Source: Romanomermis culicivorax (Eukaryota; Nematoda; Enoplea; Mermithida; Mermithidae). Taken from it: 64,000 nucleotides of DNA. Position numbers and translations under genes: made by a program. This document shows positions 1 to 64,000 of this stretch, in pieces. The notes under the pieces are model-generated. The model was given only the letters and a program-made list of their open reading frames with translations, ran no database searches and was not told the origin of the DNA. The DNA is taken from contig CAWUHX010000282.1 in assembly GCA_963922205.1 (NCBI GenBank), positions 388,607 to 452,606 of the forward strand. The letters are read 5' to 3'. Positions within the stretch are counted from its first letter, which is position 1. Each line of letters opens with the position of its first letter.

Positions 1-440
1 TGGGAAACTAATGTTCAGTATATGTTTAAACGATATTGGAAAAGTCCCAAAACGCCACATCCTGGAGTCTTATGGAAAAAGTCTTACGAGCAGTTTGTTT
101 TGCAAAATAATAGGGAACCATAAAATTTTAGTGGGAGCCAAAAAATAACAGAAAGTGCTAGAATTGTAAAAATTCATTAATATTTGTTTCTCTCATGTTA
201 GCATTTGGACATGCAAATGGATCAGGTGTGTCACTGGATCTCGAAAAGACAAGGACTTGATTTTTCTTGAGTGTCACTTTCTCTCATTAGAAAAAATGAA
301 ATCATGAACACGAAATAGTACATTATTAACACATATCTTTCATATAATAAAATTAATGCTGGGAAAATTTTCCATGCAGCAATAAATTCGATTATTTTGT
401 GACACGATTATATGTTTTAACGTCCTCCGATGTTAAAAGT
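1..440. other. AT-rich noncoding DNA
   Basis: No reading frame, RNA gene or clear repeat was recognised here. It precedes the minisatellite that begins near 441. Confidence 0.5.
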
Positions 441-598
441 TCTGCGTCCTAGTGTCTTTGCATCCTAATGTCCTTGCGTCCTAATGTCCTGCGTCCTAAT
501 GTCTTTGCGTCCGAATGTCTTGCGTTCCAATGTCCTGCGTCCTAATGTCCCTGCGTCCTAATGTCCGTGTCCTAATGTCTTGCGTCCTAACGACATAG
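441..598. repeat. 16-bp minisatellite
   Basis: About ten imperfect tandem copies of a 15-17 bp unit close to TGCGTCCTAATGTCCT. Copies differ by single substitutions and by one or two bases in length, so the array is diverged. No coding frame runs through it. Confidence 0.85.
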
Positions 599-604
599 CG
601 CCGC

Positions 605-1412
605 CTCAGCCATGCATGAAAACTTTAGTAGACGCAGATTGAATCTTAAAATTTGATCATCTTCACATCAAAGAAACAATAAAAAACAATCTTAAAGCTA
701 CGAATTCTCACTTTCGGTAAAAGTAAAACATGTATAAACCGCATAGTAGGACTTAAAACACGTTGCGAACAGAGTGTAAAGTGACCATTTCCATTGAATC
801 CCCCTTGATCAAGAACTCCTCAACCCCAAAACCGCAGAAATACCTTTGTTTACACTCAGGATAATTTTTTGTGTAAAGTAGCCGCGTCCATTGAGTTCCC
901 ATGATTGAAAACCACTACGCACCGAAAATCCCAATAAGGCTACCGGTTCAATTGAAACTGCAAAAAATTGTGGCATGGTGGTGCATTATACTGCAAAAAA
1001 TTATTTTTTTGAAGCCGTAAGTTTATATAACAAAATTGCCGAATTTCGCGGTTCCCAGGACTTTGGACCACCACATAATTGAATTGAGGCCATATTTTAA
1101 AAACATAAAAAATCACATTTGAGATTGCACCACCAAGAAGCTTATTCCGAAGTATGGAGCCTGGATATGCCACACCCATTACGGGGCATGATGGAACTTA
1201 AAAAGTGCGTTTTTTGCATGTTTTTGGGGCCCCACCGAGCACCACTTGCAGTTAGAGGCGAAATGACAAAAGGCACCCCACAGTTTGCCCCTATGCTCGA
1301 AATTATGAAAAAACCCAAGGTTCTAGCTCTTACCGTTTTGGCTCTAGAGGGGGCGGCATGAAATTTGGGGGTCAAGTATATTATAGGTTGACGCTATCGC
1401 GCCACCTATGAT
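605..1412 (+). repeat. Interspersed repeat family A, copy 1
   Basis: This stretch aligns over nearly its full length with 27905-28963, from the shared start near CATGCATGAAAAC to the shared end GACGCTATCG..CCACCTATGAT. It contains one and a half copies of an internal unit of about 100 bp (a run like TTTGTTTACACTCAG, then a CGCGTCCATT-type segment, then a short A-rich run); copy 2 carries four or more. Short open frames on both strands at 1119-1375 are not supported by any motif and differ between copies. The type of element is unknown. Confidence 0.8.
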
Positions 1413-3370
1413 TCAACCATACCACCTTTACACGACGAGTGTATCAGCGAATGTGTCGTTATATCTGACAATGTCATTGATTTGGCCACAAATATCAGTC
1501 GCTTGGTTGTTTCGGCAACTGAACAGATTAAACATTACTATTTTCATGGAGTGGATCTCTTCAGTGTCATCTGAGTCACCAACAGCATTACTGGCACGGG
1601 ATAGATCAGGCCACTGCCTTTCTTCACCCACTAAATCACTTCATCCACTTAGTCACAGTCACTATATTGTTACATGAAACGTGGATTAGTCAGTGTGTCA
1701 TTTTCGCCACCAGTGCTATTTCAGCCATAGGGTTTATAAAGCTCCAAACCCATCTGCTAAATCAGTCCATCAACTGAATCAGCTTAGCCACTAAATTTTT
1801 ATATAGTCTGTTGACCAATCCACGTTTCATTTTAGTTTTAGAGTTGTACCAATTCCATCCATCGTCCGAATTCGGCTATAGTGTCATTTAATGTACAGAA
1901 TCAATTGTGGATTATTTCAGCCATAAATCTAACTAAAAGTCGATTTCACCACGATATCTTATTCTGAGGACTCTTGACATAAGTTATACAATTAATGAGC
2001 TAAGCTAAGATTGAAGAATCAATGAAGTAATTTTTGTGATTGGATCATAATTTCGAAATCTCAAAGAATTTTTTCAAGATGCATAGTCAGCATAAGCTTA
2101 TTTTTGTTGAATCGAGCTTGCAAATACCAAATTTTAAAGGTGAAATGTAGTTGAATTCATGTTATATCTATAAATTAGAAGTGGCTGAACCGACACTGAT
2201 GCAAAAATAATAAAGTGACTATACGATGGCTGAATCGCTTCCGACCGGAACATTGGGCGAAATACGCAATAAAAAACCAAAATTTTGAGCTGTGTGAAGA
2301 AACGTACTGATGCCATGCAATTTGCAAATCTGCTACACTTTATTCATTTGCAAATGGGTCTCGGAAAGCAAAAAATTCATAGAAGTCGGTAAGTAGGCAA
2401 TAAACGTGCATTTTAGTACCGAAATTTTTTTGTCAATTTGTTCGCCTAACTGCTACAGTCTACTCGAGAAAAAAGGTGTCCGTATACGCAGGCTGTTTGC
2501 ATGAACATCTTCCTGCGCGCATTTAAAAAATAGACCAGAGGTGCTAGCTACAAATAATCACTAAAAGCAAAAGTACAATTGTTGCCGGAAAAATCCGCTA
2601 GAACGTTATTTTTCGACATAATTCATGAATGCCTATTATTAGGTTCAAATTTTAGGCCTTCCGAATTTGTCTCAATTTCAGAAAATAGTCACTAAGCTGA
2701 AAATAACAAGCTCAAATAGAGGGGGATGTAGAGATCAGACGGGGAACTAGTCATAGAAGAGCTGCAGTAGTGGCACGCAAGCCACTGCGTTGGAATCACA
2801 TATTGATGAACACATGAACACAAACATCGAACAACAGTAATACGGAAGTAAGCTTATTAGCACAGATACGTGTTATAAAAACACGCATAGATGATAGTAA
2901 AAGTTCCAGTGGTAGTTGGGGTGCATCAACCCTTGTTTGAAGTACTGACACCAAACGTCATCATGGCTGACCATGTTTATTTTCTGACGTTAGTGGATTC
3001 TCTTTTGTTCCAAATGAGCCTCAGAAAAAAGATGTTCATGCAAATAATAAATAACCGGCGTATGCGGCCGCGTTTTCCCATAGATGATGTTTAACCTGGC
3101 ATGCGATGCATGGTCATCATCACTTGTCAACTTAGTTAACTTCATTTTTTTACATTCCCCAGCACTAGTTTGGAAAAAGATGGCGTATGACCCAAAACAT
3201 TGTTTGGGCTAGCCAATGTTTGCTTACTAATGTCTCCTAGCATCCCAAAGCACGCCTTATAGCACAGATAGCGGACAGTGGGCAGAATCATAAACTTTGG
3301 AAATCAGTCTATTTTTCAGAAAAATAACCAGAAACTATCCAAAACTTGTAAAATTTCGCGCTTTTTCACT
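1413..3370. other. Noncoding DNA, no gene seen
   Basis: Only short chance frames are present. A CACTTAGTCACAGTCAC-like stretch near 1640 and scattered TCAGCCAT words look like degraded repeats. Nothing in it could be assigned. Confidence 0.5.
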
Positions 3371-3607
3371 TATAGTATGTTTTTATAAAATGCTTGTAAA
3401 TCGACGAATGATAAAAATACCAATGTCACCGAAATAATTTACACAAAGCTTTGCGATAAAATTTTTTCGCAAAAAAATGTTATGCTGGTCGAATACGCTC
3501 ACAAATTTTCGGTCAAATGTGACATATAGTTCAGCAGAAAATTGTAAAAATATCAATAAGTACTTGTCTTCCACTATTATTATTTACAAGTATTTCATGA
3601 AAAACAA
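3371..3607. repeat. MITE-1 copy
   Basis: A 240-bp element with one end like TATAGT-TGTTTTTATAAAATGCTTGTAAAT and the other the inverted form ending ATTTACAAG-ATTTCATGAAAAA. The middle has the family landmarks: a TTTTACTGTAAAA-like run, a CTCACAAATTTTCGGTC-like run and an AGCAGAAAATTGTAAAAAT run. Further copies occur at 23305, 33570, 51055, 53154 and 55198. Confidence 0.7.
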
Positions 3608-3642
3608 TAAATTCAATATTAGTATATTTTTTTCTGGAAATT

Positions 3643-3735
3643 TATAGCCTGTTTTATATAAAATGCTAGCGAATTAAAAAATGACAAAAATTAATACTGT
3701 GATTAAAATCGTTCACAGTAGATGTTTCTTCTTGC
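3643..3735. repeat. MITE-1 terminal fragment
   Basis: Starts TATAGCCTGTTTTATATAAAATGC and matches the first third of the MITE-1 family before breaking off. It abuts another MITE-1 copy in the opposite sense at about 3738. Confidence 0.55.
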
Positions 3736-3737
3736 TC

Positions 3738-3907
3738 TTTTTTCTTGATATGCTTGTAAATAGTAAGGGTGGAAAGCAAGTACCATTTCGTATTTTTACG
3801 ATTTCCTGCTAACCATACGTCACAATGGATCGAAAATTTGCAGAGTCTACTTAACTATTGTTGACTAATTTTTTAAGTAAAAAGTCCTACAGTAAAAACC
3901 TTTCTAG
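3738..3907. repeat. MITE-1 copy, left part, split by element 1
   Basis: Reads from TTTCTTGATATGCTTGTAAATAG to the CCTACAGTAAAAACCTTT landmark and stops at the CTAG that begins retroelement 1. The missing end of the same MITE resumes at 19357, on the far side of the element. This interruption independently confirms the element 1 boundaries. Confidence 0.75.
3904..3907. repeat. Target-site duplication of element 1 (CTAG)
   Basis: CTAG directly precedes the left LTR and is repeated at 19357-19360 directly after the right LTR. Four bases fits Ty3/Gypsy integrases (4-6 bp). Confidence 0.85.
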
Positions 3908-5337
3908 TGTCACATTAAACGAAATAGGAGCCATGTCACATTAACTGAATTGGTGATCAGTCACACTGATGGGAAAACCCATACCATATCCCATAGGAAA
4001 TACGGCCATGACACTGCAAGTGACATGCTGTGATCCCGTTGGGTGGCTCGCTAATGTATTCGTTTCGGGAACCTAACCCAGCTGGTACTACCACCGGAAA
4101 ACCTATGGTATACCATGGCCTTGTCCTAGGGTTCAGCTGTAGAATAATGGACAACGCGGCTGGGTCAGGGATGGCAATCCCTAGTCCTCATTCACTGAGA
4201 ATGAGGGACTGTGCCAATCGTGGAATGGCTTACTGTAGGGGACCCGATTGTCAACCTAAATCCCCTAATTGGCCCTGACCTTAAGGGTCCGAGGGCTTTC
4301 TCAACTGAGGGTACTCTCGAGGGAAAACTGGCTTAAGGAGGATTCCCACAAATACACCCTCAACAATAACAAACCCTGAGAAGACTCACAAAATCCTCTT
4401 CTCAAAGTACTCGGGGCTGGGCGATGGGTTCAAGGGTCAAAGCATGGGTCCTGCAGATGGCAGGGAAGCGGGTTTGATAATCCGAAAGGGATTTGGCATG
4501 GAGGGTAGGCAAATGCGAGTCGGCGAGCGACGATGTCAAAGCATTCCTCGGGGAGGCGACGGGGTTCTCTATCATCAGGCGACGGGGTAAACTCCTAAGG
4601 TTAGGTTACGGTAACTGGCAAGGCAAGGGAGGCTGAAGGCGAATATGTAAATTTATTAATGAAGGGCGGTGGACGCAGGTACAATATGAAAATTATAATA
4701 AATGACGTTGATGAACACGGAGTTGTAAGCTAAAAATGCAGAAGACAGTTTAGGACCAAAAATGAGTGCAAAATTAACGAAACAAGCCCTTTTAAAGGGC
4801 CCCGTAATCTACAGTATGCCTTGGGTGGAGCTAAGACACACCCAAGCTAACTTCTGCAGCGGAAATCACTGCAGAAGATGCCTATGGTCACGTAGACATT
4901 TTCCAGTTCACTACGTTAAGCATTGGGGCGAGTTTTCACTCTCCATGCTTAGCATAAGAACCTCATCTAGTGAGAATTTCCAACTAGGCATTTCACATTG
5001 CGAAATGTCGCTAGTTTTTACTGATAAGAGGTGGACGTTGTGCTCCAATTACAGCGATGAGCTTGGAGAGCTTATCTTCAACGGAAATTCTGACTAGCGG
5101 GTTACATACCATAGTCTATGTGCACAATGAAAAAATAACATATCGTAACCGAAATTAAAGTGTGAAAATAAAACAGAAAGGAAACACAAAAAGTACACAC
5201 AGAAATTGCATGTAAAAATTATAAAAACAAAATGTAAAATTAACGCAAGTTACTGTAAAATAAAACATGACGAAGAACATAATGGAAAAATATGATGTGA
5301 ATCACATGATGCTGGCGAAATTTGTCGGCACGTGACA
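3908..5337 (-). repeat. Element 1 3' LTR (long form, 1430 bp)
   Basis: Matches the right LTR over its first 160 bp and last 470 bp. About 799 bp between roughly 4068 and 4866 are absent from the other LTR. The extra block has no coding frame and ends next to a 9-bp inverted repeat (CTTCTGCAG / CTGCAGAAG). Either the block was inserted here or the partner LTR lost it. Confidence 0.88.
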
Positions 5338-5909
5338 CGGCGGTCCTTTGAAAAAGGGCGTCCTCATCCTTGTGATGTTGAGGTTTTATGCAGCATGTCC
5401 GTGGAGGTCAATCGTCCAGGTAGAGGTGAAGGCCGGCGGTCCATGGTCCAATGGTTTTTTGGCCTGTTTTGGCTCATGGAGTTGTGTCAATGATGCATGG
5501 AGTTGCTGACATCAATTGATCAGTGTGGTCAGTTATGTGTGGAGTTACTGACGCCAATTGATCCGTTTGGTAATGCGTGGAGTTGCCATTTGTCGACTGA
5601 TTTGTGAGATCTGTAACGAGACTAAAAGAAAAAATTTTAGGGGCAAGATGTAGGCTATCGCACAAATGTGCCTGTGATATGAGGCAATACCCTAGTTTAG
5701 ATGCATTGATCGCTGCTCATTCTCTTCTCTACACTGCTGTTCCAGCATGGAGCAGGAGTGGGTATTCCGTGAGGGGCAGGGCGGTCCTTCGAAAAAGGAT
5801 GACCTTGTCTATAAGTCGACTAAAGAAGAGAAGAGCTACTTGATTAAGGGTGGGAGACCTCTGCATCAAGATGTGGGTCAACGAGATCTTATGTAAAATC
5901 TTGGCTTGT
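5338..5909 (-). other. Element 1 3' untranslated region
   Basis: Lies between integrase and the 3' LTR. A GCGGTCCTTTGAAAAAGG-like word beside the LTR (5340-5358) recurs at 5781-5798. Repeats such as GTGGAGTTGCTGACATCAATTGATC occur around 5498-5590. No convincing polypurine tract was found. Confidence 0.5.
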
Positions 5910-7019
5910 TTATGGAATCAAGAAGGGTGCTGTCTCAATTACCTGTGAAGTGGAAGGTATCTCCTCTGCTTCAGTAGGCTGATCAGGTGACACGTAGCGT
6001 CTAAGCTGATTGACATACACAGTATCTTCTTGACCTGCCTCAAGCGGAATGGTGACGTTGGGATATGCCACATTGGTTACAAAGTAGGCCCCATCATAAA
6101 TGGGCAGAAATTTAAGCATAAGGCCACATTTGCGGGTAGTGCGCAGTCTGAGCACCTGATCCCTACCTTTGTATGAGACATCTCCTGCCATGCGATCGTA
6201 AGACCGTGCATAAGCCGCCTGTGATCTCTCAATTCGGCTTTGGATCAAGGTCAAGGCATTTGTAAAATGCTATTTGACCTCCATATCATATGTGGAAATA
6301 TCAATGATATGGGCCGGAGGGTTGAATGAGAACAGGTAGCATGGGCGTACAACCATACATGAGTTCCAAGGGGGAATATCTTGTACTCATTCATGCTAAT
6401 GTTGACGGCGAACACAGATCATGGCAGGTGTTCATCCCAATCAGTATGACCTTGGTGGACATACGTAGCTGTGTAGGTAGCATTTGATTAGCTCTTTCCA
6501 CTTCTCTGTTTGTCATTGGGTGATAAGCGGTGGAGTGGATTTTTTTAGTTGAACAAATAGCAGTGATTTCAGTCATCAGTTTGGAACTGAAACCAGTGCC
6601 ACGATCAGACTGAAGAATCTGCACTGCCCCATGTCTGCAGACAATTTGTGTAACAAAAAGGCGTGCTATGGTTTGCGCAGTAATATCCACAGTAGTGAAA
6701 GCTTCAACCCATTTGGTAAAGTAGCGATAAAGACTACAATAAAACAGTTGCCACTTTCACTAGTGGTCATTGGTCCAATACAGTCCACACTTACTTGATG
6801 AAACAGCCCTGTAATAGTGATCAGTTTCAGAGCTGCTAGGGTCTTTTGTCTCGCGGGTTTATTCCATTGGCAAAGGTCACACCACTGACAAAAGTATTTT
6901 ACATCGGCATTGAGGGAAGGCCAGTGGTACCTGTGGGCTATAAGCCTTGCGGTACGTTCAGCACCAAAGTGTCCAGCGAGAATGTCATTATTGTGAGCCT
7001 CCATAATGGTAGTAACCAT
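5910..7019 (-). pseudogene. Element 1 integrase (DDE), frame-shifted
   Basis: Integrase inserts the cDNA into host DNA. The zinc-binding part (histidine pair, then CQWCDLC) and the first catalytic Asp (VSVDCIGP) are in the frame 7019-6666. The second Asp (LQSDRGTG) and the catalytic Glu exactly 35 residues later (REVERANQ) are in another frame, 6690-6391. The C-terminal part with a basic KGRDQVLRL run is in a third frame, 6254-5910. All catalytic residues survive, but the frame changes make the copy nonfunctional as it stands. It is the last coding region of the element, directly upstream of the 3' LTR. Confidence 0.85.
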
Positions 7020-7420
7020 TGATCAAGGAATGACAATCTTGTTGGACCCGCCTGAAGGATGTTATCCAACTTCTGAAGGATGTTATCCAACCGGTGGTAG
7101 CCATTAACATCATTCTGATCACCGTAGGGTTTTAGTGACCTAAGAATGGAGGCTAGTTTGGGATCCTCAAATTGAGCTGGGAGAAGGTCATGGTGGTGTG
7201 CATCCTGTGATATCTCAGCATAAGACTCTGACCTCCCCAGGCGCTGCGCACCATCAGTGGTCATTTGAGATGATCTCGCCAGGTGCTGCGCACCATCAGA
7301 GATCATCATAATTCCTCCCTCCGGTCTGTATAGGGGAGTATCATTGATACTCTCCTCGGCAAGCGAATTAGGATCAGACAGGCGTGATAATGCGCCAGCA
7401 TTACCATTAGACCGACCTTT
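7020..7420 (-). other. Connection between RNase H and integrase, element 1
   Basis: An open frame at 7309-6938 covers much of this segment and runs into integrase. A GAAGGATGTTATCCAAC word is directly repeated at about 7053 and 7076, and a TCGCCAGG.GCTGCGCACCATCA word twice near 7240-7300, so the region has small local duplications. Confidence 0.45.
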
Positions 7421-8814
7421 TCACAGCCGAATTGTCAGTTTGAATTCCGCAAGCGCGAGGCCCCACCGAGCTATGCGGGCTGAAGGGTTAGGTTTCTCCA
7501 ACACAGCCTTAACAGCGGTATGATCAGTCTGAACGACCACCTCATGTTGAAACAGGTAAGGCTGAAAGTGCTTGACAAAATGGACAACAGCGAGAGTCTC
7601 TAACTCCGTAATAGTGTAGTTCTTCTCAGCTGCCATTAACCCTCTACTGGGGTACGCCACAGGATGGCTGTATCCATCATCGTCCAACTGTCTCAGAACC
7701 ACTCCTATTCCCGAAATACTTGCATCAGTTTGAAGGATGAAGGATTTCGTAAAGTCCGGATATCGCAGAATGGGAGGGTTCATCAACAGCCTTCGGAGTT
7801 CCTGGAACACCGCTTGCTGAGGTTTTGACCACAGGAAGGTAACTTCCTTCGGTAGGAGCTTGGTCAGCAGCTCGCTGAGCTGGGTGCAACCAGAGACAAA
7901 ATGCCTATATTAAGACCAAGAAAGGACTTGATGTCTTTGGCGTTTTGTGGAATGGGTAGATCCTGGACAGCAGCCAATTTGACTTTATCCCATTCTAGGC
8001 CGTTCTGTGAGATGCAGTAGCCTAGATATTCTACCTCAGAGTGCGAAAACTTGCACTCGCTCAGTCTGAGCTTCATTCCACCCTGACGGAGATGCCTAAA
8101 CACATCTATCAACTGCTCAAGCATCTAGGTGTGGGAGTTCCCGAACACCAAGATGTCATCGAGATAGGTCAATGCTGTACCCCACTGCAATCCTGTGAGA
8201 AGCGAGTCCATGAGACGTTATGTCCCAGGGGCCTTGCAGAGACCAAGAGGCAGATAGTTGAACTTGTAGAGTCCAATAGGCGTGTTAAATGCCATTTTCT
8301 CCTTGTCTGCCTTGGCAATAGGTATAGACCAGTAGGCGTTAGCCTGATCAAGGGTAGTAAAGTATTTCATACCCTTGAGTGTGTCAAGGATATCATCAAT
8401 CCGTGGGAGAGGATAGACATCCTTTTTCATGACCTCGTTAAGACCACAAAAATCAACACACATCCGGTGTGACCCACTTTTCTTGCGCACCAGGACTGTA
8501 TTCGTAGCCCAAGGGGAAGTACTAGACCATATAATACCTTTTTCCTGGAGCGCTCTGACTTCTTGTATGATGAGGTCCTTTTCCTTGGGGGTGGTGCGGT
8601 AAGGGAAATGGTGGACTGGGTGAGCATCACCCGTGCTGATCTTGTGGTACACGAGGTCAGTGGAACGTGTGTCCTTCTCACCAACATCATAGAGGTCAGT
8701 GAATGCGACCAGTAGGTTGAGTAACACTGTCTTGTCCTGTGAGGAAATATCGGAAGATATCACAGCATTTGCTTCGACCCACTTCCCATCAAGAATGGTA
8801 TCAGACTTGACCAC
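7421..8814 (-). pseudogene. Element 1 reverse transcriptase - RNase H, broken
   Basis: RT copies the element's RNA into cDNA and RNase H removes the RNA strand. The RT fingers and palm are at 8814-8218 (CVDFCGLN, then FTTLDQANAYW with the first catalytic Asp). An in-frame stop lies at 8218-8220. The YLDD catalytic box follows at about 8157-8146 in the same frame, then another stop before the thumb region (8124-7864: KLRLSECKF..YLGY). RNase H is in another frame at 7810-7421, with its TDAS and TDHTAVKAVL motifs. The order and motifs are Ty3/Gypsy. Confidence 0.88.
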
Positions 8815-9647
8815 CGATCCCCGTCAGGAATCAGTGAATCAGTGTGCAGGTAGAGAACCACTGAGCATGTACTCGGGTTAACTAACTGTAGGGGTATGCT
8901 ACTGTTAGTCACAGTACTCACAGTACCAGCAAAATATATGCTGCATTGTTGTCCCAAGAGGGGCTTAGGGAAGAAAGCTACCTCAGGCACATTCGCATAT
9001 AGCGAAGGTACAGGTGCAGTAAATTGTGTCAGTGAGCGAGGTTCAAGGACAATCAACTCCTGCAAGGGCAGTGCACCACGAGCAGCAGGAGGACTGTGAA
9101 TGAGGCCCTCACGAGGAACTTGATGCTCCTTGAACTGAAGAAAGGAGTTCAAGCTGAGACAATTGAACCATCTGAGGAAGTTTGTCCCCAAGACTAGTTC
9201 AGCTGATCAATTCTCTTGAATTTGGACCTGAATCCATTCAGAGACATCAGCCACTGTCACCGTGACATATGCAGCACCTAGCAGCAGAATTGGAGACCCA
9301 TTTGCTGCTATGGGGCGAGCCCTAGTCTCTGTGAGTAACAAGTCGGGTAACTGGACCACCAACTTGTGATCCAGGAGCAAGAAAAATGCTCCTGTATCAA
9401 TCAGAGCCTTGGCTTCCACCCAATTGTTTAGGAGAACTCTGATATGAGAGGTCCTCATTTCAGTGGGGTAGAAGGCTGACACTACATGACCTGGATCAGA
9501 TGTAGTGTGACCAAAACTCGACTCTGGTGCATAGGTTCGCTTCAGTATCGGCAGACCAGTGCGTTGGAGTAATCCTACCAGAGCATAACCAACCAATGAT
9601 TCTGGATTGGTCCGAGGAGCGGGATGAACCCTGAAAAGTGAGTACAT
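8815..9647 (-). pseudogene. Element 1 second retropepsin-like protease domain
   Basis: An aspartic protease of this type cleaves the polyprotein as a dimer. The frame 9647-9207 has ALIDTG at about residues 82-86 (catalytic Asp-Thr-Gly near 9398-9390) and a later ILLLG strand. After a stop the domain closes with LGTNFLRWFN in the frame 9191-8760. It lies directly before RT, the usual Ty3/Gypsy protease site, and corresponds in position and closing motif to the single protease of element 2. A separate DTG domain lies upstream (10395). Confidence 0.75.
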
Positions 9648-10470
9648 GATCGGATCGCTCTCCTGAGCTCTGAATAGCTCCTAGTGATTCGATTTCTGTA
9701 TCAGAGAGTGGTGGCACCTCTAGCACAGGAGATGCAGGTGCATCTGAATCACTAGGCTCGTGGAACCAGCCCTTCTCTAGTGTAACCGGAGAATTTCCAG
9801 GTGGGGGTCGAGGGCAACTCGACCCTGACCTGGCCATTAAATGATGACTGGCCTGTCTAGAAGAGGTCCAACTACCTCTGGTCGAGCCATGTGATGAGGT
9901 GACAGAGGAAGCCCGCAAGGATGGCTGAGAAAGGGACAAAGTTCTTGATCTTGGTCGAGACCCGGACCTGTGGGAGGCCCTTGATAGTGAATGTGTGTTC
10001 TCCCACCAGGGTTCAACGTGATCAATCACAGCTGCTGTCAAGAGAAGTAGCAGTTCTACCGCATTCAACCGACAGACATGTTGTTGGTAATCAAACGTAA
10101 TATTCTGGAATTGTTCTAGAAAGTCCAATCCAAGAATCAGATCGACCAGTGCCCAGAAAGGAGATGCAGTCTTACACACATGGAGATATATATCCACTCT
10201 TGTGTGTAGCTGACAGGTTCTGGGCAACATGATCTCATACGGTCCCCATAGGAGAGTATGGATGGCTTTCCCGTTGATACTCATCAATGGGTTAAAGTCA
10301 TGATGTTGCTGGAAGGCCATCGTGGCCTTCGGATTTTCCTTAATCAAGGCCTTGTGAAGGCATTGACTAATGATGGTTGGTGGACAACCAGTGTCAAAGA
10401 AAGCTGGAGTTTCCTTGGTGTCAACCAGTATGACAAAACACGGGGTGATTCTTTCTAACTGAGTCGGCAC
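9496..10470 (-). CDS. Element 1 first retropepsin-like domain with Ser/Arg-rich tail
   Basis: This is the C-terminal half of the 625-codon frame 11373-9496, continuous with the env-like region. About 50 residues after the transmembrane segment comes FFDTG (Asp at residue 327, near 10395), followed 84 residues later by LILGLDFL, the strand that normally ends a retropepsin core. Then comes a hydrophobic run (residues 439-450) and a Ser/Arg-rich linker (residues 460-530). A second DTG domain follows in another frame. A tandem protease, one domain degenerate, is the simplest reading. Which one is active is unknown. Confidence 0.65.
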   Translation of the reverse strand: MPTQLERITPCFVILVDTKETPAFFDTGCPPTIISQCLHKALIKENPKATMAFQQHHDFNPLMSINGKAIHTLLWGPYEIMLPRTCQLHTRVDIYLHVCKTASPFWALVDLILGLDFLEQFQNITFDYQQHVCRLNAVELLLLLTAAVIDHVEPWWENTHSLSRASHRSGSRPRSRTLSLSQPSLRASSVTSSHGSTRGSWTSSRQASHHLMARSGSSCPRPPPGNSPVTLEKGWFHEPSDSDAPASPVLEVPPLSDTEIESLGAIQSSGERSDHVLTFQGSSRSSDQSRIIGWLCSGRITPTHWSADTEANLCTRVEFWSHYI

Positions 10471-12288
10471 ATCATTCTGCATGTAATGAAAACCGACCCA
10501 ACATTGAACTTTCCAGAGGAGGTTCAACGGAGAGCATTGGCTAACAAACTGAACCTGTCTTTTCCGCAGGCAGTAGCTGAGATAATAAGAGAACCCAACA
10601 TAGATGTGATATCCTGTACCAGCCAGCACTGCCATGGTGATGAGGGTGTTAAAGATCAACTGCACCGGTCCACTCAGAAGAGACTGTAAGCCCTGTATGA
10701 GATTGTGCTGTTGACCAGTAATCACCTGGTTTGCTGCCAGACCAACACCTTCCAGCGAGGCCTTGATGTCAGTTCCTACCCCTGCAACTGCCTGATAAAG
10801 AGAATCTGGTTGTAGGGATAGACCAGTGGTAAAGTTTACCAACCAGTTTAAGACTGCTTCAATTTGCTCAGTCCTGTAAACGTATTGTTTAAAGAAAGCA
10901 AAACCCAAAGGGGTCATCACTAACTGATTGTGAAAGAGCGCATGAGCATCAAAATGAGTGACGTTGAAGCGCTGTTTCCAGAAAAGTTCCAGCCCAATGT
11001 GGCTCACATGGATTGTGCCAGACTCAGTAAACCAGCCCGAGTGATTTTGGAAAATCCTTGTGAAGTGATGGTCACACGGCACTTTTGGGCTAAATCTAAT
11101 GAGATCTGGGCCACCGGGGGTGGCAAAGTAAATGGTACCACCAACCTGTATGGGTAGATACTTGTAACAGGTGTCCCCCACCCAGTACGAATGGTAGACA
11201 TAAGTGGCGTTGACCTTTTGACAGGGCCATATCATTAGTGCTTCACCCGTGAATTCTGCCATCAGGTCATTCCTTTGCAGAAATGCCCGAGCTCCTTGTG
11301 TAGGGTCAAAACGAAGCAACTGCCAAGTCAGATCAAGGTAGCATTGAGCATGAGCGCAAAGCTCAAGCCACATGAACTAAAAATTGTTAATTTCCGATTC
11401 TTTGATCTGCAGAGCCAGGTAGTTCAGTTTGGCATTGACGGGGTCAGGATGTGAGCCCTTTGCCAATCGGAACAACCTTTGGGTCATATTAAATCTTCCA
11501 TGGATGTGTAGAAGAAGACCCTGAACTGTCCGTACTGTGTTTAACCGGAGGTCGGGGCACAACCGGAAAACGCGAGAGTTTCCCAGGATCTTTAGGGCAA
11601 CCTGCAAATCATCGATGATGATATGGTTCCCTGACACAGACGCAGTGTAATTGCCCTGAGGACGATAATGGCACTGTGCTGTAAAGTTTTTTGCAGGCCA
11701 AACGATTACCCCGTCCAGAGTAGTACATTGACCTGCAGTGGGACTGCATCCACCTACATCTCCTAAGGTGCTTAGAGCTGTAGTGCGATCCCACGAAGCG
11801 ACCTGTCCCTCCTCAATGAAGAGGTTAGTCACTGTCTTGCAGACGTCACTGCTGCACCATGAGTACATCTGGTCCAGTGTTTGATTAGTGCTATAAAAGC
11901 AAAGGCCTATTTCCACAAGCTTTTGTAAACCAAACACCTTATTGTAATGTGCTAGCGTACAAGCTGCAGGTGCTAGATGCTGAGTGGTAATGACGTCTGC
12001 AGTAATGCCCCTAGATCCGAAAAAACCAGTGTTGGTGCACACCCTACGGTTTTGCAAAGTGCACTTCCATGCTAAAGTAGTGATTGGATTGGAACTAGGA
12101 ACATACACTCTAATATTCATGCGCCAATCACTCCATGAAGATTTTGGTGGCTTACATTCAACTTTTTGAGGTAGCTCAAGTGGATGACTGCTTCTTGAAG
12201 GACGGCAAAATTGGTACTGAGTAGCATGTGTTGCAGAGCTGATTCCTAAGAACAGTAGTGTCACCAAGGCCCAATTTATTACGTACAA
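10471..12288 (-). pseudogene. Element 1 env-like glycoprotein
   Basis: A membrane glycoprotein-like region placed between gag and protease. The N-terminal frame 12288-11377 begins with a hydrophobic signal-peptide-like stretch (about residues 4-20). Its ectodomain is cysteine-rich with several N-x-S/T sites. An in-frame TAG at 11377-11379 splits it from the continuation, which starts at 11373 in the same frame. The continuation has a conserved GWF-type segment and a transmembrane segment near residues 237-260, with a basic cytoplasmic start (CLRKRQ). Cysteine spacing, the FFGS motif and the (E)LC...W..L...P..GARA block recall class III glycoproteins of mononegavirus or chuvirus type. That is pattern memory, not an alignment. 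Confidence 0.65.
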
Positions 12289-12352
12289 GCTATTTAGAAA
12301 TGGTGCTCATAGATGTACACCAATATGTACAGTGTTCACCCGTCGGGTAGTT

Positions 12353-13221
12353 TCATTCTTTTTTGTCGTTATCAGACGATACCGGCTCCTCGTCAGGGGA
12401 GTCAATGACCAAACCCCTGCAGGGGTGAACTTCGCGAAGAACGCCAATCTTCGGGGACCACTGGGCGGTTGACATTGGGAATGGCAAGGCCTCGATGATG
12501 CTGACATCCTCGTTGATGGCGCGCAATGTCTCTCCAAAGGCATTGGCAACTGTGGGTGGCGGTTTCGGGGTGGCCACTGGTTGCTGCTGGTCAATCACCA
12601 CCAGTGTTTGGGCTCCTGTCATCATCATTGACGGTAACGGGGCAACAACTGCTGCTGGCTGCATGTTGCGGCTCGCCTGTTCCACAGGGCGGTGGACGGC
12701 GTACACTGCCAGCGATGATGGTTCACCATCCAACAGGATCTTGTCCACCAGGGTGGCCTGAATAGTTCTGTTGGCGATAAACTTGAGTGCTTGTCGAGCA
12801 ACATCGGGCCCCAATATCTGCAGCGCCGCTGGCGCCGATAGCACCACGTTGGCAGTGGTAAGCGCCTCAACCTCGAATGGCTCATTGAGTAGCACCCATG
12901 GGAGGTGCGGATACTTTTTGGCCAAATCTGTTGACCAAACGGCCCACATCCCATCAGTGACAGATGAGGAATCTGTAAATGAGAAATCATTAAAGCCGGT
13001 GACTTATAAGGATATCTGATTTTCAGACCTGAAATGTCAGGAAAAGAAGGTAGTATACCCAGCAGATTCATCGATTCCAATTGACTGATGACCTCCAATG
13101 CAGAGTCCGTAGGAATTCGGGGCGGCAGTCCTTGGGCAATAAAACGGGATGGAGGTGCCAGTGTACTTTCCGTCGGTCGATACGACATGACCATGCTGAC
13201 GTCGCCAGTCGTTTTCGGCAT
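12353..13221 (-). pseudogene. Element 1 unknown ORF X between gag and env
   Basis: Not recognised. One frame runs 13221 to about 12960 and continues after a frame change as 12949-12353, which ends in an acidic tail (DEEPVSSDNDKKE). Together they cover about 280 codons. The second part is Ala/Val/Pro-rich and has no cysteine cluster, membrane segment or catalytic motif I know. It lies where element 2 carries its own unrelated-looking 204-residue segment, so an extra domain between gag and env may belong to this lineage. Confidence 0.5.
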
Positions 13222-13269
13222 TGTTGATGGGTTTACATTGACCAGCGTCGTGTATTTCGGTGGCGGCGG

Positions 13270-14135
13270 CTAGGCCAACAAGGGAGTTGGTGCTGAAACC
13301 ACTGCGGCAGCTGAAAACCCAATACTGATTACACAGACAGGATAACACAATTGTGAATGATCCACCAGGTGTTCAGCCAGAACTTCATCATCCAGATCAA
13401 ACAGATCTAGGTGAGGAAGACTGTCGGTAGCCCTTACAGCATTGTTTTGCCACGGGGGTGGCTGATATTGGTTCCCTGTCACATGAGGAGGTGGATTAGC
13501 ATATCCCTAAAAATTCCCACTTGCCCTCTGAGGAGAGTAACCAGAATTACCAAAGTTAGTCTCACCAGGCATTGTCGGAGTTGGATGTGGGCAGGCCCTG
13601 GCCCTGTGCATTCGTATTAGTCCATCGGGTGCGCCCTTGTTTGACAAAAATAGCAACGGCTGGTGCCGGTGGCGATGGTGTTGCTAGGGCCAGTGTAGTC
13701 GGGATGTTGGGCCCCGCAACTAGCCTCGTTGTGGGTGCAGCCTCCAGGGTAGGAGCACATCTGTAAATGTGCCCCCGATGGGAGATTGCCAGCGTTTTGG
13801 ATGGGCCCAATGGCGTCGTTGACGGCATCGGGTTTCTCATAGGCGGCGCTGTTGGCTGAGCCACAAAGTGCACAATGTGAGCCATGAGCCATGAGCCTGG
13901 CCATATCCGATTGTAAACGTTGAATCTCGTCGGACGGCGTTGCCTACGGAGGTTGAGTGGTGCCCCTTTGATTCGACATTGACCTGATGTTGTTGGCGGT
14001 CCTTTGTTCTAAAGAGAAAACAGCATTAGATGGGGCAGTATACCTAATCTCATCCTGAAAAATCTGTGATTCTGCGTAACAAGCTGCTTTGAGAGTTTCT
14101 TGAAGAGTTGTAAACTCCCTGAACTTAATACTATC
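13270..14135 (-). pseudogene. Element 1 Gag C-terminal region, degraded
   Basis: Fragments in several frames continue from Gag. A Cys/His-containing stretch at 13904-13617 (HCALCG, then CYFCQTRAH) may be the remains of zinc knuckles for RNA binding. A proline-rich piece lies at 13482-13270. Frame changes at about 14136 and 13617 prevent a continuous reading. Confidence 0.5.
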
Positions 14136-14917
14136 TCAGAGCACTGGTTTCAACCCTTGCAGAAAGATAGGTTTTATAATCGAACCTCTAATGTCAGTCA
14201 CAATATCTGGATAAGCCACCCTGGACAGTTTCTTAAGGTGCTCAAGGTAGACTATTGCAGACTCAGTTGGCTTCTGCAGACAATCTTGGATCAACTGCTG
14301 ATGCAGATCTGAATCACATCCTACAGGAAAGTCTTTCCTTAGAAAAGTGGTGAACTCTTCGTAGTGGGTAGGCTGTGGAGTACGACTGCTAAAGTCCCGG
14401 TAGGATGCAAGAGCAGGACCTGTTAGGCAAGACTCCAGAAACGTGATTTTATATGCATGATCCGTTTCTGTTACCCCTTGAAGTGTAAAGGAACGGGTCA
14501 AGTGAGATATAAAATCTGTTATAGACTCACCAAAAGCACCCGAAAAGGCAGGAGGGGCCATGAAGCTGGACACAGGAGGGTGCCTTCTGCCATTCATAGC
14601 CTCCAGCTTCTGGTTGAGCAGTCCAAGTGCATTCTCAAATGCTGCTTGGACCTTATTCTCAATCTGTGAAAGTAGATCAATTTCTGACTTCATAGTTGAG
14701 GGTTCCTCTTCCTGTAATGTGGCTAAGACTGATAATTGTGCCTGTGAAGCTATTCGATCAAACTGAATAGAGAGAGGCTCACTGGTCTTTTTAAAACTAG
14801 AACTGAGATGGCAGGAACGTCTAGGTGTCTCTTTTTTGTGAAAATCAGGTATGTATTACTCTTGTGGTCTGGCGGCGAAGAGGCGCAGGAATTACGAGAT
14901 CGTTTACGCAAAGGCAT
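14136..14917 (-). pseudogene. Element 1 Gag (retrotransposon capsid)
   Basis: The 185-residue frame 14693-14136 has a Retrotrans_gag-type core: FSGAFGESITDFISHL, a YKITFLESCLTGPALASY region and a FLRKDF..QQLIQDCLQ helix. These build the capsid shell. The same frame is open upstream to about 14860. An ATG at 14917 opens a basic N-terminus (MPLRKRSRN) in a different frame, so one frame change separates the likely start from the core. Gag ends at a stop at 14136 with coding-like sequence continuing beyond. Confidence 0.75.
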
Positions 14918-16699
14918 TTTTGAGGCTTTAACAGTTGTTCTTTACAATAACTAGCAACCACTCAACAATGGGGCTAGAAAAGAACAAAGTTTTAGCCCTC
15001 AGAACAGCCAGAGAGATAGGCTAACTCAGAAGGGAATTTATTCTGTTGCCTATGTACTTAAAGAGGGGATAACCAGTGTGTAAAGAGAGGGAAATTATAC
15101 GTCCCAAACTTTAGTGAAAAAAATGGGGCTAGACCTGGTTATTTTAAACCAAAAGTGAATAAATTTTAAATGAAATGGTGGTTTCCCAACTGAAAAGAGG
15201 GACGACAGAAGGACTCATGAGTACGGATAAACCCACCCAAAAGGGACTTTTATTTGGAGGTCAAGTCCGTTGTGCTAGTTTACAAAACCTTGGATTCGGG
15301 AGAGCTCCTAACCGACAAAGTCCTACTCACCAGGAGTAGCGCGTGAAATAGCATAAGAATTAATAAGTAAAGGGGCACAACTTAAACCTAACTTAGTGGG
15401 TGTAAATAGATAGGGACAAAACTAGTTTACACACCAGAATATGCAAAGGGGATGCGCTATTACGCAATCAGCCTCGCTCACTGGGAGCAATTGCGATCTC
15501 TGAAAAGTGTGATGACTAGACAGGAGGTTCCCAAGGGGACGACATTCGCATGTATTCTACAACCATGCCCAAAATGGGAATGCACGTTTTGAACAGAACG
15601 GGAGCTCTCCAGGAGCAGTATATAGGGCTGGTGGCCGGGATTCCAGTCACTGAGATGAAGTGAGGCTCACTATGTCACGAGTTGAGGCAAGAGCACCAGG
15701 TACCAAGGTGCTATTCCAACACACTCAGTCAGTAAATGGGTGGCATGGGGGTCCTTGGCCCAGCTGTGCCTAATAGGGGTGGGGATATGCAGGCTTCCTC
15801 CTATGATTTGAGGCACAGCTCAAAGCATCTTGAGATCAGGGGTACAGTCTGTCTCGATTAAATGAGTGTAAAGTGGGGAGCTAAGGTGGACTCATTTGTA
15901 ATGTGTTTAGGCGGACTCGAACACCTCGGCTTAGGCAGACTAGCGGCATATTATGCTATATGGACAACCAATGGAGGCGGACTCAGAATTAATGGGGGAC
16001 TCTATGGCGGACATTATTAGGCCAGCTAACGAAGGCGTTTGAGTGTAAAGAATAATTACAGAGGGGCCTTTTACACTTTAGGCCTAAGCAGTGGCTGTGC
16101 CATAATTCCTGAGGAATTATTCTGGTGGGGACACTGAAGAAGATCATCCATGAGAAAGAAATGCGAGAAATTAGAAAGGAAATTTACAGGAAGGTTGTCA
16201 ACCCTTGTGGTTGTTAGACACAGGCAGTACTACTGCAAATGCGTAACTGTTGCGTAAGTTGAACAACTGACCCAGCTGAGGCCGAGTGTAAACCCGTTCA
16301 AACCTGCAGTTAAAGCTTTAAAGGTGGTCACGCACTGATCAATCAGTGCTGCTACCGGGGGACAACCTAATCAGTATCACGGACCAAGTGCATCTCAGGC
16401 TGAGTGAGCATGTCAACTGATGTTTCCCAGGCATCAGTGATACACAGACACAACACTTGGACAAGAGCCGTAGGTGAGGGGGTCATATTCTAGCAATCAC
16501 CTAGGACTCAAGTGGCATCTTGTAAACCCACAGTAACCTGGTGCTGACGTCAAAGGATGTGATATACACCACCACACACTCGGTGCTGACCTCAGGTGAC
16601 TGAGATGTAAGTGCCATAGTCTCATATTGCAGTACACCACATGTACACCAAAGGTAAGAGCCTACGGCCACAGACCCCTTATGGCAACACAGAGCATTG

Positions 16700-17372
16700 C
16701 TGTTGCTGACGCCAGAATAGGACTGTAAAGTCTCAATTCCAATACTGGAATAGAAACATTATCACTGCGGACATCAGTAGGTAGGGCCTTAAGGCCAGCA
16801 ACCCTGCTATGGCAACACAGAGCATCGCTGTTGCTGACGTCAAAAAGTACTAGCTGAGTTTCAGCTACCCTACAACAATGATAAGAGATGCAGTTGTTGC
16901 AGACATCAGATGTGTGGTTTGTAAGGCCTCACATCCCCGAACAACAACATGGAGCATTGTTGTTTCTGACGTCAAAGACTGGAACCAGTATACCCGACCA
17001 GTCCTAGTGCAACACACGAACCTCTGCTGTTGCAGATGTCAGAGAGATGATGCTGTACAGTCACCATCCCGCAATAACAACATGTCACATTGCCATTGCT
17101 GACGTCAGAGGTAGAGCCAGAGGGCCACCCACCCCCTAAAGCAACAGCAAGAGATGCAGCTGTTGCAGATGCAGGGGGAGGATACAGAGAACCAGCAACC
17201 CCTGAGCGGCTACATGCTATGCAGCCATTGCTGACGTCAGATGCATGACCCAGACAGTCACGCCTAAACACAACAGCAGCATGTGAGGTAGTTGCAGGCA
17301 TCAGAGGTAGGGTCCCCAAGACACACCACCTCATAACAACAACACGGTAAGCTGTTGTTGCTGACGTCAGTG
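16700..17372. promoter_or_regulatory. 66-bp tandem array with TGACGTCA sites
   Basis: Eleven units spaced 62-67 bp. The site position in each unit falls at 16707, 16769, 16835, 16901, 16967, 17034, 17100, 17167, 17232, 17296 and 17362. Perfect palindromic TGACGTCA occurs at 16835, 16967, 17100, 17232 and 17362, that is in every second unit, so the true period is about 132 bp. Alternate units carry AGACATCA-like variants. Many units also contain a short stem such as CAACAACA..TGTTGTTG next to the site. TGACGTCA is the CRE recognised by CREB/ATF bZIP proteins. A promoter, enhancer or insulator role is inferred. Confidence 0.75.
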
Positions 17373-18429
17373 GTCACGATCGATAAGATTGTCACCACGT
17401 GCAATTACGTACAGAGACAGAAAAGAAAGAAGACCGTACAGTAGGTGGAAAAATAATAAGAATGCCCTACTGAAGGGTTGCCAACTGTGACATATGTATG
17501 ACCGGTAAAAGAAAAAAAATTTTTTTTTGAATTAAAATGAATGAAGAATGTTTGATTTAGTAGAAAGAAAAAGGGATAAAATTTTAATTTGTTTGTTTAG
17601 AAAGAAGAGAAAGTAGGTTATTAGTTTTTTATTTGATTTGATTTTTGAGATAAGAAAATTTATTGGGTGAAAAAGTTATTATAATGGGTGTCACACATAA
17701 CCTATAGATGACCGAGAAAATAAAAAAGTAAAGTAAATAAAATAAAATTTGAGGCCGAAGAGATAAGCAATGTGATCTGCTAAGTATGGTGTTATATGTG
17801 TCAACAGTATGATTTGGCTTGTTTGGCGGGAAAATGAGCAACTTGGCAAGTGCTCAGTGAAGATAAGAAAAATTTTGAAAAAGTGTGTTGACACAAATAC
17901 TGGACACAGATAACAAATCACAACCACACTTGATGTCCAGAATCAAGAGTGGAAGGGGTACTGTATCTCGTGATCGGAGATCCCGAAACCCTCAGGGGCT
18001 GTAAAACCTCATGGGCTGTGATACGCAAGTACCCGTACCCAGGTATACTGTAGTTAGAGTATGTGCAAATCACAGTCATACTGTAACCAAATAGCCATAC
18101 AGTGGTACAGTAACCTATTGAATCACATGCAGTGGAGGAAGGCCCAATTTAAAGAGAATGGAAAAAGAAAAATGATAAAAAAAAGCTCAGAGGAGATTTA
18201 TGCAGAATACTCTATTTAAACTCGACTCTGGGAAGTTTTGACTCTTGGGGATCAACTCTGGGGAAAAACCTAATGCCAGGGGATTTATCAAAGCTTACCG
18301 GCGGTACAACACACATAAGGCGATGAATTACACACAAGAATCATCAATTTGATCACTGGTTGGGGCTTATCCCGACTGACAGTAATAAAACTCTACTCAA
18401 ACGGGGTGCTGTTTGAGTTGGTGACAAAA

Positions 18430-18660
18430 CTCGAACATAAGGGCCATTTCCGACCTAAGGGCCAGTGTACCTGCTTAAGGGCGTATCTGACTTACATGAG
18501 GGCAAAAGATCATCCTAAGGGTCAGTAGTCCCACTCAGAATGCAAATCAGCAGACCTGAGAGAGGTTTCCCCACTCCAGTGGTGATTCTCATGATTTGAG
18601 AGAGGTTTTTCCACTCAAACCAAAATTTTACCGAATTGAAAGAGGTATCTCCACTCAAAA
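18430..18660. repeat. Two short leader repeat arrays
   Basis: At 18430-18520 a CCTAAGGGCCAG-like word recurs about every 25 bp, four or five times. At 18555-18660 a GAGAGAGGTTT.CCACTC word recurs three times about every 45 bp. Both lie just inside the 5' LTR of element 1. Confidence 0.6.
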
Positions 18661-18703
18661 GGGTAAAGGGTTTGTTCCCAAGAGCTGTGAAGCCAGACTT
18701 AAA

Positions 18704-18725
18704 GGTCGATTTTCCAGCCTCACCA
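18704..18725 (-). promoter_or_regulatory. Element 1 primer-binding site
   Basis: Read on the minus strand, the base after the 5' LTR (ending in ACA) starts TGGTGAGGCTGG. TGG pairs with the CCA end of a tRNA primer, and the site abuts the LTR with no spacer. The tRNA was not identified. Confidence 0.65.
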
Positions 18726-19356
18726 TGTTACATTAAACAAAATAGGAGCCATGTCACATTAACTGAATTGGTGATCAGTGCCATTGATGGGAAAACCATA
18801 TCCCATGAGAAATATGGCCATGACACTGCAAGTGACATGCTGTGACCCCATTGGGTGGCTTGCTAATGTATTCGTTTCCGATTTCCACTGCAGAAGATGC
18901 CTATGGTCACATAGACATTTTCCAGTTCACTACGTTAAGCATTGGGGCGAGTTTTCACTCTCCATGCTTAGCATAGGAACGTCATCTAGTGAGAATTTCC
19001 AACTAGGCGTTTCATATTGTGAAACATCGCTAGTTTTTACTGATAAGAGGTGCACGTTGTGCTCCAATTACAGTGATGAGCTCGGAGAGCTTATGTTTAA
19101 CGGAAATTTTGACTAGCCGGTTACATACCCTAGTCTACGTGGGCAACAAAAAAATAACAAATGGTAACGGAAATAAAAGTGTGAAAATAAAACAGAAACG
19201 AAACACAAAAAGTACACACAGAAATTGCATGTAAAAATTATAAAATCGAAACGTAAAATTAATGCAAGTTACTGTAAAATAAAACGTGACGAGAAACATA
19301 ATGGAAAAATATGATGTGAATCACATGACGCTGGCGAAATTCATCAGCACGTGACA
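18726..19356 (-). repeat. Element 1 5' LTR (short form, 631 bp)
   Basis: For this minus-strand element the right-hand LTR is the 5' LTR and would carry the promoter. It begins TGTTACATTAAAC and ends GCACGTGACA. Substitutions and small indels against the left LTR are numerous, suggesting roughly 5 percent divergence outside the 799-bp gap. Confidence 0.88.
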
Positions 19357-19433
19357 CTAGACTAGATTGAAGATGGTACTCGTTTTTTTTTTAATTTTTG
19401 GGTATATAAGTATTCCATAAGAAACAGACTTTG
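19357..19433. repeat. MITE-1 copy, right part, beyond element 1
   Basis: After the CTAG duplication the sequence resumes MITE-1 (AATTTTTGGGTATATAAGTA, then ATAAGAAACAGACT) where 3907 left off. Confidence 0.65.
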
Positions 19434-22400
19434 GAATAGAACTTTTATCGGAAAAATTGACGAATTGGAAATTCTGAGTTACATATAGTTAAGCAAAAAT
19501 AAGAGCTTGCTTTTTCAGTTTAATTATTTCGAGGCATTTCAAGGAAAATAGATTCTACTTTTGCGTTTATTCCGCGTCCAACAGACTGGCTCATATATTA
19601 GCGTAGAGGGTTTTTGATCTTACCGAGAGTGTTTGACCTCATCTAGATTATGTATCGAACTGCACCCAAATAGAGACTTATCAAGGCGAGCAGGAATTTC
19701 TTTGTTAAGAGCCCAGACATCATCGACAGATTTCTTGAGATCTATCCAGGAACACGGTTTGTAAAATAAAAAAATCTCAATCCTTGACGGTGTAAGGCGT
19801 GATTAAGTTTGACTTCCCCCGATGGTTAGCAGTAGTAATAGTAGTAATATCAGCAGTTATAGCAGCTCACAGTTGTTGATAGGTTTAGAAGTCTTCTGAT
19901 AGACCAGTGCAGATGTCGGAGTAGACAAAGTGGTAAAAAGTTGTTGAAGAAGACTAGCCGAAATATTTGCGAAAACCCAAAATTGAATAAAATTCATTTA
20001 AATAAATGAACAGCTAGTGTTCGGGATACGTCCCCATCTGGTAGCATTTGCAAAAAATGAGACAAATTTTTTTTAGAAAATTCAAATCTATCCGAAGGAC
20101 AATTTTTTCTTTCGGAAAAACATTCTCGTCGGCGGGAAGCCGAAATAAAAAAAGAAATTGATATTAGAGACAAAATAAACATTTGTGAGCTTTGAAAGTC
20201 AAACATCAATCACTTTGCTATACGCCGCCAAGGTCTAACATTCATCCTCTTGTTCCTCCTCTCTTCAAAATTGGATATGCTTAACGTGTACATGAAAAAG
20301 ACGCCTTACATTGCCCGTCTTCAGAATGTAGACGGAAGATCTCTTTATTTCGTGTATCTTATTAAATTAATGAAAAAGTCATATATAATCAATCAAGTCT
20401 ATGACATCTTTTTTTCTTGATTGATAGGTATTGACACAAAAAGTTAACGTTCTCGTTTCAGAAGTTATACTGTGTAAACTAAGCCATATATTGGAGTACC
20501 TACCATCAATAAATCATTTTCTTCGGTTTCTAACTTCCATATCAAGAAAATCAAGGAAACTTATCGGCAGTTCCAAAAAATTTACTTCTGATTTTGCTTG
20601 ACATTTTAGAATCAGTTGCTTTTTTGAACAATTTGGTCTCAACAAAAATTTCGTACAATGGAAATCGTGCTAGCTGACCACGCTTGAAAGATTTGTCACA
20701 CTTTAACGGAAATTCAAAAATTTGGTAAACTGGTCCGAGAATAACAATGCTACCGTAAAAGCATGTGGAAAGAGAGAATGATATTCTTAGTTATACTAAA
20801 CAGTTCGGTAATTAGAGGGCCCAAGACTTGCAAACCGAAAGAGATTCAATGAATTCGGTTCTACATTAGAAATAACCACAGGTCTTCAGGACACAAAGCT
20901 CTTATTCAAAATAGCCTAAAAATAGCTAAAATACCATGATTTTTAAAAATAATTTGATGAAGGAACAGGAATAAGCGATTCTTCCACAATCATAATGCCA
21001 GCTTCCATAGAATGTCTGGTTTCGAATTGTTAAAGGTGCCACAGGGGTTACGGCTCGAAACTCATTACAAAATATAGAGCTACAGTAAGACAAACACATT
21101 ACTGTATCAACAAATAATGTAACTTACTGACTGTAAAGCTCTTCAGAGCAAAAGGAGAGAATTTTAACGATTTGATTTCGTGGAAAACAACGTCATCATT
21201 CCCTTTTTTCATTGGACTTCCAAAATCAATAATCAGTTAATTTAAGCCTTTTCATGCTGGAGCCATTAAAAATTTTCTGCTGGACTTTATACAGGAGGCA
21301 ATGAAGAGCCGTAAAAGTCTATAGAATATGAAAACCTATAGAAACTCGAAGTTTGGGGGCCATTAAAAAGAGACAAAACGAAGCGACGGCAGTTCTTTTT
21401 TCGTATAAAAATCAATTTCCTGGCGCGGCACTTGCTCTTGTGTTTTCGGAGGAATTTCTGAAGCCGAAAAAAATGATAGCGAGCATCTCACGTGGGCCTG
21501 AAAAATCGTTCTTTGGCCAACGATTATACAGTAGAAAAACAGAAAATTATGGCACGAAAAGCACGTCTCACAACTAAATTTCGGTGGACTGTTTAGTCGG
21601 CCCGGCAGTCGAAATGTTTCTAATCCAATTCTAATTTGATTTGAGTAGAAACTTCAAATACTGTCGAAGGAATTGAACACATAAAACGATGTATGTGCAT
21701 TGACACATCAATTTTGCCCATACGGTTATAATTTTTGTTAATGTAAAACGTGACATCTGCAACCAGGTTATGCAATAAAATATAGTGTAGATTTAATGAA
21801 ACGTTGAACAGCGATATCAATAATAGACAAATATCCTATCAAATTTCGTAGGCACTCTGCCTTAGGATTTCTGTAGAGCTCAAGATATTCGAACGTACCC
21901 AAAAATTAATTACCGATAATTTGAGAGCTGATCAGAACAGTCGACTGGTATAAATTCTGCCATCCGAACCTCCTGAAAAAGTTTTTGGTCTCGTTATTGT
22001 GAAGATTTGTCTCAGCATTATAGACAATATTTATGCCTCATGTTTAGAATTTTCTACAAGGTACACGTTCAAAAAGCTTGCAATCAAGTCAAAAATCTAT
22101 CAGCAGTAATCTCATAGATGTTTTTGGGTCTATGATGATGAAACCAAAACTTTAATACTAATTTTGACATCGTGGAGTTCTGTAAGAGTATTTGCAGTCC
22201 GGAGGTCTTATCATAACGCTCATGACATTTTGTAAGTAAAAATTGGACCAAGCTGTGAGCATTAAAAGTTGTATTGGAGATATGTGTAATAGACAGCTTG
22301 CATAAGTAATGTGTTTTGAATTAGCAACCTACGCAAAAGTCAATTTTTAATACCATTAACGTGTTGATTTTTTTTTGTTACAAGTAGGTCGACTGATTTA

Positions 22401-25400
22401 CATCAATTTTGTCACCAGTAGCTCGATGGAGCAGTTTTTGATTATGCGAAACGTAACATAAGTGTGTTTTGGCGCATGTCATCATTTGAATTAATTTTTG
22501 GTCCAAGATTTGGAGCGTAAAAGTCAATCTTGCCCGTGGATGATTTCTGAATATGTGTTGATAATGTGTCACTATCTGGAATATAAATCCTGTTGCAAAG
22601 TCAACAACCTGCTGAAAAATTTAGTTCCAAAATTCAATCTAGTATATAAATATTTAAATTCATCTGGAGATCATCTATTGATTGATATTTAACTCTCATC
22701 GATAATTGAGAATTTGACAAATTATACTATGCAGCAGTCTCAAATAAATCAAGTTTCACAAAACTGTATTCCTAGCATCTCGTGTGAAGCTTCTGGGCAA
22801 GCTTCTGAAAACTGCATTTTAACATACATGGAAATGTTGTATTATCACGAGCAAGCGCATCATTGCCCCATGAAGCATTCACCATAAAATGAAAATGGCA
22901 CATCGAGTTTGCTCTTCGATATTTTTCATGCGTTTTTCTTGCGGAAAGCATATTTTTTCCTTCTTCTATCATAATATGTTAAATCTTTGAATGATGCGTC
23001 TTACGTCTAATTAGCCATCAGGAGGTTTTTTTTCAAGAAACAAAACGCTACAGTAATCCCCTGTTCTCGAGATAAACAGGAAATTTGTTTTGGAAAAAAT
23101 ACAAATATCAGCACACTCATCTAGTGAAGCAGAAAAAATATATACTCCTCTAAACGTGCATTGCATTCAATCCATGGCAGTCAACAGGAACGTAACCAGA
23201 ATGCTTCACTCCAAAGATCACAAGTTGTAGAAACTGAAACTTGAACACTTCAAAGATGCATCAAGAATGAGAATTAATCAATTACAATAATGTTTTTGAA
23301 CAGAACTCGACGAAAACTGTTTGTAAATAGTAACAACAGAAAGCTGGTACTATTTTATATTTTTACGATTTTCTGCTCAACTATATATTACACAAGACTG
23401 AAAATTTGTAAGCTTATTTAACTAACCGTCAATAGTTTTTTTGAGGAAAAAGCTATTGTAAAAGCTTTATGTGAACGATTTCGACGACATTGTCAATTCT
23501 TGTCGTTTTCCGATTCACAAGCATTTTATAAAAAAATGATTAAGTTCACTAAATCGACACAAAACCGGCTGAAATAATTTTTCTAAAATCAACTGTCAAA
23601 AAGGCTATATTTTTGCTCTGACAAAATTGAATTTAATCAAGATTAACTTCTTGGGCCTTTCGTCATGTACAATCAAGACTTCTAACTGCTAGCCAATTTG
23701 GACTTCTAGATGATTCTATGCTCACGTCATGAGGAACAAAGAACATGGAATCACAATAAAATCACGCATTAGCATTATAAATCTAATTTTTGAAACCGAA
23801 ATGACGCAAGGAGGCTAACGAAAATGTGCAAATTAGGTTAGAAGAATATTTTTTGATAATGGTTCGGTAAAGTCTGACCTTATAATTATACTCTTTTCAT
23901 TGATCATCTCGTAGAAAAAAACAATTTTTCTGATGGTTCATTGGACAATAATAATATTCTTAGAATATTAAGTTGGTCATAAACGGAACACAAAAACTTT
24001 GATTGTGACTACTATAGATTATTATAGATACAGTAAGCGCAGAAAACACGGACCATTAATCCCAAAATTTAATCTCTTGACTGCATTAGTAGAATTCCAA
24101 CTGCTAAACACGACTGAAAAACAAATCATAAAAGAATAAAGTCAAATAATCATGCAGACCATGCAAATGCAGAGATATCTTAATTACCATGAATATTGTG
24201 CAACTAAACGGAATCTAACGGCTATTTTTTCAATATTAGATTTTTAGATTTTCCTGAAGAAAGAGATAAGAACTCTTTCTATAAAAAATCTGGTATCTAA
24301 ATGATTAATAGTATTCAGAGATGGAAGATTATAGTATATAAAACGAATATAAAAAGGCAAAGTTTTGTACCGACTATTGGGAAATTGTAGTCGATGAGAA
24401 AAAACTGAAACCGAACGAGTAAAAACGGGATAGTCAATTGAACCCGTGTGTGCGAACGGGGGTGGAAACTGTCCCAAAAGGGATGAAAATACATAGAAAC
24501 TCGAGAGGCTAAGAGGCTAGAAACCTGAGCACGAATGAAAATGATTCAGTAGCAGCAGGAGGTAACGGTTCCAAAATAAAACAGAAAAAAAACAAAAAAA
24601 CAAAATACACTGTTTGAATAAAAAGATATGTGTTCCACAGACCTTTGAACAATTTGAAAGAATGTATCAATCGAAAATAAAATTTGATTTACAGGTCTGT
24701 AGAGTAGAAAACGACAAGAAAATGATATTTCACATGCATTCTGCTCTTGTATGCCACCACGAGACTGGATTCGAAAAAAAAACTAAAATAATCCGTAGGC
24801 CGAGGGAAGAGTGAATGATTCGATATGGTGAATTTGTAGATTCAGGATAAAATGATTTGGCTAAGAACATAATCTGCATTTCTTCCGGAAAGATGCCAGA
24901 GACAATGCAAGGATCAATTTATAGGACAAAAAAGGAAGTTCATGATTCGGTGAATAATATAAATCAACATCTGACAGTTTGGTGTTTAAGCGATATTTTT
25001 TGACATGCCTTTTCATAAAGTTTCGAAATAGTTGAAACTTTACGTGTATCTGATCTAAGGAACGACATCACGACTAGAATCTAAGTGCTTTTTATCAAAA
25101 CAGGTAGGAGATACGTTCATAAATCATATCGTAGCTTACTAGACGCTCTATTAAATGCGTATTTCGCCGCCTGTTATACATTGCTGGTTGCTGATTTAAG
25201 TATCGTTCAATTTATGAAAATTTTAGAGACGCATGATTGATGTACCTGTTGAACTGATGAAGTGAAAAACAGACGCAACAGTCGACAACAAGGTCATGGC
25301 CGATGAGATGATACATTGAATTAAATGACAGTAAATAATGAAAACACAGTGCTTGAATCAAATGGATGATTTGTGCTTAAATGGCGCACGGAAAAATGAT

Positions 25401-26027
25401 CCAATATGCACGCATCTACAGCCTGTCTTTCATGAAATGATTCTAAATATTACATCCTTTTACGAAATTCTGCTAAACAATATCCTGCATAGGGTTTGAA
25501 ATCTGTGAGCCAGAAAATCTTCAAAACAAAATTTTTTGCAGTAAAAGCTGTAAACGTACTGAGGTTTGTCATTTTTAGAAGCATTCAATAAAAAGCAAAT
25601 AATCAAATTCTTAGCAAATAACAGTTTCAAGAAAGAACTTTCCTCGAAGGAAGCTCCCAATTTTATGAAAATAATGCAAAAGAAGAGATCTCATAGCAAA
25701 AAGAAGGGAAAAAATTCCAACTTATCCCCAGCTTATGTTACCATTGAAAAATCATTTTCGCGGATCCCTTGGCGACCATGCCTAAAAAGCGGCATTACCG
25801 GAGCATTCATCATGCTCATTTCTCCTTTGATAATGGAATGTCATCATACAGCACAATGTAGAATATCATATATGTTATGCAGAAACGAATCCATGGAAAC
25901 GGGCAACACAAAATGAAAAACAATCAAAATTTTACGTGATCAAACAAAAATAATATGCAAATTAAGGTGGCACGACCATGTTTATTTCTTTCTCGATGAG
26001 CCAATTTTTTTCCGGTGTTGTGACCAA
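19434..26027. other. AT-rich intergenic DNA, no gene seen
   Basis: No frame over about 115 codons and no recognisable domain in 6.6 kb. Apart from a MITE-1 copy near 23305 it appears unique, with TACTGTA-type words scattered throughout. It lies downstream of the IFT88 stop codon. Confidence 0.5.
23305..23545. repeat. MITE-1 copy
   Basis: Has the family landmarks in order: CTGTTTGTAAATAGTAAC, TTTTTACGATTTTCTGCTCAA, CTGAAAATTTGTAAGC, TATTGTAAAAGCTTTATGTG and CACAAGCATTTTATAAAAA. Confidence 0.65.
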
Positions 26028-26182
26028 TTATTCCGGTAATAAATCGTCACCCAATTCTTCGTTGACGAAATCGTCGTCTTCGATTTTGATGGATTTGCCA
26101 CCGACGCCGCCTCGATAAACCCCGGTCTTCAAACGATTGTAATTGTTGGGCGTCGGCCCCAAAGGGTCGGAATAGTGAGAAT
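26028..26182 (-). CDS. IFT88: IFT88 terminal exon
   Basis: Encodes SDPLGP near its start, then an acidic tail ending [10 protein letters not shown] and a TAA stop at 26028-26030. This is the hallmark C-terminus of IFT88 proteins. The acceptor is TTTTTCCAG, and a 3.4-kb intron separates it from 29597. Confidence 0.92.
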
Positions 26183-29100
26183 CTGGAAAAATCCTACTTG
26201 CACACCCGATGAGGTACCTTTTGGAAAAATGATGAGGAGAAAACATACGAACTTCCTATACTCAATTCAATTTGAAAATATCGATGCAGCTGTCGCATTT
26301 TTGATCAATTTCGATAACCTTGAAATCATTGAAAAGAGTGATCATTAAGGAGCGTTCACTTTGTACTCATTCACACTAAGTGTTCACTTTGTACATATTC
26401 ACATTAAATAAGTGCTTTATGGTACCAATTTTCGCATCAATCTAAAAATCAGTAATCATCAGTATCCGATCACGTTACTGTAGAAATAATTTATAATTGT
26501 TAGGGACGTTCTTACTGTAGAAGTCATCCCATCTCTGCAAAAATTGAAAAACGGAAGGTCGCCACAATAAGACCGAAGACCATTGTCAGTATAGTCACAT
26601 TACTGGCGTCACTTTATCTGAGCAAGGACCAAACATAGCATAATCAATGAAATTTGAAAGAATTAACTACACTTCATTCATTTTGAAATAATCGATGCAG
26701 CTGTTGGAGTTTCGACAAACACAGCCTTAATAGACAACAGGAAATCAGTTTTTATAATCTTAGAATGATTGAAAAGAGTGATCATCAAGGAATCTGTATC
26801 ATGAAGGAAGAATTTATTGAATAGAATCAACGAGCCGTCCATGATTTTTGAATAAAAGTTTTGCTACAACCTCGCTGCATCGATCATTTCAAAACTAGTT
26901 TATTAGAAAATGCTCCGATGGGGCAGAAAAAAGAAGAATATACTTGCTTGGATAGTTGCCAAGCTAGAAAAAGAAGTGGACTAGATTTTTGAGAATTTGG
27001 ATAAAAGTTGGAAAAAAATCACTTTCGTTATGCTGGATTTTCATTCTTTCTCAAAAAAAATTTTCCATGTCTGTGAAAAAGTATATTCTGCAGCATCGTG
27101 CACTTTGTCCTTCCAACTACAGTAAAATTTCTTTATATGAAAATCATATGCACATGAAATCAAATGTAAAGAAATGGTAAACCATTAGGATTCTAACTCC
27201 CAATCGATTCAAAACTTCTGCCTGTCACACTAGCTGAAAAATAGTGAAGGAGGCATATTATAGTCATTTTCAGAACTATAAAGAAACATGAGATTGGTTG
27301 CACTAACGCAACATGAGGATAATCTCAACATCGGAATTAAATTGATGATCCTGAATTTGAGCTAATCGCAATGTCCAAATTATTTTCTTCCAGTGCACAA
27401 ACAATACTCACTTGAGGATTACTGAGGTTTAAGTTCGAGTTTGGGAATTGCAGACATTTTCATATTTATTTGCTTTAGAGATAAAAAAATTATGCGAAAA
27501 TGTCAGTGCAATCCGATAGCTCGAGCTGGGGATAATCTCGACATTGAGCTCGTTATAATCCTGATGACATTCAATTTATATCGAACTTGAGATCAAACCG
27601 AGTCGCCTTTTTGTTCGAGATTAGCTTGAGCTCGAGCATAGACCCCTTTAGTGCAACTGTGCCTTCGTTGGAAAGTGCGTTGATGCACTCACGTACAGAA
27701 TATACTTTTTCACAGACATAAAAAATTTTTTTTTGAGAAAGAATGAAAATCCAATATAATGAAAGTGAATTTTTTCCAACTTTTACCCAAATTCTCAAAA
27801 ATCTAGTCCACTTCTTTTTCTAGCTTGGCAACTATCCAAGCAAGTATATTTTTCTTTTTTCTGCTCCATCGGGGCATTTTCAAACTAGTCCACCTATTTT
27901 TAGTGGGCCTCAGACATGCATGAAAACCTACGTAGAAGCCATCAAAGAAATAATAAAAAACAATCTGAAAGCTACAAATTCTCACTTTCGGTAATAGTAA
28001 TAGAAACCGCATAAAATTGGAAACACGTTGTAAACAGAAGTGACCCATTGAATTCCCCATGATCAAGAACCGCTCAACACAAAAAACCGCAGAAAAGCCT
28101 TTGTTTACACACAGAAAAATTTTTTTGTGTGAGGTGATTGTGACATTGAATTCCCCATGGTCAGAAACCTTTCCGTCCAGAAATATCAGAAATGTATTTG
28201 TTTACACTCAATATAATTTTGTGTGTAAAGTGATCGCATTCATCAAATTCCCCGTGGTTGAAAATACCTCACACCAAAAAATCACGAAAATACACTTGTT
28301 TACACCCTAGATAATTTTTCTTGTAAAGTGACCGCATCCGTCGACTTCCGAATGGCCGAAAACCCCTTCCTCCAAAAAGTCAGGGAGTACCTTCATTCAC
28401 ATTAGTGATGTTTTTTGTGCAAATTGACCGCGTCCATTAAATTCCCCATGATCGAAAACCCTTACACACCAAAAATCTTAAAAAGGCTACCGGTTGAAAC
28501 TGCAAAAAATTGTGGCACGGTAGTGCATTATGCTGCAAAAAAAATTATTTTTTTGAAGCCGTAAGTTTATATAACAAAATTGCCAAATTTCGCGGTTTCC
28601 GGGACTTTGGACCACCATGTAATTGAATTGAGGCCATATTGAAAAAAATGAAAAATCGCATTTGAGATTTCACCCTTAAGATGCTTAGGCCGAAGTATGG
28701 AGCTTGGATATGGCACACCCATTGCCGGGCGTGGTGGAACTGGGGGCCCTTAAAAAGTGTTTTTTGCATGCTTTTGGGGCCCGACCGAGCACCACGAGCA
28801 GATAGAGGCGAAATGACAAAAGGCAACCCATAGTTTGCCCCTATGCCCGAAATTATGCAAAAAACCTGAAGGTTCTAGCTCTTACCGTTTTGGCTCTAGA
28901 GGGAGGACATGAAATTTGGGGGCCAAGTATATTATAGGTTGACGCTATCGAGCCACCTATGATGAATGGAGTACAGTAAATCTTTTGGGAGTAAATTTAC
29001 GTTTTTCAATAAAAGTTACAGTGGTTTTCAGACTCTAAAAATTTCCATTGCACAGCTGATGAGGATAATAAAGCACGACTTACGATGACTATAATTATGT

Positions 29101-32100
29101 CATTGTATAGTAACTTGAGTCTGATAAAAATATTACATAAAAAGGTCAAAAATAAGTGATTCCACTCACACTTCAGAACACGTAGCAAACCAGAGCCTCT
29201 GATCCCTCGTGTTTCCGTGATAACCCTTTAGGCCAGGCATCTTTCCGACCATCTTTTAGATTTCTTTTTTCTCCGTCACCTGTGTTATGTTAGACTAGGA
29301 TTTTAATAAAAAAACTAGCCTATGGAATCAATTTTCCAACGAGCTGTTTTTAAATTTTGATGTAAAAATCTGGTAAAGCATGTAATTGAGCTGGATCCGT
29401 GTGTGTAAATCAGTGTTTGAAGAAAAGATACAGTTACTGCGAGATAAGAACGAAGCAATTGATTCTGTCATTGCTGAGTGCTAACTTCTATTTTTTCTAA
29501 TTTCTCAAGGTGTGTTTGAGACCACGGCAAATACTTTACAGTAGTAAGCAACATTAGAGAAGAGATATCCAAATTTTTGATCTTGCAATCCTTTACCGTC
29601 TTGCTTTTTAGAATTTTCACGTTTTCCACTGCCCGTTCCGGTCCTTAGACTGCCCCTCGAGCTGGCTGGGCGGCTGTGGGCTGAAGTGTAAACGTAAAGG
29701 TTTTTCAAAAAACGGTTCAACCAAAAAGCTGGAAAAATTTTTCAAACCGGAAATTTTCTGATCGGACGGCGAATTTCTTTGCTGGTCTTTTAAATCGCGG
29801 AATTTTTCTGCTTTTTTCAATTTTGACGCGTATTCTTGCCTTTCCGGTAATTCCATATCGTTGGAAAGACGTACCAAGAATTTGAGGCCTAATAGTTCAA
29901 AAATGTTACAAATTTGATTTCGGCAAAAAATCCCTTCTTGTCTTACAATCTATGTTATCGGGAAATTTTCGATGAACTTGCTTGTACATTTCGAAAGCTT
30001 TTTGATAATTTCCCGATCTTCTGTAGCAGCTTGCTATCATCAAGGACCACTTGCATTGATATGGTCTAGAAGGAGCGAACCGGGATCATCTGTACATCTA
30101 ACAAAATTTGGCTACTTTTGAATTACACCCCCGTAAACTTTGCGCTCTTTTAGCTTAGGTTTAAGCTTTAGCTTAGACAATCGATTATACATCGCGCAAA
30201 AGTCGAAAAAATTTTCCGGGAGAATTTTTTTGATTTCTTAACAAGCGCGGTTGTGAACTGGGGACCACTCAAGGGGGTCATAAATGTTGAGGGTTTGACG
30301 TCGTCAGCCAGAACTTATACATAAGAATAGGGAAATCGAACGTGTATCAAACAGAAAATTTCATCTTCCACTAAAGTCAACTGTTTGTATATCATGCTTA
30401 ACTTTGTCAAAGAGATTGACGTTTTAGAAACCCTGTTTCATGAAAAAAAATCGTTTTCTAATTGCATCAGATTTTTGACAAGTTGAGAAGATTCAAAGTA
30501 ATCATAAAAATAAATGTTTTTTTATGAAAAAATTTCGCCCATTCAGTAAATAACACCATTCTGAAATGTTAAAGATATCAATCTTCGATAGTCTCATTTG
30601 GAACAAACATAAGACCCTGGGACGTAATATTTTTGTGCCTTTATTATCATACCAGAGATTTGATAAGTAGGTAGATATCCAATTTCGACAATGATGGTGA
30701 CATAAGAGATCCCATCAAGTGACATTTCAATCGAGTTTTTCAACTTTTTTCAAGTTTTCAACTTTTTCTCACTCTATTAACGCCGCTTTCTCGAAATAAT
30801 TGACGGCTTTTTCCGAAAATTGGGCGTCTATGTAATAGGCGCCCAGCCATTCAATAACGTCGATATTCGACGGATAGAGTCTATAACTCTGCATAAAAAA
30901 ATAAACAATAGAAATGAAAAACGTTAGAAAGTGTCATACATCATAGTAACATTGAAAGGCTTGCGATTTATCGCCTTCCTTGTCGTAAATTTCGCCCAAT
31001 TTGGCCAAAATACTGGGATCGGAATGTACCATGCTATGCGCTTGTGTATACCTGTAAAAGTGTAGGTTTGATAATCTGAATTTTTGAATTTTAAACCAAC
31101 TCCTGGTTTTTGAACGGTAGATTTGATTTCTCGGCACTTACCATTCTATAGCTTGAGCGCTATCTTCCAAAATATCGTATCTAAAAAATTTCTGTGCAAC
31201 AACTTTATCTTTTAATCAAACTTTATTCACATGTTTCCAATTTGGTACAAAACTTGGAAGTTGTTTCGTAAAATTTGATGCAATTTAAGGAAACAATCTA
31301 ACGCTTCGTCGAATTTGCTCTGCTTTTTATTGGCTAATCCTAGAAAGTGAACAGTTTGGTCGCAAAATTGAGCGATATTTTCAAAAAATTAGGAGTATTA
31401 AAGCGATTCCAATTCTAAGTATATATACATATATATGACATTTCAATTGAGTTTTTCAACTTTTTTCAAGTTTTCAACTTTTTCTTACTCTATCAACGCC
31501 ATGAAGAAAAATAGAAAAATATATATATATACATACTATGATGTCAAACTCGAAATTTTATTGTATGAGATTTTCTCATGTGTAACTACTGAATTGATGT
31601 TACTCTATGGTTTCAGGTTTGGCTATATATAATATAGTTTCTTACTGCCCCCCACTTTGTATGCTGTTGAACTGACGTATGTATGAAGAAAAATAGAAAA
31701 ATCTCAGTGGTTCAAAATCAAAAATTTTCAACTCAATCATTCACGCAAAGAGTTAGAATTACTTTGGACGATTTCCTCAATTTAGTTGGTGAGGCCTGGG
31801 GCTAGTGTCCCCATTACGACTTAAGCTGGAGCTTGAGATGCAACTTAAGTCACAACAACGTTATAACATATAAAAAAAAGTTAAGCTCCAGCTGACCGCC
31901 AGCTTCTTGGCCGGTAAAGCTGCAGCTGAACAAGAGACTTAACATTCAAATTCAAGTCTTGGACTTGAGTCCATTCGACCGTTAAGCTGGAGCTTAAGTC
32001 CGACCAGTATTACGAAAGTTAAGCTAGAGCTTAAGCTGCAACTTAACGTGAAAAAGTTATGACTGGAGGGGTAGCTGTCTTGTTGGTATTTTATGTTGTT

Positions 32101-35100
32101 ATACGATAATGGCTGCTCGTTTGGCTTTATTGCTTGATGATGAAGAAATGGAAGGCGTCGAAGTGCCTGATTATGATGTAGACATGGGCCCTGAAAACGG
32201 AAGGACTTTTAGACAACATTTTTCATAATCAAAGCAAATGTATATGACTATAATAAATGCATTAATTTTGACTTTTCTTTAACCTTTCGGCTTTTAATTT
32301 CAAAACCTAAATCTCCCATTCAATTTTTTCAGTCTTTTTAGCAAGCATTAATCTTTTCAATGCTAATGTCTTCTTTTGCACCGGCAGCCTTTCCATTCTG
32401 CTCCAATTTCGGCAATGCTACGAATCTGACTTGGAAACGACACTCGAGTTCTTGCCTGAGGGCTATTCCCTCTTCAGACCGATACAAATCCTGAGAAGCT
32501 AACACTACAGTTCGGGATTCACTCGATCTAAGCATAAACAAACCATGAATACCGTACATATACAATTGAGAAATATATCACAAATTTGCATACTAAAAAG
32601 TGGCAATCTTGAATTAAATTTAAAATATTTTGGTGCAGCAGAAAATCGATGCACATATGGCTGGAAAACTGACAGGGTCGATGAAGTGAGGCAAACGCAA
32701 AATTTGCTGTCATGTTCCAACAATGTAAACAACATACTGTGGCACAGTTGATGCAAAGTTTATTCCATCTATTATGCCAAGAAAACTGTCCAGCTTTGTG
32801 TAAGCATTGGAAATATCCAGTAATGCATCAGGGATAACTGCCACCAGCGGATCACCTCCAGTGCCAGATGCCGACGTCTTTTGGTCATTTACAGACGCTA
32901 ATTTTCTGACGCTAATTTTTGTACACTTTTAATACATAATTATTTTGTTGAAAACAGGCTATAATATTTACTACAGTTTATTTTCCGCAACAGAAGATGG
33001 TTGTATAGAAGATAATTGTCGTATGCAAGATGCACAAACGGTCATGGAAGAAACATTTGAATTTTGAATATAATGATGTAAGAAACAGTTGAATTTTGAA
33101 TATACTGATCCTTATGTAACTCACTTTTCCGGGCAACGCAACGTGGTTAAAAATGTAGATTTACCCATGAAATTCATACCATTGGATGGCAGATTAAGTA
33201 CATCATCACACGGCTCCTATTACAACAATTTTTCTTCATTATTGGGTACTGAAATATCACCTAAATTATACAAAGCTTCCACGCAAGAAGCTTCGTTGGC
33301 TAACGCCTCTCGATAGAAACTGCGAGCTTTTTCGTAATCGCCGGTCGCAAAATAAACGTCGCCTTTGTTGACTAAAGCGTATGGATTGTAACGGTCGAAA
33401 TTCAATGACTTATCGGCGTAAATTTCTGCTTCTTTCAGGTCTTCTTTCTTGGAAAAACATAAAATAATTTTGACTTTCCAAACAAATAAAGCCCAAAAGT
33501 ATACAGTAACTGTTTGACGTCAACGAAATTTGCAAGAAATGTTATTTCAGTTTTTCAGGACATTATTATAGTCTGCTTTTCTTGAAATGCTTCCAAATAA
33601 TAAACCTGGAAAGTAAGTACTATTTTATATTTTCTTTCAACCACAAATACAACCACAAATTTTTTTGAGTAAAAAATTTTTCAGTAAAAGGTTCATGCAC
33701 AAGATTTTAGTCACTGCAAATTTGCGTCATTTTTCATTTTAAAAGCATTTTATAAAAAACAGACTATAGATTCCTGTGGACGTTATATTGACCTTCAACG
33801 TTTACACTAAAATGTATACATTTATACAGCCAAAAAATGTATAACTGCCTGATACGTCAATAAAATTAACAAAAAGGTCAGAGTAAAGTACTGATTCCAG
33901 AAATCACGAATTAGTTGCCGGCGTCAAACCTGTCACAGCGGAAATATCCATACCAAAATATTGAGGAACGTCAAGTTATTGGCTGCTATAGATGCGACTT
34001 TCGATTCTTTAGTTTCAAAGGATTTTAGAACCTCTGAAGCCTGAAAAATAATGCGAGTTTATCAGTAGATCGTAAAAACAGGGTTGCTGGAAAATTTTCT
34101 ACTGCAGTAATATCGCCTTGTTTCAAATATTGAACGGCTTTGTTGATTTCTAAATCGGTGGCCAATTCGGCGTAAGCGGATTGTTTGATAGAATCGATAC
34201 ACCTAAAACATACTGTACAACGTTCTGCAATTATACAGCTAATTATATTCTAAAGGATCTGCAAATTGGCAAGAATATCAATTCACCGAAATTCATTTGC
34301 TGCTGAGCTACATTCTTGGTCATTTTCTGCATGATGATTCTAGAAAAGCGTGCCTTAAAAGTTTGCAATGCTGCTTACGTTAGTCAGGTAGGACTGAAAG
34401 TAAATGTCAGTGAGATTTTTTGGCGTGGTCAATTTTAGATTTTGGTTGGCCGCGGTTAATGACCAACCAGATTCGATCTTCTTTCCACGTCCCAATCACT
34501 TAGTCTTCAAAATTTTATCAGAATAGAATAATTCAATTATTCACAGCAAATAATCAGCATTAATTAGTCGACTTTAATACCAAAGCATCAAAAATGATGC
34601 GTAGAGACCCTGTCATACTTCACCGAGTCGTACCTCGCGGCGCCGCTTTTTCTATTTATACTAAAAAGCGGCAGCGTGTAGTGCTTGTCATACTTCATCG
34701 CCCAGCGCCGCTGCTTGACTTTCGGATTTTCCTTTCTGAACAAAGATGTTCTCAAAAACTTTGCAAGTACTCTTGTTTTTTATCGTTTTTGAAGCTGCCA
34801 ATTGCACTTGGCTTATGCTTCGACATCAGGTCGTGCAAACGTGTTTACACCTACCTTGTATATTCATGATTTTTCCACATTCATTTTTCCATTGTAAATT
34901 ATGTAATCACAACACAACTTATACTCTCTTTTTTCTGCAAATGCCTGTCAATGAAAAAGTGGAAAAAAGAAAGAAAAAAAACGATGTGTCGCACGGGATT
35001 AAGGCTCATCTATACTTTTTTCGCTAAAAAACATACGCAAGCGATTTGCTCTTCAAGTATTGAAGCGATTTCAGTATATAATACATCGCAAGGTAGATAT

Positions 35101-38100
35101 TGAAATTTCCGATCGAAAGATACCCAACACCTTCAACAAGTATCTGTTGAGCGTTTTAAATCCAGCTTTGACGCAAGAAACGTAAGAAACGCAAGATGCT
35201 TACAAAATAGCTGATTTCTGCCACACTATGCAAATTTTTTTTGCAAAATATACTTCACTGGATAGAACTCGTCAAGATCTTTCTTGCGCACAGAGAAAAT
35301 GAGGGATTCGTTCCACTTTGATCGTTGCAATCACTTGCGACAGATTCTCGCGAAAAAAGTATAGATGGGCCTTTAGAATATTTTTGAGCCCGCTTAACTA
35401 ATCTTCACCAATTTTTAACGTCAAAAATCCTACAGTAAAAGCTTTGTGTCAACGACTTTGAGGGCGATTCATTTTTTTGTCCATTTTTCAGCTTACAAAC
35501 ATTTTATAGAACACTGATTATACATATTTTCAATCCTTATATAATTCTATTTCTGTAGACGTCATTAATAATACCCCTGGGATCAAATTACAGGAAAAAC
35601 CTAACTGGAAAAATTTCCGAGTACATCTACAAAACTGGGGCAAAAAGGGCTTTACGATAATTATAATAAATTAATATTCAAATCAGTTCATATATAAAAA
35701 ATAAAATATTACCATGCATTACCATGCGAGGTTAACCGTAAAAAATTTTTCGCAGCAGAAAGAAACATTTAATCATTCTTAATAATTGACATTCATGCAA
35801 TATTTGTCATTCATGAATTTTTCAGAATCTAGGATGAATTTCTCATCAAGAGGCATGATAAAAAAATATCTGAAAAGTTTCATGATTCACAATTAATGTA
35901 AAAATATAATTGAACTACATTACAGATGTCATAGTATGCAATGATATGTTATAACAACAATATATTATGACTTTATAAGACATGGGTTGTTCGAAAATTT
36001 CGTTTGAGTTGAACTATGAACACAAAAATTAGGAAAATGTACTTCGAAGGCGGCGCCGCGTGGCAGCCGCGCGGTGCCGCCTTTTAGTATGAATAGGAAA
36101 AGCGGTACCGGGCTGAAGAATGACAGAGCCTTAAGAAAACCAACAATTACAATTAAGCTTAAAATAGGTAGCTTTTTAAATTAAAAAATGAAAATTATTA
36201 CTTTCTTGTTTAGTGTATTCAGCTTTAAACGATCCGCTGTTATAGACCATTTTGTACACAGATGATTGATGTGATATTTCACATCAAAATAAAATTAAAT
36301 TAAAATTAATCGTTAAATTTTATCAGAGTCAAAGTATCAGAAAAATAAAATCCTCGCATCCATGATTTTTAGAAATTTGTAGTGAATCGTCTTTTGTGCG
36401 ATTTTTTAATTTTTTACCTTAATTCTTCGTGTGATACAAACGTCTATTTCAGGCCCGTTTTTGTATAAATGAAAGTCACCTTTTCTTATCGTTTTAAGTA
36501 AAGAATTCGCGTTCAAATAGTTTTGTCTTCATGTGTTTATTCATTTGTGGTCCGGTATTCGTTTTGGCGCTTGTAGAGAAAGTGTTTTTCGAAGTTTGTG
36601 AACGTTTGCTTTGTCCAAGTGTTCTAGCTGTTGCGACTTGGTAGAAAACAGTAGCCGGCAAAAGTTTACTGTAGTAGCCGGCGAAAGTTTACTGTATATC
36701 TGTAAAACGGCGGCGAAAGTTTACTGTATTTTATGATTTTTTGTCCGTCGTCGAATAAATTCTGCGCCGAATTACACGGACCGGACTTGAGGGTGTCGGG
36801 CTGCGACGGCAATATATGTGATTCATGCAGCATCAATCGATAAAAATGGATAAAGATTATTGATTAAAGCTGTATAAAGTATGGCATGCCAGTAGTTGTA
36901 GCCTGCTGCCTTAGTCCTTGACCTTGTGCAGCACTGTGTTTATAGTGAGGGAGCTTTGCTCTGGTCTTCAGCCCGGGTTATACTATTCCGCCGGCTACCC
37001 AAACCCTCCTCGCGATACTGTTTTATGTTTTTTTAGTTTTCATATTGAAGTATTTCCAAATACTAGTTATACTTATATTGTTATTTTTAGTATTTTTGAA
37101 TATTTCGTCTTTTCATAGTTTTTCGTTCTTTTAATATTTTTCAAATTATTATTGAAGCATAGTCTTTTTCGTTTTTTCGCGGGAGACTTGATTAATGTAT
37201 AAATTCAGATATCGGTTTTTGAACCGAGATTCTGATTTGACGTCAGCAATCTAGCATAATATCAAGCAAGTGACCGTATAACATTTTTCAGTGTGACATA
37301 TGTATGACCCCTGCATAAATGTCTTGTCTTACCAAGTGAATCCATCAGAAAAATTTGACGCGACATGAGTCGAAATCAGTTTTGCAGCCATTAAAATGCA
37401 ACGTTCGGCTTCTTGTTTTTTGGCTTTTTCCCATTGCCTCAAATTATCGTTTTTTATAGCTTCGACAACCAAAATTTCACGCGGGTCATTCTAGAAAACG
37501 ATTGTACTTGGTCATTCTTCGGCGGTAAACTTGACTAGTTTACTGCAGCTCACGGAATGCAAAACATATTTATCTTCGTCTTCTATTCCCAAATGTATGT
37601 CCAACATACGTTGAAAAGCTTCTTTCATTTTTTCCCGATCGTCTAAGATATTGGCGCAAATTACCATATTCATAGCCGGTTTGAAATCCGGTTTTTCTTC
37701 CATACAATTTTCGAAAGATGATAAAGCTTCGTCGTATTTGTTCATTTTGACGAAAACTAGTCCGATGTTGTTCATAATTTTGATTCTGATCAACAAAAAG
37801 TTTGTAATATAAAGAAAATCTATATCAGATTCGGGTCGGATTATAATTTCTGAATGTAACATATGATTTGGATGTGGATATCAGCTTGAGAAATTAAATC
37901 GGACTGGATTTTGAATCAAAGTCTGAAACCTGAAAAATATTCCTAAATAAGTCGTGTTTATTTAATTTTCTAAAATATTTTGTTCTAATTTTGGTATGCT
38001 CTGACCGAAAACGAATATCCAAAGTTGGAACCGATCAGAATTATTGGCGTTTTGTTCGAATCCATACTACGCACCGCCTCGTCAAATATCGTATTATAAC

Positions 38101-41100
38101 CAAAGTTCAGAATCAAAAATTTTCCCAATTGCCCGGTACCATTACCAGAACCGTATTTTTCAAAGTAGATTTGCATATTTACCTGGTTTCTTTTTGCATA
38201 TGAGTAACTTGATCCAATGCTTTTCTGTAAGATTTCAAAGCTTCTTCGTATTCTTTTTTCACGAAATAGATGTTACCAATATTGACTCTCAATTTACCTA
38301 AAAGTTGTAATATTTGATGCTGATGAAAGTAGAAAATTCTGAATCATGTTTCAGACACTAGTCTGATCACATAATCTCTTGGTTGCAGCCAGTTTTTTCA
38401 AAGTTCAATTCAAATTTGGATCATACGAAAATACTGCATGGATTGCAGAATTTTTTTAGCACGTGGATTCCGTCCACTTGAATAGATTCGGATAAATTCC
38501 AAGTTTTTTCCCTTTTTGGTTTATTTTGCTTTCTTAGGATTCTCCCCTAGCAGCCTCACTACTGCAATTAGAGCAATAAAGCATCTATCGACGCGAAAAT
38601 TCACAGTCCGTTCAACTTCTATATCAAGTAAACGATTCTGTGATCGAAAATTTCAGTCAACTAGACTGTCCGAAAAATTGGTTGCTAAAAACACTTATAA
38701 CACTTTATACAGCCCAACTGCAGTATTCGTATCTTGTTGTTCCTCAGACCCACTCTAGTTCTCCCTCTGTGTTTTCATACAAATAGCTACATTATACCTT
38801 AGTTGTACTCCAATTTTGCTCCAGTAAACTATTGCTTTTTCCAAAGAAAATTGAACAATCTAAACAGCAAACATGACCAAATAAGTTTTTTGCAGATAAC
38901 TTTCAGTTGAAAGTTTATTTATAAGTAGAGCTGTCAATTCTTAAGATAATCAATGAAAACTAGAAAATGCAATAATATATCAATAAACCCCGCCTCTGTA
39001 TGAGGATTTCAAAGAGAAACGACCTTCTGATATTATGATACTACAGCAGCGTTTTTTTGTGCACGGACATTTGTGCCAATTGGCACAAGAGGCCAAAAAA
39101 AATTTTCCTACTAGAAACATATACTGAAAACTGTGGAAAGATTTTAGGCCAAATGTTTGATAAAAACATAAATTAGAGCTAAGTTTAACTGCATTATATT
39201 TTTCTAAAAATCTTGCGTAGCCTAACCTATTTTTCAGCTAATTGTAAGGTTTGTCAATTTTTAGGTCAATGGAAAATACAGGTTACTGTAGCTGAATAAC
39301 CTGCAGATCGGACTGAATACTAAACGTTTTTGAGTTATTCTATCTTCTTCAGAATCGTCAACGAAAACGTCAACGGATGGGCGGCAACGGCGACGATTAG
39401 GAAAACGCCAAGGTAATTTTAAAAGGAAAATCTTAGTCTCTAACGAAATTATGTTTCTTCCAGCTTCCAATGGTTGCAAAAGCCGGATGGAACAATCGAC
39501 GTTTTATCCAGCGACCCTACGATGATGGTGAAGAGCAGAGAAAGCAGATAAGCCAAATTTATTAATAAAATAGTGAAGTGATTTTAACATACAAAACAAG
39601 CGTTTATATACAAAGAAAAAGACATAAAAAAAGACATAAAAACTAAGTATTAACGTCATAGTTTCATATAATGTTAGATCATAATCTTAATAAGCATAGT
39701 CGTATAAAAATAAAAAAGTTAGGTGACGTAAACGAAGAATCTTGGCACAATGTCTACAGTAGGATTGGATAATGTAGGTTTGCCTGACATAAGCCCGACG
39801 GTGAAGGTATCGCCGTTTACTGTAGGTTGCTCAACGGCAATCATTATTGATTGATTGGCGGCACTCCCACATTCTTCCGGCGCTGATGAAAAGGCTGTCC
39901 CCAGCCTCGTTTGACAAGATTTGGATGGCGAATCGGCGGCGAAATCGAGGGCGGATTTTTTGGGTAAGTGTTTTTATTGCGATAAACAAAAATTTGTTCT
40001 CTCTTTTTCCTCCAATCCTCAAATTTTTTCGTTATAATTTTCTTCGCTCTTTTTTTTGTGTCTTCCATTTTCTCCAACTTTATGTTCTGGTTTTTCTTTA
40101 TGATTTTCCCTGTTCTGTTTTATAATGTTCCCATTTCCCATAGATTTAAATTTTACGAATTTGGAAATAACCAAAAATTAAGACGGTGTGTTCGGTTGTG
40201 TTTTTTTTCATATATATACAACGCAACAAATGGACAAAAATCGACGAAAATTCAACGAAAAAGGACGACGGATGCGACGATATTGCAAAGTTGGCGACAG
40301 TTCAATGACGGAGGCGACGAAAATTTGGAACAAAGCGACGACAGTGAATTAATCGATGGTGACAACGATTTTGAAACGACGATTTGGGGACGAGGACGAC
40401 GAACGATGCGGTTCTCGTAAGTATATTGCAAAATTTTGGCCATTAGGGCATCAATTTTGTTTGGGTAATAACCGGGGGTCGCGTCACAATTGGATTCGTA
40501 AGTGGATGCTTTGATGTTCGACTAATTCTTTGGCGGCGGGCATCATTTCAGTATAATATGGCAGCATATAGCAGACAATGAAAGCGGCCATCGATTCTGT
40601 AAATGGCTCCCGGGGATAAATCGTAGGTAGAGATTGGGTCTGCGGTGAAATGGTTTTAGGCCTCTTTGATGTTGACTTTATCCGCAGATGATGTTGAGGG
40701 AACTTGAGAAGCAACCATAGGGCAACCGCGGGAGTCGGTGCGACTTTGATTAAGCTATTATTAATCGAATCGGGAATATTTGACAATGGAGGCAATTTAC
40801 CTGTGGCGTTTGCCATCATTAAACTGAAAGCTTTCAATCGTGTATTTTGCGTCCATGAGGGTATAACTGATTGCAAGAAAGATTCAGGTGTTAGATTGAT
40901 CAAATAATGTTCATTCGTCGATACATGGGCGTGAGGAGGAATCATTGGGACATTACCTCCTGAGGCATCGCTCATCGATGGCGGCAGTTTTGGTTTGAAA
41001 ATATTCGGCGTTCCGGTTGTTATTTGGACGAATTTTCTGTTTTCTTCGACAACAAATGGGGTGGTTGTTGTAAAGCGTCGCCTAATCGAGAAGTTTTTGA

Positions 41101-44100
41101 ATGTTTTTGACCGGCGATCAATTTTCTATGACTCGCTTAGATTCGTGGGATATGGGAGGCGCAATTTCGCTTAAATTCTTCGTATAACGTTGGGTTCTCT
41201 AGATGAATGGTTGACAACAATAATTTGTCTATTTTAGCCGGCGCCTGAGATTCTTGTTTTATCGGCCGAAAACGATTCTTGTATTGACAGTCAAGTTTGT
41301 AGATGACGAAGTGATCATCGTTCAACAGCTATCGTCGTCGTAATTTTCGCGAAAGGCATATCTTCAGATGTAGAAATTAGTTAATAACGGAGTATAAATG
41401 AATACACAAATAACAATTTACCGAAAAAGAATATATAGAAAAATACTTTGATGAAAGAATATAAAAATATTTAAGCGGCGGAGTACACAACTGAATAAAA
41501 GAATAAAAATGAGCCTCCTCAATAACTTATATAGAAAGATAATATGTGTTATATACAAGTATTTATCTATTTTGTTTTTCTTTCTTCACATGGACAAACA
41601 TGTAGATAAGAGTTCTGGAGACTGGTCTGATGATACGATCAAAGCCTGAGTCATGGACAAATGGTCGTCCATTTTTTTCTTTTTCAACATATTGAAATGT
41701 ATTTTTTCGTGCGGGCGGCTCGGATTTTCTTTCAATTGCAGTAAATAAGTTGGATGTTTCTTTTCAATAATGACGTAGGGTCCTGTCCAGGGAAAAGTAA
41801 ATTTACGTGAGTGTTTTTGCTTCACCACTGGACTATACTTAAAAACTTCTTCTCCTACTGTGAATTCTTCTCCATGTTCCTTTTTTATCGTATGCAATTT
41901 TCTGAGCGTTCTGTGCAATTTTTATGTTTTCTTTGGCAGATTGCCAGGCGTCGGACAAAAGATGCTGGATGTTGTCGCCAAAGTCGTCAACGTCGATTCG
42001 ATAGAAAGCCGGCGAGAAATGAAGAGCGGCGTCAATCGGCAGATTTGGATGGCGGCCAAAAAGAAGAAAAAATGGTGAGTATTTCCTTGACTTCTGTGTG
42101 GCCGTGTTGTAGGCAAAACACGCATAAGGCAAATAGGAATCCCAATCGTTGTGTTTTTTATTGATGTACATCGAGATAATTGTAGCCAACGTTTTATTGA
42201 ATCTCTCCACTAGTCCGTCTGTTTGTGGGTGGTAGGGACTCATGTTTATTTTTCTTGTTGCACATATTTCACAAATGCGTAACATTAGATCAGATAAGAA
42301 ATTCGTTCCTCTATCTGAAAGTAACGTTAGTGGCGCACCAAAATGTAGCACTATTTCCGTCATAAAGGCTTGTGAAACTTTTTCTGTCCTAGTTTCTGGT
42401 AGAGCTACGGCCGTCACATACTTCATTAAATATTCACTGAACACAATGACGTATTTATTTCCATTTTCGCTCATAGGCAAAGGACCTAAAATATCCATAG
42501 CCACTCTGTCAAATGGACCTGTGACTGGTATAGGCAATAGGGCGGCGCAATTTCTTTTTGTGGATGTTTTTCTCATACTGCAACTGATACAATTTAAGCA
42601 ATGTTCTCGTACGTCGCGGTATACTGTAGGCCAGTGGTAGCGTAGGCGAATTTTTCGTAAAACCAAAGTGTCCAGAAAAAACGTCATCATGACAGGCTTC
42701 TAAAATTTCTTCTTTTTTCGAAACTGGAACTTCTAATTTCAATTCGTTTTCATCTGCATCGCCCAAATAATACAAGATTTCGTCTTTTATTGTAAATTGG
42801 GATGCCAGTGAAACAATTTTCTTGGCTTGCTTAAGATCTTCAGGCAGGTAGTCAGGCTGTAAATAAGCTAATAGTTGACTACAAAATTGATCACTTCTTT
42901 GTGCTTTACGAAAGTTGTTTATATTACTCGCGTTGAACTCGTTTTCTTCCTTTTCCGTGACTATAGTTCGAGTTTTCTCGAAAGTAGTTCTTTCTATAGT
43001 TGGAAATTCTTCAAAATTCGCGTCTTCTTGAATTGGAAAGAAGTTATCAGGCACTTTCGAGCGTGTAGTTTGAGTTTCATCTAGACTAGTTCTTGCTATA
43101 GTCGATGTTTTTTCGGAACCTGCTTCTGCTATAACGGAGATTGAGTCTTTTGTCCTATTTTTACAAGTTTGTGAGCGCGTAATCGCGTTTATGTGAAATT
43201 TTACGCCTTTCTTGTCGTTTTCTCCACATACTGGATTTCTTGAAAGAGCATCTGCATTTTTGTTGATTTTTCCAGTGCGATGTTTGATGTTAAGTTCTTG
43301 AAATTCTTGCAATGCTAGTCCCCATCTAGCTATACGACCGGAAGGGTTTGGTTTTGAAAAAACGCTTTGTAAGGCTGAATGGTCCGTGAAAACAGTGACG
43401 CGCTGCTGATATAGATAGTGACGAAAATATTTTACTGCCCAAACTACGGCTAGAGCTTCCTGTTCCATAATTGCGTAGTTCTTTTCTGCTTTTGTCAAAC
43501 TTCTGCTGGCATAAGCGATAGGTTTTTCTCCATCTTCTGTTTTTTGAGATAGAACGGCGCCTAATCCCTCATTAGAAGCGTCTGTATATAGGATAAAAGA
43601 TGCATGAAAATTCGGATGGATTAGCAGTGGCGCAGTCGTTAATTTTTCTTTCAACGCGTCAAAAGCTTGTTGGCAGGCGTTCGTCCATTCATATTTCTGA
43701 GCTTTCTTCAGTAGAAAATGTAAGGGATTGGCAATTTTCGCGAAATCTTGTATAAAACGTCTATAATAGCTTGCTAAGCCTAAGAAGATGCGTAGTTGAT
43801 CAATATTCCTTGGTGGTGTAAAGTTCTTCACGCTGCTAACTTTGTTTTCGTCTGGTTTTATTCCTTGCGCTGAGATTTCATGTCCTAAGTAAGCAATTTT
43901 CGATTTTAAAAAGTGACATTTTTCCAGGCGAAGTTTTAAACCGGCGGCCTGCAAACGTTGAAAGACTTCGTCCAGCTGCGATTGGTGTTCGTCGAACGTT
44001 CGACCAAAGATCAAAACGTCGTCGAGATAAACAAGGCAAGTCGACCACTGGAGCCCGCTCAAAACGAGGTCCATTAATCGTTGAAAAGTCCCAGGGGCGT

Positions 44101-47100
44101 TGCAAAGACAGAAAGGAACAACGTCGAACTGATAAAGGCCATTATAGGTAATAAATGCTGTTTTTTCTTTATCCTTTTGAGTAACTGGTATCTGCCAATA
44201 GCCCCAAGCTTGATCTAAATTGGAGAATAGAGTAGCTCCTTGAACAGCATCAAAAATATTGTCGATTCTGGGTAATGGATAACTATCTTTTTTGGTAACA
44301 GCATTCAGTTTCCTATAATCGACGCAAAAATGAAATCCTCCCGTCTTCTTGGGCACTAAGACGACTGGGCTGGCCCATGGACTTTGAGACGGAGTGATAA
44401 CTCCTTTGTCCAACATTTTCTGAACTTCTTCATTTATTTGTTCTTTTTGTTTATAGGGTGCTCGATACGGAATTTGTCGAACGGGGACGTTGTCGCCGGT
44501 TTCAATTCAATGTTCGACCAAAGTGGTTCGTCCAAGATCAGTGTCGATGGCGAACAAGGTCGAAAAGCGGGCCAGAAGACCGAAAAATTGGCGACGTTGG
44601 ACATCAGTCAGGTGAGCTTCTTTTATATCACTCTGAAGTTCAGGATTTGCTAACAAAATCTCGGCTTTTTCTTCTTCATTCTTTTCGCAAAAATCTTGAG
44701 ATAAACAAACTTTTTGATGGCAGGATGTTGGTTGATCAGAATACAAATTCTGATAGGCTCAAACTTTTCCAATTTTGATTCCTTGATAGAGGGTGATAGG
44801 GCTTTCCGTAGTGTTGAGAATGCTGACGGGAATAAGTCCATTGTCGGGTTTGACTAAACTAGAGGCAACTTGTAGGTGAAAACGGAGTACAAATTTCGAT
44901 AAAGGTTCAAAAATCAACGAATTCAATCGGGTGTAAGGCATATCTAGCTGGGCATCCACAAAATTAATAGTTCGAGGTAGAATGACTACTGTCCCGGCCA
45001 AGACCACTATTCCTCGGGTGGTATCAGGTAGGAAAATATTCGGATTTTTCATGGGTACTGTGATTGAACCAAAATCGATACAGGCGGCTTTCCAATGTAG
45101 CTCGGTTTTTGCGAATCATCGTAAGAAATCAGTTCCCAATAGCAAATCATAGGTGGAATTCTTGACTACATGTACTCGAAGAAATTCGGGTGGTGACGAC
45201 AAATTTTGCTCCACTGTAAGTGAGATTCTAACCCAACAAGAAGCCGTAACTTCTGCAGTTTGACTATTAAAAACCTTGTAACTTTTAATCATCGGGGGGA
45301 GTATTTGAAATCCTCTTTTTATCGCTAAACTGTAACCAATAAGGGAGATATCTGAACCACTGTCGACTAATGTAGTTATGGGTTCTTCTACATCTTCGTT
45401 CAACCATACATCAATGGTGGGGCATTGATCTTGAGTCAGTTGGGTGCTGAGTCTTATACTACAGTTCGAGGTCGAAGATTCGTCTTTTGATGAAGTTTTG
45501 CGACTTAGCCAAGGCGAAAAAGCCTTCTTCAACATGGTAGAATAAGCTACTTCAGATGATGTGGAATCTGCATGTTCATTTCGGGTTTGTTCTTCATTTC
45601 CTCTTTCCGTTTCTTGCAAATCGGAAAATCGAACAATTGGTTCACGGTCATTCTTTCGGTGGTGGCCAAAACATTTCCCAATCCTTGCTTTGAGGTAATG
45701 ATGAAAAACAAAGTATCCTATCAAGAGTAAAATGATCAGGACTGCTAGGACAACGAGCATATTTAAAATGAGTTGTAGAGGGCCAGAAATCAAATAATCC
45801 CTAGTAGTGACCAAATTCTTCACGCGTGTAGTGCTGATGTGTTCCAACGAGTTAGCAGCTCCTTCCGTGATTTCTGCTACCATCTTCCCTGTACCAGCCA
45901 AAGTCTGATACATCACAGTCGGATCCAACGATAGTTCTGCTGTATATCGTGTGAGTCGGTTCAAAGCGCTCTCAATGATCGAAATTTTGGAAAAATAGCT
46001 TCTCATAAGGCCAAAAGTGTGTAAAACGCCAGCTTGTTGATCGTGAAAATAGGAAGGCGTATTGAAAGTTTGCAATTTAGTTCTGCCTTGCCACTGGATA
46101 CCATAAGGAATCGTTGCAACATGCACTGGGCCAGTAGATGTTCTCCATCCAGTTCCTGTTTCATGATAGATACCAACCACATGGTGATTGCAATCTACGA
46201 CAGGCGATTTTCCAATTACATCCTTCATTCCGGGAACCACAAAAAGTGTGTGATTTTGGAATGAAATTGGCAGATAGGTGTAGCAGGTCTAATTAACTTG
46301 GTAGTCCCAAAATATATGATCTGGTACGATTCTTTCGCATTCCCAAACCATGAGAGCTTGACCGGCAAAGGAGGCGATAATATCGTTTTGCATGAGTAAG
46401 GCTCTGGCTCCTAGAGTCGGATTGAGTTTCAAAAGTTGCCAAATCATCACTAAACATTGTTTTGAAGAATGACATAATTCAGTCCAAATAGTTTGGAAAA
46501 TTCGACTTTCTTGCTCGATCATTTTGTCATATAAAAACTGAAATTTCGAATTCATAGGATCTTTTTCGAGTGATCCAGGGTTGATATTTGATGTTTCTCG
46601 ATTGGCCAAAAGTTGATGAACATCTTCTTCGAACTGCAGAATAGGTCCTTGCTCAGTGGAATAAGGGTTTTGTAAATGACATGTAGAAATAGTCGCGGAG
46701 AGCTGAAAAGCTCCTTGAACTTCTTCCACTATCACATGATCCTGTAGGATATGTCCTGTGAAATTTCCTACTAAGGCCAATGGACAATAATTCTCGAAGG
46801 TGGTGGCATTCCAAATGATCGTTCCTCCAGCGTTCAAACACTGTCCAGCAACGGGAGGGCAACCACCAGTGTCTCCAAGATCACTAATAGTTACTTTGTG
46901 ATCAACAGCTGCTATCGTCCCAACTTCCATGAGTAAATTCTGGACTGATTGACAAGTATCTTTGCAGCACCACTTGAATTCTACTTGCAACGTCTGATTT
47001 GTGGTCCAAATTCCAGGTTGAATTTCTGCTAAATTGCGTCCCATATAGCTTTTATCAGACCAGACTTGTCTGCATAAACCTGGAGTGACAATATTCTGCA

Positions 47101-50100
47101 AAGTGGTGTCGGATACAATTCCTTGGGATCCAAAAACTCCTGTGTTCGTACAAACGGTTTGGTTTCGTAAAACGCAGCGAACGGCTATAATTTGATTCAA
47201 ATGTCCATTCGTGGACCAAACGTGCAACTTTATTTCGCGTTTTTCAGCTTTGATCAGTGGCGGAGGGCGACATTGCGGCATTTTCGGGACCATCAAGGCA
47301 CGACTGCCTCGTGAAGCGCCACATTGGTAGAAAGCTTCGCGGAACAAATAGCCGACAACAAAAGAAAGTAACAACATGGCGGCGAACAAAAAATAAGAAG
47401 AAGTAAGTGAGACTAAATTTCTAAAAATTCGTTGAAAAGTGTTTTGCGGAATTCTTCTTCTATTACGATTTCTGCTTCTTTGAACTGCTTCTGCTCTAAA
47501 TTGAAATTGTAAATCTTCTAGCCTTCTTGGATCCATTCTTGAGTCAGTTTGAGTTGACTGATGTCGCATGGGATCTTCCCGGGAGGTGACTTCGGGCCTC
47601 CAAATGATCCATGGTATCGACTCATTGATTCATCCTTCTGTCGTAAATTCCAAGGGTCCTTGTCTAGCGATCACTCCTCGTCGTGACTGGCTTCCAAATT
47701 CGTGCATATGCATACAATTCAAAATATTACATAAATTACAAATACTGGCTGCAGCAGGCCCATTCAAAATTCTAAAATAAACTTCACCCATGGGGCAGCT
47801 TCCAGAGGGACGGTCGGAATTATAACCTCCAGTCTGAGCTGTATTCATGAAAACATTAACTGATTCAACTCGCCCAGAATTTTCAAATCGCTGACGGCAC
47901 CGTCTATTTTTGTAATAGTCGAAATCAGAAGTTTCATCAAAATCAGAGGTTTCGTCTGAACCATTTTCTAAATAACCATTTTCTAAATGTTCTGGGGCTT
48001 CATTTTCTAAATAATTGCCAGTATACCCATGGGAGGCAATAGTGGGATTATCGCTAATTTCTTCAGATCCTGTCCTACTACTCACCAATGTGGAGTGTCT
48101 GGTTCCAAAATAAAATTCATTATATCGGGCCATACAAATATGTGCCTGAGGCCTCACATTGGAATTTTCAATCGGCAGATCGAAATCATCGCAATTCCAG
48201 GGATCGGACTGTTCTGCGATGGTGTCAGGATTAAATACCGACACGTTGGGCCCATTAGCCTCGGCAAGACAAAGCTGACTATTGACTCCACAGGTTCCAG
48301 AAAGGGCATCTCCTGGACTCCTAGGGTTTGAAACGCCTCAGGCTGGCATTTGCACTCGGGGCGGTCCACCACGCCACGTGCTACGCGGGGAACTCGAAAA
48401 TCTGGAATCTTGATTTCGTTCGAGCATGGGGCAAGTAGAAGAATAATGCCCACTTCTACCACATCTAAAACAAGAAACGGTACCATCTGAGGACCTTCCT
48501 GACGGGCGGCCGCGGTTAAAGTTGGTATTTATCGCGCAATTTGGGCGACCTCCCATCCTGTTGGGCTCTTGGGGACCTTTCGATTGAATCTGAAAATCTC
48601 TCGCGTTGTTCCTAGGCCAAAAACGATTTTCTTGCCGTGGCCATCTATTGAAATTAGTATTTTGATTCATCCTTTGTTCGTGTCTTCTTTCAGGATTCGA
48701 ATTTCCAGCTAGGTTGACAGCACTCAACTGTTGCACTAAATTTGTCAGCTGACTGACAGAATTCGCCAAAACTTGAAACGAAGGGTTATTTTCACTGTGA
48801 TATTGTTTTTCTCGTAATTCTTGTTTTTCAGCTTCAGCAACGGCAGCCCCCAATGAATCTGGTTTGGCGTTTTGAACCCAATGACGAATGTCAGGTATTA
48901 GTCGATTTATGAAATGATTTTTAATAATTATATCAGGTTCTCCGGCTCCGTTCCAGGTTGGAAAAGCTCGTTTGGCTAAATGACGGACGTCAGTGGTGAA
49001 AACGGCGACGGGTTCCCCCAACGTCTGCGTTCTGGCGACTAATTGCTCGTATTTGACGTCGATTTGGCGATTATCGGGAAGCATGGCTAGGTAAGCACCA
49101 GTCCATGCATCCCAGTCAGCCAAAGGTGGTTGTCTTGCTTCTAATTCTCCAAAATAATTGAGTGCAGCGCCTCGTAAATAATTTGCTAGCAGGGCCGTTT
49201 TTCTACTTAGGGCCGTAGCACCTACCAAAATTGCTAATCTCGAAAATTTTCTGTCCCATTCTGACCAGTTTAAATCATTGGGGTCGCCAGCAAATGGGGA
49301 TAGATCGCCTAGACCGGTGGGAATTGTTGGGCGGGTTTCATACAGTTCTGTAACTCGAGCCACTGTATTTCATAACAAATCTTTGATTTATTGCATAGCC
49401 ATTGCATCTCTATTTCCAACTAAAACTTGATCTTCTTGATTCGCCAAAATTTGTAAATTTTCTTCTTCTAAATTTTCTTCTGGTGGTACACATTCAAATA
49501 ATGGTCCTCCACTTCTAGTTCGTCAGTGTTCTGTAGGATTCTGGGGAGCACGGGTGATTACGTTATTAAAAATTGAAAAAAGTGAATTTTCTTCTTCAGC
49601 CGTTCTTCAAGAAAAATCGTCAAGCTTGAAAAATTCGAAAAACGCCAAGTAAGTTGCCAAATAAAATCATCGGCCTTCGTGCTTCTTTATTTCTTCTTTA
49701 TTTTCAGGCTTCTGGAACGTCAAGTCGAATCCGAAGATTGTAGTCGAGGTCCTGCCACGAATCACCACTTGTAAGGTTTGTCAATTTTTAGGTCAATGGA
49801 AAATACAGGTTACTGTAGCTGAATAACCTGCAGATCGGACTGAATACTAAACGTTTTTGAGTTATTCTATCTTCTTCAGAATCATCAACGAAAACGTCAA
49901 TGGATGGGCGGCAACGGCAAAGATTAGGAAAACGCCGAGGTAATTTTAAAAGGAAAATCTTAGTCTCTAACGAAATTATGTTTCTTCCAGCTTCCAATGG
50001 TTGCAAAAGCCGGATGGAACAATGGACGTTTTATCCAGCGACCCTACGATGATGGTGAAGAGCAGAGAAAGCAGGTAAGCCAAATTTATTAATAAAATGA

Positions 50101-53100
50101 TGAAGTGATTTTAACATACAAAACAAGCGTTTATATATAAAGAAAAAGACATAAAAAAAGACATAAAAACTAAGTATTAACGTCATAGTTTCATATAATG
50201 TTAGATCATCTTAATAAGCATAGTCGTATAAAAATAAAAAAGTTAGGTGACGTAAACGAAGAATCTTGGCACGATGTCTACAGTAGGATTGGATAACGTA
50301 GGTTTGCCTGACATAAGCACGACGGTGAAGGTATCGCCGTTTACTGTAGGTTGCTCAATGGCAATCATTATTGATTGATTGGCGGCGCTCCCACATAATC
50401 ATGTCAATGAGATAAGAAAAAAACTGTGCAAGAAAATAGTTCGCGGCGACTCAAAAAGAAATGAAATGCCGAGAAAATTGAGGCTCTAGAATTGATGATC
50501 AAATTGATTCAATTTTCGACTACGAATATCTATATAATATTTAATTACAATGTAAAGATTAGAGGAAATAGTGTGGAAAATTGTGTGAATTTTTGGTCCA
50601 AACATTGCACCAGTGATATCAATTTTCCTGATTGGATTAATCAAACACAGAAAGTAAGAATTTCAGTTTTAAATCTGAATCTCACTGAATGAACAGAGAA
50701 TATTAAGAATTCCTTTTCATTCATCAGTCATTGACAGCGTATGAAGTTTGCTGCAAGAATACTGATACACTGTTCGAGGAGAAATATTTCGCGTTCAGGT
50801 CAAATACACGAGTAAGAAATATTATTATATTGATTGATTCGGCGCGCAGCGCCGAAATTTTTTTGCATTTTTAGTCCTTAAAACGTCTAAAAATCAGGGA
50901 AATTTACTGTTTGATCAGCCAAAAATTTTGTGCCAATTGGCACAAACGCTCAAAATTTTTTGTGCCATTCAAAATTTTTTTGTGCCAAAAACCATGTTTT
51001 GGCACAAAAACAAAAAAACACTGTACTACAGTAGTTTTGCTATAGAATGTAAAAATCAGACCCTAAAATCTGTTTTTCTTGACATGCTTGTAAATATCAA
51101 TATAGTAGAAAGCAACTATTATATTATCATCATTTCCTGCTAAACTATATGTCGTAAAGGATAGGAAATTTGCGAGTCTTCTCCCCATACTATTTTTGAG
51201 TAAAAAATCATGCAGTACTTCGAGGGTGGTACTAACGTATTTCTTGTCATTTTTAAATTTGCGAGCATTTTATATAAAAACAGACTAAATATAAAGGCCC
51301 TGTCATACTTCACCGCGAGGTACCGCCCGGCACCGCGCGGCGCTGGTTGTCCTATTCATACATGCACGTGGGGGGGGGTTGGTTTGGGGGTTTGACCCCC
51401 AGCAGATTTTTATTGACCCCCAGCAGATTATTGCTGACCCCCAGCAGATTTGACTCTCCTAGCAATGATTGAGAAGTTGACGAAGGAAAATGATCAAGAG
51501 AGAAGAGAAAGTCGTCATCAAAATGGAAATGATCCTTTAGTTTAACAATTTTTCTAAACAAAGCATACTTGATTCCAAAAGAGTAACATTAAAACTGTAA
51601 AAAGTGCTGTCTAAGCAAATTATTTAATATATCTGACTAATATAGTTGTGAGAATATGCTGTTTGGATGTTAGAAAACCTTTCTAAGACCTTTCTTTTCA
51701 TTATCAAGAATGAAAAAAATTGTATTCCACCCCCGTCCTGGCTGACCCCCAGCAGAATTTCTATGCTGTGCATGTATGGTCCTATTCATACTAACAAGCG
51801 GCGCCGCGCTGTACCTCGTGGTGGCTTGTCATACCTCGCCGCCCGGTAGTGCGCAGCGCCCTACGACGCCGCATTTTTACTTTTGGATTTTGCTCGTCTC
51901 AAAAAATGTGTATTGCTCGTCTCGACAAATGCAATACACAAAAAATACGAAAAAGATGAAAAATACGAAAAAAATCGAAAAATAAAAAGCGCAAAAGAAA
52001 AAGAAAAATCAATCATTTCTGCGCGGTGCAGATAGAAGCTTGCAAAGAGCATAGTCTAAAGATTTTGGGCTCTTGCCTCAATTTGCTTCTCATTCCAACG
52101 ATTAATAGTCCTTGAACTGCTAAGAAATATCAATTTTATATAAATTGATTCATTCACATATGTGCTATATACAGGATCCAGACCTGATCTGGGTCCGGTC
52201 GGACCTGCTGTTTAGAACCTAGATTCAAAGTGGATCCATCCTATCGCTAGTATTCGGGAAATGGGGACGTTCAGGGAATTGGGACTAATGCATTTTTCGG
52301 GGAAATAGGAAATTTATTCATTATTCGGGGAATCGGGACCTACAGGGAATATCGACTTTCGGACAATCGGGATATTTGCCGAAAAGGGACGTTGGGGGAA
52401 TAAAGACACAATCGAAATGTGCGACCACACTTGCTGTAGGAACATGTTTACACCTACTTTGCATATTCATAATTTTTACACATTAATGTCTTCATTGCAA
52501 ATTGAGTGATCAACTTCTTAGTAAGTCTTCATTGAAAATTTAGTAATCAATTTGGTAAAATAATTTGACAAGTGTCAGAATTCACCATTCAAGTGAAAAA
52601 TATGATTCAACTATATGTATAGATGTCACAGTATGCAACAATATGTTACAGTATGCTGCAACTTTAGAACACATGACTTGTTCGAAAATTTTGGTTTAGT
52701 TGGAATTTGATGTTGGCGCCGCGGTGCGCCGCAAAAATTACAGAAACCTATTCATACTTCAAAGGTGGTACAGTGCGGTACCGCTCGGCACTGCTTTTTA
52801 GTATGGATAGAACAACGGGCACCGCGCAGTACCGCGCGGTGAAGTATGACAGGGCCTTAAGTCTGCACTGATTATTGTAATGCAGCGCTGTCAGGCGCGT
52901 ATTTTTGGACCATCCTATCTTTCATTGCTGTAGATTTTTAAGTGTCTTAAAAAATCATGCAGAAGCAAAAATCCTGGATTCTACTATCACTCTTTTTTAT
53001 CAATTAGTGGATGAACACGCGCATTAAAGTTGATCTATTTTGACCGTGAAAAATGAAGCCGTAGTTACTGAAGTATAGACCCTACAAAGGAAAAATTCGA

Positions 53101-54313
53101 TGACTATTTTGAAGCTACGGCTGAAAATAAAGAATCGAAAATACTATAGTCTGTTTTTATAGATTGCTTATAAACAGAAAAATGAAAAAAATAAGTACGG
53201 CTCATTCAGTCGTTCACGCAATGTTTTTACACGAGGATTTTTTAATTTAAAAACGCCAAGTTTAGTAGAGAAGACTCACAAATTTTCAGTACTATGTGAT
53301 ATCTGCTTTAGCAAGATTAGCAAGAAATGATAAGAACATGAAGTAGTGCTTGCTGTCCACTTGTAATATTCACAAGCATTTCAAGAAAAACTGAGATATA
53401 CCTGTATTAGTGAAAACTTTATTCTTTAAAATCACTCCGTAGGTGTCCAAGGCTTCGTTGTACATTTCGTTGGCCGAATATTGATTGGCCAAATTGAAAA
53501 GTACCTAAGAAGTTAGATGACGTATGAATTGTGAGAAACCCGTAGCATAGACGTACGAAAAAAGTCAAGTCTACATTCGACTGATCGGGTAAATTGTGTT
53601 GAACTCGTAGTTTTACCGCAGCTCTTTCTTTGCGACCAGCTTCTTTAGCTCTTTCCAAGGCCTTAAATGGACAATGACGTTGTTACACAGGTTACAAAGG
53701 AAGTAATGAACCAATATCACCGATTTGTAATCGCCTTTTTCGTTAGCGAAAACGCTAGCGTGTAACAGATCGTATACCTTTTTTTCCAAAGCCTTGTACT
53801 TTTCTTCGTATCTGAAAGTCAAAATCCACGAAATTGCAACTTTGGAAGCAGGGTTTCCGTAAAGTGGGGCTTGTTATGTATTACTGTAACAAAAGAAAAA
53901 GTTGACTTTTCTAAATAGGTAAGTATGCTAATTTAGCCCAAGTTCATTTTGAGTGAAGGTCAAAAGTTAAACTTGAAGAATTATATTTTCTATACTGATG
54001 AGGAAGCACGATTGTTAAAATTTGCATTTTTCCCTGTAGGCTTTACTGTAGCTGAAATTAAACTGGTCATTTTGAAAATATCACAGTAAACATCATACTA
54101 ACAAGAGAACGACGAATTAGCTAAATTATGTGCACTCGTATTCCACACTATTTTGTGAAAATTGGAAAACAGTCTTGAAACTCTCACTCTTCTTCCACTT
54201 TCGGTTCATCGGGAATCTGGGCCGACCTCAAGGCGTCGAAAGTTGAACTTCGGACTTGTTGGGAATCGTAGCCGGCCGCCTGAATCGCCGTGATTGGTCG
54301 AACTCCACCGGAC
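26028..54313 (-). CDS. IFT88: Intraflagellar transport protein IFT88 (TPR protein), multi-exon
   Basis: IFT88 is a tetratricopeptide-repeat subunit of the IFT-B complex that carries cargo along cilia; C. elegans OSM-5 is the homologue. Exons on the minus strand, 5' to 3': about 54313-54188, 53811-53721, 53661-53557, 53504-53402, 38297-38183, 37785-37554, 37490-37333, 34202-34103, 34040-33954, 33447-33261, 31339-31231, 31180-31142, 31051-30940, 30888-30773, 30065-29947, 29888-29748, 29680-29597, 26182-26028. All joins keep frame and use GT-AG. Diagnostic segments include [34 protein letters not shown] and the C-terminal [10 protein letters not shown]. About 730 codons are placed, against roughly 825 in human, so the N-terminus is missing. 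The largest intron, 38298-53401, holds retroelement 2. Confidence 0.95.
26888..27888. repeat. Foldback (long inverted repeat) element
   Basis: The left arm 26888-27091 and right arm 27695-27888 are inverted copies of about 200 bp, with only scattered differences. They share CCGATGGGGCA, GAAAAAGAAGTGGACTAGAT and CATTCTTTCTCAAAAAAAA. A 600-bp unrelated spacer lies between. The arms could pair into a long hairpin, as in foldback or MITE-type DNA elements. Confidence 0.8.
27905..28963 (+). repeat. Interspersed repeat family A, copy 2 (expanded)
   Basis: Same family as 605-1412. The internal unit of about 100 bp is repeated four to five times at 28035-28470, each unit with a TTGTTTACAC run and a CGCGTCCATT-like run. 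It lies only a few bases from the foldback element, inside an IFT88 intron. Confidence 0.8.
29597..30065 (-). CDS. IFT88: IFT88 exons, C-terminal cluster (three exons)
   Basis: Exons 29947-30065 (the conserved [20 protein letters not shown] block), 29748-29888 (the charged [10 protein letters not shown] coil) and 29597-29680 (a Ser/Arg/Gly-rich linker, [17 protein letters not shown]). The introns are 58 and 67 bp. The donor at 29596 is phase 1, which fits the terminal exon directly. Confidence 0.85.
30773..31339 (-). CDS. IFT88: IFT88 exons, TPR cluster D (four exons)
   Basis: Exons 31231-31339 ([19 protein letters not shown]), a 39-bp exon 31142-31180 ([11 protein letters not shown]), 30940-31051 ([19 protein letters not shown]) and 30773-30888 ([17 protein letters not shown]). 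The donor region of the last exon is duplicated in the intron upstream, at 31436-31502. Confidence 0.93.
31436..31502. repeat. Duplicate of an IFT88 exon-intron junction
   Basis: About 65 bp nearly identical to 30718-30784, including the last bases of the exon at 30773, its donor and the adjacent intron. It now lies inside the upstream intron. A motif ATGAAGAAAAATAGAAAAAT follows the copy and recurs at 31681. Confidence 0.75.
31808..32056. repeat. AAGCT-rich inverted and direct repeats
   Basis: A TTAAGCTGGAGCTTAAG-like word appears several times in both orientations between 31820 and 32056, giving strong potential for hairpins. It resembles the core of a small DNA element. No clear termini were found. 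Confidence 0.55.
32338..32897 (-). CDS. Unrecognised two-exon reading frame nested in an IFT88 intron
   Basis: Exon 32738-32897 ends at a strong donor (GTATGT) and exon 32338-32527 begins after TTTATGCTTAG. Their phases match (a split Gln codon) and the joined frame is open for about 116 codons to a TAA at 32338. The first part contains [19 protein letters not shown], the second a charged [18 protein letters not shown] stretch. No domain was recognised and no start codon is visible, so an upstream exon is expected. It could be a host gene nested in IFT88 or a transposon gene. Confidence 0.5.
33261..34202 (-). CDS. IFT88: IFT88 exons, middle cluster (three exons)
   Basis: Exons 34103-34202 ([20 protein letters not shown]), 33954-34040 ([20 protein letters not shown]) and 33261-33447 (a full TPR with [19 protein letters not shown]). 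The upstream intron, 34203-37332, is 3.1 kb and contains a MITE-2 element. Confidence 0.93.
33570..33778. repeat. MITE-1 copy
   Basis: Runs from TAGTCTGCTTTTCTTGAAATGC to AAGCATTTTATAAAAAACAG with its inverted ends intact. It lies inside an IFT88 intron, 120 bp from an exon. Confidence 0.7.
34603..36133. mobile_element. MITE-2 copy 1, nonautonomous DNA transposon
   Basis: The left end GACCCTGTCATACTTCACCG and right end (GGCTGAAGAATGACAGAGCC) are inverted. Next to each lie GC-rich palindromic blocks such as GGCGCCGC and GGTACCG, and a CTATT.ATACTAAAA word. The interior is AT-rich with no transposase. Internal segments (GTTTACACCTAC.TTG.ATATTCAT; ACATGGGTTGTTCGAAAATTT) also occur in the second copy at 51294-52858. 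Confidence 0.75.
36650..36730. repeat. GCCGGC-AAAGTTTACTGTA tandem repeat
   Basis: Three copies of a word like GGCGAAAGTTTACTGTA, spaced 27-36 bp. Confidence 0.7.
37333..38297 (-). CDS. IFT88: IFT88 exons, TPR cluster B (three exons)
   Basis: Exons 38183-38297 ([20 protein letters not shown]), 37554-37785 ([20 protein letters not shown], then DREKMKEAF) and 37333-37490 ([20 protein letters not shown]). The first joins the exon at 53402 across a 15.1-kb intron with a split Gly codon. The intron between the last two is only 63 bp. The reading ends with a split Trp codon at 37333. Confidence 0.93.
38298..39242 (-). other. IFT88 intron sequence left of element 2
   Basis: No exon seen. It contains the perfect 18-bp palindrome TTGTGCCAATTGGCACAA at 39071-39088. 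It ends at the TAAT target site of element 2. Confidence 0.6.
39071..39088. repeat. 18-bp perfect palindrome, copy 1
   Basis: TTGTGCCAATTGGCACAA. The same palindrome occurs at 50928-50945, on the other side of element 2. Confidence 0.85.
39243..39871 (-). repeat. Element 2 3' LTR (629 bp)
   Basis: Begins TGTAAGGTTTG and ends CTCCCACA. The plus strand shows AATAAA words near 39565. Read antisense it contains exon-like segments (see the right LTR), but the donor of the second segment is changed here (GCAG-ATAAGC). Confidence 0.93.
39872..39881 (-). promoter_or_regulatory. Element 2 polypurine tract
   Basis: On the minus strand GGAAGAA directly precedes the 3' LTR (TGTGGGAG). This is the expected place and composition for the plus-strand primer, although it is short. 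Confidence 0.5.
40484..41325 (-). CDS. Element 2 3'-end ORFs of unknown function
   Basis: Two frames lie between integrase and the 3' LTR: 41325-41137 (62 codons, with [11 protein letters not shown]) and 40975-40484 (163 codons). The longer contains [18 protein letters not shown], a hydrophobic ALWLLLKFP and [10 protein letters not shown]. Neither resembles Gag, Pol or Env. In other retroelements this is the place of env or accessory genes. They are in different frames and could be one broken gene. The function is unknown. Confidence 0.45.
41586..41918 (-). pseudogene. Element 2 integrase C-terminus with GPY/F module
   Basis: Contains the basic entry [18 protein letters not shown], the GPY/F signature of many Ty3/Gypsy integrases that helps multimerisation and target binding, then HFNMLKKKK. 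It is in a different frame from the catalytic core, so a frame change lies near 41900. Confidence 0.85.
41839..42690 (-). CDS. Element 2 integrase catalytic core
   Basis: A 283-codon frame. It has the zinc-site cysteines (HCLNCISC, residues 30-37), first Asp at 66 (AMDILGP), second at 126 (LLSDRGTNF) and Glu at 162 (DGLVERFNK), giving the D,D-35-E arrangement. The HHCC histidines are in the preceding pol frame near 42700, so one frame change separates them. Insertion of cDNA into the host genome is the known role. Confidence 0.9.
   Translation of the reverse strand: MMTFFLDTLVLRKIRLRYHWPTVYRDVREHCLNCISCSMRKTSTKRNCAALLPIPVTGPFDRVAMDILGPLPMSENGNKYVIVFSEYLMKYVTAVALPETRTEKVSQAFMTEIVLHFGAPLTLLSDRGTNFLSDLMLRICEICATRKINMSPYHPQTDGLVERFNKTLATIISMYINKKHNDWDSYLPYACFAYNTATQKSRKYSPFFLLFGRHPNLPIDAALHFSPAFYRIDVDDFGDNIQHLLSDAWQSAKENIKIAQNAQKIAYDKKGTWRRIHSRRRSF
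42509..44416 (-). CDS. Element 2 reverse transcriptase and RNase H
   Basis: A 635-codon open frame, the best preserved part. RT motifs are VDYRKLN (32-38), [11 protein letters not shown] with the first Asp at 68, [20 protein letters not shown] (130-138) and the [12 protein letters not shown] connection. RNase H has LYTDAS (Asp 279), [15 protein letters not shown] (Asp 345) and NADALSR. The tail begins the integrase zinc region ([10 protein letters not shown]). The catalytic residues of both enzymes are present. It reads in the same frame as the upstream segments, after a TGA at 44507-44509. Confidence 0.93.
   Translation of the reverse strand: MLDKGVITPSQSPWASPVVLVPKKTGGFHFCVDYRKLNAVTKKDSYPLPRIDNIFDAVQGATLFSNLDQAWGYWQIPVTQKDKEKTAFITYNGLYQFDVVPFCLCNAPGTFQRLMDLVLSGLQWSTCLVYLDDVLIFGRTFDEHQSQLDEVFQRLQAAGLKLRLEKCHFLKSKIAYLGHEISAQGIKPDENKVSSVKNFTPPRNIDQLRIFLGLASYYRRFIQDFAKIANPLHFLLKKAQKYEWTNACQQAFDALKEKLTTAPLLIHPNFHASFILYTDASNEGLGAVLSQKTEDGEKPIAYASRSLTKAEKNYAIMEQEALAVVWAVKYFRHYLYQQRVTVFTDHSALQSVFSKPNPSGRIARWGLALQEFQELNIKHRTGKINKNADALSRNPVCGENDKKGVKFHINAITRSQTCKNRTKDSISVIAEAGSEKTSTIARTSLDETQTTRSKVPDNFFPIQEDANFEEFPTIERTTFEKTRTIVTEKEENEFNASNINNFRKAQRSDQFCSQLLAYLQPDYLPEDLKQAKKIVSLASQFTIKDEILYYLGDADENELKLEVPVSKKEEILEACHDDVFSGHFGFTKNSPTLPLAYSIPRRTRTLLKLYQLQYEKNIHKKKLRRPIAYTSHRSI
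44507..45115 (-). CDS. Element 2 protease-RT linker
   Basis: Frames 45052-44759 and 44746-44507, in the same frame as env, protease and RT. Stops at 45116, 44759 and 44507 (all TGA) separate them. The second part contains [18 protein letters not shown], the segment that normally leads into Gypsy RT. The first has repeated [17 protein letters not shown]-type strands, as in spumavirus-like or Gypsy linkers. No separate enzyme is recognised. Confidence 0.6.
45116..45484 (-). CDS. Element 2 retropepsin-like protease
   Basis: C-terminal part of the 374-codon frame 46240-45116. [14 protein letters not shown] gives the catalytic Asp-Ser-Gly at residues 293-295 (about 45364-45356), and LLLGTDFLR closes the domain at the end of the frame. 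It is fused in frame to the env-like cytoplasmic tail by an 80-residue polar linker. DSG instead of DTG occurs in active relatives. Confidence 0.85.
   Translation of the reverse strand, partial: DESSTSNCSIRLSTQLTQDQCPTIDVWLNEDVEEPITTLVDSGSDISLIGYSLAIKRGFQILPPMIKSYKVFNSQTAEVTASCWVRISLTVEQNLSSPPEFLRVHVVKNSTYDLLLGTDFLR
45485..47569 (-). pseudogene. Element 2 env-like glycoprotein between Gag and protease
   Basis: The frame 47569-46289 and its same-frame continuation to the protease, separated by a TAG at 46289-46291. Upstream lies a basic stretch (RSRNRNRRR) followed by a membrane segment at residues 51-75 (a signal-anchor or internal signal peptide). A cysteine-rich ectodomain with several N-x-S/T sites follows, then a second membrane segment (residues 155-180 of the continuation: [19 protein letters not shown]). 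It shares cysteine pattern and short blocks (VCTNTG.FGS.GI, GARA, TCY.YLPI) with element 1, but overall identity is low. A class III fusogen-like origin is suspected only. Confidence 0.68.
47630..48337 (-). CDS. Element 2 region X between Gag and env
   Basis: Same frame as gag and env, bounded by TGA codons at 48338-48340 and 47630-47632. It holds acidic near-repeats (LENGYLENG and ETSDFD twice), then a cysteine/histidine cluster [13 protein letters not shown] near the end. The cluster could bind metal. Not recognised otherwise. Confidence 0.5.
   Translation of the reverse strand, partial: GVSNPRSPGDALSGTCGVNSQLCLAEANGPNVSVFNPDTIAEQSDPWNCDDFDLPIENSNVRPQAHICMARYNEFYFGTRHSTLVSSRTGSEEISDNPTIASHGYTGNYLENEAPEHLENGYLENGSDETSDFDETSDFDYYKNRRCRQRFENSGRVESVNVFMNTAQTGGYNSDRPSGSCPMGEVYFRILNGPAAASICNLCNILNCMHMHEFGSQSRRGVIARQGPLEFTTEG
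48338..49363 (-). CDS. Element 2 Gag
   Basis: A 341-codon frame. The capsid-like helices ([33 protein letters not shown]) are followed by an Asn/Arg-rich linker and one zinc knuckle [14 protein letters not shown] (C298, C301, H306, C311), which binds RNA. The first codon used here is GTG. In the same frame upstream lie stops at 49370-49372, 49388-49390 and 49523-49525 with open, acidic sequence between them, so the true start may be farther up. Confidence 0.88.
   Translation of the reverse strand: MARVTELYETRPTIPTGLGDLSPFAGDPNDLNWSEWDRKFSRLAILVGATALSRKTALLANYLRGAALNYFGELEARQPPLADWDAWTGAYLAMLPDNRQIDVKYEQLVARTQTLGEPVAVFTTDVRHLAKRAFPTWNGAGEPDIIIKNHFINRLIPDIRHWVQNAKPDSLGAAVAEAEKQELREKQYHSENNPSFQVLANSVSQLTNLVQQLSAVNLAGNSNPERRHEQRMNQNTNFNRWPRQENRFWPRNNARDFQIQSKGPQEPNRMGGRPNCAINTNFNRGRPSGRSSDGTVSCFRCGRSGHYSSTCPMLERNQDSRFSSSPRSTWRGGPPRVQMPA
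49364..49769 (-). other. Element 2 5' leader with primer-binding site
   Basis: On the minus strand the 5' LTR ends ...TTACA, followed by AG and then TGGTGATTCGTGGCAGGACC. The TGG start fits a tRNA-primer site two bases from the LTR. On the plus strand exon-like signals occur here: a donor CCAA-GTAAGT at 49648 and an acceptor TTATTTTCAG at 49708. Confidence 0.65.
49770..50395 (-). repeat. Element 2 5' LTR (626 bp)
   Basis: The promoter-bearing LTR for minus-strand transcription. Read on the plus strand it shows two exon-like blocks: 49880-49939 (after TTCTTCAG, before GTAATT) and 49991-50074 (after TTTCTTCCAG, before GTAAGC). A 51-bp intron-like gap separates them, and the joined frame is open. 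Confidence 0.93.
50928..51010. repeat. GTGCCA palindrome cluster
   Basis: A perfect palindrome (TTGTGCCAATTGGCACAA, 50928-50945) followed by single GTGCCA half-sites and a hairpin TGTGCCAAAA..TTTTGGCACA at about 50981-51006. Confidence 0.8.
51055..51292. repeat. MITE-1 copy
   Basis: CTGTTTTTCTTGACATGCTTG at one end and GAGCATTTTATATAAAAACAG at the other. MITE-2 copy 2 begins immediately after it. Confidence 0.7.
51294..52858. mobile_element. MITE-2 copy 2, nonautonomous DNA transposon
   Basis: The ends AAGGCCCTGTCATACTTCAC and its exact inverse (ending GACAGGGCCTT) bound 1565 bp. GC-rich GGTACCGC/GCGCGGCG blocks lie inside both ends. No transposase frame. It contains a smaller nested insertion at 51359-51776. 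Confidence 0.82.
51359..51776. mobile_element. 418-bp nested insertion in MITE-2
   Basis: The ends TACATGCAC and GTGCATGTA are inverted. GTCCTATTCA lies directly on both sides (10 bp, exact), so the target site was duplicated. Inside are three TGACCCCCAGCAGATT-like repeats at 51393-51455 and a fourth near 51743, plus a run of ten G. A 9-11 bp duplication fits MULE-type elements, but no other evidence supports that class. Confidence 0.65.
53154..53396. repeat. MITE-1 copy
   Basis: Full-length, with ends TATAGTCTGTTTTTATAGATTGC and ACAAGCATTTCAAGAAAAACTG. It lies only a few bases from the IFT88 exon at 53402. Confidence 0.75.
53402..54313 (-). CDS. IFT88: IFT88 exons, 5' cluster (four exons)
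   Basis: The first exon (54188-54313) carries the [21 protein letters not shown] segment typical of the region before the TPRs. Its 5' edge at TTTCAAG is uncertain. The next three encode the linker with [24 protein letters not shown] and the start of the TPR region ([15 protein letters not shown]). Introns here are 59 bp, 52 bp and about 376 bp. No exon for the usual acidic extreme N-terminus was found upstream. Confidence 0.9.
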
Positions 54314-55197
54314 TTGAAATATGCATTTTTTGCAGCAAGGACACAAGTCAATAGACTTTTATTTTCCAATCAGAAAAGGAATTGATAAAGACCGACTGAC
54401 AAAGCACTTAGAATATGTTATTCCAAAACTTACCATATTTTGACATTTTTCAGTCTGCACACACGTTTCGAAATATCCCAGATCAGAAAAGACGTTACCC
54501 GAATATAGAGCAGAAGACCATGCTCTATATTTGGTGTGAAAAGAATTTCAAGTGCCTTACACTTTTGAGGTAATTTTAAAGTGTCAAAAAAAAGTCGAAA
54601 TGAACCAAAAAAGGCATTTGGAGCGTTACTTGGGTACCTTCCCGCAGGATGCACTAGAATTTTTGTCTTTAGTTTTATAGCTAGTAATGTTCAACATTTT
54701 GTGTTGAAATTTCAATCAAATTTGCGTACTGTTTTGGGAGCTATAGGTGTTTACCTATTCTGCATGAATAAAAGGAGATGTGGGTCGAATCACTTGTAAT
54801 GTTTCATCGATCTATTTACCATGCTTAGGGGCAATATGGTATCTCAGAAGAGATGCTACACAAATTCCACTCTCCAGTAACTTGATTGAAAAAACGAAGC
54901 TCCTTGAAGAAGGGTTAACCGAAGATGGAGAAGGCTTAACCGAAGTTAATCGAAGAAGGGTTAATGTTACAAAATGAATTTCGGCTGTCTGGCTCAGGCC
55001 TATGTTATAAGCTGTGAGAAAGTCTTCCCTGGTGACGGGATCCTGCTCCACACCATGTGATGTCAGTCAGACGAAAATAAATCAAATGAAATAAGATTCA
55101 AGTTTATTTCGACACATCAAAGGACATTTGAATAGCTCTTTTCGGTTTTTCATTTTTGTTTATTTTTCGGAAACCATCAAACCTATGGTCTATTCTT
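54314..55197. other. Upstream of the first placed IFT88 exon
   Basis: No convincing exon. GAAGGGTTAACCGAAG-like words repeat near 54909-54960. Confidence 0.45.
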
Positions 55198-57190
55198 TAT
55201 AAAATGCTTCCAAGTAAAAAAGTGACACAAATCAGCACTGTCGCCAAAATCGTTTACATAGCGGTCTTACTGTAAAATTTTTCACTCGAAAAATTGTTAA
55301 AAGTTAGATCAGTATGTTCACAACCTTCCAGTCCTGGGTTCAATGACTCCTTTATGTAAAATGTAATGGATTGCATTACCAGTATCAATTTTGATCATTG
55401 GGTAGGCTGAAGATCATTGGGTAGGCTGAAAACATCTCAGTATTTAGACAAATTTGCTACAGCTTTTTCCTATAAATCCTCAGTCATATCCCCTTTGAGG
55501 ATCGTTTTATATAGTGCTTGCCTAAATGCCAATCCATCATGCACGGCCATCCCGGCTGTGGCCTTAAAATTATCTTCAACCCTAAATATCCCACAACTCA
55601 TACTTTTTACATCTGATACTCCTGAATTTTCTTGTGATATTGAGTCACAGCAGCCTACAACCTGATTAGGTTGCATTGGCATCCTGAACCCGTATTATTC
55701 AAAATCATCAGATCAAAGTCTTCTCGTGTACCATCAACCAATGTGCTATCAACTCTAAACTTCTTTTCATCTTTATTCCCTTCTATGACTATACAGTTCA
55801 GATCTGTTTTGGAAGATCATTTGCATGATCTTGCCTTATTAAGCATATCAGTTCTGTGTGGTATATATACTTTCGTACATGATACCACTGGAATCATTCT
55901 ACCTAATTGGCATATACTAGGGCATTGATCATCCTCAGGAATGACTGGCGTGATCTTTAGGTACAACACTTATAGCTTTTTCAACTCCATTAAGCTTCAT
56001 GATACCCTGACTAAAATCTATTATTGCTCCAACATCTGGATGTACTGAAAAACTCTTTTCAGTTATAAGATTTTCCTCAGGATTTGGAATGATTATGGCC
56101 TTGATGAGGAAAACTCCAAATTCACAATGCATTTTTAATTGAATGTAACCACATGCATGTACTATTGAACCATCAGCAGCAGTGAATTTTAGTATCTCAT
56201 GGTATCGGGTATATTCTTCATCAAAAGCTTCTTTAAGAAGCCCTGATGACATCACTGAACACTGAGTACCAGTATCCACTAGAGCCTTGGTGTTAGTATT
56301 ACATACAAAATGGAAGAGTTTGAGGAAACATAGAAAGTCTTATTCCTTCCTACACATTCAGAAATATCCCATGCTTGAACACTTCTGTAATCTTTGAATA
56401 GTCCTCTTTCATCATAGCACACTTCAATACTCTAGGCCATTTAATCTCATTAGTCATTAACACCTCGATATGTAGTGGCAATGCTATTCATGCTTCCAGT
56501 AGATCCCAACTCTGTCTGACTAGATGTGGATGGTTGATTACTGGAAATAGCTTGAACACTTGGGCTAGGGTACTGATTTGAACATGACCTTGAGGGGGAG
56601 GTGTAATCATCAGCTCTTGGCTAGGGGCTGGCAGTTGAGGTGCCATGTAGAGTTGCTCATTCTGTAATCTATTCTTGTAATCAATGAATTGTTGATAAGG
56701 ATTATAATCCACATTATCACCATAATAACATATGGCATGAGCTCCTCTTTTTTAAATCTAACCTTAAGCTCCCATTTTCCCAATTATGTCCTTGTGCGTT
56801 TTTCTATTTAAATGTTTTACACTCAGACTTATCATGAGAATTATTTCTCATGAACTCTTTCCCACCTTGTTCTTGGGGTTTGCCCTTATTAACTTTAGCA
56901 GAAATTTCATTCAATTTGGCATTAGTCTTTTTGATTATCTCCTGATAACATTGAGCCAGCTTCTCAATCTCCTGTGATAACCTCGCCAGAATAGAATCAC
57001 TCTTAGGTTCCTTAGGCTTTTTTCCCTTTTGGGGAGTAGTAGCCATTTGAGTCCCCTGTGAGTTATTCTCCTCTATGTTCACAAGTATGTTCACAACCTT
57101 CCAGTCCTATATCGTTTATTGTTCATCAGCAAATCGTGAAAATCTGAAATACTAATTGCTTTCCACTTTCATTATATCTGGAAAACAACC
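55198..57190. repeat. MITE-1 copy split by a 1.75-kb insertion
   Basis: The first half (AAAATGCTTCCAAG to TTAGATC) ends at 55335, and the second half (ATATCGTTTATTG, then CAGCAAATCGTGAAAATC, TTGCTTTCCACTTTC) resumes at 57109. The 25-bp join sequence AGTATGTTCACAACCTTCCA... occurs at both edges. Confidence 0.7.
55336..57083 (-). pseudogene. Retrotransposon gag-protease fragment between 25-bp direct repeats
   Basis: Minus-strand frames show a charged Gag C-terminal region (57094-56804) ending in a damaged zinc knuckle (NNSHDKSECKTF, the first two Cys lost), a Pro/Gln-rich linker (56712-56488), a retropepsin domain (56279-55935) starting with DTGTQCSVMS, and an unassigned piece at 55682-55470. 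No LTR, RT or poly-A tail is present. The exact 25-bp repeats at 55311-55335 and 57084-57108 are much longer than LTR-element duplications. It is not related closely to elements 1 or 2. Confidence 0.7.
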
Positions 57191-58323
57191 TATAGATCAA
57201 TGAAGAATAATGTATCAGGTAAAGACGATTCTATGTTTTCAGAGCTTTACTAGATAAGGATTTATTTATGTTGGAAAACTAGCTCCCATATCTGATTGAA
57301 ATTTTAAAAAACTGTGTTGAACCTTAGTGCCTACAAATAAAGCAAAGATTTTGCGACAGGAAAATGCCCCGACAAAAGTGAGGAACTGCCCGGCATCGTA
57401 CGAAATGACTTTTTAGGCTTTTTTGACACTTTAAAATAGCGTAAAAGTGTGAAGTAAGAGATTAGAAAAAGTTTTTCACATTAAATTATAGAGTAATGTC
57501 TTCAAATCGAGCATACATAACACAAAATTCTAAAAAATTTGAAATTCCAAAGTTTAGGATACTGTGGCTACCCAAATTTCGATTGAATTCCGGAATGATA
57601 CTCAACATGTAAAAGAACACAGTATTCCTGATTTATAGGCATGATTAATAGTAGCATAGCCTGGCACACTGGGGAGCAAATGATGCCACAGCGTAGTCGT
57701 CGTTTTTGTCACGTGACCAGAGTTGTCCTCGAAGGTGCTTTAGCTGCGGGCGGCAGGCACGTCAGCATGGGTTGGCAGACGTGTTCAGGTTGGGTCGGGA
57801 AATCAAGGACCAGGTCGGGTGTGGGTCCGGGGCATACGTAGGAGTTATCCTCAATTTCTAGAACAAAAGTTCAAGAACTTTTGTATTCCAATGCTATACC
57901 TACGGATCAGCTAGCAGAGGTATACTGTAGGCTCAGTGAAAGCCAACCATCATATAGTCTGGGGCGCAATGGTTGAGCATAGGCGAAAAAAAGTTGCCAT
58001 GGACTATACTTTTTTTAGCAGGTCGGGTCTGGTCCAGGAGGTCGGGTCGGGTCATGAGGTCTGGGACCAGATCAGGAGGTCCAGGTCCGATTCGGGTCAG
58101 GTCAGGTGATGTAAACTGGGGTTGTTGTAGAACAAAAGTTCTAGCTGTCTTCTGTGGGTTTTTTGTTAGAAAAGGTTTTCGACCACAGAGAATTCAAAGG
58201 ACTTTACACAAAAAAATTATCCTGGGTGTAAACAAGCGTATTTTAGTGATTGTTTGGTGGAAGATGTATTTGACTGCCGGGAATTAAATGACCATTACAC
58301 AAAAAATTATTCTAAAGGTAAAA
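57191..58323. other. Intergenic, with GGTCGGGTC-type repeats
   Basis: A short CAAAAGTTC..GAACTTTTG palindrome lies near 57863. GGTCGGGTC-like words repeat densely at 57787-57835 and 58018-58110. A related GATCTGGGTCCGGTCGG stretch occurs near 52180. No gene seen. Confidence 0.55.
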
Positions 58324-58605
58324 AATGTCCCACTTTTTAAAATTTATGTCCCGCTTTTTTCAAATCATGTCCCACTTTTTCCAATGCATGTTCCACTTTT
58401 TTCACTTCATGTCCCACTTTTTTCATTTCTTATCCGATTTTTTCATTTTTCCTATGCTTGAGCATATAAATTCTGGTCGGCTTTCTTCAATTCATGTCCT
58501 GCTCTTTCCAATTCATGTCCCAATTTTTTAAATCATGTCCTGCTTTTTTCAATTCTTGTCCCCCTTTTTTCAAATCTTAACTGACTTTTTTCACCTCATG
58601 TCTCG
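58324..58605. repeat. 21-bp minisatellite (CATGTCCCACTTTTTTCAA-like)
   Basis: About twelve degenerate units of 20-21 bp. A 68-codon frame with a seven-residue MSHFFHF-like repeat is a by-product of the unit length. It is not treated as a gene. Confidence 0.8.
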
Positions 58606-58659
58606 AATTTTTCTGAAATGTAGCTTCAATATTGTTTTACCAAATTCAAATTCAACCGG

Positions 58660-59523
58660 TTAATTAAGATCATTTTTTATTTCCACAATTATTACATTTA
58701 ATGATTTCTTTAATTCTGGTACGTAGTATGGACTAATGTATATTCTACTGACAATTTTCATATAGTGTCCCTCTACATTAACTACCTGCAGCAGTGGTGC
58801 TAAGGTACTGCCTACTATTTGAGGCAGTACAATGTTACAGTAGACGTAAAAATAATGTAAGCATCCACACATATCGGGTGAATGTTTTGCAATAAGCATC
58901 GTGGTTTTTTGTGAGTAATCCACACTCCTAATATCAATATCTGTAAAACCTAGCATGTATTGAAAATGTTTAGAAAACTTAATATCTCTGACTCTCGAAT
59001 CAATTTTAATTCGACATGCTTTCTTGTGTGCATTATAGCTAATAACTATGATCTCATTGTATTCCATATTTGCCCTGTCCGAAAATTCCTTTAGACCTAG
59101 TGCTAAAACTTCTATGAGCTCCAATATTTTTTCATATCGTGTAAGGGGGATCTTGACCATCTGTCTCTTCTTGATTTCAGTATCGTAAAAGTACATTACA
59201 TTCTCTCCTGCAGACACATTGTTCCAGGCATTTGCATATATTACTCCAGATAAAGAACTTCAGCTTCCAAAAACTTCAGCTTCCGAATCTCCATCTAGGA
59301 TGATATTTACAAGCAAATTTGTCTCCAAGACTGATGCAGTATTGCCTTCTTTCGAATTACTTGATAGTGTTAAAAAGAATTCTTTATTCATTCTGATTGA
59401 ATTTTGCAAGTAAATCTTCGTATTTATACTAAACAAAGCATTGATGAACTGGTTGATGAACTCATCATTCTGCACAGATTGCACAATTTCTTTGAGAGGT
59501 ATGCCTCTAGCCTGCCAGATCAA
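58660..59523 (-). pseudogene. Polinton/Maverick minor capsid (penton-like) protein, broken
   Basis: Polintons are virus-like DNA transposons whose single jelly-roll protein forms the capsid vertices. The frame 59523-59260 and the frame 59217-58660 are in register, separated by one TGA at 59259-59261. Recognisable blocks are FSKHFQYMLGF, the YFYVYCNIVLPQIVG segment, PLLQVVNVEG and the YVPELKKSLNVIIVEIKND strand. The usual C-terminal part after this strand is missing. Small tandem duplications lie at its 5' end (GAGAGGTATG.CTCTAGCC.GCCAGAT twice, 59493-59556). Confidence 0.8.
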
Positions 59524-59844
59524 TTTTGAGAGGTATGTCTCTAGCCCGCCAGATGCACTTGCATGTTATTATATGTGAGATCAGATGCATTTTCCCTGAT
59601 ATAGTTCCTTATTGTTGGTGAAGGATTGTGCCTATAACTGTCAAAGTATTCACATGTGCCTCTTCATGTAGAATATAAAGCTACCCAATGAGAGCCAGGC
59701 ATATTACCGGGATCAAGGTTTACTATTGTTGCTGAGGGATAAGCTGTCATGCATAGTAGCAAGTCTTCAGGGAATACTCCGTGCACTATTGCCCTGTTGC
59801 TTCGTCAGTCTTCAGAATATGAATTAGTTGATTTGTATTCATCT

Positions 59845-61141
59845 TCAAGCATTGTAGTCATGAACTGGGATAAAACTTTTGTTTATAAAAATCAGATTGT
59901 CAAACTCTGCATATATGATAATCTTAATGTCTGATCTTGGTACATCATCCCCAAATTCTACTTCAATACTTGTAGTGCCATCTCGGATCAAGTTCCAGTG
60001 ACCATTATTATCTTCACCAGGAGTTAAGTCAAAGCCAAAGAAGCAGTGACTAGTTTTATGGTCTAGAATATTTATATTGTTCCCTTTATTTTCATAAGCC
60101 AAATCTAGGGCTTCAAAGAGATGATTGTAGGCCTGTATGAATCTATCATCTTTGAAATCAATCTTCAGAGGACATGCTGGAAATGTTTCTCCCCCACAAA
60201 TAATTCACATACCATTGATACCAAAAGGTTTGAAATTTAATGGTGATTTAGCATGCACACCGCTATATGCTGTTGCATCTAAGCATGCAAAAACAATTCG
60301 TCTAAGAAGTTGACCTGAAAACAAAGTGTAATGAGTTGTTGCTCGAGATGTCATTGTAATATGTGTAAATTAGTCATGATTACTCTCCTTATAGGATACT
60401 TGATGGGATAAGCTTCAAGGTTGGTTTCTAAGGCTAAATTGATGCTTTGTAGCAATTCAACTTTCCTGACATAAAACTTCATTTGTCTTACTTCCAGTTT
60501 TAAATCTTTTGCATTTTGGTCGAAGCATTGCAAGAGGAACTCATTGGAGTTTCTATGCAGTTCCAAATAAAAATCAATAAAATTGATCAAATATCTGTCT
60601 TGTAAGAACAGATCAATATGCAATGGTGCAATTAACTCTATAACCTTTTCCTCCTTGAACAACTCTACTCTGCTATTAAAACTCATACTCTTCTCTGTAT
60701 TGACGTTTTCTCCTGAGTCTTTATAGTACCCAGAGGCTTGCAAGTATTATTCTTTTGTATCTTGACCATAATTTAGCTCTGTCTCAAAAGAAGCCCTATA
60801 GGCATATTTATCAGAACTATCCAATACTAATCTTCCTCCTAAAACAGTTTGACTTGTTTGAAGAAGGTTTTAGCAATCAAGTTGATGGGTGCAACTTTAG
60901 GGACTGTTGCACCTGCTGGTTTTCTAAGTCTCAGCTGTAGGAAAACAAAGTTCTTGTTCAGTTGGATGTAATGAGGATCTGAAGGGATCCTACAATTATA
61001 TGGTCCTTCATCTGTGACAGGGTTCATTGGTTGTATTTCCTGCCCAAAGCCTTTTTTGACAACTACTTGCATAGGAGGGACTGTGAATAAGTCCGATTCA
61101 GTCTTTGTACTTGGAATTGGTTTTTCATCTATTAGAGACAT
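59845..61141 (-). pseudogene. Polinton major capsid protein (F54H12.2-like), broken
   Basis: Similar to the proteins often annotated as F54H12.2-like, the Polinton double jelly-roll major capsid protein. The N-terminal frame has SDLFTVPPMQ..TDEGPY (likely Met at 61141, inside the frame 61177-60839), the middle DLFLQDRYLINFIDF and KYPIRRVIMTN (60743-60351), and the C-terminus CFFGFDLTPGEDN..IIIYAEFDNLIFI (60102-59845). Breaks are a frame change near 60840, a TAA near 60743, a frame change near 60350 and a TGA near 60208. It lies between the small virion protein and the minor capsid gene, the usual Polinton neighbourhood. Confidence 0.85.
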
Positions 61142-61500
61142 TTTTATATTTTGAAGTTGATATTTGGTTGAATGCATCAGTATTTATAGACTTTGGACGA
61201 TATTCAAGCCCCTGGCCTGCTTGAAGGGACTCATTGGCCTCTTTCAACAGCTTAGTTTCATCTTGAGCATGGTGTTTTGTGGATTAGTTTCAACAGCTTA
61301 GTTTCATCTTGAGCATGGTGTTTTGTGGATTCAAAAAAAGGTTTGCCTTGTACAATATCACTAGCAATATTTGCACCAGCTGTAAGTGCATGTTTTCCCA
61401 CTTGTGTACCAATATTAGTAGTAAGGCTGGCCCATAGAGGGGTATGGTTAAGCATATCCCTGCCTTTTGTGTACCCCCCAATAATTTGTCATTTTTGGCC
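61142..61500 (-). pseudogene. Polinton small virion protein (pVI/X-like), broken
   Basis: The frame 61455-61258 reads VGKHALTAGANIASDIVQGKPFFES, the pattern found upstream of the major capsid gene in Polintons and adintoviruses. A frame change upstream (61502 frame with NDKLLGGTQKAGI) and a 46-bp tandem duplication at 61243-61333 disrupt it. The C-terminal part (LEYRPKS) continues to the start of the major capsid gene. Confidence 0.6.
61243..61333. repeat. 46-bp tandem duplication
   Basis: TTCAACAGCTTAGTTTCATC... occurs at 61243 and again at 61289, with the whole 46-bp unit duplicated. The near-identity shows it is recent. Confidence 0.85.
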
Positions 61501-61689
61501 AATTTATGGGGGGGGGGGTATGGTAAACATATATGCCCAATTTTTTGATGATTTAAAAGGGGGTTTGGTTAAGCATGCATGTTCTAAAGTTACCATAATG
61601 GTAGAATTACTGTAATATTGGGATTATGGTAATAGGGGAGTTAGGGTAATAGTCATGTTACTGTAGGTGGAAAAGGATTGATGTCGAAC

Positions 61690-62570
61690 AAAAAATGGAA
61701 AAAGGAAAACTAAAGTGAACAAAAATGGAAAAGAAATAAAAAGAAAGAAAGCATGTATAAAAATGACTTCCTCCATGGGCAGAGGAAGGCTTTCAAATAT
61801 TTGTGCCCCCGGACCCCCTTTGACAAAAGGGCCCCAACTGCAGATGTAAATATGGTCGGATGTCCCATTTTTGAATGATCCTTCCAGTCAGTAATTGTCA
61901 GATTGATCAGATTAGTCAATAATGGTCTGTTCTATAACTAAAATCTCTAAAAAGTCTATATGCAATGAAACATTATTCCTACGGGTGCATGCCTATAAAG
62001 TTGATCGCCTGTGGAAAAGTGACCAAAAAGGTCTTTTATAGAAAAAATGACCAGAATGAGTCGGGTATAGAAAGCATGTAGTTCAAAAAATCTTTACATA
62101 ACAAAAGAAAAAACTTTTAAATCAATGTACCAATTTTGTTTTATTGTAAAATAATCATTTAGTCAAAGTACAAAAATAAAAAAGGAAAGGTAATAAAGTA
62201 AGCAAAATTGGAAAAACTAAAAGAAAGCATCTGTAAAAATGACTCCCTCCACCCACAGAGGAAATCTTCCAAAAAGAGCACCTTCACGTTCCAAAATGAG
62301 AGGTGCGCCATCTGCAGGTATACAGAGTAGCTAATTGGACGCCCTGCATTTCTGAACGATCATCCAAATTTCGAACAATCTTTTATGTCAGTAATCCTCA
62401 ATTCTACGAGTAAAACCTCTAAAAGTCTATAGGTGAAGAAACATCGTTTCTACAGGTTCCTACTTATAAGGTCATGAAAAAAAGACCAAAACGATCTTTC
62501 ATGAAAAATGACCAGAAAGAGACTGGTATAGAAAAACTTGTAGAAAATTGGAGACACTTTAGATGCAAAA
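61690..62570. repeat. Diverged tandem duplication, unit about 476 bp
   Basis: 61690-62100 and 62166-62570 share the order AAGAAAGCATGTATAAAAATGACT, GACTGGAGG..AGAGG, CTCTAAAAGTCTATA, GAAACAT..TTCCTACGGG and ATGACCAGAA.GAG. Identity is moderate, with several indels. No coding frame is shared. Confidence 0.65.
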
Positions 62571-63240
62571 AGGAACTGTCCTCTGTGTAGAAACCATAAT
62601 TGATACTAAAAAATAGATGAAGGAAAGAAAGAGAAAACAGAGCACATATACACAAAGAAAACTGTGCCAGAAGTTAAAGGTCTAGTAAAACATTGATGCT
62701 AGACATACACACAAGATAGGATGTGTATAGAAACTGATACATCTTATAATACATAGAGGTTAGACCACTGAAGCCCATTTAGCTCATAAAATCAATTATA
62801 AATGCTAGAAAAGGCCAAAGGTTCTATAAAAAGCTGGTAGCAAGAGATGCTTTACCAAAACAATTAAGGTGGTGCTTATTTTGATAGCTTTCTGGGATAA
62901 CCTAGAAGCTTCAAAGAAAAAGGGGGAGAAAACCCGAAAAAATTCAACCAAAAAAGGCAGAAAAAACCAGAAAATCTTCAATGAGGAAAAAGTGGTATAA
63001 ATAGGAAAAATAGAAGAAGAAAAATCATTTTTGATTCTTGCTTGATGACAATTTTTTTGAGGACAATGACTACAACAAAATGGAAACAATATTCATCGTG
63101 TTCATCACCACTCTGAGGGTTGCTTATGAGGCATACAGTAGGTTGGTATTATAAATAAATTTTAAATTCAAATTAATATGGATATAATTTGAACATTGAA
63201 AAATATTATTATTATTAATGTGCTGTTTTTAACTACGATT
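62571..63240. other. AT-rich intergenic DNA
   Basis: Purine-rich on the plus strand near 62890-63030. No gene or repeat recognised. Confidence 0.45.
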
Positions 63241-63248
63241 GATGTCAA

Positions 63249-63513
63249 TGCGCTGGCGTCGACATTTTGGGAGGAGGCGTCAATCAATTTCAAAAATGGG
63301 TGGAAAAAAAGGGGAGTTGTATCTGGCTAGGACAAAACCCTTTTGGGGTTTGATGAAAGACTTATGCTAGATGTTCAAAAACCCCACTCTGGATGATGAG
63401 CAATTAGCCTCGCACCTGTGGAATATCTTCCCACTTGATGGGACGACTAAATGGATAGGGACTGACCAGAAATATGTCGACCACTGCGTAGCTTTAGCCC
63501 TTCTGTGTTTCTA
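63249..63513 (+). pseudogene. Possible exon or broken coding fragment
   Basis: From ATG at 63249 one plus-strand frame reads through MGGKKGELYLARTKPFWG to a TAG near 63366. It then continues in the same frame as MFKNPTLDDEQLASHLWNIF to a TAG at 63513. A strong donor, GTAAGT, overlaps this second stop. No domain was recognised. It may be a fragment of the neighbouring Polinton or of a host gene, or chance. Confidence 0.3.
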
Positions 63514-64000
63514 GTAAGTTTTGATGTTTTACTTAAAGACATGGTTTAGTTCTATAGAGTTAAATCTAATGAGAGTAAAAATTGTCATGGCCTTTTACTG
63601 TAATATTTTAGGTAAGACATGAACAGGGTAAATTGTACTAAAACAAACTATGGTACAGATTTTTACTATCTAGTTACAAAAAAGGAGGTGTTAACGCATA
63701 GTAGAAAAAATAGTTGAATTGCATGGTAAATAATTTGTATAACAAGGAGATACTTAAGTTTCCTAAAACATAACAAAGAACATGTGTTAATTACTGTATA
63801 ATAGATTTTGTACTGTATGTATGTACGTTGGCATATATGTATGTATGTAGCCAAGTAGATAAATAACTGAATCATTGTTTCTAGAATATTCTACCGATGA
63901 TAAAGGGTAGCAAAAACAACACGTCTTCTTTGACCGACGACGGTAAAAATTGAACCATACGACGACGCCGCTGTATGCGCCAGAGTTATAGAGCAAGCTT
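63514..64000. other. Noncoding edge of the window
   Basis: TACTGTA words and a GTATGTATGTA microsatellite near 63816-63850. Short frames on the minus strand at the end are unsupported. Confidence 0.4.

What the first reader, a model, noticed from the sequence alone, without database searches (positions are those of the whole stretch)
41586..49363. Gypsy-type retroelement with the env-like gene between gag and protease
In element 2 the order on the minus strand is gag, X, glycoprotein with membrane segments, protease, RT, RNase H, integrase, all but integrase in one frame. In known env-bearing Gypsy, BEL and retroviral elements env follows pol. Here the glycoprotein would sit inside the Gag-Pol precursor, implying an internal signal-anchor and polyprotein topology across a membrane. 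Nothing suggests a nested insertion: no extra LTR or TSD occurs around the env region.
Basis: partly seen in the sequence, partly recalled or inferred. Interest (0 to 1): 0.88.

Follow-up and report, generated by a model that had tools for sequence, protein, structure and literature searches.

The report
Nematode retroelement with internal envelope gene
A family of virus-like jumping elements in a mosquito-killing roundworm carries its envelope-type membrane-fusion gene in the middle of its main protein chain instead of at the end, an unusual gene order, and a number of copies keep it in one unbroken reading frame.

Summary
The window lies in Romanomermis culicivorax (mermithid nematode; assembly size and scaffold number match). 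Element 2 is a Gypsy-type insertion, 39243-50395, minus strand, LTRs 97% identical, 4-bp TSD. This copy is decayed (six in-frame stops; integrase out of frame), but relatives in the genome are not: 11 of 20 fetched loci hold gag, env, protease, RT/RNase H and integrase in one open frame of 2,461-3,018 codons (one has an in-frame gap in RT/RNase H). None of 22 loci contradicts gag-env-protease-RT. Six lineages, RTs down to 46% identical, share env before protease; env and RT trees agree. Env matches Pfam Monjiviricetes_fusion in 7 of 7 representatives (best 8.5e-19), has 16 ectodomain cysteines in 9 of 9 copies, is under purifying selection and is bracketed by two hydrophobic segments. Simplest mechanism: one Gag-Env-Pol polyprotein with an internal signal sequence, flavivirus-like in topology. 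That is inferred: no RNA, protein or structure evidence. ICTV's Metaviridae profile puts Env downstream of integrase. New variant of a known kind.

The parts
49770..50395 (-). 5' LTR of element 2
   Evidence: 97.1% identical to the other LTR; TG...CA ends read
39243..39871 (-). 3' LTR of element 2
39239..39242 (.). target site duplication TAAT, left
   Evidence: read
50396..50399 (.). target site duplication TAAT, right
   Evidence: read
49752..49767 (-). candidate primer binding site (begins TGG two bases after the 5' LTR); no matching tRNA found
   Evidence: read; pattern search negative
48338..49363 (-). gag piece (zinc knuckle)
   Evidence: zf-CCHC 1.9e-4, 5 of 7 relatives' gag pieces pass a cut-off of Retrotrans_gag or Ty3_capsid
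47630..48244 (-). X, fast-evolving linker between gag and env, no known domain
   Evidence: no Pfam match; 81-83% identical in three near copies, 33-54% in eight others, not detected in lineages C and D
46289..47569 (-). envelope glycoprotein, N-terminal part
   Evidence: Monjiviricetes_fusion 3.4e-8, 32.4 bits against a cut-off of 27
47342..47410 (-). hydrophobic segment 1: internal signal sequence / anchor before the ectodomain
   Evidence: homologous segment in intact copies; position in the window counted by hand
45701..45760 (-). hydrophobic segment 2: C-terminal membrane anchor of env
   Evidence: homologous segment in intact copies; position in the window counted by hand
45116..46240 (-). 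env C-terminal part with anchor, then aspartic protease
   Evidence: gag-asp_proteas at residues 286-374, E 0.0036, below cut-off here; above cut-off in L026 and L033, below it in L015 (1.4e-4)
42509..44416 (-). reverse transcriptase and RNase H
   Evidence: RVT_1 4.8e-31, RT_RNaseH 6.6e-41
41839..42690 (-). integrase zinc-binding and core (out of frame in this copy)
   Evidence: Integrase_H2C2 2.1e-7, rve 3.9e-7
41586..41918 (-). integrase C-terminal part
   Evidence: weak SH3_Tf2-1 0.024; 91-94% in near copies
3908..19357 (-). element 1, second member of the family in the window (broken), same order of pieces
   Evidence: LTR remnants; ORFs; D-lineage relatives with 3,018-codon frames
9496..12288 (-). 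env of element 1, in two ORFs parted by a stop, followed by a protease-like stretch

Best explanation
[quoted passage not shown] Gag, Env and Pol are encoded in one frame and are most likely made as one polyprotein. Gag is made in the cytosol, an internal signal sequence then threads the Env ectodomain into the ER lumen, and a C-terminal anchor brings the chain back so that protease, RT, RNase H and integrase are cytosolic. Signal peptidase would cut at the Gag side of Env and the element's own protease at the Pol side, as in flavivirus polyproteins (recalled). Env would then let particles pass between cells or hosts. Shown: order, single frame, conservation, purifying selection, profile family of the glycoprotein. 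Inferred: polyprotein synthesis, topology, cleavage, entry function.
For: Order and single frame: 11 of 20 loci in frames of 2,461-3,018 codons, none of 20 contradicting; two more lineages E and F. By my reading of the tables places have a match to the env (or element-1 env/protease) query without stops inside an open frame of 2,400 codons or more. Glycoprotein: at E up to 0.1, 7 of 7 representatives match Monjiviricetes_fusion, 6 of 7 Glycoprotein_B, 5 of 7 bornavirus G. 16 cysteines in the ectodomain in 9 of 9 copies. Purifying selection on env: dN/dS 0.08-0.13 in six pairs of lineage C, 0.06 in D, 0.23 in A. Both hydrophobic segments pass the threshold in 10 of 11 intact frames, and the best-segment search finds both in 9 of 9. 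The residues after the second segment are net positive in 9 of 9. No splice donor of 8/9 or better before env in 10 of 10 copies, and no acceptor-like site shared between lineages. Env and RT distances correlate at r = 0.93 and give the same three groups.
Against: No RNA or protein data. The charge rule at the first segment is mixed: flank before it more positive than after in 5 of 9, equal in 3, reverse in 1. In L029 the first segment is below the threshold; L033 and L034 have a further weak segment in the X region. In L026 a Met stands at the start of the first segment, where a separate start is thinkable; its close relative L029 lacks it. Glycosylation sequons exceed the shuffled 95% level in only 2 of 9 copies and equal it in 2. 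The source virus family is not resolved.
Confidence: 0.75

Rival explanations
1. Env lies inside the Gag-Pol frame but is expressed or removed by splicing: one mRNA joins a 5' exon to env, and another joins gag to pol and skips env.
For: Retroviruses and Cer1 of C. elegans use spliced mRNAs (PMC10309623, passages). Equimolar Gag, Env and Pol from one frame would be unusual.
Against: The frame stays open through both junctions in 11 of 20 loci and four lineages, which a spliced env would not need. No donor of 8/9 or better within 900 nt before env in 10 of 10 copies, and acceptor-like sites lie at unrelated places. The scan uses a general consensus, not one measured in this species.
Confidence: 0.15
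2. The embedded glycoprotein no longer serves entry; its membrane segments tether Gag-Pol to ER or plasma membrane for assembly, so the element is intracellular.
For: Nothing here shows infectious particles. Multiplication inside one genome does not need entry.
Against: The whole ectodomain, its 16 cysteines and low dN/dS are kept; a tether would need only the segments.
Confidence: 0.15
3. The layout is a local rearrangement or nested insertion in this copy.
For: The window copy is decayed.
Against: 22 loci examined, none contradicting the order; six lineages; intact frames; no long repeats around env.
Confidence: 0.01
4. The central region is not a glycoprotein but a fast-evolving Gag or Pol extension.
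For: The match is modest in the window copy (3.4e-8); no relevant solved structure matches by sequence.
Against: 7 of 7 representatives match the fusion-protein model, best 8.5e-19 at 67 bits against a cut-off of 27, with supporting matches to gB and bornavirus G; membrane segments and cysteine pattern.
Confidence: 0.04

Closest known systems
Errantivirus-type Metaviridae (Drosophila gypsy)
   Same: Ty3/Gypsy pol order, LTRs, an env gene
   Different: Env is downstream of integrase (ICTV profile PMC7879559, passages) and of likely baculovirus origin (PMC12440569, passages); here env is between gag and protease and is of the Monjiviricetes/gB kind
Anakin, BEL/Pao element of mosquitoes with a chuvirus glycoprotein (PMC7642597, passages)
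   Same: glycoprotein captured from the same broad group of negative-strand viruses
   Different: BEL/Pao, not Gypsy. A later survey by that group saw Gypsy fragments beside such glycoproteins in insects, and two glycoprotein relics in Nematoda, but no clear capture by Gypsy (PMC10084718, passages)
Atlas virus and other nematode belpaoviruses (PMC9094657, passages)
   Same: one open frame for Gag, Pol and Env (2,828 residues) in a nematode
   Different: order Gag-Pol-Env, a class II phlebovirus-like Env, BEL/Pao
Flavivirus and alphavirus polyproteins (recalled)
   Same: capsid, then an internal signal sequence, then an envelope protein in one chain cut by signal peptidase and a viral protease
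   Different: unrelated RNA viruses; works like, not a member
Cer1 of C. elegans (PMC10309623, passages)
   Same: nematode Gypsy element with no stop between gag and pol
   Different: its extra gene lies after pol and encodes an RNA export factor, not an Env

Membership tests
Metaviridae / Ty3-Gypsy | protease, RT, RNase H, integrase in this order | tested here: met
Metaviridae / Ty3-Gypsy | RT of Gypsy type | tested here: met
   RVT_1 with RT_RNaseH/RT_RNaseH_2; a source names one nematode relative a transposon 17.6-like Pol of Trichinella. No tree against reference Gypsy and BEL elements was made
Metaviridae / Ty3-Gypsy | LTRs with TG...CA and 4-6 bp target duplication | tested here: met
   TG...CA, TAAT; window element 2 only
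Metaviridae / Ty3-Gypsy | primer site matching a host tRNA 3' end | tested here: inconclusive
   candidate at 49752-49767; one pattern with a guessed T-arm found nothing
Metaviridae, env-bearing (ICTV description) | Env encoded downstream of integrase | tested here: not met
   env lies before protease; no env match after integrase within the fetched stretch in the 18 of 20 loci with an integrase match
Errantivirus | baculovirus-F-like Env | tested here: not met
   Pfam matches of the env pieces are Monjiviricetes_fusion, gB, BDV_G
Monjiviricetes / class III fusion glycoproteins | profile match above the curated cut-off | tested here: met
   67.4 bits in L015 and 32.4 in the window piece against 27
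Monjiviricetes / class III fusion glycoproteins | class III fold | not testable with these tools
   structure prediction switched off
Chuviridae glycoproteins | groups with chuvirus G in a tree | not tested
   no virus protein found
BEL/Pao (Anakin, Atlas) | BEL-type RT | tested here: not met
   RT_RNaseH models match and the RT motif is YLDD in 11 of 11 frames, where nematode belpaoviruses have YVDN (PMC9094657, passages)

The most novel reading that the evidence does not exclude
A whole group of Metaviridae makes Gag-Env-Pol as one membrane-threaded polyprotein, a flavivirus-like plan in a reverse-transcribing element, after a single capture of a negative-strand-virus class III glycoprotein. 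Some lineages multiplied recently enough to keep many intact frames and could be infectious retroviruses of nematodes. A metagenome RT (P0009) nested in the group suggests that it may reach beyond this one genome.
Probability: 0.6. Interest if true: 0.87.

Novelty: new variant of a known kind. Interest (0 to 1): 0.82.

Why it matters
Env downstream of integrase is how the ICTV profile describes env-bearing Metaviridae. An abundant group that keeps the envelope inside Gag-Pol shows that another architecture is workable, and asks how a retroelement sets its Gag:Env:Pol ratio, sorts one chain across a membrane, and assembles with Env made fused to its neighbours. It is also evidence for capture of a Monjiviricetes-type glycoprotein by Gypsy, of which one survey saw no clear case. 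The host is used in mosquito control and has long-read DNA and RNA data, so the question is testable.

Tried and rejected
Nested insertion or local rearrangement: rejected. Env-less relatives in the same genome: I took C127 as a likely env-less locus because P0112 matched it without a break from residue 286; after fetching, env lies directly upstream. No env-less relative was found, but only two such places were looked at and the matches listed are capped. Relatives in viral contigs: two scans, none. Env homologues in 5.8 billion proteins: five R. culicivorax fragments at E up to 0.001, two with the alignment; the tool sees only relatives sharing exact 5-residue words and of similar length. 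Recoding of stops: not supported, since 11 of 20 relatives have open frames there. 2A peptides: no NPGP motif in 11 frames. Known RNA families: none in the window. tRNA for the primer site: not found. Family as one RT clade without P0009: rejected (p-AU 2e-8); with P0009 not rejected (p-AU 0.16). Solved structures by sequence: nothing relevant. LTRs of one D copy: not found within the 2-kb flanks. Very recent copying from the near-identical pairs L020/L021 and L022/L023: not concluded, since they are 99.3-99.7% alike to the ends of the fetched stretches and may be alleles left in the assembly.
Full report
Where it is. The window is part of a 359,112,060-base assembly in 595 contigs. The long-read assembly of Romanomermis culicivorax has 359.1 Mb and 595 scaffolds (PMC10879605, passages with Table 1), and a UniRef protein of that species, P0001, matches this genome at 99% over its length. 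The host is therefore this mermithid nematode, a parasite of mosquito larvae. The same passages give 68.2% repeats for that assembly.

The element. Element 2 is an LTR insertion on the minus strand with LTRs 97.1% identical, TG...CA ends and a TAAT duplication read by eye. The reading order is gag, X, glycoprotein, protease, RT, RNase H, integrase. The pieces up to RNase H share one frame, interrupted by six stops before the end of the RT/RNase H ORF; integrase is out of frame. The copy is decayed.

Relatives in the genome. An env query gave 99 matches (98 of 3,445 first-look candidates scored); a gag query 121 (118 of 2,400); an RT query 89 (69 of 8,995); an element-1 env/protease query 70 (70 of 3,946). 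Counts are lower bounds by the tool's own statement. By my reading of the tables, 56 different places have a match without stops in an open frame of at least 2,400 codons; 13 of the 70 show exactly 3,018.

Order. I fetched 20 stretches of 10 kb, chosen from env hits to cover the identity range and favouring long frames, and placed the window pieces on them by tblastn. Gag precedes env in 19 of 20 (L024 has no gag match), env precedes RT in 19 of 20 (L019 has no RT match), integrase is found after RT in 18 of 20 (not L019, L025). No locus contradicts the order. In 11 of 20 one frame holds gag, env, RT and integrase matches: 2,664, 2,662 and 2,665 codons (lineage A: L015, L016, L018), 2,571, 2,703 and 2,594 (B: L020-L022), 2,461, 2,465 and 2,544 (C: L026, L027, L029), 3,018 and 3,018 (D: L033, L034). 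L020 lacks about 130 codons of RT/RNase H in frame, so an open frame is not proof of a working copy. Env presence and long frames in these loci follow partly from how they were chosen; the order does not. Two further loci were chosen by an outside RT protein (P0112) instead. Both have env upstream of protease and RT; in F (L040) gag is also seen before env, in E (L039) the fetched stretch does not reach gag.

The glycoprotein. The window piece matches Pfam Monjiviricetes_fusion at 3.4e-8. Seven representatives of lineages A-D all match it at E up to 0.1, best 8.5e-19; six match Glycoprotein_B and five the bornavirus G model. In nine intact copies the region between the membrane segments is 518-528 residues with 16 cysteines in each. 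Env dN/dS is 0.08-0.13 in six C pairs, 0.06 in D, 0.23 in A and 0.29 in B on very few changes; the B2 pair has no amino-acid change. A against A2 gives 0.06 with dS near saturation; all more distant pairs are saturated. Two pairs (L020/L021, L022/L023) have env dS of 0.003, but they are alike to the ends of the fetched stretches and may be alleles. Between lineages A and C env identity (36%) lies between gag (28%) and RT (56%).

Membrane plan. Hydrophobic segments above threshold flank env in 10 of 11 intact frames. L029 passes only for the second; L033 and L034 have one more weak segment at codons 511-530. With a best-segment search both are found in 9 of 9. The stretch after the second is net positive in 9 of 9. 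The stretch before the first is positive in 9 of 9, but more positive than the stretch after it in only 5 of 9. Sequons exceed the shuffled 95% level in 2 of 9. Small residues at -3 and -1 before the conserved start of the ectodomain in several lineages (alignment) look like a signal peptidase site; this is read by eye. An even number of crossings would leave Gag and Pol on the same, cytosolic side.

Expression. The nearest in-frame Met ahead of the first segment lies 66-76 codons before the ectodomain in A, 36 in B, 121 in B2, 149 in C, 129 in C2 and 97 in D, so no start is shared between lineages; L026 also has a Met at the start of the segment and L033 one after it. No donor of 8/9 or better lies within 900 nt before env in 10 copies, and acceptor-like sites are scattered. 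No 2A motif. The simplest reading is one polyprotein.

Evolution. Env and RT trees of nine copies give the same groups A+B, C+D and E+F, with distances correlated at 0.93 (the env row of E is partial). RT identity falls to 46% and env identity to 29% between lineages. This is expected from one capture followed by joint descent. Against 33 other outside RTs, picked by hand from the 115 full-length of 120 compared, the ten family rows plus P0009 are not rejected as one clade (p-AU 0.16), while the ten without P0009 are. The free tree does not itself join E+F to the others. P0009 is a metagenome protein; whether its element has env is unknown. None of the 120 outside RT proteins has an env match at E up to 1e-3, but the search kept only proteins of limited length. 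P0112 has its zinc knuckle at 137 and a protease-like match at 232-347, so it looks conventional.

What is known. [quoted passage not shown] Atlas virus of hookworm has one 2,828-residue Gag-Pol-Env frame, env last (PMC9094657, passages). Anakin is a BEL/Pao element with a chuvirus glycoprotein (PMC7642597, passages). A survey saw no clear capture of such glycoproteins by Gypsy, though Gypsy fragments lie beside some in insects and two relics were found in Nematoda (PMC10084718, passages). Troyka has no env (PMC12440569, abstract and passages); Cer1's extra gene is after pol (PMC10309623, passages); env-like genes of bdelloid elements are ORF3 after pol (PMC5408684, passages); sORF2 of MDG1 elements is a short fusogen-like protein upstream of gag (PMC11952523, passages). 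In the listings of nine literature searches and the passages I opened I saw no retroelement with env between gag and protease. Most listed papers were not opened, the library holds open-licence papers only, and transposon databases were not searched, so an earlier description or unnamed entry cannot be excluded.

Verdict. The mechanism is inferred.

Noticed in passing
window 40484-40975 (-): ORF of 163 aa between integrase and the 3' LTR; stretches 55-79% identical in three near copies, but there broken into shorter frames; no Pfam match.
   Followed up: partly
L033 and L034, 1862-2518: 219-codon open run in another frame inside the 3,018-codon frame, between gag and env; the window's element 1 has the corresponding ORF at 12949-12353, 68% identical. 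A 232-codon run lies at 724-1419 in the third frame. In the 8 copies of other lineages the longest off-frame runs are 65-138 codons. A possible overlapping gene, or chance.
   Followed up: partly
L033 4335-4937 (window 9496-11373, C-terminal part): Lineage D has a second, weak aspartic-protease-like stretch right after the env anchor (E 0.0035, below cut-off) besides the better match before RT (5.8e-7).
   Followed up: partly
window 3908-5338: The 3' LTR of element 1 seems split by about 800 bases (4067-4866) absent from its partner at 18726-19357.
   Followed up: no
window 995-1412 and 28539-28963: Two diverged copies of another repeat, about 90% identical over several blocks.
   Followed up: no
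window 26903-27884: Inverted repeat with 162-nt arms, 94% complementary, 658 nt apart; perhaps a small DNA transposon.
   Followed up: no
window 39397-39472 and 49640-49710 (+): Intron-like GT...CAG stretches on the strand opposite to the element's genes, in the LTR and just inside the element next to it; read by eye.
   Followed up: no
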